A stretch of DNA of 64,000 nt, taken from Gammaproteobacteria bacterium (GTDB lineage: Bacteria > Pseudomonadota > Gammaproteobacteria > Coxiellales > Coxiellaceae). Position numbers and translations under genes: made by a program. Below, one piece after another: positions 1-64,000 of the stretch. The stretch's first letter is position 1; each line of letters begins with the position of its first letter. The DNA is taken from the NCBI GenBank assembly GCA_023266215.1, contig JAHFRQ010000007.1, positions 1 to 64,000 on the forward strand. The letters run 5' to 3'. The notes beneath the pieces were generated by a model. That model saw only the letters and a program-made list of their open reading frames with translations, had not been told where the DNA came from and did no database searches.

Positions 1-164
1 ACGCTCACGCTGTTCGCTAAATCCATTGATTTTTCACGCTTGCTGCGCTTCGGCTGCGCCTTGCTACGCGCGCGTTTCTTCGCGTGCCAATAGTTATTAA
101 AATTTGTGGGGATAGCTCAGCGCTAGCGCTCGGGTTCTGAAAGACCCAAAGACCTGGCGCATCA
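1..164. other. Intergenic region downstream of pnp
   Basis: No gene can be supported here. The first 100 bases are GC-richer than the neighbourhood and contain several GCGC-rich short inverted repeats (around positions 35-95). Positions 119-144 hold a partial copy of the dispersed palindromic element described elsewhere in the window (core CGCTAGCG followed by CTCGGGTTCTGAAAGA), about 20 bases beyond the pnp stop codon. Confidence 0.5.
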
Positions 165-2267
165 TTACCAAGTCGTTATTTCTTCACCCACATCTTTCAT
201 TGATAAACGAACACGGCCTTGTCTATCAATTTCAATCACTTTAACTTTGATTTCTTGACCTTCTTTTAGGTGATCTGCCACATTCTCAACACGCTGATCT
301 GAAATTTGAGAAATATGAACGAGACCTTGTTGATTCGGCGTTACTTCAACGAAAGCACCAAAATCAACTAATTTCGCTACTTTACCCATGTAAGTAGCAC
401 CTACTTTTAAACTTTCAGTCAGTTGACGCACCATTAATTTTGCACGTTCCAAATCTTCGCGTTTTACCGCTGCAATTTTCACAACGCCGTCATCTGAAAT
501 ATCAATGCTGGCATGTGTTTGCTCAGTAATGCTACGAATCGTCACGCCACCTTTTCCAATGATGTCGCGAATTTTAGAAGGATCAACTTTCATGGTTTCA
601 ACACGTGGAGCGTGTTCTGACACTTCAACGCGTGCCGTTTTAATTGCGCCGTTCATAATATTTAAAATGTGCATGCGCGCATCTTTGGCTTGCGACAAGG
701 CCACTTCCATAATTTCTTTAGTAATGCCGCTGATTTTAATATCCATTTGCAAGGCGGTGACACCATCGGATGTTCCTGCCACTTTAAAATCCATGTCGCC
801 CAAGTGATCTTCATCACCCAAAATATCTGTTAGCACTGCAAATCGATCTTCTTCTTTGATCAACCCCATTGCAATACCTGCAACCGGCGCTTTAATTTGC
901 ACGCCCGCATCCATCAACGATAAGCTGGTACCGCACACAGTTGCCATCGAGCTTGAGCCATTGGATTCTGTAATTTCAGACACAACACGTAATGTATAAG
1001 GGAAATTTTCTTTTGGAATAACCGCAACCATCGCACGCTTTGCTAATTTTCCGTGTCCAATTTCACGACGCTTTGGGCCTGTCATAAAACCCACTTCGCC
1101 GACGCTGTATGGAGGGAAATTGTAATGCAACATAAAGGTATCTTTAAATTCGCCTTCTAGCGCATCAATAATTTGTGAATCACGCTCGGTACCTAAAGTG
1201 GTTGCAACAATCGCTTGTGTTTCACCACGAGTAAATACAACAGAGCCATGAACACGCGGCAACACACCCAAATCAATCGTAATGGGACGAACAGTCGTGG
1301 TATCGCGACCGTCTATTCTGGGTTCACCAGATAAAATCTGATTTCGAACAATACGTTTTTCCATTTCATGGAATATTTTTCCAACTTTATCTTTATTTGG
1401 CGCTTTCTCATCTATGCAAATTTTTTCAACTACGTTTTTCAAAATAGCCTTGATGCGAACTTGTCTTTCTGTTTTAGAATGAATTTTATAAGCGGCAACA
1501 ACATCCAATTCTGATAAATCAGCGATTTGTTTTGCGATCACATCACAGCTTTCTGCTTTCGTCCATTCCCAGGTTTTAGCGCCTGCTTCACGTACAAATT
1601 CTTCAATTGCATTAATCGCCACTTGCATTTGATCATGGCCAAATAGAACAGCGCCCAACATAATATCTTCTGGTAGTTGATCAGCTTCAGATTCCACCAT
1701 CATCACCGCATCGCGTGTGCCCGCAACCACTAAATCCAAGCGAGAATATTGCGCCACTTCTGCTGTCGATGGATTTAATAAATATTTTCCATCATGATAG
1801 CCAACGCGTGCCGCTGCCAATGGACCTGCAAATGGAATACCCGTTAAACCGATAGCTGCCGCAGCACCAATAATAGCTGGAATATCCGTTTGAACTTGCG
1901 GATCGAGTGACATCACGGTTGCCACAATTTGCACGTCGTCTGTCAAGCCTTCTGGGAACAAAGGACGCATCGGGCGATCAATTAAGCGTGAGATCAGGGT
2001 TTCTTTTTCAGAAGGACGCGCTTCACGCTTATAAAATCCACCAGGAATTTTACCAGCGGCATAGGTTTTTTCTTGATAGTTCACAGTCAAAGGGAAAAAA
2101 TCGCGCGATTCGTCTTTAGATTTGGCGCCGACCGCAGTGACTAAAACAACGGTGTCTCCCATGCGAACCCAAACAGAGCCTGTCGCTTGACGCGCAATAT
2201 GTCCTGTTTCTAATGTGATTGAATGCTGACCGTACTGAAAAGTTTTTGTTATTTTTCTCATGCTCAC
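165..2267 (-). CDS. pnp: Polynucleotide phosphorylase
   Basis: 3'-to-5' exoribonuclease that degrades RNA by phosphorolysis and forms part of the RNA degradosome in the cytoplasm. The 700-residue product is close to the E. coli length (about 711). Domain order is complete: first RNase PH domain (about 10-145), helical linker, second RNase PH domain (about 320-545), KH domain with the IGKGG signature near residue 565, and S1 domain (about 625-690) with the GAFVEV motif. The GTG at 2267 has an AAGG ribosome site upstream; an ATG two codons in is the alternative. It follows rpsO on the same strand, the conserved rpsO-pnp operon order. Identification is very secure. Confidence 0.98.
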
Positions 2268-2310
2268 GCTGTATTACCTTAATTAAAATACTGTTTAATT
2301 TCTATGTTTT

Positions 2311-2580
2311 TTATCGACGTAAATCAAGATCAGCGATCAATTTGCGATACGCCTTTCCGTCAACACGTTGAAGATAGGTCAATAATTTGCGACGTTGGCT
2401 GACCAAACGCATCAAACCACGACGGGATTCATTATCATGCTTATGGGTTTTAAAATGTTCTGTTAGGCTATTGATACGAAGTGATGCTAATGCAACCTGC
2501 GCTTCTGGAGAACCCGTATCTTTTGGATCTCGTTGATATTTCTTCAAAACTTCTGCTTTATCAGCTGCTGTGAATGACAT
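2311..2580 (-). CDS. rpsO: 30S ribosomal protein S15
   Basis: Primary 16S rRNA-binding protein of the small subunit platform; 89 residues, the exact usual length. The conserved SPEAQVA segment and the C-terminal stretch ending in LRR match S15. It lies 43 bp upstream of pnp in the classical rpsO-pnp operon. In E. coli S15 represses its own mRNA through a leader pseudoknot; no leader structure was checked here. A GAGGG-like ribosome site precedes the ATG. Confidence 0.98.
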   Translation of the reverse strand: MSFTAADKAEVLKKYQRDPKDTGSPEAQVALASLRINSLTEHFKTHKHDNESRRGLMRLVSQRRKLLTYLQRVDGKAYRKLIADLDLRR

Positions 2581-2654
2581 ATTTTACCCTCTTTTTAAGT
2601 TATTTGATCATGCAACCACTGTCATTGGCAGAAGCATGAAAGTTAGAACGCGGC

Positions 2655-2660
2655 ATTATA
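2655..2660 (-). promoter_or_regulatory. Probable -10 box of the rpsO-pnp promoter
   Basis: On the minus strand the hexamer TATAAT lies about 75 bases upstream of the rpsO start codon, in the only intergenic space before the operon. A -35 at 17-nt spacing is weak, so this rests mainly on the perfect -10 and the position. Confidence 0.5.
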
Positions 2661-2696
2661 GCCTGAGAAATGCCAGGAAAGCTATGAGTTTTTGGG

Positions 2697-2960
2697 TTAT
2701 TTGTAATGATAGCGACAGGCGATGATTGTGAGATGGCCTTTGCTGACTGAATAAATCAGGCGATGTTCGATATTAATTCTTCGACTCCAAAATCCTTTCA
2801 GTGCGTGTTGTAATGGCTCTGGTTTTCCAATCCCTTTGAAAGGATCCCTGTCAATTTCCTTAATTAAGTCATTTATTTTTTCGAAAATCTTCTTATCAGC
2901 TTGATACCAATACAAATAATCTTCCCAAGCTGACTCATGCCAAGCCAGTTTATTTTTCAT
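2697..2960 (-). CDS. yoeB: YoeB/Txe-family mRNA interferase toxin
   Basis: Ribosome-dependent RNase toxin of the RelE superfamily that cleaves mRNA in the A site. The 87-residue product has the YoeB-type start (W.E.AWEDYLYW), the central DPF.G.GKPEPL segment, the SRRI..EHRLIY strand and the C-terminal CRYHY motif that carries the catalytic His/Tyr of the family, so it looks intact. It overlaps the upstream antitoxin gene by 11 bp, the usual coupling for this pair. The only doubt is whether the pair is expressed. Confidence 0.93.
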   Translation of the reverse strand: MKNKLAWHESAWEDYLYWYQADKKIFEKINDLIKEIDRDPFKGIGKPEPLQHALKGFWSRRINIEHRLIYSVSKGHLTIIACRYHYK

Positions 2961-3204
2961 GCATCAATCCATGCTTTATGACTTTACCCGCTTTAATATC
3001 GGCAATCGCGACTAATAAACGCTTAGCCATCACAGGACTTTTCATTAAATAAGCAGTCTCTCTTAGCGATTCAAAATCATCATAAGAAATTAACACGGCC
3101 ATTTTTTTGTTATGCGAAGTAATAATCATCGGCTCATGCTCATTCGTCACATCATCAATTGCTTTTTTTAAATTTTGTCTTAGCGCGCTATATGAAATAT
3201 CCAT
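2950..3204 (-). CDS. yefM: YefM/Phd-family antitoxin
   Basis: Antitoxin that neutralises the YoeB-like toxin encoded directly downstream and, in the family, represses the operon by binding palindromes at its promoter. The 84-residue product shows the Phd/YefM N-terminal DNA-binding fold (ISYSALRQNLKKAID) followed by MIITSHN.K.AVLISYDDFESL and a C-terminal toxin-binding tail. A GAGG ribosome site lies just upstream of the ATG at 3204. The first gene of a two-gene type II toxin-antitoxin operon. Confidence 0.93.
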   Translation of the reverse strand: MDISYSALRQNLKKAIDDVTNEHEPMIITSHNKKMAVLISYDDFESLRETAYLMKSPVMAKRLLVAIADIKAGKVIKHGLMHEK

Positions 3205-3332
3205 GTTTTCCTCGAAAAAATTATGTACAGCTATATTGTACTTAATTTTTAGTGTGGTTGCAATCTACGGCTTTAGTCATAAGAATATGCATCACACCAC
3301 CATCGTCGTCGTCATAAATCGTATCATGCTCT

Positions 3333-3488
3333 CTAAAAAATTTCTGAGTGGCTGCCCATCGCTATTAAAATAATTTTTTCATGTTCTTTTTTAAAGTAAA
3401 GCAATAAAGCGTCTGGTTTTAAATGCAATTCACGAATACCTTGATAATTTCCCTTTAATTCATGATCACGATATTTCAGCTGTACATC
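3333..3488 (-). pseudogene. Truncated YafQ/RelE-family toxin remnant
   Basis: A 51-codon open stretch on the minus strand with no start codon, closed by a stop on both sides, encodes the C-terminal half of a YafQ-type toxin: RDHELKGNYQGIRELHLKPD, then LLLYF, then the hallmark C-terminal GSHSEIF. Family members are about 90 residues, so roughly the first 40 are missing and no antitoxin gene is adjacent. It begins about 12 bp past the stop codon of the NYN gene. Read as a dead fragment left by rearrangement in this accessory zone. Confidence 0.8.
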
Positions 3489-3500
3489 CTAACGCTAACA

Positions 3501-4229
3501 TTACCGCAAACCATCCAATTCTTTATTGAATTCAGTCAATGTAATATCTTCTACTGCATTGACCTTGCTATCATGCATTGCTTGCTTGAGCAGCTGACCT
3601 TTTTTTGGTGTGTACTCTGCTGGTCTTGCGCAAACTAACTGACTTGAATCATTATAAATTTTTTCTGGCAACAAACTTGCCATTAAATGTTTTTGCTTTA
3701 TTTTAATGGTCTCAACTTTACTGCGAATTTCTCGCGCAATTTGATAACGATTTGGAGGCGTTAAAATTACCAATTCCTTTTTTGGAAAGGTTTCTAAAAC
3801 CATATCAATCACGGGACATAAATCAGAATCTGCCGTAATAAGAAATGCTTTATCAAATTCATTCATGTGCGCTGCGTGAAGCAAATGAATCGCAAAGTTG
3901 ACATCGCTTTGCTTTTCTTCATGAGCGCGCCATTTTGCACCACATTCTCGGCATTTTTTTTGTTTTTCCTTGAAATGCCCGATAACCGCAGTTACGTTCA
4001 TAGCTTTCAGTGCTTGCACGTAGATTTGGTGGCGACGATACGGCCCTTCCAGCCATGTTGGATACGCAGAAAAATAATAAACTGATTTTAATGCTTCTTG
4101 TGTTGGCTTAATGAATGCCTCAGCTAACTTATAAAGGTTGAGCCATTTCAAATGGTTAACCTTTAATTCTGCCACAGCATGATACAAATTAAATCCATCG
4201 ACAAAGCACATCACGCGCTTTTTTTGCAA
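3501..4229 (-). CDS. NYN-domain (LabA/DUF88-like) putative ribonuclease
   Basis: NYN domains have a PIN-like fold and are generally metal-dependent RNases. The domain fills the N-terminal two thirds: VDGFNLYH near the start (first catalytic Asp), a Cys pair CRECGAKW that may bind zinc, KQSDVNFAIHLL (second acidic centre) and FLITADSDLCPVI (third acidic centre). The C-terminal roughly 65 residues are not recognised. I place the start at a TTG preceded by AAGGA at 8 nt; an ATG 18 bases further in lacks a ribosome site. Longer readings would translate an upstream two-hairpin RNA and are rejected. That RNA ends at a terminator directly before the gene, as for a second NYN gene at 50552. Substrate unknown; toxin or defence role is inferred. 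Confidence 0.8.
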   Translation of the reverse strand: MQKKRVMCFVDGFNLYHAVAELKVNHLKWLNLYKLAEAFIKPTQEALKSVYYFSAYPTWLEGPYRRHQIYVQALKAMNVTAVIGHFKEKQKKCRECGAKWRAHEEKQSDVNFAIHLLHAAHMNEFDKAFLITADSDLCPVIDMVLETFPKKELVILTPPNRYQIAREIRSKVETIKIKQKHLMASLLPEKIYNDSSQLVCARPAEYTPKKGQLLKQAMHDSKVNAVEDITLTEFNKELDGLR

Positions 4230-4242
4230 AAACACAGTCCTT

Positions 4243-4310
4243 AAAACAAAAAACCCGGCAGCACAGGCTAACCGGGTCCAAGATGGCGAACCATCCTGGG
4301 ACGACTCAGG
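4243..4310 (-). ncRNA. Two-hairpin RNA with terminator in front of the NYN gene
   Basis: Reading the minus strand, transcription from the promoter at 4314-4340 would start near 4308. Hairpin 1 (4299 to 4278) is a 9-bp stem closed by a TTCG tetraloop (CCAGGATGG / CCATCTTGG, one G-T pair). Hairpin 2 (about 4277 to 4253) is ACCCGG / CCGGGT with an inner AGC/GCT stem, followed by TTTTTTG, a textbook intrinsic terminator. The NYN ribosome site starts right after it. So the unit would give a transcript of about 65 nt, with the NYN gene reached only by read-through. Structure was inferred by eye. Confidence 0.7.
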
Positions 4311-4313
4311 TAA

Positions 4314-4340
4314 ATTATACCAAAAACCATCAGAATGCAA
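4314..4340 (-). promoter_or_regulatory. Promoter of the NYN RNA unit
   Basis: On the minus strand TTGCAT (4340-4335), 15 nt, then TATAAT (4319-4314). The spacer is short for sigma70, but the same TTGCAT-15 nt-TATAAT arrangement precedes the second NYN unit at 51281-51307 and its copies, so the spacing is probably meaningful. Confidence 0.65.
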
Positions 4341-4376
4341 TACAGTGAAAACAAAAATTTCTGCTATGCTAACACA

Positions 4377-5555
4377 ATGAAAACACTAGAATTTATCAAA
4401 CCTTTATTTCATCTCACGGACCAATCTGAAAATATGGGGCGTGCGATTATTGAATTTACCGATGGGGATTACAATAAAGAGCTTGGTAATTGCTTGATCG
4501 AGGCAGACAATGACGCCGAAGCGATCAGCGCTTTTTTGCGCGAATACAAGGAGTCGAAAGAAACATTAAGATCGTACGCAAAAGAAGTCGAGCGATTATT
4601 ATTATGGTGTATTCATAAAGCCAAAATAAATATTTCAAGTTTACGCAGAAATCACTTACAAGATTATCAAAATTTTTTACGCAATCCAGAACCCGTGAAA
4701 ATTTGGTGCGGACCGACTGTATCCAGATTAACAAAAGACGGCGCGATTAATCCTGCGTGGCGCGTGTTTGTATCAGGCCTAGGTAATTCGTCCGTTAATA
4801 AAGCGCTCACAATTTTAGATTCGTTTTTTAATTATCTAGTACAGGCTAATTATTTAATCGGCAATCCACTTGCCGTAGACCGCCGTCGCAAAAAAAGACA
4901 GGTGCGAGAATCCAATATTATTGATCGCTATTTAGAGCGCGATGAAATTAATGCGACTTTAACAGCGCTTAGTGAATTAGAAGATTTTGCAGCGACGCGC
5001 GCGCGTTATATTATTTTATTATTATTTTATACCGGATTGCGAATTGCAGAATCCGCCAATCACACGATGGGCGATTTTCTCCAAAGACAAGAGCGCTGGT
5101 TTTTGCGCGTTATTGGTAAGGGTAATAAACTGCGTGAAATTCCCATTCCGGATTTATTACTAGATACGCTTGCTGATTTTCGCTTAAAAATGGGGTTGAA
5201 ATCCGCACAGCCTGAATTTAATGAAACAACACCACTCATTCCCATGCAAAATTTATCGCAACCTATTTCAACACGACGCATTGATCAAATATTAAAATGG
5301 GCTTTTAATTTAGGCGCGCAAAAATTTGATTTATCAGAGCCGCACAAAGCCTCAAAATTACGCTCTGCGTCAGCGCATTGGTTGCGACATAGTTATGTGA
5401 CTTATTTATTGGAATCGGGTGCATCCTTAAAAGTCGCGCAAGAAAACGCAGGACACGCGGATGTCAGCACAACGATGCATTACACGCACGTCGCGCAAAC
5501 GGATCGTCATGAAGCGACGAATCAGTTGACGCTAATAAATAAACCCCAGAAATAA
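4377..5555 (+). CDS. Tyrosine recombinase / phage-type integrase
   Basis: Site-specific DNA recombinase (392 residues from the chosen start). The N-terminal part (about 40-170) looks like a SAM-like core-binding domain; the catalytic domain (about 190-385) shows the first Arg in TGLRIAE, then HWLRHSYVTYLL (HxxR), AGHADVSTTMHYTH (His and the Tyr nucleophile). I chose the ATG at 4377 because upstream codons lie inside the promoter of the divergently transcribed NYN unit. It is not next to a tRNA gene and no flanking direct repeat was found, so it may be a stranded integrase or a Xer-like recombinase of a small element including the neighbouring NYN and toxin genes. Confidence 0.88.
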   Translation: MKTLEFIKPLFHLTDQSENMGRAIIEFTDGDYNKELGNCLIEADNDAEAISAFLREYKESKETLRSYAKEVERLLLWCIHKAKINISSLRRNHLQDYQNFLRNPEPVKIWCGPTVSRLTKDGAINPAWRVFVSGLGNSSVNKALTILDSFFNYLVQANYLIGNPLAVDRRRKKRQVRESNIIDRYLERDEINATLTALSELEDFAATRARYIILLLFYTGLRIAESANHTMGDFLQRQERWFLRVIGKGNKLREIPIPDLLLDTLADFRLKMGLKSAQPEFNETTPLIPMQNLSQPISTRRIDQILKWAFNLGAQKFDLSEPHKASKLRSASAHWLRHSYVTYLLESGASLKVAQENAGHADVSTTMHYTHVAQTDRHEATNQLTLINKPQK

Positions 5556-5578
5556 TAATACATCAGAGCTCTGTTGCC

Positions 5579-7039
5579 TTACAAAAATAAATCATCCAAT
5601 GTCACCACACCTTGAATTAAATCATCGGCATATAAAGTATCGCTTAACCCTTCTGCTGTGATCATTGAAATCATTATTTGTTTTTTAGTACGTGTTTTTT
5701 TCACAAAAACCGATTGTTTTCGAATTAATTCTACTGCATATTTTTTATCAATCACAAACGGTTTTACAGAAAATTTTATTTCACATAGCGTAATCATGTC
5801 ATCATCGCGATCAAACAATAAATCAATCTGGGCGCCAGCTTGATCCTTATTCATTGGAAAATACCGCCAACTATCTGCGATAGCTGTTACAGGAATATGC
5901 AATTTTTTTCGGACAGGGCCAAGATGTTTGTAAATAATAGCTTCAAAAGCATAACCAGACCAACTATGCCAACTTGCTTTTGCTTGCAAGGTTTGCCAAT
6001 AACCTTCGGGTACGAATACTTTCTGTAATTTTTTTCGAATCGGCTCGATCCAATAAAGATAAAAGAGCACATATTCATCAATCACCCGATAGTAAACACC
6101 TTTTTTCTTGTGTTGATGTGGTACAAACTCAATGATAAAGCCTGTTTCATCCAATTCTTTTAGCTTTTCTGAAATATGCCCACCGCGTGTAAAATATTTC
6201 GATTTTTCTGCAATTTCCGTTTGGGCAACACCATAGCGATTTTTTGCAATAATGCGCAGCAAATCAATATAAGGCTCTGGATCTTCAAATAGTGATGAAA
6301 ACAAATTATCAAATTCTTTTAGTAATGGTGCATTTTCTGAAAATACAAGATTTTCTATTACTTGAGCTGATGACCGCCCTTTTTTCACAAACGATAAATA
6401 AAATGGAATGCCGCCCGTGAGCATATAGATTTGTGTAATTTGTCGATGACTTAATTTCACGCCTTGTTGAGACAAAAATTTTTTTGTTTCACTCAGCGTA
6501 TAGGGTTTCAATAAAATTCTCTGGGTAATGCGATTATGCAATCCACCATGATTATTAATAATTTTATTAATAATCCAGGAGGCCGATGAACCACAGATTA
6601 CTAGTTTAATTCGCACATCATTCGACCAATAATGATTCCAGTAATGATCCAGTGCCTGTAGTAATTTAGATTTCGGCACTGCCATCCATGGAAATTCGTC
6701 AAAAAATAAAATAATTTTTTGATGCGACTCAGCATGCTTTTGAATTGCATCCGTTAATCCATCAAATGCATCGATCCAGCGAGTTCTAGCCTTAATTTCA
6801 CTTCCTTTGTGAAAAGTAATGCTCGTCACTTTTACAAAATGCTCTAACTGTTCTGTTAGGCTTCCATCCTTAATACCCGTCACATGAAAAAATACACACT
6901 CTTTCGTTTCAAAAAAAGCTTTTATTAGAAATGTTTTTCCGACTCGTCGTCGACCATATAACGCCAAAAATTCAGGTCGTTTTGATTTATAAATATGCTC
7001 TAATAATTTTTGTTCGTGATGACGACTAGATAGCTTCAT
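5579..7039 (-). CDS. P-loop ATPase with C-terminal DUF234 (PD-(D/E)XK-like) domain
   Basis: Archaeal-type AAA-like ATPase family of unknown physiological role. Residues about 1-240 hold the ATPase: GRRRVGKTFLIKAFF (Walker A), IILFFDEFPWMA (Walker B), VICGSSASW (sensor). A winged-helix segment follows (about 270-340), then a C-terminal region with QIDLLFD and LCEIKFS, the D..ExK pattern of a nuclease-like fold. The start is set at an ATG with AAAGGA upstream; an earlier in-frame ATG lies in GGGCGGG-rich inverted repeats that probably form the promoter. 486 residues, full length. The family is common in accessory DNA; defence or regulatory roles are speculation. Confidence 0.85.
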   Translation of the reverse strand: MKLSSRHHEQKLLEHIYKSKRPEFLALYGRRRVGKTFLIKAFFETKECVFFHVTGIKDGSLTEQLEHFVKVTSITFHKGSEIKARTRWIDAFDGLTDAIQKHAESHQKIILFFDEFPWMAVPKSKLLQALDHYWNHYWSNDVRIKLVICGSSASWIINKIINNHGGLHNRITQRILLKPYTLSETKKFLSQQGVKLSHRQITQIYMLTGGIPFYLSFVKKGRSSAQVIENLVFSENAPLLKEFDNLFSSLFEDPEPYIDLLRIIAKNRYGVAQTEIAEKSKYFTRGGHISEKLKELDETGFIIEFVPHQHKKKGVYYRVIDEYVLFYLYWIEPIRKKLQKVFVPEGYWQTLQAKASWHSWSGYAFEAIIYKHLGPVRKKLHIPVTAIADSWRYFPMNKDQAGAQIDLLFDRDDDMITLCEIKFSVKPFVIDKKYAVELIRKQSVFVKKTRTKKQIMISMITAEGLSDTLYADDLIQGVVTLDDLFL

Positions 7040-7058
7040 TGCAATTCCTTTGTGAAAT

Positions 7059-7146
7059 GGGGCGGGTAATAATAGTATTATAATCCGCCCAATATGTAAA
7101 TATATTTGCAATATCGGGCGGGTTATAAATCCATCGTAACCCGCCC
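7059..7146 (-). promoter_or_regulatory. GGGCGGGTTA inverted-repeat promoter of the DUF234 ATPase gene
   Basis: Four GGGCGG units occur in this 88-bp region: two as GGGCGGGTTA/TAACCCGCCC (7115-7146), and two flanking a perfect minus-strand TATAAT (7077-7082) as GGGCGGATTATAAT and ATTACCCGCCCC. The -10 lies inside an imperfect palindrome, so repression by a palindrome-binding protein is likely. The ATPase start codon is 20 bp downstream. Confidence 0.6.
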
Positions 7147-7185
7147 TATCTCGCAAAACATTATAACTGATTGAAATTAAAGAAA

Positions 7186-7917
7186 TTATTTTAGCCGAAT
7201 CGCCCCATCTAGCCGAATCGTTGAGCCATTTAAATAATCATTTTGAATAATATGCGCGACTAATTCGGCAAAATTTTTCGGATCGCCTAGTTTTTTAGGA
7301 AAAACAATATCAGCAGTTAATTTTTCCTGAACCTCGGTTGGCATCAAAGCCATCATGGGTGTTTGCATAACGCCGGGTGCAATGGTCATCACGCGAATAC
7401 CCAATTGCGCCAATTCACGCGCCGCAGGTAATGTCATAGAGGCAATCGCCCCCTTGGATGCGCTATAAGCAACTTGACCTAATTGCCCCTCAAAAGCAGC
7501 AACAGAAGCGGTGTTAATAATCACGCCGCGCTCACCGATATTATTGACTACTGTTTGTTTGGATATTTTGTCAGCGCATAATCTCATGATATTAAAAGTA
7601 CCTATCAGATTAATATTTATTACTTTTTGAAATTCAACTAATTCCATCGGGCCATTTTTACCGACTAATCTTTTGGCGTGCGAGATACCGGCGCAATTAA
7701 TTGCGATATGAATTTGATCTATATTATTAATTATTTTTTTTAGATTATCGTCGTCAGTAATATCACATTCTATAATGTGATCTGCAATATGATCTGCGGT
7801 TTTATTTTTATCTAGCGCAATTATATTGGCGCCTAAACTAGATAAATACTGCGCGGTCGCAGCGCCCAATCCAGAAGCCGCGCCGGTGATTAATACTGTT
7901 TTGTTTTTAATGTCCAT
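7186..7917 (-). CDS. Short-chain dehydrogenase/reductase (3-hydroxyacyl-CoA dehydrogenase type-2-like)
   Basis: NAD(P)-dependent oxidoreductase of the classical SDR family, 243 residues. Cofactor motif TGAASGLG near residue 11, NCAG in the central strand, catalytic Ser in NTASVAAFEGQLG and YSASK (Tyr and Lys). The FEGQ-type active-site context and SFASVAAF-like pattern resemble HSD17B10-type 2-methyl-3-hydroxybutyryl-CoA dehydrogenases, but the substrate cannot be proven. The ATG at 7917 is preferred because AGGA lies 7 nt upstream; an earlier in-frame ATG overlaps the preceding aminotransferase gene. Probably co-transcribed with that gene. Confidence 0.85.
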   Translation of the reverse strand: MDIKNKTVLITGAASGLGAATAQYLSSLGANIIALDKNKTADHIADHIIECDITDDDNLKKIINNIDQIHIAINCAGISHAKRLVGKNGPMELVEFQKVININLIGTFNIMRLCADKISKQTVVNNIGERGVIINTASVAAFEGQLGQVAYSASKGAIASMTLPAARELAQLGIRVMTIAPGVMQTPMMALMPTEVQEKLTADIVFPKKLGDPKNFAELVAHIIQNDYLNGSTIRLDGAIRLK

Positions 7918-7931
7918 ATTAACAATCCTGA

Positions 7932-9020
7932 TTAACAATCTTTTAGTTTTTCACACACTATCTTAACTTCATCGTGCGTCATGTAGGGATGAAATGGCAA
8001 GCTAATCACGCGTTTTGCGCATAATTCCGTAATGGGAAATGTATTGTGATGCGCCTGTTGCGTAATCGCATAAGGCTGTTGATGCAAACCCACTGGATAA
8101 TGCACAGCGGTTGGAATGCCCGCTTCTAATAATTTCTTTTCGACTATCTCGCGATGATCCACTTGTACTGTGTATTGCGCATACGCAGAATAATTATACG
8201 GCAAAATCGTCGGCGGCTTAATTCCAACTGCTGATAAATGCTCACCATACCAACTTGCAACTTGCTGACGCAATGTCAGCTCTTCTTCTAAAAATTTAAA
8301 TTTCTCGAGCAACACTGCCGCTTGAATACTATCCATGCGCGCGTTCATGCCAAGCGCCACATGATGATATCGACGCTCTTGGCCGTGATTCATGATTAAT
8401 CGCAGCTGTTTTGCTAATGCTGCATTGTTGGTAAAACAAGCGCCCGAATCACCATATCCACCCAATGGTTTTGAGGGAAAAAAACTCGTGCAACTGATAT
8501 CTGCCAAACTGCCTGATTTTCTATTTTTATACGTAGCACCAAAACTTTGCGCCGCATCTTCAATCACGGGAATACCATGTTTTTTTGCAATAGCATTAAT
8601 GGCATCCATGTCAGCGCATTGACCATACAAACCAACTGGAATAATTGCCTTGGTTTTTTGAGTAATAACAGCTTCTAATAAGCTGGGGTTTAATAAATAT
8701 GTTTCTGGATCGATATCAACATAAACTGGCGTTGCGTGCATTAAATAAATCACTTCAGCGGCTGCAAAAAAACTAAATGGCGTGGTAATTACTTCATCAC
8801 CTGGCTGAATATCCAATGCCAGCAGCGCAACATGCAAAGCGGTCGTGCCACTGGACATAGTAATACAATCTGAAACGCCGACATAATCTGCAAGCTTTTT
8901 TTCAAGCTCCGTTATTTCAGGTCCAAATAAAAATTGCTGGTGCGCCAGAACGCGTGAAATCGCAGCGTCGATAGGAGATTTGTGTTTTGAATATTGAGTT
9001 TGTAAATCGATAAATTTCAT
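7932..9020 (-). CDS. DegT/DnrJ/EryC1/StrS-family PLP aminotransferase
   Basis: Sugar aminotransferase family: converts keto-sugar nucleotides to amino sugars for surface polysaccharides. 362 residues. The PLP site is visible: TTALHVALLAL (phosphate binding), EDAAQSFGA (Asp contacting the pyridine nitrogen), SFFPSKPLGGYGDSG (Schiff-base Lys). Closest in pattern to WbpE/ArnB-like enzymes, but the exact sugar is not predictable. Upstream of the SDR gene on the same strand with a short gap; divergent from purB. It fits with the polysaccharide genes at 20-27 kb but is not contiguous with them. Confidence 0.88.
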   Translation of the reverse strand: MKFIDLQTQYSKHKSPIDAAISRVLAHQQFLFGPEITELEKKLADYVGVSDCITMSSGTTALHVALLALDIQPGDEVITTPFSFFAAAEVIYLMHATPVYVDIDPETYLLNPSLLEAVITQKTKAIIPVGLYGQCADMDAINAIAKKHGIPVIEDAAQSFGATYKNRKSGSLADISCTSFFPSKPLGGYGDSGACFTNNAALAKQLRLIMNHGQERRYHHVALGMNARMDSIQAAVLLEKFKFLEEELTLRQQVASWYGEHLSAVGIKPPTILPYNYSAYAQYTVQVDHREIVEKKLLEAGIPTAVHYPVGLHQQPYAITQQAHHNTFPITELCAKRVISLPFHPYMTHDEVKIVCEKLKDC

Positions 9021-9078
9021 TTTAATTTCCCGCTTAATATTGCATACTATTGATTATTCCAATTAAAAAGAGATCGCG

Positions 9079-10449
9079 ATGGAACTGTCACCCCTTACTG
9101 CCATTTCACCCCTTGATGGACGCTATGCCAACAAAACCGCGCAATTGCGCTCAATTGTAAGTGAATACGGTCTTATTTTCTATAGATTAACTGTTGAAAT
9201 TCATTGGTTGATTGCTTTGTCAGAAAACGAGCACATTGCCGAGGTCCCTAAGCTTAATCCCGAAGCTAAAAAAGCGCTACAAGCCATCCTCAATCATTTT
9301 AGTCAAACTGAGGCTGAAAAAATTAAAGAGATCGAAAAAACAACTAATCACGATGTCAAAGCAGTTGAATATTACTTGCGCGATAAATTATCTGCTGATC
9401 CGCATTTAAATTATCTATGCGCCTGGATTCATTTTGCGTGCACATCAGAAGATATTAATAATATCGCGTATGCGTTAATGCAAAAAACGCTGCGCGATCA
9501 AATGATCGAGCCGCATATTCAAAAATTAATTACTGAAATAAACGCATTAGCCATTCAAACCGCAGAATTTTCCATGCTCTCACGCACGCATGGACAACCT
9601 GCCTCACCCACGACATTGGGGAAAGAATTAAAAAACTTTGCGGTAAGATTAAAAGCACAATTAGCATTATTATTAACTATTCCCATCACCGCCAAAGCTA
9701 ATGGTGCAGTCGGTAATTTTAATGCGCACGTTGTGGCTTTTCCGGAAGTGGACTGGCAAGCGCTGTCAAAACATTTTGTTGAAAGCTTAGGTTTAGAGTG
9801 CAATGAGCACACCACTCAAATTGAGCCGCATGATTTTCTCGCTCAATTTTTAAATGTTTTATCTGTATGTCACACCATTATGATCGATTTTAATCGTGAT
9901 ATATGGGGTTATATTTCACAAGATTATTTTACACAAATTAAATCAGAAAAAGAAATTGGCTCATCGACCATGCCGCACAAAATCAATCCGATTGATTTTG
10001 AAAATGCAGAAGGTAATTTAGGATTAAGTAATGCGCTAGCCAACCACTTGGCGAATAAATTACCCATCTCTCGTTTTCAGCGTGACTTATCAGACTCCAC
10101 CGTGCTGCGAAATTTGGGCAGTATTTTTGGTTATGCCATCATTGCCTATCAAGCTATGTCTGCTGGATTAAAAAAATTGACGCCCAACAAAGTGATGTTA
10201 GAAAATATCCTAAATCAACATTGGGAAGTATTAACAGAGGCCATTCAAACCGTGATGCGCCGTTATAATATTGTCGATGCCTATGAGCAATTAAAATTAT
10301 TATCGCGTGGCGAAAAAATGGATGCGCACAAATTAAATAGCTTTATCAGCGGATTAAATATTCCTGATAATGCTAAAAAACAATTAAAACAATTAACGCC
10401 GCAGGGTTACACTGGGTATGCGGTAGCATTGGCGAAAAAAGAGATTTAA
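9079..10449 (+). CDS. purB: Adenylosuccinate lyase
   Basis: Catalyses two steps of purine synthesis: cleavage of SAICAR and of adenylosuccinate, releasing fumarate. 456 residues, matching gammaproteobacterial PurB. N-terminal LTAISPLDGRYANK, the TSEDINNIAYAL segment, RTHGQPASPTTLGKE and the fumarase-superfamily signature GSSTMPHKINPIDFEN are all present. The next gene starts 1 bp after its stop codon, so the two are probably co-transcribed. Confidence 0.97.
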   Translation: MELSPLTAISPLDGRYANKTAQLRSIVSEYGLIFYRLTVEIHWLIALSENEHIAEVPKLNPEAKKALQAILNHFSQTEAEKIKEIEKTTNHDVKAVEYYLRDKLSADPHLNYLCAWIHFACTSEDINNIAYALMQKTLRDQMIEPHIQKLITEINALAIQTAEFSMLSRTHGQPASPTTLGKELKNFAVRLKAQLALLLTIPITAKANGAVGNFNAHVVAFPEVDWQALSKHFVESLGLECNEHTTQIEPHDFLAQFLNVLSVCHTIMIDFNRDIWGYISQDYFTQIKSEKEIGSSTMPHKINPIDFENAEGNLGLSNALANHLANKLPISRFQRDLSDSTVLRNLGSIFGYAIIAYQAMSAGLKKLTPNKVMLENILNQHWEVLTEAIQTVMRRYNIVDAYEQLKLLSRGEKMDAHKLNSFISGLNIPDNAKKQLKQLTPQGYTGYAVALAKKEI

Positions 10450-10450
10450 T

Positions 10451-11278
10451 ATGTCGCTTGGCAATTGGCTCGTAGAAAAATTAGGGAATTACCTGCTGAA
10501 AGAAATTACGCCACCGCGTGGTTTTTTATCAGACTTTTCGCGTATTTGTCATGAAGTTCGTGCTGCCGATGTGTTGTTAATTGAAGGACGCAATCGAATT
10601 AGTCACATGGTGCAACACATCACCCAAAGTCCTTGGAGTCATTCTGCGTTATACATTGGTCGCATTCATGATTTAGAAGACCCTAAATTACGGGAATTAA
10701 TTCAACATAACTATAAAGGCTCGCCTTCTGAACAATTACTAATTGAATCCGTTGTCGGCCAAGGTACCGTTATTGTTCCCATCTCAAAATATCACGAAGA
10801 ACATATTCGTGTGTGCAGACCCACAGGGCTATCCCATGTTGATGCGCAAAATACGATTAATTATGCGGTTAAAACAATTGGGCGCGAATATGACATTAGA
10901 CATTTTTTTGATTTAGGACGATTTATATTTTCAAATCGATTGATTCCTCGTCGCTGGAAATCAAGTCTGTTTGATCAAAAAGCCGGGAAAGTCGAGCAAG
11001 ATATTTGTTCAACTATGATTGCCAAAGCGTTTGGTTCTATTAAATTTCCGATTTTGCCGCTGATTCGCATCAGTCATCATAATCGCTTGGAGATTATTCG
11101 TCGCAATCCCGATTTGTATGCGCCCTGTGATTTTGATTATTCGCCGTATTTTGACATTATTAAATATCCGATGATTCCCGTTACCGGCTACAGCGCGTAC
11201 CGTCATTTACCCTGGCATGAAGAACTGATGAGCAATGACGACCAAGGCATTGTGTCTCATCATGAAGATCAAGAATAA
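10451..11278 (+). CDS. Permuted papain-like (NlpC/P60, YiiX/DUF830-type) hydrolase
   Basis: 275 residues with the circularly permuted papain fold typical of YiiX/YaeF/LRAT-like enzymes: ADVLLIEG and the SPWSHSALYIG motif (His) near residues 36-70, then the nucleophile Cys in QDICSTMIAKAFG in the C-terminal half. Related proteins hydrolyse or transfer acyl or peptide groups; the substrate is unknown. No signal peptide is evident, so it is probably cytoplasmic or peripheral. Directly coupled to purB; functional linkage unclear. Confidence 0.75.
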   Translation: MSLGNWLVEKLGNYLLKEITPPRGFLSDFSRICHEVRAADVLLIEGRNRISHMVQHITQSPWSHSALYIGRIHDLEDPKLRELIQHNYKGSPSEQLLIESVVGQGTVIVPISKYHEEHIRVCRPTGLSHVDAQNTINYAVKTIGREYDIRHFFDLGRFIFSNRLIPRRWKSSLFDQKAGKVEQDICSTMIAKAFGSIKFPILPLIRISHHNRLEIIRRNPDLYAPCDFDYSPYFDIIKYPMIPVTGYSAYRHLPWHEELMSNDDQGIVSHHEDQE

Positions 11279-11359
11279 CTGCTTGCGTCACGCGCTTTCA
11301 CTCAGTATTATTTAGAGCTCAATCAACATCAAAATTGAAATCAAAAAGGAAAAACGATC

Positions 11360-12409
11360 ATGTTATCGCAAGCAACGTATTTATGGTTAGATGGCGCATT
11401 TCCAACACAAACTTTACGCTGCAAAATGCGTATTGTGCATCACCCTAAAGGTGACATGACCTTAAAAGATTTCCCGAATTGGGGGTTCGACGGCTCTTCG
11501 ACCAATCAAGCCAGCGGTCACGATTCTGATTTAATTTTAAAGCCTGTATTTTTTGTCAAAGATCCTGTCACAGCACCCGGTAATTATTTAGTATTGTGCG
11601 AAGTATTTAATCAAGATGGTGTCACACCGCATCCAACCAATAAACGCGCCCCGCTTCGAAAATTAATGCAAAATGGCGCCGATAAATTCGATCCTTGGAT
11701 TGGTTTTGAGCAAGAATACACTTTGTTTAAAGGCATGCAACCTTATGGATGGCCTGAAGGCGGTTATCCTGCGCCACAAGGTCCGTTTTATTGCGGCGTT
11801 GGCGCTGACGAAGTATTTGGTCGTGCTTTAATCGAAAAACACACGCAAGCCTGCCTTGATGCGGGTTTATTGTTATATGGAACCAACGCAGAAGTCATGC
11901 CTGGCCAATGGGAATTTCAAATTGGTTATCGCGGCATCAACGAACCCGCTGACCCACTCACTGTTTCAGATCATTTATGGGTAGCAAGATGGTTGCTCTA
12001 TCGCATCGGTGAAGAATTTGGCATTTCTGCAAAACTGCATCCTAAACCCGTCAAAGGTGATTGGAATGGCTCTGGCAAACACACGAATTTTTCAACTAAA
12101 GAAATGCGTGATCCTAAAACTGGCATTGCAGCTATTGATAAAGCCATTCAATCTCTTGAAGCCAATCACATGGCGCACATTAAAGTGTATGGCGCAGGCT
12201 TAGAAGAACGCTTAACAGGTCGTCATGAAACAGCACCCATGGATAAATTTTCTTCCGGCGTTGGCCATCGTGGCGCGTCAGTTCGTATTCCCCGCTCCGT
12301 TGCGATTGATCATTGCGGTTACCTAGAAGATCGTCGTCCCGGCGCTAACGCGAATCCTTACGAAGTCGCTTATATGCTATTAAAAACAATTTGCGGGTTG
12401 AGTGATTGA
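11360..12409 (+). CDS. Glutamine synthetase, eukaryote-like type II
   Basis: ATP-dependent synthesis of glutamine from glutamate and ammonia. The 349-residue length and motifs identify GSII, not the roughly 470-residue GSI (GlnA) usual in gammaproteobacteria: NWGFDGSSTNQASGHDSD near residue 37, GFEQEYTLF near 113, GDWNGSGKHTNFSTKEMR near 233, and GRHETAPMDKFSSGVGHRG near 285. The adenylylation tyrosine region of GSI is absent, so control by GlnE is not expected. AAAGGA-like ribosome site before the ATG. Single gene; an AT palindrome follows at 12430. Confidence 0.95.
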   Translation: MLSQATYLWLDGAFPTQTLRCKMRIVHHPKGDMTLKDFPNWGFDGSSTNQASGHDSDLILKPVFFVKDPVTAPGNYLVLCEVFNQDGVTPHPTNKRAPLRKLMQNGADKFDPWIGFEQEYTLFKGMQPYGWPEGGYPAPQGPFYCGVGADEVFGRALIEKHTQACLDAGLLLYGTNAEVMPGQWEFQIGYRGINEPADPLTVSDHLWVARWLLYRIGEEFGISAKLHPKPVKGDWNGSGKHTNFSTKEMRDPKTGIAAIDKAIQSLEANHMAHIKVYGAGLEERLTGRHETAPMDKFSSGVGHRGASVRIPRSVAIDHCGYLEDRRPGANANPYEVAYMLLKTICGLSD

Positions 12410-12429
12410 TATTGAGAAAGATTATTGGT

Positions 12430-12458
12430 TTATAATTATTGAAGTACAATAATTATAA
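12430..12458. repeat. Perfect AT-rich palindrome after the glutamine synthetase gene
   Basis: TTATAATTATTG, 5-nt loop, CAATAATTATAA: 12-bp perfect arms. There is no T tract after it, so it is not a standard terminator. It may be a protein-binding site or related to the adjacent repeat-bounded ATPase unit, whose repeats carry similar AATAATTG arms. Confidence 0.6.
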
Positions 12459-12494
12459 GAGAATAACCTCGGTAAATGGCAACATTTATCGTCA

Positions 12495-12583
12495 TAATTG
12501 ATGTTCGAAACAGCAATATACCAGAATAATTGCTGTTTGCACCATCAATTATTCGGTATGTTCTTGTAACTTATTGATTATAT
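12495..12583. repeat. Left 89-bp direct repeat flanking the DUF4143 ATPase gene
   Basis: About 90% identical to 13864-13952 in the same orientation. Each copy holds nested inverted repeats (ATAATTGATG with CATCAATTAT, and AACAGCAAT with ATTGCTGTT) that could form a long cruciform. The two copies are 1369 bp apart and enclose exactly one gene. Confidence 0.75.
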
Positions 12584-12610
12584 GAAATTTGAAATCAACG
12601 CACGTTTCAA

Positions 12611-12693
12611 TCTTTCAGAACCCGAGCGCTAGCGAAGGGGAAGGTACAGCAAGATGAATTTTTCCCCTTCGCTAGCGCTCGGGTTCCGAAAGA
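12611..12693. repeat. Inverted pair of dispersed palindromic elements
   Basis: Positions 12611-12642 carry the element TCTTTCAGAACCCGAGCG... and 12662-12693 carry it in opposite orientation, giving a hairpin with about 32-bp arms and a 19-nt loop. The right copy overlaps the 3' end of the DUF4143 ATPase gene and supplies its last residues and TAG stop. It may also act as a transcription barrier. Confidence 0.7.
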
Positions 12694-13850
12694 TCTGAAT
12701 GCGCTAACCACTCACTCAACTTTTTCAAGCCGTCAGCAAACGGCATGGCGATAATATTGTCAGCAAAATAAAGTGTTTTATCGCCCAAATATAAAACAAA
12801 ACATTGCGCCATCGAGTAATCTTCTTTGAAATGTTTTAAACCCGTTAGCATTGAGGAATCAATATGTTTGCTGTGCTTAATTTCAAATGCCAATAATATT
12901 TTTTTTCCGTAAACGACAAAATCAACTTCGACACTACTCGCTGTTTTCCAATAATAAATTTTATAATCTAACTTGCCATATGCTATTAATGCCAATGCAG
13001 ATTGATAAAATAACGTTTCTAAACCAGCGCCATTGATTTCACTCGGTAAATCTAGAAATCCTTTCGGTCGCAATTGCTGGTAAACACCCGCATCAAAATA
13101 ATAAAATTTTTCTGCGGTAATTAATTTTCGTTTAGCGCGTTTTGTAAAAGCAGGCAATGTATTTGCTAATAATAAATCATATAATATTGAAAAATAATTT
13201 TGAATGACTTGACGCTCAATACCAACTTCTCTTGCGACAGCTGAGGCATTAATAATCTGCCCTTGCGAAAAACTTGCCACTTCTAAAAAGCGTGAAAAAG
13301 CTGATATATTTCGCGTTAATCCTTCCTGCATGACTTCTTCACGCAAATAAATATCAATGTAAGTCGCCAAATATCCCGCAGGGTCATCATATGTATAAAC
13401 AGCGGGCAGTAAACCAAATTTTAAGGCGTAAGATAATTCAAATTTTTTTCCTAATTCCTGAATAACAAATGGATGCATAGTGTAACGAATCGCGCGACCT
13501 GCCAACAAATTGGCGCCATCGCGCTTGAGTTTTCTTGCTGAAGACCCCGTTAAAATAAATCTAAATTTTTCCTTTTCAATCAAGCGGTGCACTTCATCCA
13601 ATATCGCCGGCACTTTTTGCACCTCATCAATTACAATCCAGCTTTTATATTTCGGTGGAATGAGCTCGCTAATTTTTTCAGGATTACCTTGCAATACACG
13701 AAATGTTTTGGCATCTAATAAATCAATATAAATATACTCACCTTCTTTTAAATTATCTTTCAGCCAGCTAGTCTTACCTGTTCCGCGCGGTCCAAAAATA
13801 AATAAGCTATCTTTGCTGTTAAGTGGCAAATGAAAAAGTCTTTTAAACAT
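12672..13850 (-). CDS. P-loop ATPase with DUF4143 domain
   Basis: 392-residue AAA-like ATPase of a large family of uncertain role. FGPRGTGKTSWLK (Walker A, about residue 20), SWIVIDEVQKVP (Walker B, about 70) and FILTGSSARKLKR (sensor) define the ATPase; the C-terminal half has FYYFDAGVYQQL and a PD-(D/E)XK-like EVDFVVYGKK..LLAFEIKHS. The last seven or so residues and the stop codon derive from a dispersed palindromic element. The gene is bracketed by 89-bp direct repeats, the right-hand one containing its probable promoter (minus-strand TATAAT within a palindrome), which points to autoregulation and to acquisition as a discrete unit. Confidence 0.88.
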   Translation of the reverse strand: MFKRLFHLPLNSKDSLFIFGPRGTGKTSWLKDNLKEGEYIYIDLLDAKTFRVLQGNPEKISELIPPKYKSWIVIDEVQKVPAILDEVHRLIEKEKFRFILTGSSARKLKRDGANLLAGRAIRYTMHPFVIQELGKKFELSYALKFGLLPAVYTYDDPAGYLATYIDIYLREEVMQEGLTRNISAFSRFLEVASFSQGQIINASAVAREVGIERQVIQNYFSILYDLLLANTLPAFTKRAKRKLITAEKFYYFDAGVYQQLRPKGFLDLPSEINGAGLETLFYQSALALIAYGKLDYKIYYWKTASSVEVDFVVYGKKILLAFEIKHSKHIDSSMLTGLKHFKEDYSMAQCFVLYLGDKTLYFADNIIAMPFADGLKKLSEWLAHSDLSEPER

Positions 13851-13863
13851 AACAGGTACCGAA

Positions 13864-13952
13864 TAATTGATGTTTGTAACAGCATTATACCAGAATAATT
13901 GCTGTTTGCACCATCAATTATTCTGTATATTCTTGTAACTTATTGATTATAT
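13864..13952. repeat. Right 89-bp direct repeat, carrying the ATPase promoter
   Basis: Copy of 12495-12583. On the minus strand it contains TATAAT (within GGTATAATGCTG) centred in nested inverted repeats, 13 bp or more upstream of the ATPase ATG at 13850. The left copy has TATATT at the same place, a weaker -10. Confidence 0.7.
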
Positions 13953-13963
13953 TAATACCCAAG

Positions 13964-14839
13964 TCACCCAATTGCTTTAATCACCGCTGAAAAATAACGC
14001 GGTGGCTCAGGGCGATCAAACCAAGCCAATACCAAAGGAATATCCAACGTTTTGCCGTGATTTAAAATCATTAATTTTTGATCGTTAATAAAAAGCTTGG
14101 TAAATTCTTTGGGTAATGCCGAGTAACCTATTCCTTCCGCTACCATCGCTGCTAAATTTTCCGTGTGATTCATAAAGTATCGACTATGCTTGGCATCATT
14201 AAAAAAATGATATTCTTTTAAATAATCAAATGTCATTTTATCTGCATGATCAAAATCAATAATGCGCTCGTTTTTAATAATATTTTTCAATGCGCGCCCT
14301 TTCCATTTAGCAGAACACACCAATACATATTCTTCTGCGACTAATTTTTTATGCTGCATTTCAGCGCGCAAATAGTCTTCTTTTAATATCACAAGATCAG
14401 TTTCACCCGCGCGTAATTTTTCATCTAGGTTGTCACTGTTGTCCACATCAAAGCGCATGAGTAAATTTGGAAAAATGCGCATAATAGGCATACATGCAGG
14501 AATAATGCGCGCATGCATAACGCTAGTGGGTGCGCTGATAGTCAGCTCAACTTCTGTTTCTGTGCCTGTCTCTTGAATATGCGCCAGCGCCTCACCTTCG
14601 AGAGATTTAGCCGCTTGGCAATAGTGCAATAGCGCCTCGCCTTCTTGCGTTAACACCATCCCACGACGTGTTCGTATAAATAAAGTAATTTTAAGCTGTC
14701 TTTCAAGCGATCGAATGCGTTGCGTCACCGCGGTTTGTGTTAAATAAATGGCCGCTGCAGCACCATGCACGGTTTTGTATTGCACTACTGCCATAAAGGC
14801 TAATAAATTGGGGCTTAATAGGCTTATTTGTAAACTCAT
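13964..14839 (-). CDS. LysR-family transcriptional regulator (ArgP-like)
   Basis: 291 residues: N-terminal winged helix-turn-helix (about 10-68; GAAAAIYLTQTAVTQRIRSL and LFIRTRRGMVLTQEGEALL) and a C-terminal periplasmic-binding-like effector domain (about 95-290). Length and pattern fit the ArgP/IciA subgroup, which responds to lysine/arginine in other bacteria, but the effector is not predictable here. Divergent from the membrane protein gene at 14940 and near an amino-acid antiporter gene; regulation of either is plausible but unproven. Confidence 0.85.
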   Translation of the reverse strand: MSLQISLLSPNLLAFMAVVQYKTVHGAAAAIYLTQTAVTQRIRSLERQLKITLFIRTRRGMVLTQEGEALLHYCQAAKSLEGEALAHIQETGTETEVELTISAPTSVMHARIIPACMPIMRIFPNLLMRFDVDNSDNLDEKLRAGETDLVILKEDYLRAEMQHKKLVAEEYVLVCSAKWKGRALKNIIKNERIIDFDHADKMTFDYLKEYHFFNDAKHSRYFMNHTENLAAMVAEGIGYSALPKEFTKLFINDQKLMILNHGKTLDIPLVLAWFDRPEPPRYFSAVIKAIG

Positions 14840-14939
14840 TTATTTTCATCGATTTATTAAAATGATTCATTATATTTATAGCTGAAATGTGACTAAAGTA
14901 CAACTTTGCAATCTTAAAATAAACTAAATAGGTGAAAAT

Positions 14940-15962
14940 ATGCTATTTGAAGAATCTTTAGGTTTAGTGTCGACCACTGTTCTAATGCCAGATCAGAAAG
15001 AACAACCCACCACTACTTCTGATATTTCATATAAAATGGTCTTAACTGCAATCAGTTTCAGTCTGTTTTCTATTGCTTATTATGGCATTACAACAGAAGG
15101 TCGGCCTTGGTATGTGATCGCATCAGGTCTAGTAACCAATTTTTTAATCAATACTTTTGCGGCTTACTCTTCCTTAAATCATATCCTAGAATTAAAACAG
15201 AACAAAAAATATATTGCGCTTTTTGCAACGCTGGTCTGCGCACTCGTATTGGCGCTACCCTATGGTTTAATTTCTTACTTGGAAGCGGGCACGAATAATA
15301 AAATAGTTCAATATGGCGCGCCCATATCAAGTGTTTTGGGTAGTTTTGTATTAAATGGCCTTGCGCTAAAACAATTTAGTGATGCGCATCATAAATTCAA
15401 GAATTACTCTGGTGCAAATGATAACGCCTTCACTTATTTGATTAAAGCTGTTTTTGCGGCTCTTCCACTTTACAGTGCGCTCGCGGTAACTTGCGCAACC
15501 GATGTCAGCTTACAAAGTGATTTAGGTGCATCGCCACTGCTGGGTATGATTGGTGGGAATATTTCAATGCTCGGCGAGGATTTTTTAAGTATTACAGGCG
15601 GTATTTCAATTGCCTCTGAATTAATTACAGTATTGTCCAATTTGTACAAAGGCGAAAAAATAAGTGATCAAGTCACGGAACAGTCAGTGATTGCATGGTC
15701 AGCCGCAACTGGTATTGGCTTTTTCTCAGGCTATACAGCGCAAAAACAATTGGGTGAGTGCGCAAGCTCCTTAATGAAGCCGATTGGGAATTTTTCAGGT
15801 GCTAACATGTCGGCTAATATTTCATCTACTTTTTTTAATATTAGATACGCGCAATATTGCCTTGCTGATATAGCTTCTTTTGTGCGGAACAAAGTTCCGA
15901 CTGAAAAATCAGAGCCCGAAGGCAGTACGGCGAGCATGGTTACAAGATATGGCGCAGTATAA
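14940..15962 (+). CDS. Multi-pass membrane protein of unknown function
   Basis: 340 residues with about seven or eight hydrophobic segments (roughly 32-50, 60-80, 92-115, 128-150, 165-185, 195-215, 225-245, 250-270) and a polar C-terminal tail containing EKSEPEG. No family was recognised. No signal peptide beyond the first membrane segment. The gene is divergent from the LysR regulator. In Legionellales, such orphan membrane proteins with acidic C-terminal tails are sometimes secreted effectors, but nothing here proves that. Confidence 0.6.
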   Translation: MLFEESLGLVSTTVLMPDQKEQPTTTSDISYKMVLTAISFSLFSIAYYGITTEGRPWYVIASGLVTNFLINTFAAYSSLNHILELKQNKKYIALFATLVCALVLALPYGLISYLEAGTNNKIVQYGAPISSVLGSFVLNGLALKQFSDAHHKFKNYSGANDNAFTYLIKAVFAALPLYSALAVTCATDVSLQSDLGASPLLGMIGGNISMLGEDFLSITGGISIASELITVLSNLYKGEKISDQVTEQSVIAWSAATGIGFFSGYTAQKQLGECASSLMKPIGNFSGANMSANISSTFFNIRYAQYCLADIASFVRNKVPTEKSEPEGSTASMVTRYGAV

Positions 15963-16035
15963 ATATATATTTGAAAGAGTGATTTAGTTATACTGCATTT
16001 TATTCTAATGAGTCTAAAGGCAAAAAGGGCGGCGC

Positions 16036-17424
16036 ATGCAAGGTAAGAAAATTGGTCTCTTTGTTCTTATTATGTTTATTGTGGGATCAATCGATAGCTT
16101 GCGCAATATGCCGTCGAATGCCATGTTTGGCGCGCCACTGATTTTCTTTTTTATTGTGGCCGCCATTACTTTCTTACTACCTATTGCATTAATTTCAGCG
16201 GAATTAACTTCGTATCACAAAGATCAAAACGGTATTTATATTTGGATTAAAGAAGCCTTCGGCGATAAAGTGGCTTTTTTGGGAATTTGGCTGCAATGGA
16301 TTAATACGGCAACCTGGTTTCCCAGCATCTTGTCATTTATTGCGGGCGGGCTTGCGTATTTAATTTTTCCATCGCTTGGCACCAATAAATTTTTTGTGAT
16401 CTCTGTTATTTTAATTGTATTTTGGAGTTTAACTTTATTATCTTTGAAAGATTTTTCTTTATCGGCTGGTTTTACAACCGTTTGCACCATTATGGGTTTT
16501 GCTATTCCACTAATTATCATGATTGGGTTGGCAGTTGCTTGGGAAGTTAAAGGCATGCCAATGCAAATACAATTAAATTGGCATTCTATTATTCCGCAAT
16601 TTTCCAATGTGAATGATTGGATTTCGCTCACCACTATTATTACTGCTTTTTTAGGGATGGAATTAGCAACAGTTAATATTAAAAATATGAAAAACCCACA
16701 AAGAAATTATCCGATTGGCGTGATGCTGGCCTCGGGTATTATTTTGTTAACCATGATTTTCGGATCATTGGCTATCGCCATTGTCATTCCACAAAAGCAA
16801 ATTGGCTTAACGTATGGTATTTTTGAAACACTTTCTTTTTATCTGCACTTTTTTCATCTCACCTGGCTGTTATTTGTTTTGAGCATATTAATTGTGTTTG
16901 CAAGCTTAGGTGAAATGATCAATTGGATTTTATCGCCAGCACGGGGTTTGCAACAAGCCGCACAATCAGGAACGATTCCGAAATTTCTAACTAAAAATAA
17001 TAAACACGGCATGCCAGCGAATGTATTAATTTTGCAAGCAGTTCTGGTGTCATTGGCCTGCTGTGCATTTACTTTGTTTAAAAGCGTGAATGATATTTAT
17101 TGGTTACTCACAGATTTATCGACTGAATTATACGTGATGATGTATATTTTCATGTTAACTTCAGCATTGGTTTTACACTATAAACATAAGCACATTAAAA
17201 AACCATTTCAAATTCCTGGTGGTAATTTTATGAAATGGATTTTATGCGTAATGGGATTAATTAGCTGTTTAGTGACACTGGTGATTGGTTTTGTTCCACC
17301 CAGCGCACTGGATTTTGGCGGCACATTACATTATGCATTGATCTTTGGCGCCGGCATTATTGTCTTATGCGTACCTGCCTTATTGTTAATTTGGCGGGAA
17401 TCTAGGAATGAAAAAAATAATTAA
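16036..17424 (+). CDS. APC-family amino-acid antiporter, GadC-like
   Basis: 462-residue inner-membrane transporter with 12 predicted membrane helices. The N-terminal GSIDSLRNMPSNAMFG and ELTSYHKDQNGIYIWIKEAFG segments match the glutamate:GABA antiporter (GadC/YjeM) branch of the APC superfamily. It probably exchanges amino acids across the inner membrane; the substrate is not predictable. Such transporters are abundant in amino-acid-using intracellular Legionellales. Stands alone with its own upstream region; no decarboxylase gene is adjacent. Confidence 0.85.
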   Translation: MQGKKIGLFVLIMFIVGSIDSLRNMPSNAMFGAPLIFFFIVAAITFLLPIALISAELTSYHKDQNGIYIWIKEAFGDKVAFLGIWLQWINTATWFPSILSFIAGGLAYLIFPSLGTNKFFVISVILIVFWSLTLLSLKDFSLSAGFTTVCTIMGFAIPLIIMIGLAVAWEVKGMPMQIQLNWHSIIPQFSNVNDWISLTTIITAFLGMELATVNIKNMKNPQRNYPIGVMLASGIILLTMIFGSLAIAIVIPQKQIGLTYGIFETLSFYLHFFHLTWLLFVLSILIVFASLGEMINWILSPARGLQQAAQSGTIPKFLTKNNKHGMPANVLILQAVLVSLACCAFTLFKSVNDIYWLLTDLSTELYVMMYIFMLTSALVLHYKHKHIKKPFQIPGGNFMKWILCVMGLISCLVTLVIGFVPPSALDFGGTLHYALIFGAGIIVLCVPALLLIWRESRNEKNN

Positions 17425-17495
17425 TCACTGTAACTATCTGTAATTTATCAATATTTGTGCTCTTAGCGATAAAATTAAGTGATTCTAGTTGAAAT

Positions 17496-17524
17496 TGTCA
17501 CAATTATTGCTATAATTTGTGACA
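17496..17524 (+). promoter_or_regulatory. Operator palindrome over the abiE promoter
   Basis: TGTCACAAT and ATTTGTGACA form an inverted repeat whose spacer contains TATAAT, the probable -10 of the toxin-antitoxin operon; the first start codon is 17 bp downstream. AbiEi antitoxins are known to repress their own promoters by binding inverted repeats. Confidence 0.65.
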
Positions 17525-17540
17525 TATGGGAGTTATTTGA

Positions 17541-18143
17541 ATGAATGCTTTATCAAAAGAAATTTATAAAATTGCGCCTGGCAAACCATTTACAGTGGTA
17601 ATGCTAAGGGAATTAGCTTCGTACGCAAACGTACGCCAAACCCTATCTCGCCTAGCAAAAACTGGTGAAATAACCAGAATCTCGCGTGGCATTTTTGTAC
17701 GCCCTAAAAAAATTCCTTATCTAGGCAAAGTATTACCTGAATCCAGAAGTATTGTTGATGTCATTGCAAAAAAATCTGGTGAAACTATTGCGACGCATGG
17801 TGCAGAAGCGGCGCGTATTTTACAATTAAGCACGCAAGTGCCTATGAAATCTATTTACTACACTACCGGAAGCACGCGACGCATCAAAATAGAAAACCAT
17901 GAGATTATACTCAAGCACATTTCTGCAAGAAAAATTGTCTTGCCAGGAACGGTGGTTGGCTTGGTTATTTCAGCACTATGGTACTTGGGGAAAAATCATG
18001 TGAATAATGCAGTGATTGAAAAAATAAGAGAGAGAGTAACCCGAAAGCAATTTTATGAATTACTAAAACAAACAATTAAAATGCCCGCGTGGATGGCAGA
18101 TTTTTTTTATCAATATAAACAAGAAAAAACTTATGCAAAGTAA
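17541..18143 (+). CDS. abiEi: AbiEi-like type IV antitoxin / regulator (DUF6088)
   Basis: 200 residues. N-terminal winged-helix region (about 15-60; LASYANVRQTLSRLAKTGEITRI then RGIFVRPK) followed by the antitoxin domain. In type IV toxin-antitoxin systems this protein represses the operon and counteracts the nucleotidyltransferase toxin without stable complex formation. It overlaps the toxin gene by 11 bp. GGAG ribosome site; the upstream palindrome at 17496 is the expected operator. Confidence 0.85.
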   Translation: MNALSKEIYKIAPGKPFTVVMLRELASYANVRQTLSRLAKTGEITRISRGIFVRPKKIPYLGKVLPESRSIVDVIAKKSGETIATHGAEAARILQLSTQVPMKSIYYTTGSTRRIKIENHEIILKHISARKIVLPGTVVGLVISALWYLGKNHVNNAVIEKIRERVTRKQFYELLKQTIKMPAWMADFFYQYKQEKTYAK

Positions 18144-19143
18144 TTATTTTAAACTTTCAACAGAAACACAACGTGAAATTTTAAACGGCGCACAAAGTAA
18201 ATTAAACGTTCGAAACATTATTCTAGAAAAAGATATTTGGATTTGCTGGTTTTTAAATGAATTATTTTTCTTGCCAAAAACAATGTCGTTTAAAGGCGGC
18301 ACATCGCTTTCAAAAGTTTTTGGTCTAATCAAACGCTTTTCAGAAGATCTAGACATCACAATTGATTACCGAAATTTTTCAGAATTTGACCATCTTGACA
18401 ATAACTCTAGCAAATCAGCGCTTAAAAAATTAAGTGCTGAATTGAAAAATAACACTAAAAACTATGTTGAAAATTTTATTGTTCCGCACTTTAAAGAGCG
18501 CTTAGCCACAGCATTTCCAGACGCGCTTTTTAAAATTGATCTAGGCAAGGATGGAGAACATTTGCGAATTTTTTATCCAACGCTTTTTAATCAAGAAGAG
18601 CATTATCTGCAAAACTCAGTGCTGCTCGAATTTGGCGGCAGAAACACAACCGAGCCAAGTGAAACACACTTCATTGAAACTATATTGAGTCAAGCGACTA
18701 GAGATCTTGAGTTGCCAGCTGCCAGAATAAAAGTGCTCTCTCCACTGCGGACTTTTTGGGAAAAGGCGACGTTAATCCACGTAGAATGCAGCCGTGGTCG
18801 GTTACAAGAAAGCCCTGATCGCTTATTTCGCCATTGGTATGATCTCGCTATGTTGGCGCAGTCATGGGTTGGATCGCAAGCGCTTGAAAATAGAGAGCTG
18901 CTAAAAGATGTTGTTTTGCATAAAACAGCATTCTTCAACTCAAACTATGCCAATTACGACCAATGCATAAATGGGAATTTTTTACTCATTCCAACAGAAA
19001 ACGAACTGCGCGAACTAAAAAAGGATTTTGATAAAATGCAGGGCTCGGGCATGTTTCCAGAAGAGCCGTTAGAATTTAATGAAATCATTGAAACATTGCG
19101 AGCGCTCGAACAAAGCCTGAAAAAACAATGCGTTAATTTATAA
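18133..19143 (+). CDS. abiEii: AbiEii/AbiGii-family nucleotidyltransferase toxin
   Basis: 336 residues with the nucleotidyltransferase signature: KGGTSLSKVFGLIKRFSEDLDI (GS-like motif and the metal-binding DxD-type SEDLDI) near residues 55-78 and LLEFGGR as a third acidic strand. AbiEii toxins block phage growth, in other systems by modifying tRNA 3' ends. Translationally coupled to the antitoxin. C-terminal helical region includes FWEKATLIHVE, conserved in the family. Intact, so probably a working abortive-infection pair. Confidence 0.9.
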   Translation: MQSNYFKLSTETQREILNGAQSKLNVRNIILEKDIWICWFLNELFFLPKTMSFKGGTSLSKVFGLIKRFSEDLDITIDYRNFSEFDHLDNNSSKSALKKLSAELKNNTKNYVENFIVPHFKERLATAFPDALFKIDLGKDGEHLRIFYPTLFNQEEHYLQNSVLLEFGGRNTTEPSETHFIETILSQATRDLELPAARIKVLSPLRTFWEKATLIHVECSRGRLQESPDRLFRHWYDLAMLAQSWVGSQALENRELLKDVVLHKTAFFNSNYANYDQCINGNFLLIPTENELRELKKDFDKMQGSGMFPEEPLEFNEIIETLRALEQSLKKQCVNL

Positions 19144-19172
19144 AATTTTTATGCGCTCTCTAAATACCGTGA

Positions 19173-19973
19173 TCAAGCCATAGCGTGATGAAAAAATAAG
19201 TCTTTAAAGTTTTGGCTCGTGATTTTGCAGACTTCATCAAAAGACATATTTTTTAGCTCAGCCACTTTTTCAGCGACGTATTTTACATATTTTGGCTCAT
19301 TTTGTTTTCCGCGAAATGGCATAGGCGCCAAATAAGGTGAATCGGTTTCAATTAATATTTTTTCAATTGGGATTTGTTTTACCACTTCTATTAGTTCTTT
19401 TGCATTTTTAAAGGTAATAATCCCCGAAAAAGAAATATAAAAATTTAAATCTATTGCCGCTTGCGCCATGTCGAGTGATTCTGTAAAACAATGCATGACG
19501 CCGCCTATTTGATCTGCTTTTTCTTCTTGCATGATTTTAATCGTGTCAGCTCTAGCGTCGCGCGTGTGAATAATAAGCGGTTTTTTAACTTTTTTGGCGA
19601 CTTGAATATGTTCGCGAAATCTTTCGCGCATAAAATCTAAATGGCTTGCTTCTTTATTGTAAAAATAATCCAAACCCGTCTCGCCAATCGCAATTACTTT
19701 TTGATTTTTAGCTAATGCAATTATATTCTCGACAGACAAATCATCTTCTCTATTTTCGCTCATTTTTTCACTGGGATGCGCGCCAACACTGGCATAAATC
19801 GACTCATATTTTTCTGCCAATTGAATGGATTTTTCTGACGTTACTTTATCGCAACCCACACACAGCATCATATCAACACCCGCTTGTTGAGTGGCTGCAT
19901 AAAAATCATCAAAATTACTGTTATAATTTGATAAATCCAGCATGTAAGGATGGCAATGTGAGTCGATTAGCAT
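19173..19973 (-). CDS. tatD: TatD-family deoxyribonuclease / metal-dependent hydrolase
   Basis: 266 residues of the amidohydrolase-fold TatD family: IDSHCHPYM (metal-binding HxH), IGETGLDYFY, LIIHTRDA, MHCF and ETDSPYLAP are the standard motifs. Members have 3'-5' exonuclease activity on DNA and act in repair or quality control. It ends convergently with the AbiEii gene, about 30 bp away. Could be YcfH-like; the paralogue cannot be resolved by eye. Confidence 0.92.
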   Translation of the reverse strand: MLIDSHCHPYMLDLSNYNSNFDDFYAATQQAGVDMMLCVGCDKVTSEKSIQLAEKYESIYASVGAHPSEKMSENREDDLSVENIIALAKNQKVIAIGETGLDYFYNKEASHLDFMRERFREHIQVAKKVKKPLIIHTRDARADTIKIMQEEKADQIGGVMHCFTESLDMAQAAIDLNFYISFSGIITFKNAKELIEVVKQIPIEKILIETDSPYLAPMPFRGKQNEPKYVKYVAEKVAELKNMSFDEVCKITSQNFKDLFFHHAMA

Positions 19974-20100
19974 GTTTTTAAGCTCACGGTGTGATTTTTT
20001 AAAATTTAAAATTAATGATAGATAAACTCCGGCTCACACGCAAGGTGTTTGGCTTCTAAAGATATGATACAGTTCACTCCTGGGCTGTGAGGACTCAATA

Positions 20101-21258
20101 ATGAAACCCAAAAAAATATTATCTATTTTATGTACGCGGCCTGCCGCGATCAAAATGGCGCCGGTTGTGCATGCGTTAGCGAACAATCCTGCATTTGAAA
20201 GTCGGGTCTGCGTGACGGGTCAACATCGTGAAATGTTGGATCAAGTCTTAACTTTATTTGATATACAGCCTGATTACAATTTGAATATCATGAAGCCCAA
20301 TCAAGATTTATATTCTATCACCACTGATGTGTTAAACGGCTTAAAATCAGTCCTGCAAGAAGCCAAACCCGATTGCGTGATTGTTCAAGGCGACACCACT
20401 TCGATGATGACAGCAGCCTTGGCGGCTTTTTATCAAAAAATTCCGGTCGCGCACGTTGAAGCAGGCCTTCGCACTCACGATATTTATGCGCCTTTTCCAG
20501 AAGAAGTGAATCGCGCAATCACCACTTGCATTGCACAATTTCATTTTGCGCCGACTGACACTTCTAAAAATAATTTATTGGCAGAAAATGTCAACCCAGA
20601 TTCTGTTTTTGTCACCGGCAATACCGTCATTGACGCATTGCTGTGGGTTCGCGACAAAGTCAACAAAACACATGATTGGTCTTCTGTTTTAGGATCCAAT
20701 ATTCAGAATTTAATTCATGCTGATAAAAAAATGGTTTTAATTACAGGTCACCGGCGAGAAAATTTTGGTGATGGCTTTCAGAATATTTGTTTAGCACTCA
20801 AAACATTGGCAGAAAAATTTCCTGATTGGCATTTTATTTTTCCTGTTCATTTAAATCCAAATGTACAACAGCCAGTCAGCGCTATTTTATCGGGGATAAA
20901 TAATTTTCATTTAATCAAGCCGCTTGAATATGCGCCTTTTGTTTATTTGATGGATAAATGCAAGCTCATTATTACCGATTCTGGTGGGATCCAAGAAGAG
21001 GCGCCATCTTTGGGAAAACCTGTTTTGGTGACACGCGATGTAACAGAACGTCCTGAAGGCGTGCAAGCTGGCGCGGTTATTTTGGTGGGCAGCAACCCAG
21101 ACAATATCGTTAAAGAAGCAGAATCTCTGATGCAGGATGAAAATCGCTATGCTAGAATGTCGCGGATTCAAAACCCTTACGGGGATGGGCATTCGGCAGC
21201 CAGAATAGTCGATATTTTGCAGCAACAGCTTGGAATTTTATATGACAAACTATCTTGA
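20101..21258 (+). CDS. wecB: UDP-N-acetylglucosamine 2-epimerase (non-hydrolysing)
   Basis: Converts UDP-GlcNAc to UDP-ManNAc for surface polysaccharides. 385 residues; motifs VQGDTTSMMTAALAAFY, VEAGLRTHDIYAPFPEEVNR, TGHRRENFG and TDSGGIQEEAPSLGKPVLV with RDVTERPE are all typical. The N-terminus begins with ILSILCTRPAAIKMAPVV where most family members have GTRPE; the substitution of Glu by Ala is noteworthy but outside the catalytic core. First gene of a polysaccharide cluster; overlaps the next gene by 17 bp. Confidence 0.93.
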   Translation: MKPKKILSILCTRPAAIKMAPVVHALANNPAFESRVCVTGQHREMLDQVLTLFDIQPDYNLNIMKPNQDLYSITTDVLNGLKSVLQEAKPDCVIVQGDTTSMMTAALAAFYQKIPVAHVEAGLRTHDIYAPFPEEVNRAITTCIAQFHFAPTDTSKNNLLAENVNPDSVFVTGNTVIDALLWVRDKVNKTHDWSSVLGSNIQNLIHADKKMVLITGHRRENFGDGFQNICLALKTLAEKFPDWHFIFPVHLNPNVQQPVSAILSGINNFHLIKPLEYAPFVYLMDKCKLIITDSGGIQEEAPSLGKPVLVTRDVTERPEGVQAGAVILVGSNPDNIVKEAESLMQDENRYARMSRIQNPYGDGHSAARIVDILQQQLGILYDKLS

Positions 21259-22330
21259 TTCTTACCTTGATTCTTACAAAGACCAAACCATTTTAGTAAC
21301 TGGCGGTGCAGGTGCCATTGGCAGTAATTTGGTGCGCGCCTTATCAAAAACTGGCGCTAAAAAAGTGATTATTCTTGACAACTTAATTTCATCTTACGAA
21401 TGGAATATTCCTAATTTACCCAATGTTTTATTTGTCAAAGGCGATATCACTAATGATATCGATCTCAAAAGAGTGTTTAACGAAAAACCCACCATTATTT
21501 TTCATTTGGCGGCATTTTTTGCCAATCAGAATTCAGTGGATTATCCCGAAAAAGATTTATTGGTTAGCACGCTGGGTACTATTAAAATGCTAGAATACGC
21601 TGTTTTAATCGGCAATATTAAGCGATTTGTGTACGCAGGATCAGGTTGTGCGATTTACGGTGCACAAGCACCACTGCCATTGAAAGAAGATTTTGTTTCG
21701 ATGCATTTGAGCACACCGTATCAGATTTCAAAAATGGCGGGCGAACTGTACTGCAATTTCTATTTTCATCATTATAATTTGCCCATTGTCAAAACACGTT
21801 TTTTTAATTCTTATGGTCCCGGTGAAGTGCCAGGACAATATCGCAATGTCATTCCTAATTTTATTTATTGGGCGATGAAAGGTCAGCCACTCCCGATTAC
21901 GGGTTCTGGCAAAATGACACGTGATTTTACGTATGTTTCTGATATTGTTGATGCATTATTGCGCGCCGGCTACTATGAAAAAGTAATCGGCGAGGAAATG
22001 AATATTGCTTCAGGTGAAGAAACCGAAATTATTGAAATGGCGGAAATGGTGAATGCGGCCGTTGGCAATAAAGCGGGATTAATTCAAGTTGATAAAAGAA
22101 AATGGGACACTAAATCACGCTTAAAAGCATCGATTGATCGCGCACGTGATTTGATGGGTTATGACCCAAAAGTTAATTTTCAACAAGGTTTACCAACCGT
22201 CATTGAATGGTTTGAAAAGAATTGGGATGCGATCGATCGCGATGCCGAATTTCCACCCGGCATGTCATCGGCTGTTAAAAATTATGTGTTGTCGCAACAA
22301 TCCCCTCTCCCGCTTGCGGGAGAGGGTTAG
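21242..22330 (+). CDS. NAD-dependent sugar-nucleotide epimerase/dehydratase
   Basis: Extended SDR enzyme acting on nucleotide sugars (UDP-glucuronate decarboxylase or 4-epimerase-like). TGGAGAIGSNLVRAL at the N-terminus binds NAD; STPYQISKMAGE carries the YxxxK pair; RNVIPNFIYWAMKGQPLP and RDFTYVSDIVDALL are family segments. The ATG at 21242 is chosen as the first with a nearby GGAA. The last residues (SPLPLAGEG) are encoded by a REP-like repeat, so the native C-terminus has been replaced or extended by that repeat. Confidence 0.88.
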   Translation: MTNYLDSYLDSYKDQTILVTGGAGAIGSNLVRALSKTGAKKVIILDNLISSYEWNIPNLPNVLFVKGDITNDIDLKRVFNEKPTIIFHLAAFFANQNSVDYPEKDLLVSTLGTIKMLEYAVLIGNIKRFVYAGSGCAIYGAQAPLPLKEDFVSMHLSTPYQISKMAGELYCNFYFHHYNLPIVKTRFFNSYGPGEVPGQYRNVIPNFIYWAMKGQPLPITGSGKMTRDFTYVSDIVDALLRAGYYEKVIGEEMNIASGEETEIIEMAEMVNAAVGNKAGLIQVDKRKWDTKSRLKASIDRARDLMGYDPKVNFQQGLPTVIEWFEKNWDAIDRDAEFPPGMSSAVKNYVLSQQSPLPLAGEG

Positions 22331-22338
22331 GGTGAGGG
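22301..22338. repeat. REP-like CCCTCTCCCG repeat, copy 1
   Basis: CCCCTCTCCCGC, TT, GCGGGAGAGGG followed by TTAGGGTGAGGG. Same family as 27465-27501 (opposite orientation) and 42712-42762. It forms the end of the epimerase coding region and provides the GAGGG that serves as ribosome site for the DUF1016 gene. Confidence 0.85.
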
Positions 22339-22342
22339 TACT

Positions 22343-23404
22343 TTGAAACAAATCATCCAAAGCGACTTATCTTCTGATTTGCTGATCAATGACATTAGTG
22401 TTTTAATTGATGAAGCCAAAAGCCATATCGCATATGAATATTCTTCAACTCAAGCGCAACTTTGCTGGCTAATTGGAAAGCGGATCGATGAAGAGATTTT
22501 GAGATCTGAGCGTGGTGAATATGGTGAAATGGTTATTGCTTCATTGGCAAAACATCTGACTTTCAGGTACGGCAAGGGCTATAGCCGACCCAATTTATTC
22601 AGAATGATCAAATTTGCTAAATTATTTCCGGTTCGTGAGATTGTCTCGACACTGTCGAGACAATTATCCTGGTCACATTTTATCTTAATTTGCGCTATTG
22701 ATGATGCTTTAAAGCGTGATTTTTACGCTGAAATGTGCCGTATTCAACGCTGGAGTGTACGCTCCCTGCAAAAACAATTAGATAGTATGCTGTATGAGCG
22801 TACGGGTTTAAGCAAAAAACCAGAAAACATAATTCAATCTCAGTTGAAAACACTTCAAAAAACAGATGAGATGACACCCGAATTAACTTTTAAAGAACCT
22901 TATTTCCTTGATTTTATTGGTGCAAGCGCATATCGCTCTGAAAAAGATCTTGAAGACTTGATTCTGAATAACATCACTGATTTTTTGCAAGAACTAGGGA
23001 CGGATTTTTGTTTTATTGCCAGACAAAAGCGAATGAGCACTGGCAAAAAAGATCGATACCTAGATTTACTATTTTTTAACAGGCGTTTGCGTAGATTAAT
23101 AGCTATAGATTTGAAATTAGGTGATTTTGATCCGGCCTACAAAGGACAGATGGAATGGTATCTTAGCTGGCTTGATAAAAATGAACGATTTCACTATGAA
23201 GATAAACCGATGGGGATTATTCTTTGCGCAGGAAAGGATTGCGATGATATCGAGTATCTCGAGATGGATAAAACTGGTATTCATGTGGCCAAGTACGTAA
23301 CTGAAATGCCTCCAAAAGAAATACTGGAGTCTCGTTTGCGCAAAGCAATTGCTGTGGCAAAAGAAAATCATTTTAAGCAATCCTTATTGCAAGATCAAGG
23401 TTAA
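22343..23404 (+). CDS. DUF1016-family PD-(D/E)XK nuclease (YhcG-like)
   Basis: 353 residues. N-terminal DUF1016 domain (about 15-160; YEYSSTQAQLCWLIGKRI, GKGYSRPNLFRMIKFA, QLSWSHFILI) and C-terminal PD-(D/E)XK domain (about 190-340; FIARQKRMS, YLDLLFFNRRLRRLIAIDLKLGDF, MGIILCAGKD). Starts at TTG within a 20-bp sequence repeated at the start of the next gene, so both proteins begin MKQIIQS. That direct repeat brackets the whole gene (22344-22363 and 23410-23429), which interrupts a polysaccharide operon: it looks like an inserted defence-type gene. YhcG-type proteins occur in restriction-like and toxin-like contexts; function here is unproven. Confidence 0.88.
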   Translation: MKQIIQSDLSSDLLINDISVLIDEAKSHIAYEYSSTQAQLCWLIGKRIDEEILRSERGEYGEMVIASLAKHLTFRYGKGYSRPNLFRMIKFAKLFPVREIVSTLSRQLSWSHFILICAIDDALKRDFYAEMCRIQRWSVRSLQKQLDSMLYERTGLSKKPENIIQSQLKTLQKTDEMTPELTFKEPYFLDFIGASAYRSEKDLEDLILNNITDFLQELGTDFCFIARQKRMSTGKKDRYLDLLFFNRRLRRLIAIDLKLGDFDPAYKGQMEWYLSWLDKNERFHYEDKPMGIILCAGKDCDDIEYLEMDKTGIHVAKYVTEMPPKEILESRLRKAIAVAKENHFKQSLLQDQG

Positions 23405-23429
23405 AACAATGAAACAAATCATCCAAAGC
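22344..23429. mobile_element. DUF1016 islet bounded by a 20-bp direct repeat
   Basis: The 20 bases 22344-22363 recur exactly at 23410-23429 in the same orientation. The 1066-bp repeat-to-repeat unit contains one gene and nothing else. Insertion left the downstream oxidoreductase with its ATG and first codons, so neither gene is broken. No transposase is present. Confidence 0.6.
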
Positions 23430-25577
23430 TACAAATCAGGTGAAGTCACGTTAGAAGAAGTGCCGGTGCCGCGCTGTGGGCGCAAATCAATTTTAGTTCA
23501 AAATTGTCATTCATTAATTAGCATTGGAACAGAAAAAGCGACAATTGAATTAGGCAAAAAATCATTACTGGGAAAAGCCCAAGCGCGCCCCGATTTACTA
23601 AAACGCGTGATTGAAAAAGCTAAAAACGAAGGTATTTTAAAAACTTTTCAAGAAGCGATGGGCAGATTAGATACGCCTACGCCGCTGGGTTATAGCTCAG
23701 CTGGGATTGTCATTGAAGCGGGTGTTGAGGCGCAGGGTTTTGCGCCAGGAGACCGCGTTGCGTGCATTGGACAAGGTTTTGCATCACATGCTGATTTTAT
23801 TTCCGTGCCCGTTCATCTTGCGACAAAACTACCTGATTCTGTCAGCACAGAAGATGCTGCTTTTGGCATGCTAGGTTGCATTGCTTTGCACGGCATTCGC
23901 TGTGCTGATTTAACGTTTGGCGGGAAAATCGCTGTGATTGGCTTAGGTTTATTGGGTCAATTAACAGTTCAAATACTAAAAGCGTATGGCTGCGAAGTAT
24001 TTGCGACTGATTTAAATGCAGAGAAAGTGGAGTTAGCTAAAACAAGTGGTGCTAATTTTGCTGAAGCTGATATAGCTGTATTTAAAAATAAAATTAATAA
24101 TGCGGATGCCGTGATTATTACCGCTGCAACCGATTCCAGTACACCAGTTGATCTAGCGATTGAGTTATGCAGACCCAAAGGCAAAATCGTCATTGTTGGG
24201 GTTACAGATATTCACCCCAATCGAAATGAATTATGGAAAAAAGAAATTGAATTAATTGTCTCAAAAGCAGCAGGTCCCGGCTCTTTGGATGATCAATATG
24301 AAAAAATGGGAATCGATTACCCGATTGAAATAGCACGCTGGACAGAAAATAGAAATTTAGCGGAATTTGTAAGATTAATCAATCAAAAATTAATTAATTT
24401 ATCTATTTTAATTTCTGAACAATATGATATTACTGAAGCTGAAAAAGTATATGAGTTATTTTTAAATAATAAATTAAATAATCCCATTGGATTATTATTC
24501 GAATATAAAAATACACCTGATATTAAAAGAAAAATAGATATTCAAGGTAAATATTTCGGAACCCGAGCGCAAGCGAAGGGGAATAATTCTGAACGCATAG
24601 AAAAAATCAGTGTCAGTGTTATTGGCGCAGGATTATATGGCAAAGCGGTTTTTTTACCCGTATTAAAAAAGATAAAAAATATTTTTTTAAAGGCATTGGT
24701 TACTTCAAATGGTGCGAGCTGTGCGCACAGCGCTAAGAAATTTGGATTTGAATATGCAGCAACGGATCCAGCCGAAATTTTAAATGAGTCTGACACAAAC
24801 ACCATTATTGCCTTAACGCCACACAGCCAGCATGCTGATTTAATTTTAAAATGTATTGCATTAAATAAAAATTTACTAATCGAAAAACCAATTTGCATTC
24901 ATCAAGCTGAATTAGATAAAATTATTTTAGAATATAATAGCGCAGCAAAAAAACCTATTATCATGATTGGGCACAATAGACGTTTTTCGCCACATACTCA
25001 AAAGATGTTAGAATGGCTTAAAAATAGGATAAATCCGGCCATTTTATCAATGAGAATCAATGCCGGTTTTGTGCCAAAAGAGCATTGGGTGCACTCAGAT
25101 TCTGAAGGTCGCAGTCGAATTGTCGGCGAAATGACGCATTTTATTGATTTAATGCAATGCTTATTAAACGAAAATCCAATGAGCGTTTTTGCAGAGCGTG
25201 TTTCTGGCGATAATCAATCTATTATTAACAATGACAATGTAATTGCGACAATTAAATTTGATCGCGGGTCTGTTGCGACATTAATATATGCTTCAATGGG
25301 CAATCGGTCTGTAAGTCGCGAATATCTAGAATTATTTTTTGATGGAAAGACAATTATCTCCACTGATTTTAGAAAAACAGAATTAATTGCAAATAAATCT
25401 GAACAATTTAAAACATCGGGTCAGTCTATTGGACACGCTGAAGAAATTAATTATTTTATAAGCGCTGTATCTGGGAAAAATAATATATCCAATTTGTTAG
25501 CACAGTCATTCATTTCAATGCAAACTGCTTTTGCGATTGAAGAGTCATTGTCGAATAAAAAAATAGTAATAATATGA
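23409..25577 (+). CDS. Bi-domain oxidoreductase: zinc-type MDR dehydrogenase fused to Gfo/Idh/MocA
   Basis: 722 residues. N-terminal medium-chain dehydrogenase domain (about 1-370; PLGYSSAGIVIEAG, GDRVACIGQG, AVIGLGLLGQLTVQIL) fused to a Gfo/Idh/MocA Rossmann oxidoreductase (about 395-722; VIGAGLYGKAVFLPVL, LLIEKPICIHQAEL, MIGHNRRFSPH). Such fusions occur in surface-polysaccharide clusters and probably modify sugar nucleotides; the reaction is unknown. The linker (residues about 381-391, encoded by 24553-24584) consists of an in-frame dispersed palindromic element. I chose the ATG at 23409; it lies in the repeat shared with the DUF1016 gene. Confidence 0.9.
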   Translation: MKQIIQSYKSGEVTLEEVPVPRCGRKSILVQNCHSLISIGTEKATIELGKKSLLGKAQARPDLLKRVIEKAKNEGILKTFQEAMGRLDTPTPLGYSSAGIVIEAGVEAQGFAPGDRVACIGQGFASHADFISVPVHLATKLPDSVSTEDAAFGMLGCIALHGIRCADLTFGGKIAVIGLGLLGQLTVQILKAYGCEVFATDLNAEKVELAKTSGANFAEADIAVFKNKINNADAVIITAATDSSTPVDLAIELCRPKGKIVIVGVTDIHPNRNELWKKEIELIVSKAAGPGSLDDQYEKMGIDYPIEIARWTENRNLAEFVRLINQKLINLSILISEQYDITEAEKVYELFLNNKLNNPIGLLFEYKNTPDIKRKIDIQGKYFGTRAQAKGNNSERIEKISVSVIGAGLYGKAVFLPVLKKIKNIFLKALVTSNGASCAHSAKKFGFEYAATDPAEILNESDTNTIIALTPHSQHADLILKCIALNKNLLIEKPICIHQAELDKIILEYNSAAKKPIIMIGHNRRFSPHTQKMLEWLKNRINPAILSMRINAGFVPKEHWVHSDSEGRSRIVGEMTHFIDLMQCLLNENPMSVFAERVSGDNQSIINNDNVIATIKFDRGSVATLIYASMGNRSVSREYLELFFDGKTIISTDFRKTELIANKSEQFKTSGQSIGHAEEINYFISAVSGKNNISNLLAQSFISMQTAFAIEESLSNKKIVII
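24553..24584 (+). repeat. Dispersed palindromic element in the interdomain linker of the oxidoreductase
   Basis: ATTTCGGAACCCGAGCGCAAG plus CGAAGGGGAA. It differs from the consensus by CGCAAGCG in place of CGCTAGCG and encodes FGTRAQAKGN in frame between the two enzyme domains. Confidence 0.75.
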
Positions 25578-26782
25578 AGCATATTCTTTTAATCACCGAC
25601 TCCTATCCACCCGAAATTCGTTCGGCATCGCATTTGATGCTGGAATTAGCGGAAGAATTAACAAAACGCGGCAATCAGGTTACGGTTGCAACTTGCTGGC
25701 CGCAATATAATTTAGATGCAGGTAGCCAGAAAATCTATTCAGAAGATAAGATTGAAAATAATATTCGCGTCATTAGATTAAAGCATTTGCCGCACCATAA
25801 AGTAAATTTTATTGTGCGCGGAATATCACAGTTAATTTTACCCAGTTTATTTATCCGAAAAATTAAAAAATTAATCAAAACTAAAATAGATTCGGTTATC
25901 GTTTACAGCCCGCCTTTGCCATTAAGTTATGTAGGCGCGTGGGTTAAAAAAGTTTACAATGCTAAATTTATTTTAAATATTCAAGATATTTTCCCACAAA
26001 ATGCGATCGATTTGGGTGTTTTAAAAAATAAATTTATTATTAAGATTTTTTATGCCATGGAAAAATATATGTATCAAAAAGCAGATATTATTACCGTGCA
26101 TTCTGAAGGCAATAAAAATTTAGTCTTAAAACATTATCCTGATATAAAAAATAAATTAACAGTTTTGCATAACTGGGTTGATATTAATACACATCAAAAA
26201 TTATCTCATAAAAATTATCGAGAAATTTTTAACTTAGATAATAAATTTGTCTGTGTTTTTGCGGGTGTTATTGGACCATCGCAATATTTGACAGTATTAA
26301 TTCAAGCGGCAGCTGCACTTAACCATATTTCTGATTTATGCTTTTTAATTGTGGGCGATGGCACTGAAAAGGAAAAATTGCAGAAAATGGCCTGTGATCT
26401 TGGTTTAAATAATATTATTTTTAAAGATTTTATCAGCCGAGAAGATTATCCTGATTTATTAAATGCCTGCGATGTAGGCTTAGTGTCCTTGAGCCCCAAA
26501 AATAAAACACCCGTGGTTCCCGGAAAAATTTTAGGTTATATGGCAGCTGGCCTTCCTGTCGTTGCATTTTTAAATCAAGAAAGTGACGGTCATGAAATTA
26601 TTTCAAAATCAGGATGTGGGTATTCGGTTGTGTCAGATAATTTAAATAACATCATTTCGGTTATTTCAAAAGTCTATGACAATAAAAATCAATGTAAGGC
26701 ATTGGGCGAATCTGGATTTAATTATGTCAAAAATAATTTTTCCAAAGAAGCTTGTGTGGATGAAATTGAACAATTTTTGTAG
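25574..26782 (+). CDS. Glycosyltransferase family 4 (WbuB-like)
   Basis: 402 residues, GT-B fold. N-terminal acceptor domain (DSYPPEIRSASHLMLELAEEL) and C-terminal donor-binding domain with FAGVIGPSQYLTVLIQA, IVGDGTEKEKL, FISREDYPDLLNACDVGL and the E-x7-E-like region PGKILGYMAAGLPVVAF. It transfers a sugar from a nucleotide donor during polysaccharide assembly on the cytoplasmic side of the inner membrane. Overlaps the oxidoreductase stop by 4 bp, so co-translated with it. Sugar specificity unknown. AT-richer than the flanking housekeeping genes. Confidence 0.9.
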   Translation: MKHILLITDSYPPEIRSASHLMLELAEELTKRGNQVTVATCWPQYNLDAGSQKIYSEDKIENNIRVIRLKHLPHHKVNFIVRGISQLILPSLFIRKIKKLIKTKIDSVIVYSPPLPLSYVGAWVKKVYNAKFILNIQDIFPQNAIDLGVLKNKFIIKIFYAMEKYMYQKADIITVHSEGNKNLVLKHYPDIKNKLTVLHNWVDINTHQKLSHKNYREIFNLDNKFVCVFAGVIGPSQYLTVLIQAAAALNHISDLCFLIVGDGTEKEKLQKMACDLGLNNIIFKDFISREDYPDLLNACDVGLVSLSPKNKTPVVPGKILGYMAAGLPVVAFLNQESDGHEIISKSGCGYSVVSDNLNNIISVISKVYDNKNQCKALGESGFNYVKNNFSKEACVDEIEQFL

Positions 26783-26790
26783 TCGATAAG

Positions 26791-27453
26791 CTAAATCAAA
26801 TCTTCAGGATAAGTAACTTTAAAATTCTCGCGACACCCTAAAACCATTTTGGGTTGTAAACCCATTAACTCAACTGCGCTGGACTCATCAGTGATTATTT
26901 TTTGATTATCAAGCGCTGACTCAATAGCTTGTTTTAATATTTTATATTTAAACATCTGCGGAGTTTGCGCTTGAAATAAATGATCTCTTGAAACTGTCCC
27001 AATAATATTATTCTCTGAATCAATTTTTTTGATCGTATCAACAATCGGAATTCCCAATATGCCGCCAACAGGATGATTTTCGCATTCTAATATTAGTCGA
27101 TCAATATCCTGCGATTTTAAAAAGGGCCGAGCTGCATCATGCACTAATATAAAATCACTGTCTTCTGCCATATCTGATAAATAATTCAGGCCATTTAAAA
27201 CAGATTGTGCGCGTGTATCACCGCCTTGTGTTGTTAGTACTTTTTTAGTATTTTTTAAATTTAATGTTTTGAATAAATGATCCGCGGGATTTAATGCTAC
27301 AATAATTTTTTCTATTTTGGGATGAGATCCAAATAAATTAATGATTTTTTCTAAAATAATCTCATTGTTTATTGCTAAATACTGTTTTGGACAATCCGCA
27401 TTCATCCTTGCACCAATGCCAGCGGCGGGGATAATGACGAAGTATTTATTCAT
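26791..27453 (-). CDS. ispD: 2-C-methyl-D-erythritol 4-phosphate cytidylyltransferase
   Basis: Third enzyme of the MEP isoprenoid pathway, transferring CMP to methylerythritol phosphate. 220 residues with IIPAAGIGARMNADCPKQYL at the N-terminus (CTP binding) and LVHDAARPFLK, GGILGIPIVDTIK and ITDESSAVELMG, all typical. The ATG at 27453 is preferred; an in-frame GTG six codons earlier falls inside the REP-like repeat. Last gene of the pyrG-kdsA-eno-ftsB-ispD cluster. Confidence 0.95.
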   Translation of the reverse strand: MNKYFVIIPAAGIGARMNADCPKQYLAINNEIILEKIINLFGSHPKIEKIIVALNPADHLFKTLNLKNTKKVLTTQGGDTRAQSVLNGLNYLSDMAEDSDFILVHDAARPFLKSQDIDRLILECENHPVGGILGIPIVDTIKKIDSENNIIGTVSRDHLFQAQTPQMFKYKILKQAIESALDNQKIITDESSAVELMGLQPKMVLGCRENFKVTYPEDLI

Positions 27454-27464
27454 AAAATATAAAA

Positions 27465-27501
27465 CCCTCACCCTAACCCTCTCCCGATTACGGGAGAGGG
27501 G
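27465..27501. repeat. REP-like CCCTCTCCCG repeat, copy 2
   Basis: CCCTCACCCTAACCCTCTCCCG, loop ATTA, CGGGAGAGGGG (split here only descriptively). It separates ispD from ftsB and is inverted relative to the copy at 22301. Confidence 0.85.
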
Positions 27502-27505
27502 ACTT

Positions 27506-27778
27506 TTAAGGCTTCACAATTTGATAAAACGTTTCGCCATTTTTAACCATGCCTAAATCATTGCGCGCGTGGGCTTCAATTGCTTCGTTGCCGCTACGCA
27601 AATCTTTAATTTCTGCGACGAGAATTTGATTCTTTTGGTCTAAATTGGCGTTAATTTTTTCTTGTTTTACAATACTTTTTTTTAAATCCCAAACGGTTTT
27701 AATGCCACCATCCGAAAACCAAAACTCGTATTGGAGCAGGCCCAATAAAAATACCAGTGTGATTAGTATGATTTTCAA
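27506..27778 (-). CDS. ftsB: Cell division protein FtsB (DivIC-like)
   Basis: 90 residues: an N-terminal single membrane helix (about 3-20, IILITLVFLLGLLQYEFWF) followed by a periplasmic coiled coil (about 30-65) and the ARNDLGMVKNGETFYQIV segment typical of FtsB. It forms the FtsQLB complex that activates septal peptidoglycan synthesis. Position between eno and ispD is the conserved gammaproteobacterial location. Confidence 0.93.
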   Translation of the reverse strand: MKIILITLVFLLGLLQYEFWFSDGGIKTVWDLKKSIVKQEKINANLDQKNQILVAEIKDLRSGNEAIEAHARNDLGMVKNGETFYQIVKP

Positions 27779-27802
27779 AAAAGGCCCTCACTAACCGCGT
27801 CT

Positions 27803-31555
<3,753 letters not shown>

Positions 31556-31573
31556 TCATTAAAACGGGAGTTC

Positions 31574-31579
31574 ATTATA
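31574..31579 (-). promoter_or_regulatory. Probable -10 box of the pyrG operon promoter
   Basis: Minus-strand TATAAT 46 bp upstream of the pyrG start codon. The -35 is poor at normal spacing. The -10 sits between two CCCG words (CCCGTATAAT...CTCCCG). Confidence 0.5.
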
Positions 31580-31611
31580 CGGGCAGAAGACGCAAAGAGG
31601 AAGTTAAATTA

Positions 31612-31666
31612 ACCGCGTAATCACCGCGTAATCACCGCGTAATCACCGCGTAATCACCGCGTAATT
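31612..31666. repeat. Five tandem 11-bp repeats upstream of pyrG
   Basis: ACCGCGTAATC repeated five times without interruption (last copy ends in T). The 11-bp period is close to one DNA helical turn, so bound proteins would sit on one face. The repeat lies between the pyrG promoter and the 3' end of the convergently oriented-in-series gene at 31665, just touching its stop codon. Confidence 0.8.
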
Positions 31667-33086
31667 ATTTTTTGGCTAAAATAAACCATTTCGCACTTCT
31701 GCGCGTCCCTTCAAAATCAATGATGTTAAGTTTTTTCAAGTTCGTGAGATTGTCTTGCAACGTCCTATCAGCGGGTGGATTTTTTAAGTGCATCGCAATT
31801 TCACGCATTGATAAATGCTGAGCCGCCTTACTTAAAATCTTCAAAATGTCCATTTCCCTTTCTTTTAATCCATGCAAGTTGCTAAGAGACTCATTTAATT
31901 TCGCACCAATGGACTCTTTGAAAACAAATCGAACCAGAAAGCCGTCAGCCTGCTCTGAAAAAGAGGGTTTTGGCAAACCATGCTCATCGCATAATTTTAG
32001 AATACGACGAGTACCACCACCCCATCGATCAATTAATCCTCGAGCAAAAAATACCTGTGAAATCCTTTCGTTTCTTCGACGAGACGGATGTTTTTCACTT
32101 AACTGATTAATGGTCAGTCCACCATAAAGATGGCCGACGTTATGAATCTCAAGGTAGTCATTAAAAATAAGCAACGCAACATCGCCCGATCTTTTTGAGT
32201 AATCACGATGAATAATAGAGTTGATAATTGCTTCGCGCACCGCCAATAATGGTAACGCTGCTTTTTCAATTCGTTCGAATTGATTAGGATTATAATGCGC
32301 TGCAATCGGGATGTGTCGCCTTACAAAATCCTGCGCTGCTGATAATATTTGAAAAGCATTACCGCGCATTTGGATGCTGTCTATTACTTCATCCATCGTG
32401 TCATCCACAAATCTACCCATGCGAATAAAACACTGTGAATAATTGGCAGGCATCTTTTTCGCAAATAAAACCATCGCAGCATTATTTAATTTACCTTCCT
32501 GAATGAGATCAAATTGAGTTAAAATTTCTACTGCATTTTCTGTGTACTCTTCTTGCGGTATGCGATCCTCATTCAATCCTGCTTTCATTGCTTTGACAAT
32601 TTCAGTCTGGTCAAGATCATCTATAGTACATTCATTTGCAGTCATAGCCTCCCACGCCTTTGATATTCCAACATGATCCAATAATAAATGCTTGTACCTC
32701 TCAGATGGCATAGGACGAACACCGGACTCTGTTTTAAGATACGGTCTGCCTCTAAACGTATAAGGGCCATCCTCTTTGGAAGGTTTGCAGAAAAAAACAA
32801 TAATGTATTTGTCAGAATCGGGTAGCGACACATAATTAATTTCAATGGTCGGCCACGGATCAAATGTATTGCAAAATTCTGTTAATTTTTTTTTTGTAGA
32901 GTCAGTTACTTCAGCGCCGATGATTTTTTTAGAATCCGAGATGCCAATAAAACCATGGCCTCCGTTTACATTAAGCATTCCACACAAGGATTTACCAAGT
33001 TTCTCTAATTCAGCAATAGATCTTTTATACTCAACAGTTTTAAGCTCGCCATGCTTTATAAGCGCTACAATTCGATCGAAATCCAC
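31665..33086 (-). CDS. AlbA_2 (Schlafen-type) / HATPase_c_4 putative regulator
   Basis: 473 residues. N-terminal AlbA_2 domain (about 10-120: VEYKRSIAELEKLGKSLCGMLN, GHGFIGISD), a central ATPase-like HATPase_c_4 segment (REAIINSIIHRDYSKRSGDV, LEIHNVGHLYGGL near 290-320), then a C-terminal winged helix (LSMREIAMHLKNPPADRTLQDNL). Such proteins are annotated as ATP-binding transcriptional regulators; actual function is unclear, and some relatives occur in defence loci. Stands alone between pyrG and the M20 peptidase gene. Confidence 0.82.
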   Translation of the reverse strand: MDFDRIVALIKHGELKTVEYKRSIAELEKLGKSLCGMLNVNGGHGFIGISDSKKIIGAEVTDSTKKKLTEFCNTFDPWPTIEINYVSLPDSDKYIIVFFCKPSKEDGPYTFRGRPYLKTESGVRPMPSERYKHLLLDHVGISKAWEAMTANECTIDDLDQTEIVKAMKAGLNEDRIPQEEYTENAVEILTQFDLIQEGKLNNAAMVLFAKKMPANYSQCFIRMGRFVDDTMDEVIDSIQMRGNAFQILSAAQDFVRRHIPIAAHYNPNQFERIEKAALPLLAVREAIINSIIHRDYSKRSGDVALLIFNDYLEIHNVGHLYGGLTINQLSEKHPSRRRNERISQVFFARGLIDRWGGGTRRILKLCDEHGLPKPSFSEQADGFLVRFVFKESIGAKLNESLSNLHGLKEREMDILKILSKAAQHLSMREIAMHLKNPPADRTLQDNLTNLKKLNIIDFEGTRRSAKWFILAKK

Positions 33087-33234
33087 AAAATAGATCCTTG
33101 TATTGACATAGAAATTGCGTGCATTATACAGGAAATGAAATTAAAAATATAAGATTAGATTAGTCAGATCTTGTTATCTTGTAATTCAAATGACACACTA
33201 AGTACTGATTTCAATCAATAATTTGGAACAATTC

Positions 33235-34659
33235 ATGCCAAATCATCAAGCAAAAATTAAAGCGGGCTTTAATCAATTATCAGAAAAATGGGATAACGAG
33301 ATTATTCCGGAATTACAACAGTATATTTGCATCCCCAATCAATCACCGCTATTTGATCCCCTATGGGAATCGCATGGTTATATGCAACAAGCAATGGATT
33401 TAATTGTAAAGTGGTGCGAAAAACAAAAAATTAAAAACAAAAAAATAAAGTTATTAAACATTAAAAATAAAACGCCGTTATTATTGATTGAGATACATGG
33501 TGATTCAGATAAAACTATTTTGCTCTACGGCCATATGGATAAACAGCCTGCAATGACCGGCTGGGATAAAGATTTAGAGCCGTGGAAACCAGTGTTAAAA
33601 AATAATAAATTATATGGTCGCGGTGGCGCCGACGATGGTTATGCTATTTTTGCAGCATTAAGCGCAATTGAATATTTGCAAAATTTAAATATTCCTCATG
33701 CGCGCTGCGTGATTATCATTGAGGCATGCGAAGAAAGCGGTAGCACTGACTTACCTTTTTATCTTGAAAAAATAAAAGCTGATATTGGCACGCCCGATTT
33801 TATTATTTGCTTGGATTCTGAATGCGGTAATTACGAACAATTATGGAGCACTACTTCACTACGCGGAATAATAGGCGGAAAATTAAAAATTGATATGTTA
33901 CAAAATGGCTTGCATTCGGGTTATGCTAGCGGCGTTGTGCCATCGGTTTTTGATATCGCCAGAATTTTATTAGATCGCATTTCAGACCCAAATACAGCTC
34001 AAATAAAATTAGATGCCTTGAACGTAAATATTCCCGTACAAAGAATTAAGCAAGCGGAATTTGCGGCAAAAACACTGGGCGATCAAATCAAACAAGATAT
34101 TGCTTTTGTCAATCACGCAGAACCCATCTGCAATAATAATGCAGAATTAATTCTCAATAGATCATGGCGACCCGCGTTAAGCATTATTGGCGCAGACGGC
34201 ATTCCCAGTTGTGAAAACGCAGGCAATGTCACACTACCCTCAATCACCTTAAAATTATCCATGCGTGTTCCACCCACTTGTGATATTACAAAAGCAAATA
34301 GTGCGCTTAAAAAAATACTAGAAGAAAATCCGCCTTTTCACGCGCAAATTAGTTATTCTGCAAATGAGGTAGGCGCAGGCTGGAATGCGCCTGAATTAGC
34401 AAACTGGCTAGAAAAAGCAAATAATCACGCCTCTGATTTATTTTTTCAAAAACCGGCGGCTTATTTAGGCATTGGCGGAACGATTCCGTTTATGGGCATG
34501 CTGGGTCATTTATTTCCCGAGGCGCAATTTTTAATTACTGGCGTGCTGGGCCCTCAATCCAACGCACATGGGCCCAATGAATTTTTACATATCGATTACG
34601 TAAAAAAATTAACCGGCTGCATAGCGAGCATCATTGCAGAACACGCACAAATTATATGA
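33235..34659 (+). CDS. M20-family metallopeptidase
   Basis: 474-residue zinc-dependent dipeptidase/deacylase. Metal-binding motifs are visible: LLYGHMDKQPAM (His, Asp), GRGGADDGYAIF (bridging Asp), IIEACEESGSTDL (catalytic and metal Glu), DFIICLDSE (metal Asp) and a C-terminal SNAHGPNEFLHIDYVKK (last His). The dimerisation domain lies in the middle. Closest in style to CNDP-type dipeptidases. ATG at 33235 chosen because GGA lies upstream; a TTG 12 bp earlier is possible. Confidence 0.88.
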   Translation: MPNHQAKIKAGFNQLSEKWDNEIIPELQQYICIPNQSPLFDPLWESHGYMQQAMDLIVKWCEKQKIKNKKIKLLNIKNKTPLLLIEIHGDSDKTILLYGHMDKQPAMTGWDKDLEPWKPVLKNNKLYGRGGADDGYAIFAALSAIEYLQNLNIPHARCVIIIEACEESGSTDLPFYLEKIKADIGTPDFIICLDSECGNYEQLWSTTSLRGIIGGKLKIDMLQNGLHSGYASGVVPSVFDIARILLDRISDPNTAQIKLDALNVNIPVQRIKQAEFAAKTLGDQIKQDIAFVNHAEPICNNNAELILNRSWRPALSIIGADGIPSCENAGNVTLPSITLKLSMRVPPTCDITKANSALKKILEENPPFHAQISYSANEVGAGWNAPELANWLEKANNHASDLFFQKPAAYLGIGGTIPFMGMLGHLFPEAQFLITGVLGPQSNAHGPNEFLHIDYVKKLTGCIASIIAEHAQII

Positions 34660-34694
34660 TACACTTGCGCAATTTTTTAATTTAGGCGAAAAAT

Positions 34695-36239
34695 ATGCAA
34701 GATTTCGATGTATTGATCATCGGCAGCGGCGCTGCAGGATTGGGCGTTGCATTAAGCCTGCCAGACACTATTTCAATCGCCCTGATCACCAAAGATGCGC
34801 TTGAAACAGGTGCCTCACCTCGCGCACAAGGCGGCATTGCAGCCGTCATGGACAGTCACGACAATTTAGAAGCGCACGTTCAAGATACATTTATTGCAGG
34901 TGCTGGTTTATGCGATGAAAAAGCGGTGCGATTTACGGTGTATCAAGCAAAAAAAGCGATCGATTGGTTAATTGCACAAGGTGTTAAATTTAATAAAAAT
35001 CCAGGCTCCGAAGCATTTCACCTTACACAGGAAGGCGGCCACAGTCATCGCCGTATTTTGCATGCCGCCGATAAAACGGGCAACGAAGTAATTACCAATT
35101 TGGCAGTGCAAATTTCAAGACGCAAAAATATTACTTGTTTAACAGAGCACACAGCCATTGATTTAATATTAGAAAAAAATATTTGTGTTGGCGTATCGCT
35201 ATTAAATAACAAAACAGCTGAAATAAAAAATATTTATTCTAAAATAATCATGCTGGCAACAGGAGGTGCATCGAGTATTTATTTGCATGCGAGCAATCCT
35301 GATGCAAATTCAGGCGACGGCATTGCAATGGCGTATCGCGCTGGCGCTGCTGTTTCACACTTAGAATTTCACCAGTTTCATCCGACGTGTTTATATCACA
35401 AAGACGCTGATTCTTTTTTAATTTCAGAAGCTATTCGCGGCGAAGGCGGAATTTTAAAGCTAAAAAATGGCGAAGCCTTTATGGAAAAATATGATGCGCG
35501 AAAGGAATTGGCGCCGCGCGATATTGTCACACGTGCCATTAATGCTGAAATGAAAAAAAATAATTGTGATTGTGTTTTTTTGGATGTAACACATCTATCG
35601 CCTGAAAAAATTAAATCTCATTTTCCGACGATTTATACAAAATGCTTATCGCTAGGCATTGATATTACCAAAGAATTAATCCCGGTTGTGCCGGCTGCGC
35701 ATTATACGTGCGGTGGCGTTAAAACTGATTTACATGGCCAAACCAATATCACTAATTTATTTGCAGCGGGCGAAGTGGCGTTCACGGGTTTGCATGGTGC
35801 CAATCGCATGGCAAGCAACTCTTTGTTGGAATGCGTTGTGTTTGCAGCCAGTGCAGCACAAAAAATTCAAGAAAAATTACCGACTATTTCATTAAATACT
35901 ACACACGCAGTCGCACCCAAAGCCTTTCAGAACCCGAGCACGTCCCAAATCTTTCAGAACCCGAGCGCTAGCGAAGGGGAATATCTATCACTCATCCACC
36001 AAATCAAAACCATCATGTGGGAAAAAGTCGGTATTATTCGAAATAATAAAGATTTAAATTTAGCGCAACAAAAAATAAGTGAAATTCAAACAATAATAGA
36101 AAAATTATATCGAAGTAATAATACGCATCGAACATTAATAGAAGCGCGAAATTTAGCGTTGGTTTCAAGTTTAGTGATTCAACATGCCTTAGCACGCAAA
36201 GAAAGCCGTGGATTGCATTTTAATACAGATTATCCATAG
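34695..36239 (+). CDS. nadB: L-aspartate oxidase
   Basis: FAD-dependent oxidation of aspartate to iminoaspartate, first step of de novo NAD synthesis. 514 residues. FAD motif IIGSGAAGLGVALSLP, SPRAQGGIAAVMD, ATGGASSIYLHASNPDANSGDG, EAIRGEGGILK and AAHYTCGGVKTDLHGQT match NadB. Residues about 409-430, at the junction to the C-terminal helical domain, are encoded by one partial and one complete copy of a dispersed palindromic element (the second yields FQNPSASEGEY) inserted in frame. The rest is normal, so the enzyme is probably functional. Confidence 0.95.
   Translation: MQDFDVLIIGSGAAGLGVALSLPDTISIALITKDALETGASPRAQGGIAAVMDSHDNLEAHVQDTFIAGAGLCDEKAVRFTVYQAKKAIDWLIAQGVKFNKNPGSEAFHLTQEGGHSHRRILHAADKTGNEVITNLAVQISRRKNITCLTEHTAIDLILEKNICVGVSLLNNKTAEIKNIYSKIIMLATGGASSIYLHASNPDANSGDGIAMAYRAGAAVSHLEFHQFHPTCLYHKDADSFLISEAIRGEGGILKLKNGEAFMEKYDARKELAPRDIVTRAINAEMKKNNCDCVFLDVTHLSPEKIKSHFPTIYTKCLSLGIDITKELIPVVPAAHYTCGGVKTDLHGQTNITNLFAAGEVAFTGLHGANRMASNSLLECVVFAASAAQKIQEKLPTISLNTTHAVAPKAFQNPSTSQIFQNPSASEGEYLSLIHQIKTIMWEKVGIIRNNKDLNLAQQKISEIQTIIEKLYRSNNTHRTLIEARNLALVSSLVIQHALARKESRGLHFNTDYP
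35922..35983 (+). repeat. Tandem dispersed palindromic elements inside nadB
   Basis: 35922-35942 holds the 5' part (CTTTCAGAACCCGAGC) and 35948-35983 the complete element (core CGAGCGCTAGCGAAGGGG). Both are in frame, without stop codons in the reading used. Confidence 0.8.
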
Positions 36240-36652
36240 TAAGAAATCCGAGAAATCCTAGCGCATCGTTTAAGTGTTTTGAATAAATTTTTCTGAACGC
36301 TGTCTTTAAAAACAAGCAACTTAAAATGCTTATTATTACTCTCTGATTTAAAGTATAACATGCAAAAATAGCGTGCAATAACACTGTTACCCAATAACTC
36401 AACCGTCTCAACATGATTATTTAAAAAATCAATCTTCCATTGCTGATCTGTTGTAAACACTAATGATACATGAGATCTGCTGTTTCCTTGCTTTAAAAAA
36501 AATACAAAAGAAATAAAAGTTAACATAAATAAGATACTAAAAAGCAGGGTATTAAAACTCAACCAAAAACAAATTAAAGCAAAAATATGCACGCAGAATA
36601 AATACCAAAAGAATATTTTTGATGCGTGTAGTCTAAAAACAGATTCGGTCAT
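36230..36652 (-). CDS. YgfX (CptA)-like membrane protein
   Basis: 140 residues: two adjacent membrane helices (about 14-33 and 36-53) followed by a cytoplasmic domain with a QWKIDFLNNHVETVELLGNS segment and a C-terminal FKTLKRCARISR, the pattern of YgfX proteins. In enterics ygfX lies beside sdhE and near nadB; YgfX has been described as a partner of the flavination factor SdhE and as an inhibitor of MreB/FtsZ. Here it ends convergently with nadB (10-bp overlap). No sdhE is visible next to it. Assigned from fold pattern and location. Confidence 0.6.
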   Translation of the reverse strand: MTESVFRLHASKIFFWYLFCVHIFALICFWLSFNTLLFSILFMLTFISFVFFLKQGNSRSHVSLVFTTDQQWKIDFLNNHVETVELLGNSVIARYFCMLYFKSESNNKHFKLLVFKDSVQKNLFKTLKRCARISRISYYG

Positions 36653-36658
36653 AACAGC

Positions 36659-37126
36659 TTATCGCATGACATCAGGTGAAATAAACCATTCGATCATAAA
36701 TCGTTGTGGTGCAAAATGATCCAAACAAACAATGCTGCCCGGCTGAAAATCGACGATGGGCTCATGGTCGACCTGATTGATCAATATTTTATTGATGAGC
36801 TGAAAGAGCATGGGCAAGTGACCTACCAATAACGTATTTTCTCGCCACGTTTTTGAGAGCGCCACAATAGCATCAATTGAACCATGCTCAGCCAGCAATT
36901 CGGGGCTGGCAATTACCTTCGGCACATTCAAGACTTTGGCCATAATTTCTGCCGTTTCTTGCGCTCTTAAAATACCACTGTGAATAATTTGTGTAATCGA
37001 ATTATCGCAATTCTGCAAGCGTCTTGCCATCATGGCAATATCATGACTGCCATTTTGTGTTAAGCCGCGCTTTGGATCAATATCTGCGCTTGCCGCCATA
37101 CCATGGCGCATCACATATAATTTCAT
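36659..37126 (-). CDS. sixA: Phosphohistidine phosphatase SixA-like
   Basis: Histidine-phosphatase superfamily protein that removes phosphate from phosphohistidine domains. 155 residues; the N-terminal LYVMRHGMA carries the catalytic RHG, SGILRAQETAEIMAK the second Arg, and LLVGHLPML the second His. The ATG at 37126 has GGAG 6 nt upstream; the earlier in-frame ATG is unlikely. It is 7 bp upstream of the YgfX-like gene on the same strand. Confidence 0.85.
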   Translation of the reverse strand: MKLYVMRHGMAASADIDPKRGLTQNGSHDIAMMARRLQNCDNSITQIIHSGILRAQETAEIMAKVLNVPKVIASPELLAEHGSIDAIVALSKTWRENTLLVGHLPMLFQLINKILINQVDHEPIVDFQPGSIVCLDHFAPQRFMIEWFISPDVMR

Positions 37127-37236
37127 AAAAACTCCGTTCTGGTTATTAAGCCGCACCAGAAATATCATACCTTTTTCCTACAAACAAGATCATGGTATGA
37201 TTCGGGCTTCTTAATGAGTTCGCCTGGGAGCATTTC

Positions 37237-39075
37237 ATGGTGCAGTGCGCAAAAATTACCTATCTCGACGGAATCCGTCTCTATCGCGCGATTGTGGCCG
37301 GCATTCGACAAGTTATCTCAAAACAAGAACATCTCAACAATATCAACGTATTTCCTGTTCCCGACCGCGATACAGGCACGAATATGGCCTTGACGCTCAA
37401 TGCCATTTTAGAAAGCACGTATTCGCATCATGATTCCAGCATTCACGAATTGCTCGACACCGTGGCAAACGCAGCTTTAAATGGCGCGCGCGGAAATTCT
37501 GGCGCCATTTTAGCGCAATTTTTTCAAGGTTTAAGCGAAGGTGCAAAAACAGTTGATAAAAAAATGACGACACAAAATTTTGTTGCGGCGATTGCAACCG
37601 CTGTTAATTTTGCGCATCGTGCTTTATCTCAACCCAAGGAAGGCACTATTTTAACGGTTATTCGCGATTTTTCAGATGAAATTACACATCAGCAACTTTC
37701 CAATCAAACGGTTGATTTTGTTGTGTTGTTATCGCTGGGTATTCTGCGCGCTGAAAAATCATTGCAAAATACAATGGTTCAATTAAAAGAACTAAAAAAA
37801 GCAGGTGTTGTTGATGCGGGCGCACAAGGATTTGTTGAATTTTTAAATGGCATTTATAGTTTTATTTTAAATGGCTCCATTAAGCAATTACACGAAGAAA
37901 CAAACGATATTAATATTATTGAAACCAAAAATGATTTGTCACATGAAATTGACGAGCGCTTTCGCTACTGCACAGAATGCTTGATTAATAAAAAAGGTGA
38001 ACGGGATATTAATCATGATGAATTGCGTCATATTTTAGATGAAATGGGCGACAGTTTAATTGTAGCGGGCTCCAAAAATAAAACTAAAATTCATATTCAC
38101 ACCAATGATCCCACCAACATTTTTGAAGTGTGTAGACAATTTGGTGATATTTCAGGCGAAAAAGCAGATGACATGATCCATCAGCAAAAATCGTTTTCGA
38201 ATCGTAAAAATAAAGTCGCCATCTTAACGGATTCTGCTGCGGACTTACCAGAATCTGTTATTTCAGAATTACATATTCACGTTGTACCTATTTTAATTAA
38301 TTTTGGCACCCAAACTTTTTTGGATAAAATTTCAATCACACCCAAAGAACTGCATCATGCTTTAAAAAATAATAATATTCATCCCACTACATCGCAACCC
38401 AGTTTTGGTGATTTTCACCGGCAATACCAATATCTTGCAACGCATTATAACGCAACAATTGCTTTGCATGTTCCTGCAAAATTATCAGGCACGCTCAGCA
38501 GCTCTCAAAAAGCAGCTGAAAAAATGTTATCGCCTAATCAAATTTCCGTCATTGACTCAATGAGCACCTCATCTGGTCAAGGCTTAATTGTGATGGCAGC
38601 TGCAGAGGCGGCGCAAGCTGGTGCTTCTCACGATGAAATTATTGAGCTGGTTAAAAATATTATTCCCAAAACAAAATTTTATGCTGCCATTACACATTTA
38701 GATTATCTAGTACGTGGCGGGCGTTTATCGCTTAAATTAAAGTGGGTTCTAGATTTTTTAAAACTCGTTCCTATTATTACTGTTGTTGAACCTGGCGCTG
38801 TTAAATCATCTGGATTTTTATTCGGGAAAAAAAATCTTGCAGAAAAAATGTTTCAATTATTAAGAAAAAAAATAGATATGACGAAAACATATCGTATTTC
38901 AATTGTGCACACAGACTATGAGTCCATCGCGCATCATCTTGAAACACTAATCAAAAAAAACTTGCCCAATGTAGATAAATTATTTGTACTGCCTTGCTGT
39001 GCCAGTTTAGCAGTTCACGCAGGCCCTGGCGCACTCGGATTTGCGGTGCAGGAAATGCTTGAAATCCCCTCATAA
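37237..39075 (+). CDS. DhaL (DAK2)-DegV fusion protein, fatty-acid kinase-like
   Basis: 612 residues. N-terminal DhaL/DAK2 ATP-binding domain (about 5-215: NVFPVPDRDTGTNMALTLNAIL with metal-binding Asp residues, GARGNSGAILAQFFQG) and C-terminal DegV domain (about 325-610: VAILTDSAADLPE, HPTTSQPSFGDF, LSGTLSSSQKAA). In Gram-positives, FakA (DAK) and FakB (DegV, fatty-acid binding) are separate proteins that phosphorylate fatty acids; this fusion would join kinase and fatty-acid carrier. Uptake of host or environmental fatty acids is a reasonable inference. GGGAG ribosome site. Confidence 0.85.
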   Translation: MVQCAKITYLDGIRLYRAIVAGIRQVISKQEHLNNINVFPVPDRDTGTNMALTLNAILESTYSHHDSSIHELLDTVANAALNGARGNSGAILAQFFQGLSEGAKTVDKKMTTQNFVAAIATAVNFAHRALSQPKEGTILTVIRDFSDEITHQQLSNQTVDFVVLLSLGILRAEKSLQNTMVQLKELKKAGVVDAGAQGFVEFLNGIYSFILNGSIKQLHEETNDINIIETKNDLSHEIDERFRYCTECLINKKGERDINHDELRHILDEMGDSLIVAGSKNKTKIHIHTNDPTNIFEVCRQFGDISGEKADDMIHQQKSFSNRKNKVAILTDSAADLPESVISELHIHVVPILINFGTQTFLDKISITPKELHHALKNNNIHPTTSQPSFGDFHRQYQYLATHYNATIALHVPAKLSGTLSSSQKAAEKMLSPNQISVIDSMSTSSGQGLIVMAAAEAAQAGASHDEIIELVKNIIPKTKFYAAITHLDYLVRGGRLSLKLKWVLDFLKLVPIITVVEPGAVKSSGFLFGKKNLAEKMFQLLRKKIDMTKTYRISIVHTDYESIAHHLETLIKKNLPNVDKLFVLPCCASLAVHAGPGALGFAVQEMLEIPS

Positions 39076-39122
39076 CTACTTTACTATGCCGAACAAAGCG
39101 CAAGCTGAGAGGACTTGATGTC

Positions 39123-39869
39123 GTGAGACAAGTACCAAAATATTTGATTCCCAGATATTTGATTATTGGCGACGGCCGAATGGCCAAGCATATGTGTCAT
39201 TATCTTAGTCACTTAGGTCTGCATTTTAATAACTGGGCAAGATCAAAAAATTCAATAGAAACACTGAGTTCCAAGCTGTCGCATGCAACACATGTTTTAA
39301 TTTTAATTCATGATGACTGCATTGATCAATTTATTCAAAACAATATCAATCTGAGCCAACAGAAACCTATATTGGTTCATTTTTCTGGAAATTTAATTTC
39401 ACCCTATGCTTACTCTGCACACCCATTGCAGAGTTTTTCAGAGCAATTATACGAGCCTGAGCAATACAGAAAAATTCCATTTATTATTGAGTCACATAAC
39501 TTAGAGTTTGATGAGCTATTACCAGCCTTTAATAACCCGCATTATAAAATTAATCGCGCTGATAAAAATTATTACCATGCGATGTGTGTCATGGCCAATA
39601 ATTTTACGACGTTGTTGTGGCAAAAATTTTTCTCAGAAATGCAGTGTAAATTTAAAATTAAAATAGAAGACCTACAGCCTTTTTTGGATCAAACATTTAT
39701 TAATATAAAAGAAGATCTTCAAAATGCACTGACAGGACCTATTGTCAGAAAAGATACGAAAACGTTACTGAATGATTTAAAAGCGCTAAGTAGCGATAAT
39801 TTTTATAGTATTTTTAAAACTTTTATTAACACATTTACACAGGAAGCAATTGATGAAAAACATTTTTGA
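39123..39869 (+). CDS. panG: DUF2520-type Rossmann protein, probable ketopantoate reductase PanG
   Basis: 248 residues: Rossmann fold at the N-terminus (YLIIGDGRMAKHMCHYLSHL) and a C-terminal helical DUF2520-type domain (YYHAMCVMANNFTTLLWQKFF). It overlaps panB by 17 bp and precedes panC, occupying the step between them. Francisella uses PanG, a distant 6PGDH-like reductase, in place of PanE for ketopantoate reduction, and its gene also clusters with panBC. No PanE is visible in this window. GTG start with GAGAGGA upstream. Function is inferred from fold and operon. Confidence 0.7.
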   Translation: MRQVPKYLIPRYLIIGDGRMAKHMCHYLSHLGLHFNNWARSKNSIETLSSKLSHATHVLILIHDDCIDQFIQNNINLSQQKPILVHFSGNLISPYAYSAHPLQSFSEQLYEPEQYRKIPFIIESHNLEFDELLPAFNNPHYKINRADKNYYHAMCVMANNFTTLLWQKFFSEMQCKFKIKIEDLQPFLDQTFINIKEDLQNALTGPIVRKDTKTLLNDLKALSSDNFYSIFKTFINTFTQEAIDEKHF

Positions 39870-40641
39870 TTTTCAGAAAAAAAAATATGCGAATGAAAAA
39901 ATCACCATGATTACCTGCTATGATTTCACAAGCGCTAGAATAATCGATAAAACAGATATTGATTGTGTTTTAGTGGGTGATTCTGTGGCAATGGTGATGC
40001 ACGGCTATCCTGATACAACGAGCGCTACCATGGACATGATGGTGTTACACACGAAGGCCGTTTCAAAAGGTATTAATAATAAGTTTATTATTAGCGATTT
40101 GCCTTTTATGAGTAATCGAAAATCGCTAAGTAAAACTATGTCGGCAATTGAATCGCTCATCCGCGCTGGTGCCCATGCCGTAAAATTAGAAGGCGCAAGC
40201 GGAAATTTAACACATATTCGCCATGCCGTTGAATCAGGCGTACCTGTCATGGGGCATCTTGGATTAACATTACAGCACATTCACACACTAGGTGGTTTTA
40301 AAGTACAAGGCAAAGATACCATTTCAAAAAATAAATTAATCAGAGATGCGAAATTATTAGAAGACGCCGGCTGTTTTGCTTTAGTGTTAGAATGTGTGCC
40401 ACCTGACTTAGCAGAAGAAATTACCAAAACATTAACCATTCCAACCATTGGCATTGGCGCAGGCCCCGGCACAGATGGACAAGTATTGGTATTGCAGGAT
40501 TTGCTTGGTTTGCAAACAGTGATCAAACCCAAATTTCTCAAGCATTATTTTAATGGTGATCTTGCATTTACAGACAGCATTAATCATTTTGCATCTGACG
40601 TAAAATCACAAGATTATCCCACCAAAGAGCATAGCTATTAA
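39853..40641 (+). CDS. panB: 3-methyl-2-oxobutanoate hydroxymethyltransferase
   Basis: Transfers a hydroxymethyl group from methylene-tetrahydrofolate to make ketopantoate. 262 residues. ITMITCYDFTSARI, DCVLVGDSVAMVMHGYPDT (metal-binding Asp), DLPFMSN, AGAHAVKLEGA, GHLGLTLQHIH and TIGIGAGPGTDGQVLVLQDLLGL match PanB. ATG preceded by AGGAAG. Second gene of panG-panB-panC-coaBC. Confidence 0.97.
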   Translation: MKNIFDFQKKKYANEKITMITCYDFTSARIIDKTDIDCVLVGDSVAMVMHGYPDTTSATMDMMVLHTKAVSKGINNKFIISDLPFMSNRKSLSKTMSAIESLIRAGAHAVKLEGASGNLTHIRHAVESGVPVMGHLGLTLQHIHTLGGFKVQGKDTISKNKLIRDAKLLEDAGCFALVLECVPPDLAEEITKTLTIPTIGIGAGPGTDGQVLVLQDLLGLQTVIKPKFLKHYFNGDLAFTDSINHFASDVKSQDYPTKEHSY

Positions 40642-40649
40642 GGCGCAAA

Positions 40650-41435
40650 ATGGAAATCATTCAAGATATTAAAAAATGGCAAGCGATTAGAAATAGCTTA
40701 TCTTCTGATATCACTATTGGCTTTGTACCAACCATGGGGTGCTTGCATCAAGGGCATGCCTCTTTAATTAATCAGTCAGTAGGGCAAAATGATATCACCG
40801 TGCTCAGTATTTTTGTGAATCCAACGCAGTTTAATGATCCACAAGATTATGAACGTTATCCGAAAAATAGCGAGGCAGATTTGGTATTGGCCAAAGCACT
40901 TAAAGTTAATTACGTTATTATGCCTGAAATAAACGATTTATATCCAGGCGGCAATGATATTTCAGTTGCAACAGACCATCTGTTTTCACAAATATTAGAA
41001 GGACGTTGTCGACCTGGGCACTTTAACGGTGTGCTGACTATTGTAATGAAATTATTAATGCTTGTTAGAGCTGATCATGTCTATTTTGGTGAAAAAGATT
41101 ATCAGCAATATTTTTTAATAACAGAATTAATAAAAAAATATTTTATTCAAACAAAGATTATCTTGTGCCCGACCGTCCGAGAATTATCTGGTCTGCCATT
41201 AAGCTCACGAAACACAAGACTGTCAGCGGATGAGCGAAAGTGTATTGAATTATTTTATGAATTTTTTTATCACAATCGATCTCACTCATTGGCTGAAATA
41301 AAAGAAAAAATTCTGGCTTTAAAAATGCAGTATGATTATTTAGAAGTGCATAATGATCGTTTTTTTATGGCGTTAAAAATAGGCTGTATTCGCATTATTG
41401 ATAATTTTAAGGAAGCAACACGTTATGTCCACTAA
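40650..41435 (+). CDS. panC: Pantothenate synthetase
   Basis: ATP-dependent condensation of pantoate with beta-alanine. 261 residues, slightly short for the family (about 280). FVPTMGCLHQGHASLI (HxGH nucleotide site; Cys where most have Ala), VSIFVNPTQFNDPQDYERYP-like segment, GRCRPGHFNGVLTIVMKL and YFGEKDYQQYFLI, and LSSRNTRLS (KMSKS-like) are present. Overlaps coaBC by 11 bp. The gene panD is not in the window. Confidence 0.96.
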   Translation: MEIIQDIKKWQAIRNSLSSDITIGFVPTMGCLHQGHASLINQSVGQNDITVLSIFVNPTQFNDPQDYERYPKNSEADLVLAKALKVNYVIMPEINDLYPGGNDISVATDHLFSQILEGRCRPGHFNGVLTIVMKLLMLVRADHVYFGEKDYQQYFLITELIKKYFIQTKIILCPTVRELSGLPLSSRNTRLSADERKCIELFYEFFYHNRSHSLAEIKEKILALKMQYDYLEVHNDRFFMALKIGCIRIIDNFKEATRYVH

Positions 41436-42624
41436 TGCTAATATTGTCATCGGCGTTACCGGTGGCATTGCCGCTTATAAATCTGCTGAAATAATTAGAT
41501 TGCTCGTTAAAAATAATTTTAATGTTAAAGTGATTATGACAGATAATGCAAAACAATTTATTCATTCAAATACTTTATCGGCGCTCTCGCATCATCCTGT
41601 GTATGATCAATTATTTAATCCAATTCATGCTCCTATGTTACACATTGAGCTTGCAAAATGGGCGGATCTAATTTTAATTGCGCCAGCAACGGCATCGGTG
41701 ATCGGAAAATTATCGGCAGGATTGGCGGATGATTTGCTTACAACGGTATGTCTTGCGACAGAAGCGACAATAATAGTAGCACCCGCGATGAATAAAATAA
41801 TGTGGGAAAACGCCTTTGTTCAGGATAATATTTCTCGACTTAAAAATCATCACATTAAAATTATTGATCCAGAATCAGGTGAGCAAGCGTGTGGAGATAT
41901 CGGTGAAGGCCGAATGCAAGAACCTGAAATAATAGTAGATTATATTTTAAATTTTAATAACAATAATAAAATTCTGCTCGGTAAAACTATTTTAATTACA
42001 GCAGGGCCAACGCTCGAGCCAATTGATCCTGTACGATTTATCAGTAATCACAGCTCAGGAAAAATGGGATATGCATTAGCGCAAGCCTGCATTGAATTAG
42101 GCGCAACTGTTATCTTAATCAGTGGGCCAACCGCACTATCAAAACCTGCCGTACAAGATTTTATTCAGATCACAACCGCAGATGAGATGTATCAGGCTGT
42201 CATGAATAATAGTGCGCGAGCCGATATTTTGATTGCCGCAGCTGCTGTTGCAGACTACAGGCCAAAAAATTTAAGTCTCAATAAAATTAAAAAAATATCA
42301 CAGAATTATTCACTTGAGCTCGTTCAAACAAAAGATATTTTATTGCATATTGCAAATCTTTCAAAAAAGCCGTTTACGGTTGGCTTTGCTTTAGAAACCG
42401 ATTCACTGATTGAAAATGCCAAAAGCAAATTAAATAAAAAAAATCTTGATATTATTATTGCAAATCAAGCGACCGCAACTGAAACACCCTTTAATGCTGA
42501 TATTAGCGAAGTTATTTTAATTTCAAAAAAATTAGGTGAAATTAAAATTTCAAAAGATACTAAAAAAAATATAGCTAAAAAAATAATGGGGCTGGTTTGC
42601 GAAGCTTATTTTTTGCAGGATTGA
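41425..42624 (+). CDS. coaBC: Bifunctional phosphopantothenoylcysteine decarboxylase / phosphopantothenate-cysteine ligase
   Basis: Catalyses two coenzyme A steps: coupling of cysteine to 4'-phosphopantothenate and decarboxylation. 399 residues. FMN-binding CoaC domain (1-180: GVTGGIAAYKSAEIIR, HIELAKWADLILIAPATA, PAMNKIMWENAFV, active-site EQACGDIGEGRM) and CoaB domain (185-399: ITAGPTLEPIDPVRFISNHS, AAAVADYRPK). AGGAAG ribosome site within the panC end. Last chromosomal gene before the tRNA-Thr island. Confidence 0.97.
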   Translation: MSTNANIVIGVTGGIAAYKSAEIIRLLVKNNFNVKVIMTDNAKQFIHSNTLSALSHHPVYDQLFNPIHAPMLHIELAKWADLILIAPATASVIGKLSAGLADDLLTTVCLATEATIIVAPAMNKIMWENAFVQDNISRLKNHHIKIIDPESGEQACGDIGEGRMQEPEIIVDYILNFNNNNKILLGKTILITAGPTLEPIDPVRFISNHSSGKMGYALAQACIELGATVILISGPTALSKPAVQDFIQITTADEMYQAVMNNSARADILIAAAAVADYRPKNLSLNKIKKISQNYSLELVQTKDILLHIANLSKKPFTVGFALETDSLIENAKSKLNKKNLDIIIANQATATETPFNADISEVILISKKLGEIKISKDTKKNIAKKIMGLVCEAYFLQD

Positions 42625-42631
42625 AAAGATT

Positions 42632-42667
42632 GCGAGTGTCCCATTTTTGGCTATGCAAAATGCATTA
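42632..42667. repeat. Island motif GTGTCCCATTTTTGGCTA, copy a
   Basis: GCGAGTGTCCCATTTTTGGC followed by TATGCAAAATGCATTA, the full 36-bp form shared with 50519-50554. It lies 8 bp after the coaBC stop, at the left edge of the island zone. Confidence 0.75.
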
Positions 42668-42711
42668 TTATTTTTGTAATTATTCAGCCCTTCACGGCAA
42701 CTAACTAGAAA

Positions 42712-42762
42712 ATCCCCTCTCCCGCAAGCATTTTAGCGCAGCGGGAGAGGGACAGGGTGAGG
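42712..42762. repeat. REP-like CCCTCTCCCG repeat, copy 3
   Basis: CCCCTCTCCCGC, 14-nt loop, GCGGGAGAGGG followed by ACAGGGTGAGG and a T run. Loop differs from the other copies. The T run makes it a plausible terminator for the pan-coaBC operon. Confidence 0.75.
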
Positions 42763-42783
42763 TTTTTTGAAAGTATTTTTTAT

Positions 42784-42890
42784 TTTAGCTGAAGCTCCTG
42801 ACAATATTCTTCAAAAATTTGCTTAATTTGTTGTGGGTTATCAATCAATGGAAAATATGAAGTGTTTAACTTTATATGTCTTTTTATCTT
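42784..42890 (-). pseudogene. C-terminal gene fragment behind an orphan NYN-type RNA
   Basis: A 35-odd codon open frame without a start, reading GEKIKRHIKLNTSYFPLIDN then PQQIKQIFEEYCQELQLK and a stop. It follows directly after the terminator of the RNA copy at 42901-42955, in the place where an NYN gene stands in the 51-kb unit. The family was not recognised. Interpreted as the tail of a lost cargo gene. Confidence 0.45.
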
Positions 42891-42900
42891 TTCCCCATAA

Positions 42901-42987
42901 AACAAAGGCCTCCGAAGAGGCCTTGTACCCTACCACAGAGTGATAGGGGTGGTAGACGTAATTATAGCACAATATTTTTTAATGCAA
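42901..42987 (-). ncRNA. Orphan copy 1 of the NYN-type two-hairpin RNA with promoter
   Basis: Nearly identical to 51221-51307: -35 TTGCAT (42987-42982), 15 nt, TATAAT (42966-42961), hairpin 1 (42955-42930, CTACCAC/GTGGTAG), terminator hairpin 2 (42924-42905, AAGGCCTC TTCG GAGGCCTT) and a T-rich tail. No NYN gene follows, only a fragment. Confidence 0.65.
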
Positions 42988-43000
42988 AGCGGAATATATC

Positions 43001-43053
43001 AAAAAACCCGCCGCGGTGCGCATTGTTAAGAGGCGTTGCGGGTGTTGTTGAAT
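43001..43053 (-). ncRNA. abiF-like hairpin RNA, copy A
   Basis: Minus-strand CAACAACACCCGC ... GCGGGTTTTTT; outer stem ACCCGC/GCGGGT (43043 to 43006) then a T run. The loop conserves AACGCCTCTTAACAATGCGC. One base differs from the other copies (CCGCGG for CCGGGG on the plus strand). No gene follows directly. Confidence 0.6.
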
Positions 43054-43085
43054 GGTTTAACAAAAAATTTCATTTCGTTAAAGAT

Positions 43086-43127
43086 TGCCGATGACGCGAC
43101 TCGAACGCACGACCTACTGATTACGAA
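43086..43127 (-). repeat. Proximal att copy: 42-bp 3' fragment of tRNA-Thr
   Basis: Identical to 59466-59507, the 3' part of the tRNA-Thr gene from the discriminator to the anticodon loop. It then diverges. Same orientation as the tRNA. Marks the left end of the composite island. Confidence 0.85.
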
Positions 43128-43240
43128 ACATATAAAGGCGAATTATAACAATAAACCACAATAGGCGACAATAACTTTATGCTGTAATTATAGGCAAATC
43201 GTGTTTGTGATGTATTGCGGTGTGTTGTGATGATTTAATT

Positions 43241-43262
43241 GCGAGTGTCCCATTTTTGGCTA
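43241..43262. repeat. Island motif GTGTCCCATTTTTGGCTA, copy b
   Basis: GCGAGTGTCCCATTTTTGGC plus TA, about 115 bp inside the proximal att copy and 20 bp from the stop of the Abi_2 gene. Confidence 0.7.
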
Positions 43263-43282
43263 CAGAACAAATAACCTATAAC

Positions 43283-44209
43283 CTAGACTTTCCAAAACGA
43301 ATCAGAAACCCAGTTGTTCTTAAATCCCATTTTTTCAATATTAATTTCACAGTGTTGATTAATGAGACTCAATAGATGGCTGGGCCAGTTGCTGTTGGGT
43401 GAAATGACGTCAAGAAATATTTTTAAAATAGCGGCTTGGGCTGCAAAGCGGGAATTATTATCAAGCTGATCTCGATAGTCATTTGCTATCATGGGCTTTA
43501 ATGTGAATGAACGGCTCCATAATTTACCATGATGCGCACATAGATTTCTGAGATAAGTCAGCGAGTGTAGCCAAGATTGCATGACGCTAAAATTAATATT
43601 GAAATGCTGGCAAATTATCTTTTGATTATTACGATCCGCAAGATTTGCGAAAATCATTGACCAAGTTCCAAGAGACAATACTTCTGCAATCATCCATATC
43701 GCAGGCAATTTTGGTTGAGAATATTTTTTATAATAATGCTGTAAAAATGGCTCACGTTTTTTGTGCTGAATCGTGCCATCCTGCGCTTTATAAAACGTCT
43801 CTTTTTCGATTGTATTGATTAAATCCTGATGTTTAAAATCTTTTAAAAAAAGTTTTTTATCAAGATACCAGTGTGCGCCATATTTTACAGCAAGCTCATT
43901 TGTTATTACTGTTCGAACGGCGATCTCAATTCTTTCAATCGCATCAATAACCAATAGACGCAATTTGCGATCAAACACATAGCAGTCAAGCACCTGCTCA
44001 AAAGTCGAGCCTTGTCGGTATTGTTTTTCATTTCCTGTAGATGGTTCTTCAAATTCAATGCCATATCCGCAAAAACGATAATAGCTAATAAATTGAAGGT
44101 AATGCGCAGCTGCTTGCCTATTTTGGATAATAAGGCCGCGCGAACTTAACAGATCAAGTTGCTTTTCTATGGATAAAGGTAGCTTTTCGAATGTGCTTTG
44201 ATTTCTCAT
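43283..44209 (-). CDS. Abi_2 (AbiD/AbiF)-family abortive infection protein
   Basis: 308 residues of the Abi_2 family, whose members carry a HEPN RNase fold related to that of Cas13. SRGLIIQNRQAAAHYLQFISYYRF at the N-terminus, DRKLRLLVIDAIERIEIAVRT, and the HEPN-type Rx4-6H region SLTYLRNLCAHHGKLWSR are visible. Expected role: RNA cleavage that aborts phage infection. The start codon is 4 nt after the T run of a terminator-like hairpin RNA (44213-44258) and has no Shine-Dalgarno sequence, so expression may depend on that RNA. Known abiF RNA motifs lie in the same position. Confidence 0.88.
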   Translation of the reverse strand: MRNQSTFEKLPLSIEKQLDLLSSRGLIIQNRQAAAHYLQFISYYRFCGYGIEFEEPSTGNEKQYRQGSTFEQVLDCYVFDRKLRLLVIDAIERIEIAVRTVITNELAVKYGAHWYLDKKLFLKDFKHQDLINTIEKETFYKAQDGTIQHKKREPFLQHYYKKYSQPKLPAIWMIAEVLSLGTWSMIFANLADRNNQKIICQHFNINFSVMQSWLHSLTYLRNLCAHHGKLWSRSFTLKPMIANDYRDQLDNNSRFAAQAAILKIFLDVISPNSNWPSHLLSLINQHCEINIEKMGFKNNWVSDSFWKV

Positions 44210-44212
44210 GGG

Positions 44213-44276
44213 TAAAAAAAACCCGCCGGGGTGCGCATTGTTAAGAGGCGTTGCGGGTGTTGTTAAAGAGAGTATA
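44213..44276 (-). ncRNA. abiF-like hairpin RNA, copy B, with promoter, upstream of the Abi_2 gene
   Basis: Minus-strand -10 TATACT (44276-44271), then AACAACACCCGC, conserved loop and GCGGGT (stem 44258 to 44221) followed by seven T bases ending 4 nt before the Abi_2 ATG. Expected short transcript of about 55 nt. Resembles in place and form the abiF RNA motif reported upstream of Abi_2 genes, though I cannot align it to the published model. Confidence 0.65.
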
Positions 44277-44471
44277 ACAAAAATCCACCCTATTGCACCA
44301 GCGTTTTGTGGCTTCCTATTGTTGATTGTTGGGATCGATTGTAACTAGCGAATTAATTTAGCGAAAAATGCGCATATAAGCCAGAAGAATTTACAATTAA
44401 TGCTCATATAACACATTGGATTTTTATATCAGCGACCAAAGATTACGTCAAATTCCGTTGTTAAGTCATTA

Positions 44472-44563
44472 AAAAAACAAAGGCCTCGTGATGAGGCCTT
44501 GTACCCTACCGCAGAACGATAGGGGTGGTAGATGAAATGATAGCACAATATTTTTTAATGCAA
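44472..44563 (-). ncRNA. Orphan copy 3 of the NYN-type two-hairpin RNA
   Basis: Diverged copy: -35 TTGCAT (44563-44558), 15 nt, TATCAT (44542-44537), hairpin 1 (44531-44506), terminator hairpin 2 (44500-44480) with the GGCCTC/GAGGCC stem kept but the loop changed from TTCG to ATCAC. Conserved stem with changed loop supports a selected RNA structure. No NYN gene follows; the Abi_2 unit lies about 200 bp downstream. Confidence 0.6.
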
Positions 44564-44595
44564 AGCGGGATATTGTGTAATCAAAAGCACCTTAA

Positions 44596-45267
44596 TCAAC
44601 GATTAAAAAAAGTTGTCATCGTGCGTGTCTGTCCGTTAACGCCTGGAAACATATTCATGTAGCCTTTCAGCATTGATTCAAAAATAATGTTAGGAGCAAT
44701 GCCAATATCAGTCGTAACCAGTGTCGCATGATACAGTGGTTTTTTGTCAGGCTTCAAATCATTTTTATTCATAATATAGAAATTAATAAAGCATGGATAA
44801 ACAGTATATTGATAAGGAACGGTTGCAACAACTCCATATGTTGGCTCGCTTTCATATGTAGTTTGAGCAGAATAACTGCCGCCATACCCATAATTGCTAT
44901 ACGTTCCTGACGTATCGCTGCTCACAATGTGAGAGCCTGTTTTCCCATACAATCGACGATATCCAATTTCCTGCTGACCTTGACCAACCTTATAAATCAA
45001 AACTATCCCATAATCTGCTTTGGCCAATGTTGTCTGCGTCATTCCCATCGAAATTAATTTCTGAGAAATAATTCCGGAAAAATAGTCATATTGTATATCC
45101 GTATCTTGTTGTAATTTTTTTATTTTATAGAAAGCAAAAGACTTGCCTGCAAGCTGAAGAGTTGGGTTGTAATAAGTTGTTACCTGCGTATTAAGCCGAG
45201 CACATCCTGCGAATAGAAATGTGAACGAGATAAGCGGAAAAATTAAAAAGTTTTTGAAATTCACCAT
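44596..45267 (-). CDS. Putative lipoprotein (DUF4136-like)
   Basis: 223 residues with a lipoprotein signal: positively charged start, hydrophobic stretch and the lipobox LFAG before Cys at about residue 21, so probably lipid-anchored in the outer or inner membrane. The body (about 40-220) has a DUF4136-like pattern (TTYYNPTLQLAGKSFAFYKI, DIQYDYFSGIISQKLISMGM, KADYGIVLIY) and a Gly/Tyr/Ser-rich insertion near 120-135. Function unknown. Downstream of the broken secreted-protein gene on the same strand. Confidence 0.65.
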   Translation of the reverse strand: MVNFKNFLIFPLISFTFLFAGCARLNTQVTTYYNPTLQLAGKSFAFYKIKKLQQDTDIQYDYFSGIISQKLISMGMTQTTLAKADYGIVLIYKVGQGQQEIGYRRLYGKTGSHIVSSDTSGTYSNYGYGGSYSAQTTYESEPTYGVVATVPYQYTVYPCFINFYIMNKNDLKPDKKPLYHATLVTTDIGIAPNIIFESMLKGYMNMFPGVNGQTRTMTTFFNR

Positions 45268-45303
45268 AAAAACCTCTAAGCCTTAAAATTTTATATTAAA
45301 AAA

Positions 45304-46154
45304 TTATTTTTTTATGCTTGCTGGCTGACTATCAGTAATAGTAATACTATTCTGATCTGCTTTAGTATCATAACCAGCGTTGCTAAACCGATTAATGTAG
45401 TAACAATAATAAGGCAAGCCTTGCGAATCTTTTATATCAACACAAGTCCACGGGGCTGGATTTTGGGTTTGCACGTAATTTACTTGATACTGAAAACCAA
45501 GAAGTTTCTGAGTTCCTGATGCATATCCATCTAATTCATAAATTGCTGCGTGTTGGTTCATGTGAACGCAGTTATTTATGGAGTTATCATCCAATGTTAC
45601 ATTTTTAGTCTCAGTTGGGCGCAAAGTAAACTGAGTAGGGTTTATATCTATACATTCAGAATTGCTGACATAGAAGGTCATTGAAATGCTTGATTGATTT
45701 GAAACACTTAAGATTCTTCCTGTGGTTGTGCTTTCAATGTCTATTTTTTGATCGCTAGCATTGGTGACATAACTCTTATCCGTATCGGTCACAAAATAGT
45801 AGCAATAGTTTGGAAGTGCTCCTGTTGTGGCATTACACATCCACGGAGAGATTCGATTTTCTTGCGAAAAGTGTAGCAAATACAAAAAGCCATAGGCACC
45901 ATGATACGCTGCTTGACCTCCAATTAAGCTTGCAGAAGGTGTTTTATTGGCTGGCATTGATTATTTTCATCTGGTGTAATTGTAACTACTTGCCCTTCAT
46001 GTGGCTGCAATACAAATTTATCTGGTGTGATATCCAAGCAATTATAATAAAAATCAAGGCTCATGGGTGTGTTCGCGTTGTTTGAAATGGTCAAAGTGCC
46101 GCCATGGCAAACGAAAGGAGAAAATATCGCGATCAATACAAGATACTTTTTCAT
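45304..46154 (-). pseudogene. Secreted two-repeat protein gene split by a frameshift
   Basis: Two overlapping frames together encode one protein. The first (46154 to 45924) starts MKKYLVLIAIFSPFVCHGG, a signal peptide, and runs into a stop after NNQCQPIKHLLQA. The second (from 45957) continues in another frame. Joined near CAATGCC at about 45950, the product has two internal repeats of similar layout: SNN..TPMSLDFYYNCLDI..DKFVLQP..., then SMTFYVSNSECIDINPTQFTLRP, each ending in PWxCxxx...YYCYY. So a periplasmic or secreted Cys-rich protein with duplicated domains, disrupted by one indel. Family unknown. Confidence 0.6.
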
Positions 46155-46250
46155 AACTAATCACCGCATTGTTTTATTGCTCTATAACCGACCATGACAC
46201 CAACTTCAAAACCCCCTGATCGGACGCATAATACATTAATGCAGCTAAAA

Positions 46251-46393
46251 ATCAAATGCCCCCTATTGGGTGTCGCCTGATTAGGTGCACATAAGCTTTA
46301 CTAAAAGCATGACAAATAAGCACCCAAATCTTGTAAAATTAGGCAAAAACATTCGAGCTAAGCGTGAATTACGCGGGTTCTCACAGGATGGCT
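46251..46393. repeat. Duplicated promoter and 5' end of the XRE gene (copy in island A)
   Basis: About 143 bp nearly identical to 52295-52437, covering the upstream region with CCTGATTAGG and the first 28 codons of the XRE regulator. After 46393 the sequence is unrelated. Confidence 0.8.
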
Positions 46394-46440
46394 TCCCATT
46401 TAGCCATATATATATTGGCAAGCTCTTCGAGAACTTTTAA
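46309..46440 (+). pseudogene. Truncated XRE-family regulator
   Basis: The frame opens with MTNKHPNLVKLGKNIRAKRE as in the intact regulator at 52353 and breaks off after SQDGF, continuing with unrelated residues to a stop (44 codons). The helix-turn-helix is incomplete. It overlaps the 3' end of the convergent gene at 46381. Confidence 0.75.
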
Positions 46441-47076
46441 CTCATCACAACTAAATTCCTTTTCAATACTTTGGGATAGATAAACATGCCTGATGTAACG
46501 ATAGTCTGTATGGTGTGACAGAGAAATTTTAAAATCATCAAGCCTTACGCGCACATTAGGATGTTTATATTTTATCAAAAATCGATACTCTGCTTGGGAT
46601 ACATATTCATTTGGCTTGGTCAGTCCGTGCGGAAGTAGTATCTTGTCGAGCTCTGAGTCTTTTTTTCCAATTTCATCGTAATGCACTTTGGTGTGTACAA
46701 TACTTGAGTCACACAACACTTCAGATGCCCATGCCATAATTTTTTGAATATCTCCCACGGTAGATTCAATTACAGCAACTGTATTTGAAAAAGTCGCAAA
46801 GGATTTGGTAAGCGACCAGCAGGATACTAACGTAGGATCAAGGTTAAGCCCCGCAGTTCTGTGAATTGCACAAATCGAATTTTCCGTTTGGTCGCCCTTT
46901 TCACCTTCCATTTTTGCATAAACAATCAATGATCGCAAAAGCAATGTTGGCGACAAGGTTTCTAATTTTGATCGAATTGGAAGAACCCCAGAAAAAATAC
47001 CAAGGGTACAGAGAAAGCCGTTCTTATCGAGAGCGCGATAGATTTTGGTGTCATCTGACAAGGGAGAAAATGTCAT
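46381..47076 (-). CDS. Hypothetical protein, possibly DUF2971-like
   Basis: 231 residues from the ATG at 47076 (an in-frame ATG 19 codons earlier is possible). The pattern SCWSLTKSFATFSNTVAVIES, then VHTKVHYDE, then YVSQAEYRFLIKYKH loosely matches DUF2971 proteins, which have a conserved CW and WxxEKEYR and are often found on islands and phages. No signal peptide or membrane segment. The 3' end runs through the truncated XRE region on the opposite strand, so its C-terminus may have been created by rearrangement. Function unknown. Confidence 0.5.
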   Translation of the reverse strand: MTFSPLSDDTKIYRALDKNGFLCTLGIFSGVLPIRSKLETLSPTLLLRSLIVYAKMEGEKGDQTENSICAIHRTAGLNLDPTLVSCWSLTKSFATFSNTVAVIESTVGDIQKIMAWASEVLCDSSIVHTKVHYDEIGKKDSELDKILLPHGLTKPNEYVSQAEYRFLIKYKHPNVRVRLDDFKISLSHHTDYRYIRHVYLSQSIEKEFSCDELKVLEELANIYMAKWEAIL

Positions 47077-47133
47077 GATTGTCTGTTCTCTCGGGTAGGT
47101 TACTTTGATTAAGAAGAAAATTCTTCTACGCAC

Positions 47134-47667
47134 TACGCAACATAAGTTGCAATTTATAACAGATTTAATATTAACATAAAACTCTTATTTTACTATTATT
47201 TTAATCAAATGAAGCGAGTCACAAATGAGTCACGGACTAATGCGTTGAATAATCACGTATCTGATTCGCTTGCAGTTAAAAATAGCTCGCGATTTTGCTT
47301 GCGTGACTCATCCATGAGTCATAAAATTATTGATCGATTGGCATAATAAATCGCGAGGATGATCAATATGCACAAACGTGTATTCAGAAAATCACGAAGC
47401 AGATTCAGGGTTTGTTGAAAAAGAACGAGTGGTGGTTAAAAGCACCTCATGAAAATAAATAAAAATATTATCCTAAAATAAATTTTCATCGCTAATGAAA
47501 CTTTGGCAACATTACTGTGCGTGAAAAAATTTATTTAGAAAAGATTGCTGATGTGTTTTCTAAAAAAAGTCATCCATTAATTCTTTATCGTGACACTTGA
47601 AATTTCCAATAATATCCCCATCTGCTATGTCAAGTTTTAAAATATAAAAGAAATTACGAGGAATTAT
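47134..47667. other. Decayed intergenic region with small coding remnants
   Basis: No intact gene. Around 47365-47450 a frame reads NVYSENHEADSGFVEKERVV and around 47500-47600 another reads NFGNITVREKIYLEKIADVF; both look protein-like but lack starts and are interrupted. Two copies of GAGTCA-type words near 47215-47320 were seen. Read as remains of lost cargo. Confidence 0.4.
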
Positions 47668-48006
47668 ATGTCAGAAGTCAATTTCGATTTTCAATCTCTT
47701 GAATGGCGTGATTATTGCGATGATCCAAACTGCCATGAATACCACCCAAGACATCATTCGCATAATTTTGCATTCGAAAACAATCTCTCAAAAGAGTGCA
47801 GTCGATGAAAAATATTTTTACATCCAAAGACTCAGGTTTTTAGTCATAAATTTTCTGCGGATTACGCAGAATTATATAACTCATATACATGTGATTGCGG
47901 GCATCGAGATAAAATTATTCTTGCAAGCGGTCCATCAATGACGACAGCGCAGGCGCTTGAGTTGGCGAAAAAGAATAGGGGGGCTGCTGATGCAGCGATA
48001 CGATAA
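47668..48006 (+). pseudogene. 113-codon frame interrupted by an in-frame TGA
   Basis: Starts with ATG after an AGGA ribosome site. 46 codons (with CDDPNCHEYHPRHH) end at TGA 47806-47808, but the same frame continues for 65 more codons (HPKTQVFSHKFSADYAELYN, TCDCGHRDKIILASGPSMT) to a TAA that overlaps the start of the next gene. The continuation looks coding. Probably a nonsense mutation; translation as two proteins is possible. Family unknown. Confidence 0.5.
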
Positions 48007-48490
48007 AAAAGATATTGCAAAACATCAACTAAAGACTGCTGTGACACTTTTTTTGAATAACAAAAATGATTCATCTGTGATTACCCTTGCGGGAGCAGCT
48101 GCAAATATACTGCATCAGCTAGTTCTTAATGCCGGGAGAGAGCCTTTTATTGATTATGCATGTAAAGTGCATAATGATCTGAAGGGGAATACCCCGTCGA
48201 GAAAAAAGTATTTGCATTTTGCAGATGAATTGCTTGGCATTACAGATAATAAGCACATGAGCGACACTGATCAAGATGTTATTCAAATTGATTTGAAAGA
48301 ATGTGCAATCAATACAATAACAAGGGCTATCTGTGATTATACTTCATTGTACGGCCAAGATGAGAATTTTGTTCAAGCCTATTTGAAATGGTCTTCTAAA
48401 AATAGCAGGCCTGCAGTTATGGCTGCATGCAAAAATATGCATGAAAAATATAAGAAAATGATAGAGAAGAAAAGTGAAAAAAGAATATAA
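47990..48490 (+). CDS. Hypothetical protein, first of a tandem paralogue pair
   Basis: 166 residues. The N-terminal HQLKTAVTLFLNN then SSVITLAGAAANILHQLV matches a widespread uncharacterised helical family often written as AxxLFF...DxxSxxTLAxAAxxIL in proteobacteria. No signal or membrane segment. The ATG at 47990 has a G-rich ribosome site. It overlaps the second paralogue (48474) by 17 bp. Function unknown. Confidence 0.6.
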   Translation: MQRYDKKDIAKHQLKTAVTLFLNNKNDSSVITLAGAAANILHQLVLNAGREPFIDYACKVHNDLKGNTPSRKKYLHFADELLGITDNKHMSDTDQDVIQIDLKECAINTITRAICDYTSLYGQDENFVQAYLKWSSKNSRPAVMAACKNMHEKYKKMIEKKSEKRI

Positions 48491-48926
48491 GCGGCTTGAT
48501 TTAGCTTTAAATCAACTTAAAACAGCCATAGGTCTTTTTACTTCTAGTGGCGATAGATTCTCAGTTATTACTTTAGCCGGTGCGGCAGATGTTATATTGA
48601 GCCAACACGTAACAAGACAAAAAAGGAAAAACTTCTCACGCATGATTGCAGAGCAAGACGAGAGATTGAGTGACTATAAAACGGTCGGAAGAGAAATTAA
48701 TGATGCTTTGTGTATTAACACCTTCAAACATCTTGATCCTGGCAAGGAAAAATACGTTGATGTAAATGATTTGGATGCGTGCTGTATTGCCGCAATATTA
48801 AAAGCGTTGGTAAATTACAAAATACTTGATCGTCAGAATGGGGGTATTTTGATAGAGTTATTTCGTTCCTGGTTAAGCAACAATATTTTATTTGGTCATT
48901 ATGTGAGTTCCATAGAGGCGCTGTAG
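48474..48926 (+). CDS. Hypothetical protein, second of a tandem paralogue pair
   Basis: 150 residues. LNQLKTAIGLFTSSGDRFSV followed by ITLAGAADVILSQHV aligns with the N-terminal region of the preceding protein, and DLDACCIAAILKALVNYKIL with its DLKECAINTITRAICDYTSL. So the two arose by duplication. GTG start, overlapping the upstream gene. A heteromeric pair is conceivable. Function unknown. Confidence 0.6.
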   Translation: MKKEYKRLDLALNQLKTAIGLFTSSGDRFSVITLAGAADVILSQHVTRQKRKNFSRMIAEQDERLSDYKTVGREINDALCINTFKHLDPGKEKYVDVNDLDACCIAAILKALVNYKILDRQNGGILIELFRSWLSNNILFGHYVSSIEAL

Positions 48927-49130
48927 TGATTTTTTCCTATCGAATTATTTTTTGATTTCTCATTATTATATTTTATACCATTAGATTTCCTTTCAGAGTA
49001 AACCAGCACAATTTTGCCACAGCCTGTGGCAAAATTATTTAATTTATAAATCAGCTGTTTCGCAATAAATATTCTCATCCGCTTGTTACGTTTGCTGCGC
49101 AAACTGCACGTGCGGTTCCTTCAATGCCAA

Positions 49131-49159
49131 TTGCGAGCTTCCCATTTTTGGCTGTGCTA
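49131..49159. repeat. Island motif GTGTCCCATTTTTGGCTA, copy c (variant)
   Basis: TTGCGAGCTTCCCATTTTTG then GCTGTGCTA: two or three changes from the consensus. It abuts the stop codon of the DUF1016 gene at 49157. Confidence 0.6.
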
Positions 49160-50254
49160 TTTTTTCGGTTTAAGTATTTTAAGCTCTCGATTTAATTCTG
49201 CTGTCAATTCTTCTTCTGTTGGCAAGTGTAATTGATATTTGCTTGCAAAAATTTGTTTGGCTTTATCGCCTAATAAATAATTCGCCATACCTGTTCTTTT
49301 TTCTGTGCAAAGTACCAATCCAATGGTTGGATTATCGCCTTCTGTTAGGCATTCTCTATCGTAGTAATTAACGTACAATAGCATTTGACCCAAATCCGCA
49401 TGCGTCAATTCATTCATTTTTAAATCAATAATAATATGGCATTTAAGCACGGCATGATAAAAAATAAGGTCGGCATAATAATGCTTACCATCAAGCGTTA
49501 AACGTTTTTGTCTTGCTACGAACGCAAAGCCGCTGCCCAATTCCAATAAAAAATGCTGTAAATTATTTATTAACGCTTCTTCAAGTTTTGTTTCAGTTAG
49601 CTGATGCGCCTCGGGGATATTTAAAAACTCCAATACAAATGGGTCTTTAATTGCGTCTTCAGGTTTTGAAATCTCTTGTCCTTGATGCGCCAATTTTAAT
49701 AACCCAGCTTTATCTTTGCTTTTTGCGAGTCGATCGAAAAGCAGGCTGTTGATTTGTCTCTCAAGTTGTCGGGCGGACCAGCGATTTTTCGCGGCTTCTA
49801 CCTCATAAAATCGCCTTGCTTCTGTTCGTGAAACTCGCATCAACGCTCTGTAATGAGACCAGGATAAATTGGGGTTAAATTTAGGGGTTTTCAATTCCTC
49901 ACGCACTGTGTGAGGAATTTGCTTGCTCTGCCCTGAAGAGTAAATCAAATAAAATTTTCTAATATACTCCATGTTTGTTAAACCAAAACCCACGCCAAAC
50001 TCATGAGTTAATTTTTCTGAAACAGTTTTTAATATTGATTTTCCGTACCCAGCTTTTTTCAACCCTTTCTGTTCTTCCTCAACAATATAATTTCCAATGT
50101 GCCAATACGCTTTAACCATTGTAGTATCAACTGCCCGAACAATATTTGTTCGAGCGGTGCGAATAACCAGTGCAATACGTTCATATAACGGATCAGACGG
50201 TTGATTTGGTTTTGTAATGGTCGATGATAATTTTTCTGATTTTTTCTTTTTCAT
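49157..50254 (-). CDS. DUF1016-family PD-(D/E)XK nuclease (YhcG-like), island copy
   Basis: 365 residues from the ATG at 50254. DUF1016 domain (about 20-190: VDTTMVKAYWHIGNYIVEEEQ, LTHEFGVGFGLTNMEYIRKFY, NLSWSHYRALMRV) and PD-(D/E)XK domain (about 215-340: FVARQKRLTLDGKHYYADLIF, IIDLKMNELTHADLGQMLLY, TIGLVLCTEK). Only distantly similar to the chromosomal DUF1016 gene at 22343. It is preceded 22 bp upstream by a terminator-like hairpin RNA (50276-50329), as is the Abi_2 gene. Longer starts would translate that hairpin. Defence-type nuclease by context. Confidence 0.88.
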   Translation of the reverse strand: MKKKKSEKLSSTITKPNQPSDPLYERIALVIRTARTNIVRAVDTTMVKAYWHIGNYIVEEEQKGLKKAGYGKSILKTVSEKLTHEFGVGFGLTNMEYIRKFYLIYSSGQSKQIPHTVREELKTPKFNPNLSWSHYRALMRVSRTEARRFYEVEAAKNRWSARQLERQINSLLFDRLAKSKDKAGLLKLAHQGQEISKPEDAIKDPFVLEFLNIPEAHQLTETKLEEALINNLQHFLLELGSGFAFVARQKRLTLDGKHYYADLIFYHAVLKCHIIIDLKMNELTHADLGQMLLYVNYYDRECLTEGDNPTIGLVLCTEKRTGMANYLLGDKAKQIFASKYQLHLPTEEELTAELNRELKILKPKK

Positions 50255-50275
50255 AATTATATTGCAGCGGTAAAT

Positions 50276-50329
50276 AAAAAAACCCGCCGGGGTGCGCATT
50301 GTTAAGAGGCGTTGCGGGTGTTGTTGAAT
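50276..50329 (-). ncRNA. abiF-like hairpin RNA, copy C, upstream of the DUF1016 gene
   Basis: Same sequence as copy B: ACCCGC/GCGGGT stem (50319 to 50282) and T run; the DUF1016 ATG is about 22 nt beyond. Upstream TAAACT is a weak -10. Confidence 0.6.
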
Positions 50330-50363
50330 GTAGTTTAACAAAAAATTTCATTTCATGAAAGAT

Positions 50364-50405
50364 TGCCGATGACGCGACTCGAACGCACGACCTACTGATT
50401 ACGAA
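50364..50405 (-). repeat. Middle att copy: 42-bp 3' fragment of tRNA-Thr
   Basis: Identical to 43086-43127 and 59466-59507. It separates islands A and B and is embedded in a roughly 265-bp duplication (50274-50542 versus 42999-43262). Confidence 0.85.
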
Positions 50406-50518
50406 ACATATCAAGACGAATTATAACAATAAACCACAATAGGCGACAATAACTTTATGCTGTAATTATAGGCAAATCGTGTTTGTGATGTATTGCGGTG
50501 TGTTGTGATGATTTATGT

Positions 50519-50554
50519 GCGAGTGTCCCATTTTTGGCTATGCAAAATGCATTA
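50519..50554. repeat. Island motif GTGTCCCATTTTTGGCTA, copy d
   Basis: Full 36-bp form as at 42632; its end overlaps the stop codon of the NYN gene at 50552. Confidence 0.75.
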
Positions 50555-51202
50555 CCATTTTTCAGGTTTGTGAATATGGGTTCCTGGTATCGGACTAGGC
50601 AGTTGAGAATCTTTTAAAACAGAAGGACGTATTATTTTCATAAAATCTTTATGCTGCATCAACACCGTGCTGGGATGACGATGCCCTGGAATAATTAAGC
50701 CGATTTTTTTATTGTGTTCTGTTTTTGCAAATTTTAATGCTTCTGCAATATCACTATCATTCGAAACTAGCACGGCGCAATCATATCGATCATGCCAAGC
50801 GTCATTTAATATGTGCAACGCAAGATTAACGTCAGAACCTTTTTCTTTTGTATCAATTGCTGTCACAAAACTCGGGCAGCCTTTCGGTGGATTATCCACT
50901 TTGACTTTTACTTTATGTGTTAAAAAATGACCGTAATAGATTTTAACCAGTGGGCAGTGCTTTTCTAGTGCATTAAGATAGGCATCTTGCCTATATGGCG
51001 CATCAGAATCATTGTTTCTTGCGGAAATGCGTGCAGTGAAATATTTAATTTGTGTAATTACGTGATGCTCACTTAGTAAATTTTTAAATAACTTTTCTAA
51101 ATCGAGCCACTTAAAATCAGTTTTTTTAAGCGCGCCGAAATATAAATTGAACCCATCAATATAAACAATCGTTCTGGGCTTGTTGCCACCATGGTTATTC
51201 AC
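50552..51202 (-). CDS. NYN-domain (LabA/DUF88-like) putative ribonuclease, island copy
   Basis: 216 residues. NYN domain over most of the protein: TIVYIDGFNLYFGALKK (first Asp), KGSDVNLALHILNDAW (second acidic centre), CAVLVSNDSDIAEALKFA (third), and IGLIIPGH. The short C-terminal tail is unrecognised. I start at a GTG with AGGAA 9 nt upstream, because longer frames read through the two-hairpin RNA. That RNA and its terminator stand directly before the gene, the same arrangement as the NYN gene at 3501, though the hairpin sequences differ. Probable metal-dependent RNase; toxin or defence role is inferred. Confidence 0.82.
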   Translation of the reverse strand: MNNHGGNKPRTIVYIDGFNLYFGALKKTDFKWLDLEKLFKNLLSEHHVITQIKYFTARISARNNDSDAPYRQDAYLNALEKHCPLVKIYYGHFLTHKVKVKVDNPPKGCPSFVTAIDTKEKGSDVNLALHILNDAWHDRYDCAVLVSNDSDIAEALKFAKTEHNKKIGLIIPGHRHPSTVLMQHKDFMKIIRPSVLKDSQLPSPIPGTHIHKPEKW

Positions 51203-51215
51203 GCGAAAATTCCTA

Positions 51216-51307
51216 TAAAAAACAAAGGCCTCCGAAGAGGCCTTGTACCCTACCACAGAGTGATAGGGGTGGTAGACGTAATTATAGCACAATATTTTTT
51301 AATGCAA
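51216..51307 (-). ncRNA. NYN-type two-hairpin RNA with promoter, in front of the island NYN gene
   Basis: Promoter TTGCAT (51307-51302), 15 nt, TATAAT (51286-51281). Expected RNA start near 51275: hairpin 1 (51275-51250, CTACCAC/GTGGTAG), then GGTAC, terminator hairpin 2 (51244-51225, AAGGCCTC TTCG GAGGCCTT) and TTTGTTTTTT. The GTG of the NYN gene follows about 15 nt later. Hairpin 1 has an alternative pairing (ACCCCTA with TAGGGT). Confidence 0.7.
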
Positions 51308-51320
51308 AGCGGAATATATC

Positions 51321-51365
51321 AAAAAACCCGCCGGGGTGCGCATTGTTAAGAGGCGTTGCAAGCGT
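51321..51365 (-). ncRNA. Broken abiF-like hairpin RNA, copy D
   Basis: Starts as the other copies (AAAAAACCCGCCGGGGTGCG on the plus strand) but the partner arm GCGGGT has become GCAAGC, so the stem cannot close. A decayed copy, next to the 3' end of the repeat-protein gene. Confidence 0.5.
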
Positions 51366-51383
51366 GCTTTATTAAAATTAAAT

Positions 51384-51800
51384 TTAATAATTACTTTCTG
51401 TTGTATTTGCAGTCGTTCCGTTTGAAAAAGTTGTTGTGTTACCACCATTGTAATTTGGGCTTGTCGTGGCAGTATCACCATTTGAAGATGTTGATGTATA
51501 TCCGCCATTGTAATTGGGTCTCGTAGTCACTGTAGTACCGTTTGAATAAGTCGTTGCAGATCCACCATTATAATCTGGACGTGTATTTGCCGTAGTGCCG
51601 TTTGAGTATGTAGTATTATATCCCCCATTATAATCTGACGATGTGTTTGCAGTAGTGCCATTTGAGTAAGTCGTAGTGCTCCCGCCATTATAATTTGATG
51701 ATGTAGTGGCGGTCGTGCCATCGCTGTAGGTCGTCGTTATGTTAGCCATCGCAGAAACACTTGCTACCAATAAGCTTGTCGCTAGTAAAATATTTTTCAT
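51384..51800 (-). CDS. Secreted protein made of 20-residue tandem repeats
   Basis: 138 residues. Signal peptide (MKNILLATSLLVASVSAMA) then about six repeats of the type YSNGTTANTxxxYNGGxTTT, i.e. 60-bp DNA repeats. The Asn/Gly/Thr/Tyr-rich repeats suggest a beta-helical or elongated surface or periplasmic protein; Tyr and Asn spacing is regular. GGAGGGG ribosome site before the ATG at 51800. Repeat number could vary by slippage. Family not recognised. Confidence 0.65.
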   Translation of the reverse strand: MKNILLATSLLVASVSAMANITTTYSDGTTATTSSNYNGGSTTTYSNGTTANTSSDYNGGYNTTYSNGTTANTRPDYNGGSATTYSNGTTVTTRPNYNGGYTSTSSNGDTATTSPNYNGGNTTTFSNGTTANTTESNY

Positions 51801-51848
51801 ACCCCTCCGGTTTAAATTAATTTTTTTGAGCAATATGTAACACTAAAA

Positions 51849-52244
51849 TCAGTTTAAATGCATGATTACACCAATTGTCGCGTTCATTAAAGAAAGTGTT
51901 ATGCCAATAATACCCAGTATTTTAAATTTTCTTTTTTGCTCAGAATCATGCTCAGAAAAATTAATTGATGAAATGCCAGCGAAAAGCCCTAGCGGTGGCA
52001 AAAACCATGCACAGGTATTTGACCAGGCTATAAATTTAATTAATTTATAATTAACCCTCTCTCTCTTTATATACCAATTTGAAAATAGATAGCTAAGTGC
52101 AATTAACCCAACGCATATCATGACAACCGTAAATCCAAAGTATTTTCCAACTAAAAAACTAATAACCGAAAGAACATACCCAGTCACTCTCGATAAAGAT
52201 GTTTTTTTAGATTTCACAATCTCTCCGAGTGAATTATCTTTCAT
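51849..52244 (-). CDS. Small membrane protein of unknown function
   Basis: 131 residues with about four hydrophobic segments (roughly 18-35, 37-54, 70-90, 108-128) and a basic N-terminus. No family recognised. GAGGG precedes the ATG at 52244. It is divergent from the XRE regulator and upstream of the repeat-protein gene on the same strand. Cargo of island B. Confidence 0.55.
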   Translation of the reverse strand: MKDNSLGEIVKSKKTSLSRVTGYVLSVISFLVGKYFGFTVVMICVGLIALSYLFSNWYIKRERVNYKLIKFIAWSNTCAWFLPPLGLFAGISSINFSEHDSEQKRKFKILGIIGITLSLMNATIGVIMHLN

Positions 52245-52352
52245 ATACAAACCCTCTATTCAGACGCGCTCATCATACCCTAACTCCAGAAAATATCAAA
52301 TACCCCTTATTGGGTGTCGCCTGATTAGGTGCACATAAGCTTTACTAAAAGC

Positions 52353-52604
52353 ATGACAAATAAGCACCCAAATCTTGTAAAATTAGGCAAAAACATTCGA
52401 GCGAAGCGTGAATTACGCGGGTTCTCACAAGATGGCTTTGCGGCTGAAGCAGGCCTGGGTCGCACATACTATGGCCGGATTGAGCGCGGCGAACAAAATT
52501 TGTCCATTCAGAATTTAATACGCATCGCGATTACTTTAAAAATTGAAGTTGGCGACTTAATACCCCCTGTCAGCAGTTTGAAAAAGGCCGCTTCTCGCAG
52601 TTAA
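52353..52604 (+). CDS. XRE-family helix-turn-helix regulator
   Basis: 83 residues. A single Cro/C1-type HTH covers residues about 10-65 (LGKNIRAKRELRGFSQDGFA, AEAGLGRTYYGRIERGEQNL), like short controller proteins. The upstream region has CCTGATTAGG and GGTGCAC-type dyads that could be its operator. It is the only plus-strand gene in the core of island B and probably controls the element. The first part of this gene is duplicated in island A (46251-46393). Confidence 0.85.
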   Translation: MTNKHPNLVKLGKNIRAKRELRGFSQDGFAAEAGLGRTYYGRIERGEQNLSIQNLIRIAITLKIEVGDLIPPVSSLKKAASRS

Positions 52605-52819
52605 ATTAAATACATAAAGTTTCTCAAGTTGCGCTTATACTCCGCGAGCATGGTGCAGGCATCACGAATTGCTCTACTTCGCCCACCGTGTTTATAAGAA
52701 TTGCCTCGGCTAATTTTTTTCCCCTGAATGGTTCGGGCACCCGTAGATTTCTCCCAAGGTTTCCATGTTCGAATTAATGCTGATTGCTTCTTTCGTTCTT
52801 CCAAAGTCCAGTGTCGCAT
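52601..52819 (-). CDS. Small island-associated hypothetical protein
   Basis: 72 residues, basic: RHWTLEERKKQSALIRTWKP, STGARTIQGK, then KHGGRSRAIRD. This WTxEER...WKPWxxSTGxxTxxGK..KHGG pattern is typical of small proteins on proteobacterial islands and prophages (transcription-factor or DNA-binding-like, role unknown). It overlaps the 3' end of the preceding gene by 110 bp in another frame and the XRE stop convergently. Confidence 0.65.
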   Translation of the reverse strand: MRHWTLEERKKQSALIRTWKPWEKSTGARTIQGKKISRGNSYKHGGRSRAIRDACTMLAEYKRNLRNFMYLI

Positions 52820-53288
52820 TGCTTGCCTCGCATAATAGTTGGTTTGCAGGTTGTTCTAAATTTTCAGAATTATTAATCTGCTGATTGACTGCGTTATTTT
52901 GTTGTTTAATAAATGTTGTTCGCTTCGGGTTTTTTAATTCGATTAAAGCCAGCAATGTTTTTCTGCACCCATTTTGAGCACGCATTGCTATATCAGAAAA
53001 CGCTTGAATATTTTGCATTGAATTGCCGTCACCAATTTGCGACAGCATGAGATTAGAAAACGCATTGAGCGTGTTAGCTTGCGACATAAGCATGGCTTCC
53101 ACTTCTTCCATATTGCCACTACTTACCTTTTCGGAACTATCGCTTAGCCTGCGAACCAATGTACCAAAATCCAAACTTCCCTTATAAAGGGCATCAATTG
53201 TGTGGGCTGCGGTTATATTAGGGACGGTGCAATCGATCGCAGCGTTAATTGCTTTGTTCTTATTTTCGCTGTTTCTATTTTCGCTCAT
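52710..53288 (-). CDS. Island/phage-associated hypothetical protein
   Basis: 192 residues, helical and polar. The segment KNPKRTTFIKQQNNAVNQQI and the preceding AFSDIAMRAQNGCRKTLLAL match uncharacterised proteins on prophages and islands. Follows the replication protein (4-bp overlap at 53285) and precedes the small basic protein gene. No membrane segment. Function unknown; perhaps part of element replication or stability. Confidence 0.6.
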   Translation of the reverse strand: MSENRNSENKNKAINAAIDCTVPNITAAHTIDALYKGSLDFGTLVRRLSDSSEKVSSGNMEEVEAMLMSQANTLNAFSNLMLSQIGDGNSMQNIQAFSDIAMRAQNGCRKTLLALIELKNPKRTTFIKQQNNAVNQQINNSENLEQPANQLLCEASNATLDFGRTKEAISINSNMETLGEIYGCPNHSGEKN

Positions 53289-55132
53289 TGAGCAACTCCT
53301 AGTTTTAAAGTTTCATTTATACAACTGTAATCAACATACTGAACAGGTCGCGCATTTTCACTAGGCAAATATTGCAATGATTTTTGATCAAAGCAAAAAC
53401 CAAGCTTCCCCTCCCAATCGCCGTTGCGTTGCTTGTCACATTTCCACAGCACATCAAAATGTTTTATTTTTTCTTCTTGCGCTTTAGATAATTTAACACC
53501 TTGAGCTTGAAGATTTTTTATCTCTTCTTTTTCTTTGTTTCGCCAGATTGCAAAACAATTATCGGCTAAGTCAGATATCGCGCCGGTGCCCTTATTGTCT
53601 AATTTACTCGGCGCTTGCGTTTCATCTGCGCTTTTACGAGGATGAACAACGATATGCACATGACAATTATGCTGATTTTTAAAATCGCACAGCTGTTCCA
53701 TTAATGCCTTTTGTGCTTTGTAATCGTCCTCTGCAATATCTAGTTTCATAAATGAATCAATTACAAAAACATCAATGCCATATCGTTGTCTTGCATAAAG
53801 AAACACCTCAAGCAAACGCTTTGATTTTGCAGTCCCAACCAAGCTAAATAACCACAGACAACTGCTATACCACTTATTAATAACTCGAATATAATCAGGC
53901 GATGGCTTTTCAAGTGCGCTCGCTTGTCGTGTCAACCGTTCAAGCAAACGCTTTGGTTTTAATTCCAAACTTGCAATACAAACACGCGCACCCGATTTCA
54001 TGAGATGCAAAACAAGATGCCCTAAAAACTGACTCTTGCCATGCCCATTAATACCAGTCCAAACCGATAACTCATCAGGACGAAACAATATTTTACCTTT
54101 TGCTTTATCCCATGGTGGATCATAACCAATAAAAGTATTTTCACCTGGGTAAAACATTTCAATCACGTCATCGACAAATAATCCGGCACTTTTTAATTCT
54201 TCTGGATCAAGTGTGCGCGCATTATCAAAACAAACCTGCATTGCTTCTCGCATCACATTCGCTTGCAAACACGCATTAGGGTCTTTGTACGGCAGCTCTA
54301 CAATACGACAACGATATCGACCCAGACGCTCAATTAATTCTGCAATAGCCTTTTTACCTTCGTCATCAGAATCAAAGCAAAGATATATCTCATCAAACAT
54401 CGCAAGCCGATCAAATTCATACTCGAGCCATTTTTGTTTAGCGCCACCACCTGCACCAAACGGAACAGACAGCGCCGCAAAACCATATTGATTTAAAGTC
54501 ATGCAATCAATTTCACCCTCGCAAATAATAATTTTGCGTATGTTTTCTGGAATAACATGCCAGCCAAATAAACATGGCTCACAATTTGGTTCAGCGCTGA
54601 TCTGCTTTTTGCCATTCAGTCGATCAAGTCCCAGGTATTTGATCAATATTAATTCGTCATCGCGAAAATAATTAAAAACAATGTCTCGTCCCCGCTCACC
54701 GATTTTAAATCTATCAATAATTTCTGGCGTTAATCTTCTTTCTTCTGTTAGATAACAATAAACTTTTGATGAAACAGATAACTCAAACGATTTTTGCTTT
54801 GGCTTAACAAAATCCTGTGGCGAATAAGCTGCGAAACTCGGGGGCGATATACCCAGGTATTTCGTTGCTTCTTTTATTGCCTCTGCAAGTGTTAAATTTC
54901 GTTTAGCAGCCCATAAACTTAAAAGATCACCGTTCTCACCAGTTGCGAAGTCACAATAAATCCCAGACTTTTCGCCCGATAAATGCACACCAAGCGATTG
55001 TCCTGAGTCGCCATTAATTGAGCCGACGCGCCATTCATTGCCAATTCTCTTACCGTTGGGCAACAAATAGCGTGCTACTTCTTCTGCGCGATTTGAAAGC
55101 ATTTTTGAAATTTCTCTTGCTGTCATCATCAT
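53285..55132 (-). CDS. Toprim/DnaB-like primase-helicase
   Basis: 615 residues. N-terminal region with CDFATGENGDLLSLWA, then a Toprim domain (about 195-290: IIICEGEIDCMTLNQYG with the catalytic Glu, IYLCFDSDDEGKKA with DxD), then a RecA-like helicase domain (about 330-590: TGINGHGKSQFLGHLVLHLM as Walker A, DVFVIDSFMKLD as Walker B). Related to the T7 gp4 type primase-helicase. It would prime and unwind the excised element. No zinc-finger Cys cluster seen at the N-terminus. Overlaps the upstream gene by 1 bp. Confidence 0.85.
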   Translation of the reverse strand: MMMTAREISKMLSNRAEEVARYLLPNGKRIGNEWRVGSINGDSGQSLGVHLSGEKSGIYCDFATGENGDLLSLWAAKRNLTLAEAIKEATKYLGISPPSFAAYSPQDFVKPKQKSFELSVSSKVYCYLTEERRLTPEIIDRFKIGERGRDIVFNYFRDDELILIKYLGLDRLNGKKQISAEPNCEPCLFGWHVIPENIRKIIICEGEIDCMTLNQYGFAALSVPFGAGGGAKQKWLEYEFDRLAMFDEIYLCFDSDDEGKKAIAELIERLGRYRCRIVELPYKDPNACLQANVMREAMQVCFDNARTLDPEELKSAGLFVDDVIEMFYPGENTFIGYDPPWDKAKGKILFRPDELSVWTGINGHGKSQFLGHLVLHLMKSGARVCIASLELKPKRLLERLTRQASALEKPSPDYIRVINKWYSSCLWLFSLVGTAKSKRLLEVFLYARQRYGIDVFVIDSFMKLDIAEDDYKAQKALMEQLCDFKNQHNCHVHIVVHPRKSADETQAPSKLDNKGTGAISDLADNCFAIWRNKEKEEIKNLQAQGVKLSKAQEEKIKHFDVLWKCDKQRNGDWEGKLGFCFDQKSLQYLPSENARPVQYVDYSCINETLKLGVAQ

Positions 55133-55953
55133 TAAATAACTCCTTGCATAATATTATTTTGCGGCTGCCTATTATTTGATTCTGTCGGCGGATTAATTGC
55201 ATTGCCAATAAAGCGATCAATATGCGATGCATCACGAAAAATCAAATCTATATCATCGTATTTTTGATTACGTTCGTTTTGGCCCATATTAAATGGTGTA
55301 TGTGCGCAGCCATCAATGGCTTGCCTCAAATCGCCAACAGAATAACCAAGCTTTAATGCCTGCGAAATTTTGCTTTTACGTTTTAAATCAAGAATAGCTC
55401 GAGGATGATTTAATATTGTTTGCCAATACAAAAATATTTCTTGAATAACATCATGCGGTGAAGTTGCGACAGCAACTTGACAGATATTATCTTCCTTTCC
55501 ATTCCTCTCCATTCCATTCCTATCCGGGGGCGAGGACTTATCGACCAATCTCCGACTGCTCGTCGAATTATCTGCGAGATTTCCAAGACTATTCGTCGAA
55601 TGATCGTCGAGCTTTCTCAAGCTAGATTGTGGCAATGGATATTTATATGTTGGCTTGTCGATACGTTGGTGCTGTTTCCAGCCAGTGACAATCCAATATG
55701 ATTTTTCATCAACTGAATATTCTCGCAATAGATTATTATTAATTAATTCAGAAATTAAATGCTTAATTTCATCAATACTAATAGAATCGCCTGGGAACAC
55801 TTCGGCCTTGAGACGCACATACGAAGCAGCGTGCACACCATTGTCGTCGCAAAAGCTCCAAAGACCAATAAACGCTAACCGAGCTAGTTGTGAGCAGGAT
55901 ATGACCTGCTCACTCGTCCAGAACTCGGGTTTAACACACCTGATACGGGCCAT
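55132..55953 (-). CDS. Phage-type replication initiator-like protein
   Basis: 273 residues. The N-terminal RIRCVKPEFWTSEQVISCSQ and ARLAFIGLWSFCDDNGVH are typical of phage and island replisome-organiser/winged-helix proteins encoded just upstream of helicases. The middle (about 120-160) is low-complexity (Ser/Asn-rich) and the C-terminal part may contact the helicase. ATG at 55953 preceded by a weak ribosome site. Part of the minus-strand replication operon. Confidence 0.75.
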   Translation of the reverse strand: MARIRCVKPEFWTSEQVISCSQLARLAFIGLWSFCDDNGVHAASYVRLKAEVFPGDSISIDEIKHLISELINNNLLREYSVDEKSYWIVTGWKQHQRIDKPTYKYPLPQSSLRKLDDHSTNSLGNLADNSTSSRRLVDKSSPPDRNGMERNGKEDNICQVAVATSPHDVIQEIFLYWQTILNHPRAILDLKRKSKISQALKLGYSVGDLRQAIDGCAHTPFNMGQNERNQKYDDIDLIFRDASHIDRFIGNAINPPTESNNRQPQNNIMQGVI

Positions 55954-55963
55954 AAAAATTACC

Positions 55964-56437
55964 TTAGTAGTTTAAAAATTCACAAAGAGACTTAATCGCC
56001 AACGTGTAATTATCTGTTGATAAATCCTTTGATATGAATTTTTTTAAATAATTAAAACGATGATCGAGGTTCATTTCGTTATAGCCACTATCATTGGGAA
56101 GCAATCGAATTATTTTTTCCCACGGTGGGTTGACTAAATTATCTTTACCGCAATAGACATACATACCGATTCTATGGCTTACACCATTTGCATCTGGAGA
56201 AAAAATCCCGTGCGTTAAAATGAGATGGCCTTGTTTTCGTAGCTCCATCACGCGACCGCAAGGGTGCAAAATTCCGTACACATCTCGCGCTTGCATTGTC
56301 GTAAGTTGTGCAGCGCACTCAAAATGCTTCAAAATTCTTGCGCGTTGAGTAACTGCAGCATTATCATAGGGCTGTTCATTTTTTTGATTGCTCAGTTTGC
56401 TTGGTGGCGCTGAGCAATGTATTTTATTATTTTTCAT
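55964..56437 (-). CDS. Helix-turn-helix domain protein (HTH_39-like)
   Basis: 157 residues; the central AAVTQRARILKHFECAAQLT then TMQARDVYGILHPCGRVMEL is the winged-helix-like HTH found in phage/plasmid proteins, where it follows a basic low-complexity N-terminus. GGAGGTG precedes the ATG at 56437. It overlaps the excisionase-like gene by 11 bp. Possible role in control or initiation of element replication. Confidence 0.7.
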   Translation of the reverse strand: MKNNKIHCSAPPSKLSNQKNEQPYDNAAVTQRARILKHFECAAQLTTMQARDVYGILHPCGRVMELRKQGHLILTHGIFSPDANGVSHRIGMYVYCGKDNLVNPPWEKIIRLLPNDSGYNEMNLDHRFNYLKKFISKDLSTDNYTLAIKSLCEFLNY

Positions 56438-56666
56438 CCGCAGCACCTCCGTTTTCGAGCCACATATCTAATTTGTCGAGATTGAAAACTAGCTTCTTGC
56501 CCAAACGAGATATTACTTTTTCTAAGCCATTTGATTTTGCGAAAAATACATAGTGTCTTAGTGAGTTTGCCGATTTAAAAACATGGCTGTAGATTTCTAG
56601 TGTGCTATTAAAATCTGCGAAGCGTTTTGAATTTGTAGAAATGCCTTGTGCGTTATCAGTTGTCAT
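56427..56666 (-). CDS. Excisionase/AlpA-like small DNA-binding protein
   Basis: 79 residues. SANSLRHYVFFAKSNGLEKV followed by ISRLGKKLVFNLDKLDMWLE resembles the MerR-like HTH of AlpA/excisionase proteins (Arg/Lys strand, then xxDxxxxWL end). As the first gene of the replication operon in an integrative element, it may act as recombination directionality factor. GAGGA ribosome site. An ATG 11 codons earlier is possible. Confidence 0.65.
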   Translation of the reverse strand: MTTDNAQGISTNSKRFADFNSTLEIYSHVFKSANSLRHYVFFAKSNGLEKVISRLGKKLVFNLDKLDMWLENGGAADEK

Positions 56667-56781
56667 ATCATTTTTCCTCTGTTGTGTAATTTCTAACAAG
56701 CTTTATCTCTTGTTATTAATTGCCACGATACCGGAGGTACAAAAAAATGAAATTCGGGTAGGTATGGTAAAAATCAAATAG

Positions 56782-56857
56782 AGCTACCCCTATTTGAAAA
56801 CACCTATTTTCAAGTGATTTTTAATTAAATAAGGGTAGCTTATCTAAAAGCTACCCC
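56782..56857. promoter_or_regulatory. Competing hairpins and operator palindrome upstream of the replication operon
   Basis: AGCTACCCC at 56782-56790 and again at 56849-56857, with the complementary GGGTAGCT at 56833-56840 between them, so the middle block can pair with either side. Between the first two lies a perfect palindrome TTGAAAA-6 nt-TTTTCAA (56794-56813). Candidate switch, operator or replication origin of island B. Confidence 0.6.
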
Positions 56858-56884
56858 ACATTACATTTTGGCTTTTAAATGCGA

Positions 56885-58203
56885 TTACTCTCGTAAATTG
56901 GCAATTTTTTGAAAAATTAGGCATTTCCCAGTTTTCACACCTGACTTAAATTTGTAGCCGAGCTCAGAAAAATAATCAGAAATGGTGGAATCAGAAATTC
57001 TTCCTAACCACTTATCCATTTTTTTATTAAAACTGACCATTCCTTTTTTGTTCCCGGCATAAGCTTTTTATCAACATCAATATTCGAAGATTTACATTCA
57101 GCAAAGATTTTGCACATTGACTCCTCAGTTCTTGCTATTCTGCAAACCTTAGACCCCGGGGCATAGATAGACTCATTATTTTTTTTAAGAGCCATATCAA
57201 TCTCACTTTTAATAAAAATTAAATCATTAAAAGATATTTTATGCGTAGAAACTTCTAGTTTAACTTTTAAAATTTTTCTCTCGTTCAAAATATATTGACT
57301 ATAAGATGGCGCTATCTCGATAAAAAAAAGATCACTCTTAGATTTTTCTCGATAATTACGATGTACAATTTGAACTGTATTTCCATGAAGAAAATTATCT
57401 AAAATGGATTTTTTTAATCGAACCAACTTTTCACAATGATATTTATATTCTTTATGAATTTCGTTTCTTGATATTGCATTTTCAATTTGTTCAATTGTTG
57501 GAAAGATACTCTGATTATTTTCAATATCATAATACTCAGAATCATTTGGTAAATATGGATAAATATCGTTATTAATGCAAAATTTAATAACATCATCCAG
57601 GGAAGCATTACTATGTTTTTCTTTATAAAGAGCCATAAGCTGCTCAGCGTTATATGTGTCGTATTTTTCTTCTGAATATCCATTCTTTGCAAGCTCAATA
57701 TCAATTTCATAATGCTTACATCGAATTGCGTTAGACATATCAGCACAGCAAGAAAGCACAGGCAATAAAGTCTTATTTTGTATATTTTCTAAATATAGAA
57801 ATTTATTTCTTTCAATAAGCTCCAGCCACTCCAAAGGCTTGAGTTCTTTTGAAAGCCTGTCTTCTTTAATGAATTTATTTATTTTTTGTTTTTCTGTATC
57901 AAATTCGAATATAATTTTATCAATAATATTTTTTTCATAAAAGTCGAAGTCTTGCTGTGTATGATTGAACATTATTCTGGGAAGTATTTTTTTATTCTTT
58001 ACCTGATCGATAAAATAAAACATCTTCGCCAGGGAAAGAAAATGATCGAGTGACCACAATTTTAATTTTAACAGTTCTTCAAGCGCCTCATATGATTTTT
58101 TATTATTATAAATATTTCCACTAAGAGCAAAATCATCTTTGCTGTTTAAAATTTCATGTGCAAGCTCTTTAAATTGCTTATTTAAAAATTTTTGATTATT
58201 CAT
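56885..58203 (-). CDS. Unknown island cargo protein with an A7 frameshift site near its 3' end
   Basis: The main frame gives 399 residues ending at 57004. It is AT-rich, soluble, helical, and unrecognised. At 57019-57025 the coding strand reads A AAA AAA, a classical -1 slippery heptamer; a -1 shift there extends the product with FNKKMDKWLGRISDSTISDY... style residues (KWLGRISDSTISDYFSELGY, KFKSGVKTGK) to a stop at 56885. The extension looks like real protein. The gene starts 1 bp after the integrase gene (GGAGGATGAATG), so it is translationally coupled to it. May be a recent indel, phase-variable, or programmed. Confidence 0.55.
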
Positions 58204-59268
58204 TCATCCTCCAAATATCTTTTCATTCATTCTCGCCACGACTTTACTGGTGTGTGCATCGGACAAATGGGCGTAGCGTTTAACCATTTGCAATGTTTTG
58301 TGTCCTAATATTTCGGCAATTTCAGCAAGGCTTGCACCGTTCATTGCTAAATATGACGCTGCTGAATGTCGAAGATCGTGAAAACGAAAATCATTTATTT
58401 CTGCGCGCCGCAAGGCTGTTTCCCAAGGCGTTGTAAGATCAATTGGTTTATCGAGTGACTTGGCAGGAAAGACAAAATCGCAATGCAATATGCGGATTTT
58501 TGCGTGCTCTTTCATTAATTCAAGCGCTAATGACGTCAACACTAAAACACGACGCTCGCCATTTTTTGTTTCATGTAACGTAATCATGCCGCGCGCTAAA
58601 TCAATGTCGCGCCATTTTAAACTTAGAATTTCCATTTTGCGTGCACCGGTTGATAACGCGAGCACAACAACTTTGTATAAATATTCACTTTCGCTTTGCT
58701 TGCATATTTCTAATAATCGCGATCGTTCCTCATCTGATAAAAAACGCACTCTGCCCCGCGGTTCTTTTAGGCGTGATACTTTTAACACGGGATTTTCGTG
58801 AGACCAGCCCCATTCTTTGACTGAAACAGTAAATAGGTGGCTGAGTATGGCAAGATAGCGATTGACGGTTGCGTTCGTGCGATCACCACGCGTTGTTTTT
58901 CCTTGTGCTAATTTATCGCGGTGCTCTGCAATAATTGAAGGCGATACATCAGATAGAGGCAAGTAACCGATATTGCTCGCCCACCATCGAAGCTGATTTT
59001 TTTGATCCTTCTGTGAATTTTGTTTTTTGGTCAGCAAGACAGATTGAAGATAGCGATCGATTGCTTCTTGCAAAGTGTGCTTTCTTGATTCGACCGTTTT
59101 AAAATGACGGCCTTCGCGAATGGCAGATTCAGTTTGCTGAACCCATTTTTTTGCGTCGGTTAATCTTTTGAATGTTGCCGATTGAGGCGGAAAGCCTCTT
59201 AGCCTTACTCGGACACGATATTGTAACGTGCCATCTATGATCGAATTTCTTTTTTCAATTGTAGCCAT
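58204..59268 (-). CDS. int: Tyrosine integrase of island B
   Basis: 354 residues. N-terminal arm-binding segment (about 1-60), SAM-like core-binding domain (about 65-150), catalytic domain (about 170-345): ALSTGARKMEILSLKW (first Arg), HETKNGERRVLVL (Lys), FHDLRHSAASYLAMNGAS (HxxR), LGHKTLQMVKRYAHL (His, Tyr nucleophile). AGGAG ribosome site. It reads away from the tRNA-Thr gene, 195 bp from it, the standard geometry for tRNA-integrating elements. Expected to use the tRNA 3' end as att site. Confidence 0.95.
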   Translation of the reverse strand: MATIEKRNSIIDGTLQYRVRVRLRGFPPQSATFKRLTDAKKWVQQTESAIREGRHFKTVESRKHTLQEAIDRYLQSVLLTKKQNSQKDQKNQLRWWASNIGYLPLSDVSPSIIAEHRDKLAQGKTTRGDRTNATVNRYLAILSHLFTVSVKEWGWSHENPVLKVSRLKEPRGRVRFLSDEERSRLLEICKQSESEYLYKVVVLALSTGARKMEILSLKWRDIDLARGMITLHETKNGERRVLVLTSLALELMKEHAKIRILHCDFVFPAKSLDKPIDLTTPWETALRRAEINDFRFHDLRHSAASYLAMNGASLAEIAEILGHKTLQMVKRYAHLSDAHTSKVVARMNEKIFGG

Positions 59269-59385
59269 GGTTATCCCGCTCCTACTTTCATGTTGTTGTT
59301 AAAACAAAATGATCGTAATCAGCCGTCCATTGCTAATTTTTTATTCAGACTTCTAGGTCACCCCGTTCGTCACCGTTTTTTTAAA

Positions 59386-59405
59386 AGTGTCCCATTTTTG
59401 GCTAT
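59386..59405. repeat. Island motif GTGTCCCATTTTTGGCTA, copy e
   Basis: AGTGTCCCATTTTTGGCTAT, between the integrase start and the tRNA-Thr 3' end, about 60 bp from the latter. A candidate arm-type integrase site. Confidence 0.65.
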
Positions 59406-59462
59406 TTCAGCTTAAAAATGGCCTATCAATTCAAACCAAATGACCCAACTCATTGATTTTAC

Positions 59463-59538
<76 letters not shown>

Positions 59539-59626
59539 CAAAAAAAGGGCAAACTACGGTATTGCACACCTTGGGCGTATAAATTAACGTATCTCACTTG
59601 AAATCACAACTCAAAAGGATGAAAAA

Positions 59627-60055
59627 ATGAATGTCCAGAAAAAATCCGCGGGATTTACGTTAATTGAACTCATGATCGTGATCGCGATTATTGGTATTTT
59701 AGTGGCACTAGCGATTCCGTCTTATCAGAATTATACGAGGCGGGCGCACTATGCGGAAATCGTGCAAGCAACTGAGCCCTTCAAATTAGGCGTGCAAGAA
59801 TGCTTTCAAACAACGGGTAGCTTAGATGGCTGTTCAGCAGGACAAAATGGTGTGCCGAATGCGATTACCGCTGGAAACGGCCCTGATTTAATTGACAGTG
59901 TTAACGTAGATAATGGTGGCGTCATTACGGTTATACCTAAAAATTTATATGGCATTTTAAGTGCTGATGATTACACATTAACGCCGACAGACAATAATGA
60001 TCAATTGACTTGGCAGGCCGGCGGACAAGGTGTGGCGGATGGTTATGCTCGCTGA
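59627..60055 (+). CDS. pilA: Type IV major pilin
   Basis: 142 residues. Short basic leader ending in Gly before FTLIELMIVIAIIGILVALA, the N-methylated type IV pilin helix, with Glu5 present; then IPSYQNYTRRAHY. A Cys pair (CFQTTGSLDGC) may form a disulphide. Exported to the inner membrane, cleaved and methylated by PilD (62676) and assembled by PilB/PilC. AAAGGA ribosome site. pilB follows with a short overlap. Confidence 0.95.
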   Translation: MNVQKKSAGFTLIELMIVIAIIGILVALAIPSYQNYTRRAHYAEIVQATEPFKLGVQECFQTTGSLDGCSAGQNGVPNAITAGNGPDLIDSVNVDNGGVITVIPKNLYGILSADDYTLTPTDNNDQLTWQAGGQGVADGYAR

Positions 60056-61505
60056 ACTTGCAGCGCTTGAAAAGCCGGCACAGCAATGCGGTCAAACCGC
60101 TTTTCAATATATGATGCAACATAAAATAATTTCAGCTGAAAAATTTTGCGCTGATTGCGTTGGCTATTTTAATATTCAGGAAGCTAAATTAGACAATATC
60201 AATTTAAACACACTGCCAATTGATAGCATTAAAATAGATTTTATTAAAAATAATTTATTGCTGCCTATTGAAAAAAATAAATCTGAAATTATCATTGCCA
60301 TTTCAAATCCTGAAGATTTAAAGCTTGAAAAAGCCATTCAGTTTCAAACGGGGTTGAAAATTAAATTTGTGTTTATAAAATATGATATTTTATATAGATT
60401 ACATAATTTAATCATCAGCAAAATAGTATATAAAAATAAGGAAAATCCGGCAGAATTATTAGCGCATCAAATATTATCTGATGCCATTCACCAGCATGCA
60501 TCGGATATTCACTGCGAGCCTTATAAAAACACATGTAAAATTCGAATCCGAATTGATGGCATGCTGCACGAATTATTGCAATTTGATCAACTGCTGGGAA
60601 GTACATTATTAAGCTGTCTTAAAGTGCTTGCAAACTGCGATATTGCAATTAAAAGAACGCCTCAAGATGGCAGATTTACCTTTAAATCTAATTTAGGATT
60701 TATAAAAGATTGCAGAGTCAGCACTTACCCGACGATTTATGGCGAAAAAATAGTGATTCGATTACTTGATGCTAATACGCAAATAAAAAAAATTGAAGAA
60801 TTGGGCTTGTCTTTAAAAAATCAACAAATTATTTTAAATACTATTGCAAAACCACAAGGATTAATTTTAGTCACAGGCCCCACGGGCAGCGGCAAAACAA
60901 TTACGCTCTATACTTTACTTAATTTACTCAATAAAACACATCGAAATATTACAACCATTGAAGATCCTGTTGAAATTCAAGTAGAAGGATTAAATCAAAG
61001 TGCGGTTAATATTAAATCTCAATTTACCTTTTCAAACGCATTGCGTGCATTGCTGCGACAAGATCCTGATGTCATGATGATCGGTGAAATCCGTGATCAA
61101 GAAACAGCTGATATGTGCATTCGCGCAGCCGAAACAGGTCATTTGGTGCTCTCAACACTACACACCAACTCTGCAGCAGAAGCGTTAATTCGATTAACTC
61201 AATTTGGTGTGGCGCCTTTTCATTTAGCCAGCGCATTAAAATTAGTGATTGCGCAGCGACTCGTTCGAAAATTATGTACATATTGTCTGGGCGAAAAAAA
61301 TTGTGCTCAATGCATTGATGGATTTTCAGGGCGCATTGGTATATTTGAATTATTAGAAATTAACCTTGATAATAAAAATCAAATATTAAATCACGAAAAA
61401 ATAATAATTAATCAAACGTTATGGCAAGCTGCTTTGTTGTGCGTAGAAAATAAAATCACTTCATTTGATGAAATTAAGCGAGTTATTCCCAATGACAGCG
61501 TATAA
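60045..61505 (+). CDS. pilB: Type IV pilus assembly ATPase
   Basis: Secretion ATPase that powers pilus extension from the cytoplasmic face. About 486 residues, shorter than most PilB (about 570), mainly at the N-terminus. HQHASDIHCEPYKNTCKIRI, RTPQDGRFTFK, TGPTGSGKTITLYTLLN (Walker A), RQDPDVMMIGEIRDQETADM (Walker B and Asp box), GHLVLSTLHTNSA (His box) and a Cys cluster CTYCLGEKNCAQC (zinc) are present. Several starts are possible at the pilA overlap (GTG 60030, ATG 60039 or 60045). Confidence 0.93.
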   Translation: MLAELAALEKPAQQCGQTAFQYMMQHKIISAEKFCADCVGYFNIQEAKLDNINLNTLPIDSIKIDFIKNNLLLPIEKNKSEIIIAISNPEDLKLEKAIQFQTGLKIKFVFIKYDILYRLHNLIISKIVYKNKENPAELLAHQILSDAIHQHASDIHCEPYKNTCKIRIRIDGMLHELLQFDQLLGSTLLSCLKVLANCDIAIKRTPQDGRFTFKSNLGFIKDCRVSTYPTIYGEKIVIRLLDANTQIKKIEELGLSLKNQQIILNTIAKPQGLILVTGPTGSGKTITLYTLLNLLNKTHRNITTIEDPVEIQVEGLNQSAVNIKSQFTFSNALRALLRQDPDVMMIGEIRDQETADMCIRAAETGHLVLSTLHTNSAAEALIRLTQFGVAPFHLASALKLVIAQRLVRKLCTYCLGEKNCAQCIDGFSGRIGIFELLEINLDNKNQILNHEKIIINQTLWQAALLCVENKITSFDEIKRVIPNDSV

Positions 61506-62679
61506 AAATTTTAATTGGATTGGTATTCATTTATCAGGTCAAAAACAAAGTGGCACTATTAGCGCAAAAAGTAAATTGGAAGCTAAAAATAAGCTTTCTG
61601 GTCAAAATATTACTTTATTATCTTTAAAATCTGATAGAATAAATTTAGTTAACAAAAAATTTAGCATTAAAGACAGATTGGATTTTACGCAGCAACTTTA
61701 TCTGCTTTTGCGAGCTGGTATCAGTTTAACAAAAGCATTTGATATTATTATTTTTGCAACAAATAATAAATTGCATAAAAATATTTTTATAAACATAAAC
61801 GATCATATCACGGCAGGACAAAGTTTGTCAGCTGCATTGTCAGCATTTCCACACTATTTTAATGCGATATATTGCAAATTAATTCATGCGGGTGAACAAT
61901 CAGGAACGCTGGATATTATTTTGCAGCAATTAATTGCGCACGAAGCACAAACAGAACAGGTCAAACAAAAAATTCTTAAAGCACTTTTTTATCCACTCAG
62001 CGTTTTGGTGATCGCGGTCTTAATTACCATTGGATTATTACTGTTTGTCATGCCACAGTTTAGCGCAATTTACAGTAGTTTTGGTGCGCAATTGCCTTTA
62101 TTGACACAATTAATCATTTCACTGAGTATTTTTTTAAAGCATAATGGGTTTTATTTATTGCTTATCTTATTATTACTTATTTTTTTAGTACAATTTTTAT
62201 TAAAAGATAGCTTATTTTTAAGCTATCTTGCGTTAAAAATTCCAGGCATAAAACAACTGATTATTATTCAACATACAGCGAAGTGGTGCGAAGTTTGCGC
62301 GATTTTATTAAAAGCAGGTCTTCCGCTGCTTGAAACGATGTTGATTGCTAATCAAACGGTCGGCAATGCCACTTTTCAACAAAGCCTTGCGCGCGCCTTT
62401 TTAAAAATTAAATCAGGTTTGTCATTACATGGGGCACTTAATGAGGTTGATTTACTGCCGTTGCGAGCAAAGCAATTAATTGAGATTGGTGAAAATTCAG
62501 ATTCGCTTGAAATAATGCTGCACCAAGTCGCAACACTGTATCACGAAATGCTCAATCACGCCTTTGATCACTTGAGCAAATTACTTGAGCCTGTCATGAT
62601 GTTAGTGATTGCAGGTTTGGTCACAGGGTTAATGATGGCAATGTATTTGCCAATTTTTCAAATGGGAAACGTGGTATGA
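61492..62679 (+). CDS. pilC: Type IV pilus inner-membrane platform protein
   Basis: GspF/PilC family, about 395 residues, with the two repeated cytoplasmic domains (FTQQLYLLLRAGISLTKAFD near 65; HTAKWCEVCAILLKAGLPLL near 265) and three membrane segments (about 165-190, 215-240, 370-395). It anchors the pilus base and couples PilB to pilin insertion. The preferred ATG lies 14 bp before the pilB stop. Ends 4 bp into pilD. Confidence 0.93.
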   Translation: MTAYKNFNWIGIHLSGQKQSGTISAKSKLEAKNKLSGQNITLLSLKSDRINLVNKKFSIKDRLDFTQQLYLLLRAGISLTKAFDIIIFATNNKLHKNIFININDHITAGQSLSAALSAFPHYFNAIYCKLIHAGEQSGTLDIILQQLIAHEAQTEQVKQKILKALFYPLSVLVIAVLITIGLLLFVMPQFSAIYSSFGAQLPLLTQLIISLSIFLKHNGFYLLLILLLLIFLVQFLLKDSLFLSYLALKIPGIKQLIIIQHTAKWCEVCAILLKAGLPLLETMLIANQTVGNATFQQSLARAFLKIKSGLSLHGALNEVDLLPLRAKQLIEIGENSDSLEIMLHQVATLYHEMLNHAFDHLSKLLEPVMMLVIAGLVTGLMMAMYLPIFQMGNVV

Positions 62680-63506
62680 CAACGATTATATTGGCTTACA
62701 TTTTTGTTATTGGCGCGATTGTGGGCAGCTTTTTAAATGTGGTAATTTACCGCTACCCCATTATGTTAAATTTAGAATGGAAAAATGAGTGTCTTGAATT
62801 TCTAAATCAAGCTGCTGCTACTCCAAAAGTAACTTTCAACTTACTTTTGCCCAGATCCCATTGCCCTTCTTGCAAAAAATTAATTCCGTTTTGGCATAAT
62901 ATTCCGATTGTCAGTTATTTAATTTTGCGAGGAAAATGCGCGAACTGTTCTGTCAAAATTTCAATACAATATCCATTAGTCGAATTATTAACAGCTATTT
63001 TAAGCGTTCTTGTTTTTTTAAAATTTGGATTAACTTTGCCAGCGCTTTCAATTTGGATTTTTACGTGCGGATTAATTACATTAAGTTTTATTGATTTTGA
63101 GCATCAGATTTTGCCTGATTTGCTCACTTTATCGTTGTTGTGGCTTGGCTTATTGGTTTCAACACAGCATTACTTTATTTCATCATCAACCGCCATTATT
63201 GGCGCGCTGTTTGGTTATTTATTTTTATTTGTTATTGCTAAATTATATTTTTACATTAGAAAAACCGATGGCATGGGTTATGGTGATTGCAAAATGCTGG
63301 GATTATTTGGCGCGTGGCTTGGTATTATTCCGTTAATTAATGTTCTTTTAATTTCAGCTGTTTTAGGGCTGCTAATTAATATTATTTTAATTGCGCTTAA
63401 AAAAGCAGATAAAAATAAGCCGCTGCCATTTGGTCCCTATTTAGCTATTGCTGGTTGGCTAACTGCCATGTATGGTCCATTTATATTAAATTGGTACGGA
63501 GTATGA
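62676..63506 (+). CDS. pilD: Prepilin peptidase / N-methyltransferase
   Basis: 276 residues, polytopic inner-membrane aspartic protease that cleaves and methylates prepilins. The four-Cys motif CPSC...RGKCANC (about 68-95) and the two catalytic Asp sites, FIDFEHQILPD and GYGDCKMLG, are present; GSFLNVVIYRYP near the N-terminus is typical. It overlaps pilC by 4 bp and coaE by 4 bp (ATGA). Confidence 0.95.
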   Translation: MTTIILAYIFVIGAIVGSFLNVVIYRYPIMLNLEWKNECLEFLNQAAATPKVTFNLLLPRSHCPSCKKLIPFWHNIPIVSYLILRGKCANCSVKISIQYPLVELLTAILSVLVFLKFGLTLPALSIWIFTCGLITLSFIDFEHQILPDLLTLSLLWLGLLVSTQHYFISSSTAIIGALFGYLFLFVIAKLYFYIRKTDGMGYGDCKMLGLFGAWLGIIPLINVLLISAVLGLLINIILIALKKADKNKPLPFGPYLAIAGWLTAMYGPFILNWYGV

Positions 63507-64000
63507 GCAACACTATTTTAACAATAGGCTTAACCGGTGGTATTGGCTCTGGAAAATCTACTGTTGCTGATTTTTTTGAAAAATTAAATGTTCCAATTAT
63601 TGATGCTGATAAAATTTCTCATGCATTAACACAGCCTGACACCGATATTACTAAAAAAATAATAAAGCACTTTGGAAATAGTGACCGAAAACAATTGCGC
63701 GATATTATTTTTAGCAATCCAATTGAAAAAAAATGGCTAGAAAATTTATTACACCCTGAAATTCGCAAAATCATGAAAGAAAAAATAGCAAATGTAAAAT
63801 CACCCTATTGTATTTGTGTGATTCCCTTATTAGCCGAATCAACATCTATCGATTTTATTGATCGCATTTTAGTAATTGAGTCCTCCCCAGAATTACAAAT
63901 TTCGCGCGCAAAAATGCGAGATAATTCGACGGCTGACAGCATAAAAGCCATTCTGGCATCACAAGCCAGTGATCTTCTGCGCAGAAAAATCGCGGACGAT
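63503..64000 (+). CDS. coaE: Dephospho-CoA kinase (5' part, cut by the window end)
   Basis: Last step of coenzyme A synthesis. The first 166 codons are visible: LTGGIGSGKSTVADFF (P loop), VPIIDADKISHAL (substrate Asp), HPEIRKIM and VIPLLAES. The ATG overlaps the pilD stop as ATGA. No stop occurs before the end of the window; about 35-40 more residues are expected. The pilBCD-coaE order is common in gammaproteobacteria. Confidence 0.95.
   Translation, partial: MSNTILTIGLTGGIGSGKSTVADFFEKLNVPIIDADKISHALTQPDTDITKKIIKHFGNSDRKQLRDIIFSNPIEKKWLENLLHPEIRKIMKEKIANVKSPYCICVIPLLAESTSIDFIDRILVIESSPELQISRAKMRDNSTADSIKAILASQASDLLRRKIADD

Follow-up and report, generated by a model that had tools for sequence, protein, structure and literature searches.

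The nadB gene occupies positions 34695-36239 (+) of the 64,000-nucleotide stretch of DNA analysed here (the window) and contains, inside its coding sequence, a short repeat that is also found between genes. The question that this locus raises is how such a sequence came to lie in a housekeeping gene, and whether its residues were inserted or inherited with the protein. The 514-residue product was identified as L-aspartate oxidase from its translation, from two curated models that both score over their cut-offs (TIGR00551, 591 bits; NF006567, 677 bits) and from its alignment to E. coli NadB (1chu).

The nadB reading frame is open across the repeat (...APKAFQNPSTSQIFQNPSASEGEYLSL...), positions 35924-35983 reading as AFQNPSTSQIFQNPSASEGEY. 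A left-half unit of 27 bp (35924-35950, +; core match, family D19), coding FQNPSTSQI, is followed at an offset of 27 bp by a full 37-bp copy (35947-35983, +; core match, profile E=1e-12) coding IFQNPSASEGE. The resulting peptide FQNPSTSQI-FQNPSASEGE is found in the linker 5' of the C-terminal domain. By the domain limits of E. coli NadB, this linker joins the FAD-binding part to the C-terminal helical part of the enzyme. An earlier sequence-only reading had described one and a half copies of the repeat in nadB, with the frame intact and at a domain junction, and was correct in each of these points. Very probably, the insert in nadB is one copy of a short repeat that forms a hairpin, is non-autonomous and is proper to this lineage, dispersed mainly between genes and kept where it is in frame at tolerated spots.

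The repeat in the window and in the genome

The element is 37 bp long (AAATCTTTCAGAACCCGAGCGCNAGCGAAGGGGAAAN). Its 18-bp core, CTTTCAGAACCCGAGCGC, has six matches in the window with at most three mismatches, versus 0.01 expected by chance: 126-143 (-), 12612-12629 (+), 12675-12692 (-), 24553-24570 (+), 35924-35941 (+) and 35951-35968 (+). None of 100 shuffled windows reaches six core matches. The full intergenic element at 12608-12644 (+; core match, family I4) is the first arm of an inverted pair whose second arm, also a full copy (12660-12696, -), supplies LSEPER and the TAG stop codon of an AAA/DUF4143 ATPase gene (12672-13850, -). Element copies also make up the ends of some genes, in this case coding the terminal ...SDLSEPER* at 12692. 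The copy at 121-144 (-), ~20 bp past the stop codon of ORF 165-2267 (-), is truncated by a transposon end. A further full copy (24549-24585, +) is read in frame (KYFGTRAQAKGN) between the two domains of a fused dehydrogenase (23418-25577, +), which are alcohol-dehydrogenase-like at the amino terminus (residues 62-286) and inositol-dehydrogenase-like at the carboxyl terminus (about 395-717) according to matches below curated cut-offs. The two intergenic copies that the sequence-only reading had placed at 119 and 12611 are real, the first of them being the truncated copy at 121-144. Its inventory lacked the inverted partner of the second and the copy inside the fused dehydrogenase, whose frame differs from that used in nadB.

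A genome-wide search, which the same reading had proposed, found 57 matches to the core (at most three mismatches) in the 2.14-Mb, 28-contig genome, while a reversed-pattern control gave 0. With a 37-position profile built from 36 copies, ~40 strong (full) copies were found in addition to many half units. The core is near-invariant and conservation drops to background on either side of AAATCTTTCAGAACCCGAGCGCNAGCGAAGGGGAAA. Most copies are intergenic and are found on both strands with the same DNA sequence as the genic ones. Neither a target-site duplication nor a parent element, as a MITE would have, was recognised for the repeat in the flanks and alignment of the 36 copies. Among the other members of a 55-genome set covering the same family and class, five have one two-mismatch core match each and the remainder have none. 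The exact 22-base core GAACCCGAGCGCNAGCGAAGGGG has no match in a collection of named species genomes, from which very near genomes may be left out.

A simple alternative to insertion would be descent, the residues being ancestral to the NadB linker and their likeness to the repeat fortuitous. This linker is indeed hypervariable among relatives, both in length and in sequence. However, descent is refuted by the chance expectation for the window matches, by the lack of QNPS or SASEG in NadB of the relatives compared (0/25) and by the nine further, unrelated genes that contain this DNA, which together leave it a negligible probability. The NadB linker has 65 residues versus a median of 56 in the 25 relatives and, since it lies inside their range of 53-66, the element may have replaced linker sequence and not only lengthened it.

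Hairpin structure and candidate movers

The putative stem of the element, TTC[AGAA]NCC...GGN-GAA, was analysed in 36 distinct sequences of two genera picked by their likeness to the left half and cap, a set in which related copies can score above shuffles without any structure. In these sequences 88.9% of the pairs are kept versus 80.4% in shuffles, 22 stem cells are changed on both sides versus 6.3, and the covariation score is 0.237 versus 0.076, with 0/500 shuffles as high. Slid controls score only 0.000-0.086 and pair 8-26 occurs in five types (GC/CG/AU/GU/UG), which argues for a real stem despite the selection and kinship of the sequences. A copy taken singly does not fold unusually well compared to shuffles (z about -0.5), so the hairpin claim rests on covariation.

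Related hairpins with the cap GAGCGNNAGCGA and altered stems are found in the same genome and in a sister genus, g3, one genome of which (G030) has 30 matches. In G030 the hairpins are frequently arranged as inverted pairs with a separation of roughly 65-120 bp, in the fashion of REPINs. Inverted pairs are occasional in the studied genome (12608-12696 in the window and locus L041), where most copies are single.

The element has several properties of the GTAG/CGTC REP superfamilies, which are defined by a tetranucleotide at one stem end (PMC3733652). Both are hairpins of 20-40 bp present in many copies, which occur alone or in inverted pairs and mostly in intergenic DNA close to gene ends; they sometimes supply a TAG stop codon and sometimes lie inside ORFs. 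Unlike these REPs, the element has no GTAG or CGTC tag at its foot in the alignment of 36 copies, while it features the conserved cap, an unpaired AGAA and tandem arrays of its left half.

If the element were a classical REP/REPIN system, a RAYT, which is a Y1 tyrosine transposase, would move the hairpin in trans; this explanation amounts to the insertion of a dispersed repeat favoured above with its mover named. The genome codes for three Y1 transposases, one of them RAYT-like with a match to a DnaA-type C-terminal helix-turn-helix just under cut-off, and four Y1 hits were obtained in G030, whose inverted hairpin pairs also suit such a mechanism. Against it, the lack of a tag at the foot is joined by the distribution of the enzymes: several members of the family have Y1 transposases but no hairpin, and in G003 six weak hairpin relatives were found but no Y1 hits. 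The RAYT-like genes inspected in genomes G000, G030 and G013 are flanked by unrelated terminal repeats of their own and not by the hairpin, in contrast to REPIN-RAYT systems, and for this reason a RAYT was not retained as the mobiliser. Movement by such an enzyme is possible but doubtful.

Copies read in frame and their tandem growth

At least ten genes have an internal in-frame copy of the element: nadB, aceF, murE, rsmJ, trmB, tilS, dnaX, smrA and those of a PRK06567-like oxidoreductase and of the fused dehydrogenase, a tally taken from stretches around element matches and hence a lower bound. Since their frames are unbroken, repeat DNA has probably become part of housekeeping enzymes. The frame FQNPSASEGE, or nearly so, is read in seven of them (nadB, aceF, murE, rsmJ, tilS, dnaX and the PRK06567-like protein). 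An FRTRAxAKGN-type frame is used in trmB and the fused dehydrogenase (FRTRAQAQGN / FGTRAQAKGN), while smrA reads the opposite strand of the element (FPFAGARVLN). The use of one frame in 7/10 genes has P=0.0009 at a chance of 1/5 and P=0.02 at 1/3; a plain explanation of the excess may be that such a frame is polar and stop-free whatever the variable base.

In family alignments, murE and rsmJ each show a clear insertion specific to this lineage. In murE, SPHPSPLPTTGEGVAMRNFQNPSASEGE stands where relatives have a short loop, adding 20 residues that are absent from 23 relatives and that correspond to two adjoining repeats of different kinds. RsmJ has 13 extra residues compared to relatives with a comparable amino terminus. 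The dnaX insert is positioned downstream of the conserved clamp-loader part and the tilS insert upstream of the first strand of the ATP-binding motif. The element region of trmB is not clearly longer than in E. coli trmB, in an alignment that covers only the downstream part. Another palindromic repeat, rich in GC (CCCTCTCCCG-N4-CGGGAGAGGG with TTAGGGTGAGGG), was observed at window positions 22285-22339 and 27464-27518 and at loci L043 (3342) and L061 (4093); two genes, murE (SPHPSPLPTTGEG) and that of the PRK06567-like protein (ALTPTLSRLRERE), also have it in frame.

Sister genus g3 also has hairpins in frame, in proteins that we read from their sequences as EF-Ts (AKPSVSEGD), PutA (FQKPSVSAGE) and QueC (IQKPSDSVGE), coded at loci L150, L142 and L277. 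The copies in tsf, putA and queC share one frame, the same as that of FQNPSASEGE. In QueC, as in TilS, the insert precedes the SGG(V/L)DS motif.

This shared frame, together with the short and polar nature of the peptide, might suggest that several proteins have recruited FQNPSASEGE as a functional linker or tag, the likeness of the DNA following from that of the protein. The reading is largely refuted because the intergenic copies, which are the majority, have an identical kind of DNA sequence and because three of the genes read a different frame or the opposite strand; moreover, the covariation of the hairpin concerns DNA or RNA and not a peptide. Recruitment of a selected peptide is thus very improbable.

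Left-half units form tandem arrays, with four to five units in aceF. All six array steps within genes are of 27 bp, whereas outside genes 25 bp is the commonest step and 7/21 are divisible by three (Fisher P=0.006, for intervals that are not fully independent). Growth by nine codons, found in aceF, dnaX, rsmJ and nadB, ties insertion of the repeat to linker lengthening. At locus L054 (2900-10700, contig C15), modules of several hundred bases, each beginning with one to three element half-units, are repeated before small coiled-coil-like genes.

Expansion of the left half-unit in steps of 25 or 27 bp points to local slippage or unequal exchange, and the whole repeat could in principle have spread without a dedicated enzyme, through slippage, gene conversion or templated repair. 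Slippage accounts for the arrays but not for copies on both strands at some 40 sites that are neither linked nor homologous, and such a spread is unlikely. In the favoured reading of a dispersed hairpin repeat, DNA copying would have spread the element genome-wide, mainly between genes. Copies that landed in frame at a tolerated site, such as an interdomain linker, a terminus or a surface loop, would have been kept and read as about 10-12 extra residues; in nadB these would be FQNPSASEGE, after one extra nine-codon half-unit. Selection would have removed insertions that break the frame or damage the protein, and the insert of NadB is probably translated and tolerated.

A broader proposal, which we advance tentatively as plausible and no further, is that the stem-GAGCGNNAGCGA-stem hairpins of this bacterial family form a mobile superfamily without tag, with the frame FQNPSASEGE favoured in proteins of at least two genera and nine-codon growth occurring there. 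If so, one repeat both inserts into interdomain linkers and lengthens them.

Known palindromic repeats and the transposon in the hairpin

The element behaves like the Rickettsia palindromic elements (RPEs) and the protein-coding palindromes of Wolbachia described by Ogata, Claverie and colleagues: it is a palindromic repeat found both between and inside genes, inserted in frame in unrelated housekeeping genes (here ten), and its hairpin is supported here by compensatory stem changes. The comparison to RPEs made by the sequence-only reading stands for this behaviour and not for a sequence tie to an RPE family, the exact core being without a match in the genome collection. RPEs are about 150 bp long and comprise ten families (PMC10969869). 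By this description they differ from the ~37-bp element and its 27-bp half-unit arrays in genes. The host lineage also differs, lying outside the Rickettsiales, probably in the Coxiellaceae, with relatives that have gammaproteobacterial-type genes.

In-frame repeats, previously considered to be known mainly from Rickettsia and Wolbachia, are not confined to them: a 2013 survey lists intragenic REPs for O. terrae, Xanthomonas, Thauera and others, and the intragenic repeats of R. conorii correspond to RPE-4 and RPE-6 (BMC Genomics 2013;14:522, PMC3733652). The phenomenon of intragenic REPs and RPEs is thus already described (PMC3733652, PMC10969869, PMC2996958), while the repeat family, its lineage and the nine-codon tandem expansions appear to be new. 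No prior description of the family was found in the open-access literature; an earlier account elsewhere is possible. One more lineage, with its own hairpin family, thus appears to join the few in which small palindromic repeats are built into housekeeping proteins, and the about ten insertions (nadB, murE, dnaX, aceF and others) provide cases in which to study whether the insert is translated and tolerated and how it affects the enzyme.

The hairpin is itself the target of a separate transposon. Positions 1-120 (+) of the window, which are also a contig end, are the end of a transposable element (terminus ...TTTGTGGGGATAGCTCAG) that interrupts the hairpin element. The transposon, with ends GGGGATAGCTCAG, is found at the same hairpin point at 9/10 ends examined. 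Ten bases, AGCGCNAGCG, are identical on either side where both sides are visible, an apparent 10-bp duplication. It has long terminal inverted repeats of roughly 105 bp and one copy (L052, 3150-4045) codes for a Y1 protein. Insertion sequences that target REPs are known (PMC1525189) and the fixed insertion point is a shared property; the transposon differs from them by its long terminal inverted repeats, its Y1 protein and the presence of AGCGCNAGCG on both sides.

A second transposon type with the same terminus also lies in the hairpin, and transposon copies coincide with the ends of contigs C4, C7, C9, C20 and C27. The sequence of the terminus, GGGGATAGCTCAG, found for example at window 108-120, is similar to the 5' part of tRNA genes, as can be compared with the tRNA-like GCGGGAATAGCTCAGTTGATAGAGC at C7:3119. 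Three near-identical 45-base copies resembling the 3' part of a tRNA gene are found at 43086-43130, 50364-50408 and 59466-59510; they adjoin larger duplicated blocks (42631-52438) and are possibly attachment sites of integrative elements. The window has also five 60-bp tandem repeats (51401-51700) in ORF 51384-51833 (-) and, at 31612-31666, an 11-base unit, ACCGCGTAATC, repeated head to tail five times close to an ORF end.

What the first reader, a model, noticed from the sequence alone, without database searches (positions are those of the whole stretch)
43283..44276. Abi_2 (AbiF-like HEPN) gene starting 4 nt after an abiF-like RNA terminator, with no ribosome site
A TATACT promoter, a short conserved hairpin RNA and a seven-T terminator end right at the Abi_2 start codon. 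Abi_2 genes are known to be associated with a structured RNA (abiF RNA motif), and AbiF proteins share a HEPN fold with Cas13. Here the spacing leaves no Shine-Dalgarno site, so translation would require read-through and perhaps processing of the RNA.
Basis: partly seen in the sequence, partly recalled or inferred. Interest (0 to 1): 0.7.

Follow-up and report, generated by a model that had tools for sequence, protein, structure and literature searches.

The report
AbiF toxin island with spare RNA antitoxins
A bacterial self-poisoning defence gene sits right behind the small RNA expected to hold it in check, inside a mobile island with three further copies of that RNA away from the toxin gene; the same RNA is found alone in many phages, which suggests phages may carry it to disarm this defence.

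Summary
RF03085 (abiF RNA) matches at 44221-44257(-), 48 bits, just upstream of an Abi_2/AbiF gene (43283-44209) that aligns end to end with solved PbAbiF (8vz6) and keeps the HEPN R-x4-H motif. No Shine-Dalgarno lies between terminator and ATG, but that layout recurs elsewhere. This is a known kind of system: an AbiF type III-like toxin with an RNA antitoxin.

The genome has four abiF RNAs, all in this island: two elements in tandem at tRNA-Thr. Copy B has a hairpin identical to A but precedes a DUF1016 nuclease; C precedes no intact gene; D, damaged, lies upstream of an NYN nuclease. None of 23 DUF1016 homologues checked shows the RNA, so these are detached copies.

Detached abiF RNAs are common: 110 of 120 viral-contig matches lack Abi_2, their stems covary, and 7 of 10 named phages examined pass Rfam's cut-off. 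I infer trans-acting antitoxins or anti-AbiF decoys; this is untested.

Beside them lies a second structured RNA, R1, with no Rfam match. It precedes NYN genes in several genomes (13 of 18 pairs compensated): a candidate new RNA-toxin pair.

The parts
43283..44209 (-). Abi_2 / AbiF HEPN toxin gene, 308 aa, HEPN motif RNLCAH
   Evidence: Pfam PF07751 E 1.1e-54; PADLOC AbiD E 1.2e-70; 8vz6 PbAbiF E 1.7e-47 over residues 2-307
44221..44257 (-). abiF RNA copy A, directly upstream of Abi_2; followed by eight T and ACCC
   Evidence: RF03085 48 bits
44271..44276 (-). TATACT, -10 of a TGN-extended promoter; no good -35
   Evidence: read from sequence; not listed by the consensus scan
44206..44238 (-). 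10-codon frame MRTPAGFFYP opened by the RNA's internal AUG; its TGA overlaps the Abi_2 ATG
   Evidence: script; translation not shown
50282..50318 (-). abiF RNA copy B, hairpin identical to A, upstream of the DUF1016 gene
   Evidence: RF03085 48 bits; sequences printed
43006..43042 (-). abiF RNA copy C, one base changed, stem kept; no intact gene behind it
   Evidence: RF03085 41.9 bits
51326..51362 (-). abiF RNA copy D, 5' stem arm and promoter lost; upstream of R1 RNA and NYN
   Evidence: RF03085 40.6 bits; poor fold
49157..50254 (-). DUF1016 / YhcG PDDEXK nuclease, PADLOC candidate PDC-S02
50552..51202 (-). NYN-domain nuclease (PADLOC HEC-09), GTG start with AGGA upstream
   Evidence: start read from sequence
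51216..51279 (-). R1 RNA: two hairpins, the second an intrinsic terminator, behind a TATAAT promoter; upstream of NYN
44471..44535 (-). R1 RNA, solo copy between a DUF4136-like gene and abiF copy A
42896..42959 (-). R1 RNA, solo copy behind abiF copy C
43055..43262 (.). 208-nt direct repeat (97% to 50333-50540) that contains the att core
43086..43127 (.). att-like 42-nt copy of the tRNA-Thr 3' end
   Evidence: 100% over 42 nt to 59466-59507
50364..50405 (.). att-like 42-nt copy of the tRNA-Thr 3' end
   Evidence: 100% over 42 nt
59463..59538 (-). tRNA-Thr(CGT), probable integration site
58204..59268 (-). tyrosine integrase next to the tRNA
   Evidence: Pfam Phage_integrase E 2.4e-32
49140..49153 (-). 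AGCCAAAAATGGGA motif; other copies at 42639-42652, 43248-43261, 50526-50539, 59390-59403
   Evidence: all five exact copies in the genome lie in the island, same strand; reversed control 0

Best explanation
RNA copy A with the Abi_2 gene is a type III-like toxin-antitoxin and abortive-infection module. A weak extended -10 promoter makes a short hairpin RNA that ends at the T-run just before the gene (inferred). Occasional read-through gives the AbiF mRNA (inferred). AbiF, a homodimeric HEPN RNase (inferred from its PbAbiF relative), is held inactive by bound RNA until phage infection or loss of the RNA frees it (inferred). With no SD, initiation is expected to be rare: either by the hairpin's G-rich 3' arm once it opens, or by coupling to the ATGA-overlapping frame inside the RNA. 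The island carries detached copies of this RNA. Copy B, identical in the hairpin and with its own -10, should supply the same antitoxin in trans; C and D are decaying. They arose by duplication and exchange of cassettes between repeats in tandem tRNA-Thr elements, not as regulators of their neighbours. Shown: parts, family membership, catalytic motif, repeats, identity of A and B. Inferred: transcription, binding, toxicity, trans action, defence.
For: RF03085 over cut-off at four places, none elsewhere in the genome. Abi_2; end-to-end PbAbiF match with R-x4-H aligned. RCd22 acts in cis and in trans and binds AbiF directly in C. difficile (PMC12373285, abstract and sections 7 and 13). att-like copies of the tRNA-Thr 3' end and an integrase. 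None of 23 other DUF1016 homologues shows the abiF core upstream. In genome contigs 71 of 116 abiF-pattern sites have Abi_2 directly downstream.
Against: No expression data. The promoter of A is weak and fails the consensus scan. The hairpin energy is not special. No tool here tests toxicity, binding or trans action. B may be silent: its -10 is TAAACT.
Confidence: 0.65

Rival explanations
1. Copies B, C and D are passive leftovers of recombination between repeats and act, at most, as promoter-terminator spacers.
For: C and D have lost promoter or stem; repeat blocks of 141, 208 and 69 nt cover all copies. L249, labelled as lacking Abi_2, still shows an Abi_2-like fragment behind its RNA (my reading).
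Against: B keeps its hairpin letter for letter. Detached abiF RNAs elsewhere keep covarying stems (59 of 65 viral cluster representatives fully paired; 200 re-partnerings give mean 19.4, maximum 28), which passive remnants would not.
Confidence: 0.25
2. abiF RNAs B and D are real cis partners of the DUF1016 and NYN nucleases: the RNA module was re-used for other toxins.
For: B ends 27 nt before the DUF1016 ATG. In L207 and L234 an abiF RNA directly precedes a RhuM-like gene (RhuM is my reading). L181 precedes an HsdR-like gene (my reading).
Against: 0 of 23 other DUF1016 homologues have the abiF core upstream; NYN genes have their own RNA, R1; copy D has lost its 5' arm.
Confidence: 0.07
3. 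A Cas13-like RNA-guided nuclease.
For: AbiF is reported to be ancestral to Cas13 (PMC12737573, passages).
Against: Protein of 308 aa with a single R-x4-H motif, match to AbiF 8vz6 only, no guide-like variable part in the RNA.
Confidence: 0.03

Closest known systems
AbiF/RCd22 of C. difficile phi027 (PMC12373285)
   Same: Abi_2 gene behind an abiF RNA that ends in a terminator; read-through expression
   Different: RCd22 has two abiF motifs and the gene has an RBS (AGGTGA); here each RNA has one motif, no SD, and three extra copies lie apart from the toxin
PbAbiF-AbiFr (PDB 8vz6)
   Same: end-to-end homologue, E 1.7e-47, HEPN R-x4-H
   Different: mobile, multi-copy RNA context; the cryo-EM paper itself was not read
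Racr RNA anti-CRISPRs (PMC10651486, passages)
   Same: logic: a solitary copy of a defence system's RNA carried by a phage
   Different: target would be AbiF, not CRISPR-Cas; no functional test; the paper has no mention of AbiF
ToxIN / CptIN / avcID type III systems (seen in search listings)
   Same: RNA with terminator upstream of a toxin gene, for R1-NYN
   Different: NYN toxin, a single two-hairpin RNA not matched by Rfam

Membership tests
AbiF type III-like toxin-antitoxin | Abi_2 domain protein | tested here: met
AbiF type III-like toxin-antitoxin | HEPN R-x4-H catalytic motif | tested here: met
   RNLCAH aligned to the PbAbiF motif
AbiF type III-like toxin-antitoxin | RF03085 RNA directly upstream | tested here: met
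AbiF type III-like toxin-antitoxin | promoter before the RNA, terminator between RNA and gene | tested here: inconclusive
   hairpin plus eight T read from sequence; extended -10 only, not in the consensus scan
AbiF type III-like toxin-antitoxin | toxicity neutralised by the RNA | not testable with these tools
   needs expression
Cas13 (type VI CRISPR) | two HEPN domains in one large protein with a guide RNA | tested here: not met
   308 aa, one R-x4-H motif; PDB sequence search returns AbiF only
R1-NYN as type III toxin-antitoxin | structured RNA with terminator upstream of the toxin, conserved across genomes | tested here: met
   R1 model matches 12 of 47 NYN loci at E below 1e-10; covariation 0.579 against 0.246 shuffled. 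Lacking in most distant NYN homologues
R1-NYN as type III toxin-antitoxin | RNA neutralises the toxin | not testable with these tools
   needs expression

The most novel reading that the evidence does not exclude
The island holds two unrelated RNA-gated nuclease modules, AbiF with abiF RNA and NYN with the undescribed R1 RNA, whose RNAs also exist detached from their toxins. Detached RNAs are functional trans-acting antitoxins: in phages, including lytic T7-like and cyanophages, solo abiF RNAs are RNA-based inhibitors of AbiF, and R1-NYN is a new type III-like toxin-antitoxin family.
Probability: 0.35. Interest if true: 0.87.

Novelty: new variant of a known kind. Interest (0 to 1): 0.6.

Why it matters
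AbiF is the reported ancestor of Cas13, and its RNA antitoxin was known mainly beside its toxin. If the many solo abiF RNAs in phages inhibit AbiF, they would be an RNA-only counter-defence, directly testable in lab strains, and would explain why a lytic cyanophage carries an 'abiF sRNA' of unknown role. If R1 neutralises NYN nucleases, type III toxin-antitoxins gain a new toxin family.

Tried and rejected
Fold energy as evidence for abiF RNA: rejected, z -0.47 for A and 0.23 for B. DUF1016 plus abiF RNA as a conserved pair: rejected, 0 of 23 others. Co-occurrence of DUF1016, NYN and Abi_2 in L241, and of DUF1016 and Abi_2 in L178: noted, too few to build on. Phage sk1, whose DNA protects another phage from AbiF (Rince 2000, seen only in a reference list): no abiF RNA at the gathering score, so not support. 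NYN relatives in viral contigs: none confirmed. The RNA's internal AUG as a conserved start: 24 of 73 open in frame into Abi_2, about what frame chance gives, plus 9 of 73 with a stop over the ATG; not compelling. Start-codon scripts miscall some starts, so I cite only loci whose letters I read. A tRNA neighbourhood of phage solos: 21 of 110 within 200 nt against 4.5 expected, but only 8 clusters.

Limits. Each script count of Abi_2 uses a profile built here, so very divergent Abi_2 could be missed. The R1 alignment holds 13 sequences that I chose; L297 and L298, which aligned poorly, and hairpins of other kinds upstream of other NYN genes (L269, L274, L307, L309, L311, L312, L314, L320) were left out, which favours covariation. 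The five strong R1 matches outside that alignment and outside this island have no NYN beside them (0 of 5); this is expected, since NYN-linked places in the same genomes had been taken first by protein, but it means the link rests on the 12 NYN-linked places.

Full report
WHAT IS THERE. The Abi_2 gene at 43283-44209(-) (Pfam E 1.1e-54; PADLOC AbiD) aligns from residue 2 to 307 with the solved Prevotellaceae AbiF 8vz6, E 1.7e-47, with its RNLCAH in register with RNSCCH. Directly upstream lies abiF RNA RF03085 at 44221-44257, 48 bits against a gathering score of 37. Minus-strand reading: extended -10 TGTTATACT, hairpin, eight T, ACCC, ATG. The consensus promoter scan does not list this promoter. 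No SD lies between terminator and ATG.

NOT UNIQUE. The same jam of terminator and ATG without SD is seen in L005 and L006, L147, L177, L178, L180, L203, L231 and L261, L175 and L196. In these the only G-rich element at SD distance is the hairpin's own 3' arm. In the window the RNA's AUG opens MRTPAGFFYP, whose TGA overlaps the Abi_2 ATG. Both are possible routes for rare translation; neither is shown.

THE ISLAND. Four abiF RNAs lie in the window and none elsewhere in the 2.1-Mb genome. A 42-nt copy of the tRNA-Thr(CGT) 3' end occurs at 43086 and 50364 besides the tRNA at 59463-59538, with an integrase at 58204-59268 and a Toprim/AAA replication protein at 53285-55132. So two elements in tandem, satellite-like in my reading, the second without an integrase found. 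The motif AGCCAAAAATGGGA has five exact copies in the genome, all here and on one strand. Copy B (50282) has the same hairpin as A and ends 27 nt before the DUF1016 nuclease; C (43006) has one change; D (51326) has lost the 5' arm. PADLOC calls DUF1016 PDC-S02 and NYN HEC-09, so three candidate defence genes sit in 8 kb.

ARE B AND D CIS REGULATORS? Of 23 other DUF1016 homologues whose upstream DNA I examined, none has the abiF core. L207 and L234 do have an abiF RNA directly before a RhuM-like gene. I read B as a detached copy that should make the same RNA as A, because the hairpin is identical; RCd22 was shown to act in trans in C. difficile (PMC12373285, abstract and sections 7 and 13 part 1).

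DETACHED RNAs ELSEWHERE. Abi_2 directly downstream: viral 4, genome 71. Abi_2 elsewhere in the locus: 0 and 2. None: 110 and 37. Locus end too near: 6 and 6. By clusters of similar flanks, none: viral 65 of 71 clusters, genome 37 of 97. In 65 viral cluster representatives 59 have a fully paired 6-nt outer stem; re-partnering the 3' sides gives mean 19.4, maximum 28 in 200. Ten of the 65 hairpins are identical to an Abi_2-linked genome RNA and 14 differ by one base. At the gathering score 11 of 14 viral solo loci pass (L066, L067 and L103 do not), and phage sk1 has none. A BLAST of one solo RNA against named phages listed 55 records; I fetched 10: 7 pass the cut-off (Aeromonas PZL-Ah8, vB_AhaP_PT2 and T7-Ah, all between connector and scaffold genes; Salicola CGphi29; cyanophages S-CREM1 and S-SZBM1, beside tRNAs; Mycobacterium Thibault), Rhizobium Pasto is below at 30.3 bits, and Caulobacter RW and Pseudanabaena Pan2 have no match. 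A tblastn of the window Abi_2 over the phages collection hits 57 records, whose organism names include none of these genera.

INFERENCE. An RNA that neutralises AbiF in trans, kept under stem covariation in phages without AbiF, is most simply a decoy antitoxin, as Racrs are for CRISPR-Cas (PMC10651486, passages). Against this: no test here, and a phage could use the hairpin as a terminator; yet a terminator alone would not need the conserved core. S-CREM1's abiF sRNA is in print with unknown role (PMC9964418 and PMC12197685, passages). My searches show no paper on phage solo abiF RNAs as AbiF inhibitors; the library lacks many journals and the Cell 2025 AbiF/Cas13 paper (recalled, not read).

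A SECOND RNA. The repeat at 51219, 44474 and 42899 is itself a small RNA with promoter and terminator (z -4.1 to -4.7). Upstream of homologues of the NYN gene the same layout appears with different letters. In 13 chosen sequences 13 of 18 pairs have compensatory changes; 91.5% of cells are paired and the covariation score is 0.579, against 74.2% and 0.246 in shuffles, 0 of 500 reaching it. Rfam gives no match to it at E up to 5. In 274 class and 398 phylum genomes R1 has 19 places with E below 1e-6: 12 before NYN, 7 alone, two of these in this window. Of 34 NYN upstream regions 14 have a same-strand terminator-like hairpin and 6 only an opposite-strand one; DUF1016 controls 0 of 26 and 3. My searches for NYN with RNA antitoxins found no such system.

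VERDICT. The given finding is an ordinary AbiF toxin-antitoxin module, correctly seen. Its setting, detached antitoxin RNAs here and in phages and a candidate second RNA-nuclease pair, is what deserves follow-up.

Noticed in passing
window 51216-51279, 44471-44535, 42896-42959 (-); L264, L265, L266, L277, L278, L283, L284, L271, L299, L300, L301: R1, a two-hairpin RNA with strong covariation and no Rfam match, upstream of NYN (HEC-09) nucleases; a candidate new RNA antitoxin-toxin pair.
   Followed up: partly
L268, L270, L279, L280, L302-L304, L306: More distant NYN genes have upstream hairpins that look, by eye, like an RNA pointing away from the gene (A-run before the stem), perhaps a divergent form of the same pairing.
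   Followed up: no
L269, L274, L307, L309, L312: Another hairpin-plus-terminator type (CACCCC...GGGG, then a GC-rich terminator ending TTTTTTCRTTT) upstream of NYN genes.
   Followed up: no
L207:3328-3364, L234:5096-5132: abiF RNA directly upstream of RhuM-like genes in two genomes, without Abi_2.
   Followed up: partly
L241: DUF1016 fragment, NYN, KilA-N-like, RhuM-like and ORF6N-like genes, then abiF RNA and Abi_2, with short repeats between genes, beside a coaBC-like gene as in the window: a cassette-like array in an unrelated genome (gene names partly my reading).
   Followed up: partly
L103, L067, L291 (S-CREM1), L292 (S-SZBM1): Phage solo abiF RNAs, or near matches to them, lie inside or beside tRNA arrays; L067 also has a ROOL RNA.
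   Followed up: partly
window 51384-51833 (-): Tandem 60-nt repeats encode a Thr/Ser/Asn/Tyr-rich repetitive secreted-like protein.
   Followed up: no
window 46247-46394 and 52290-52438: A 149-nt direct repeat, 97% identical, between the two tandem elements.
   Followed up: no
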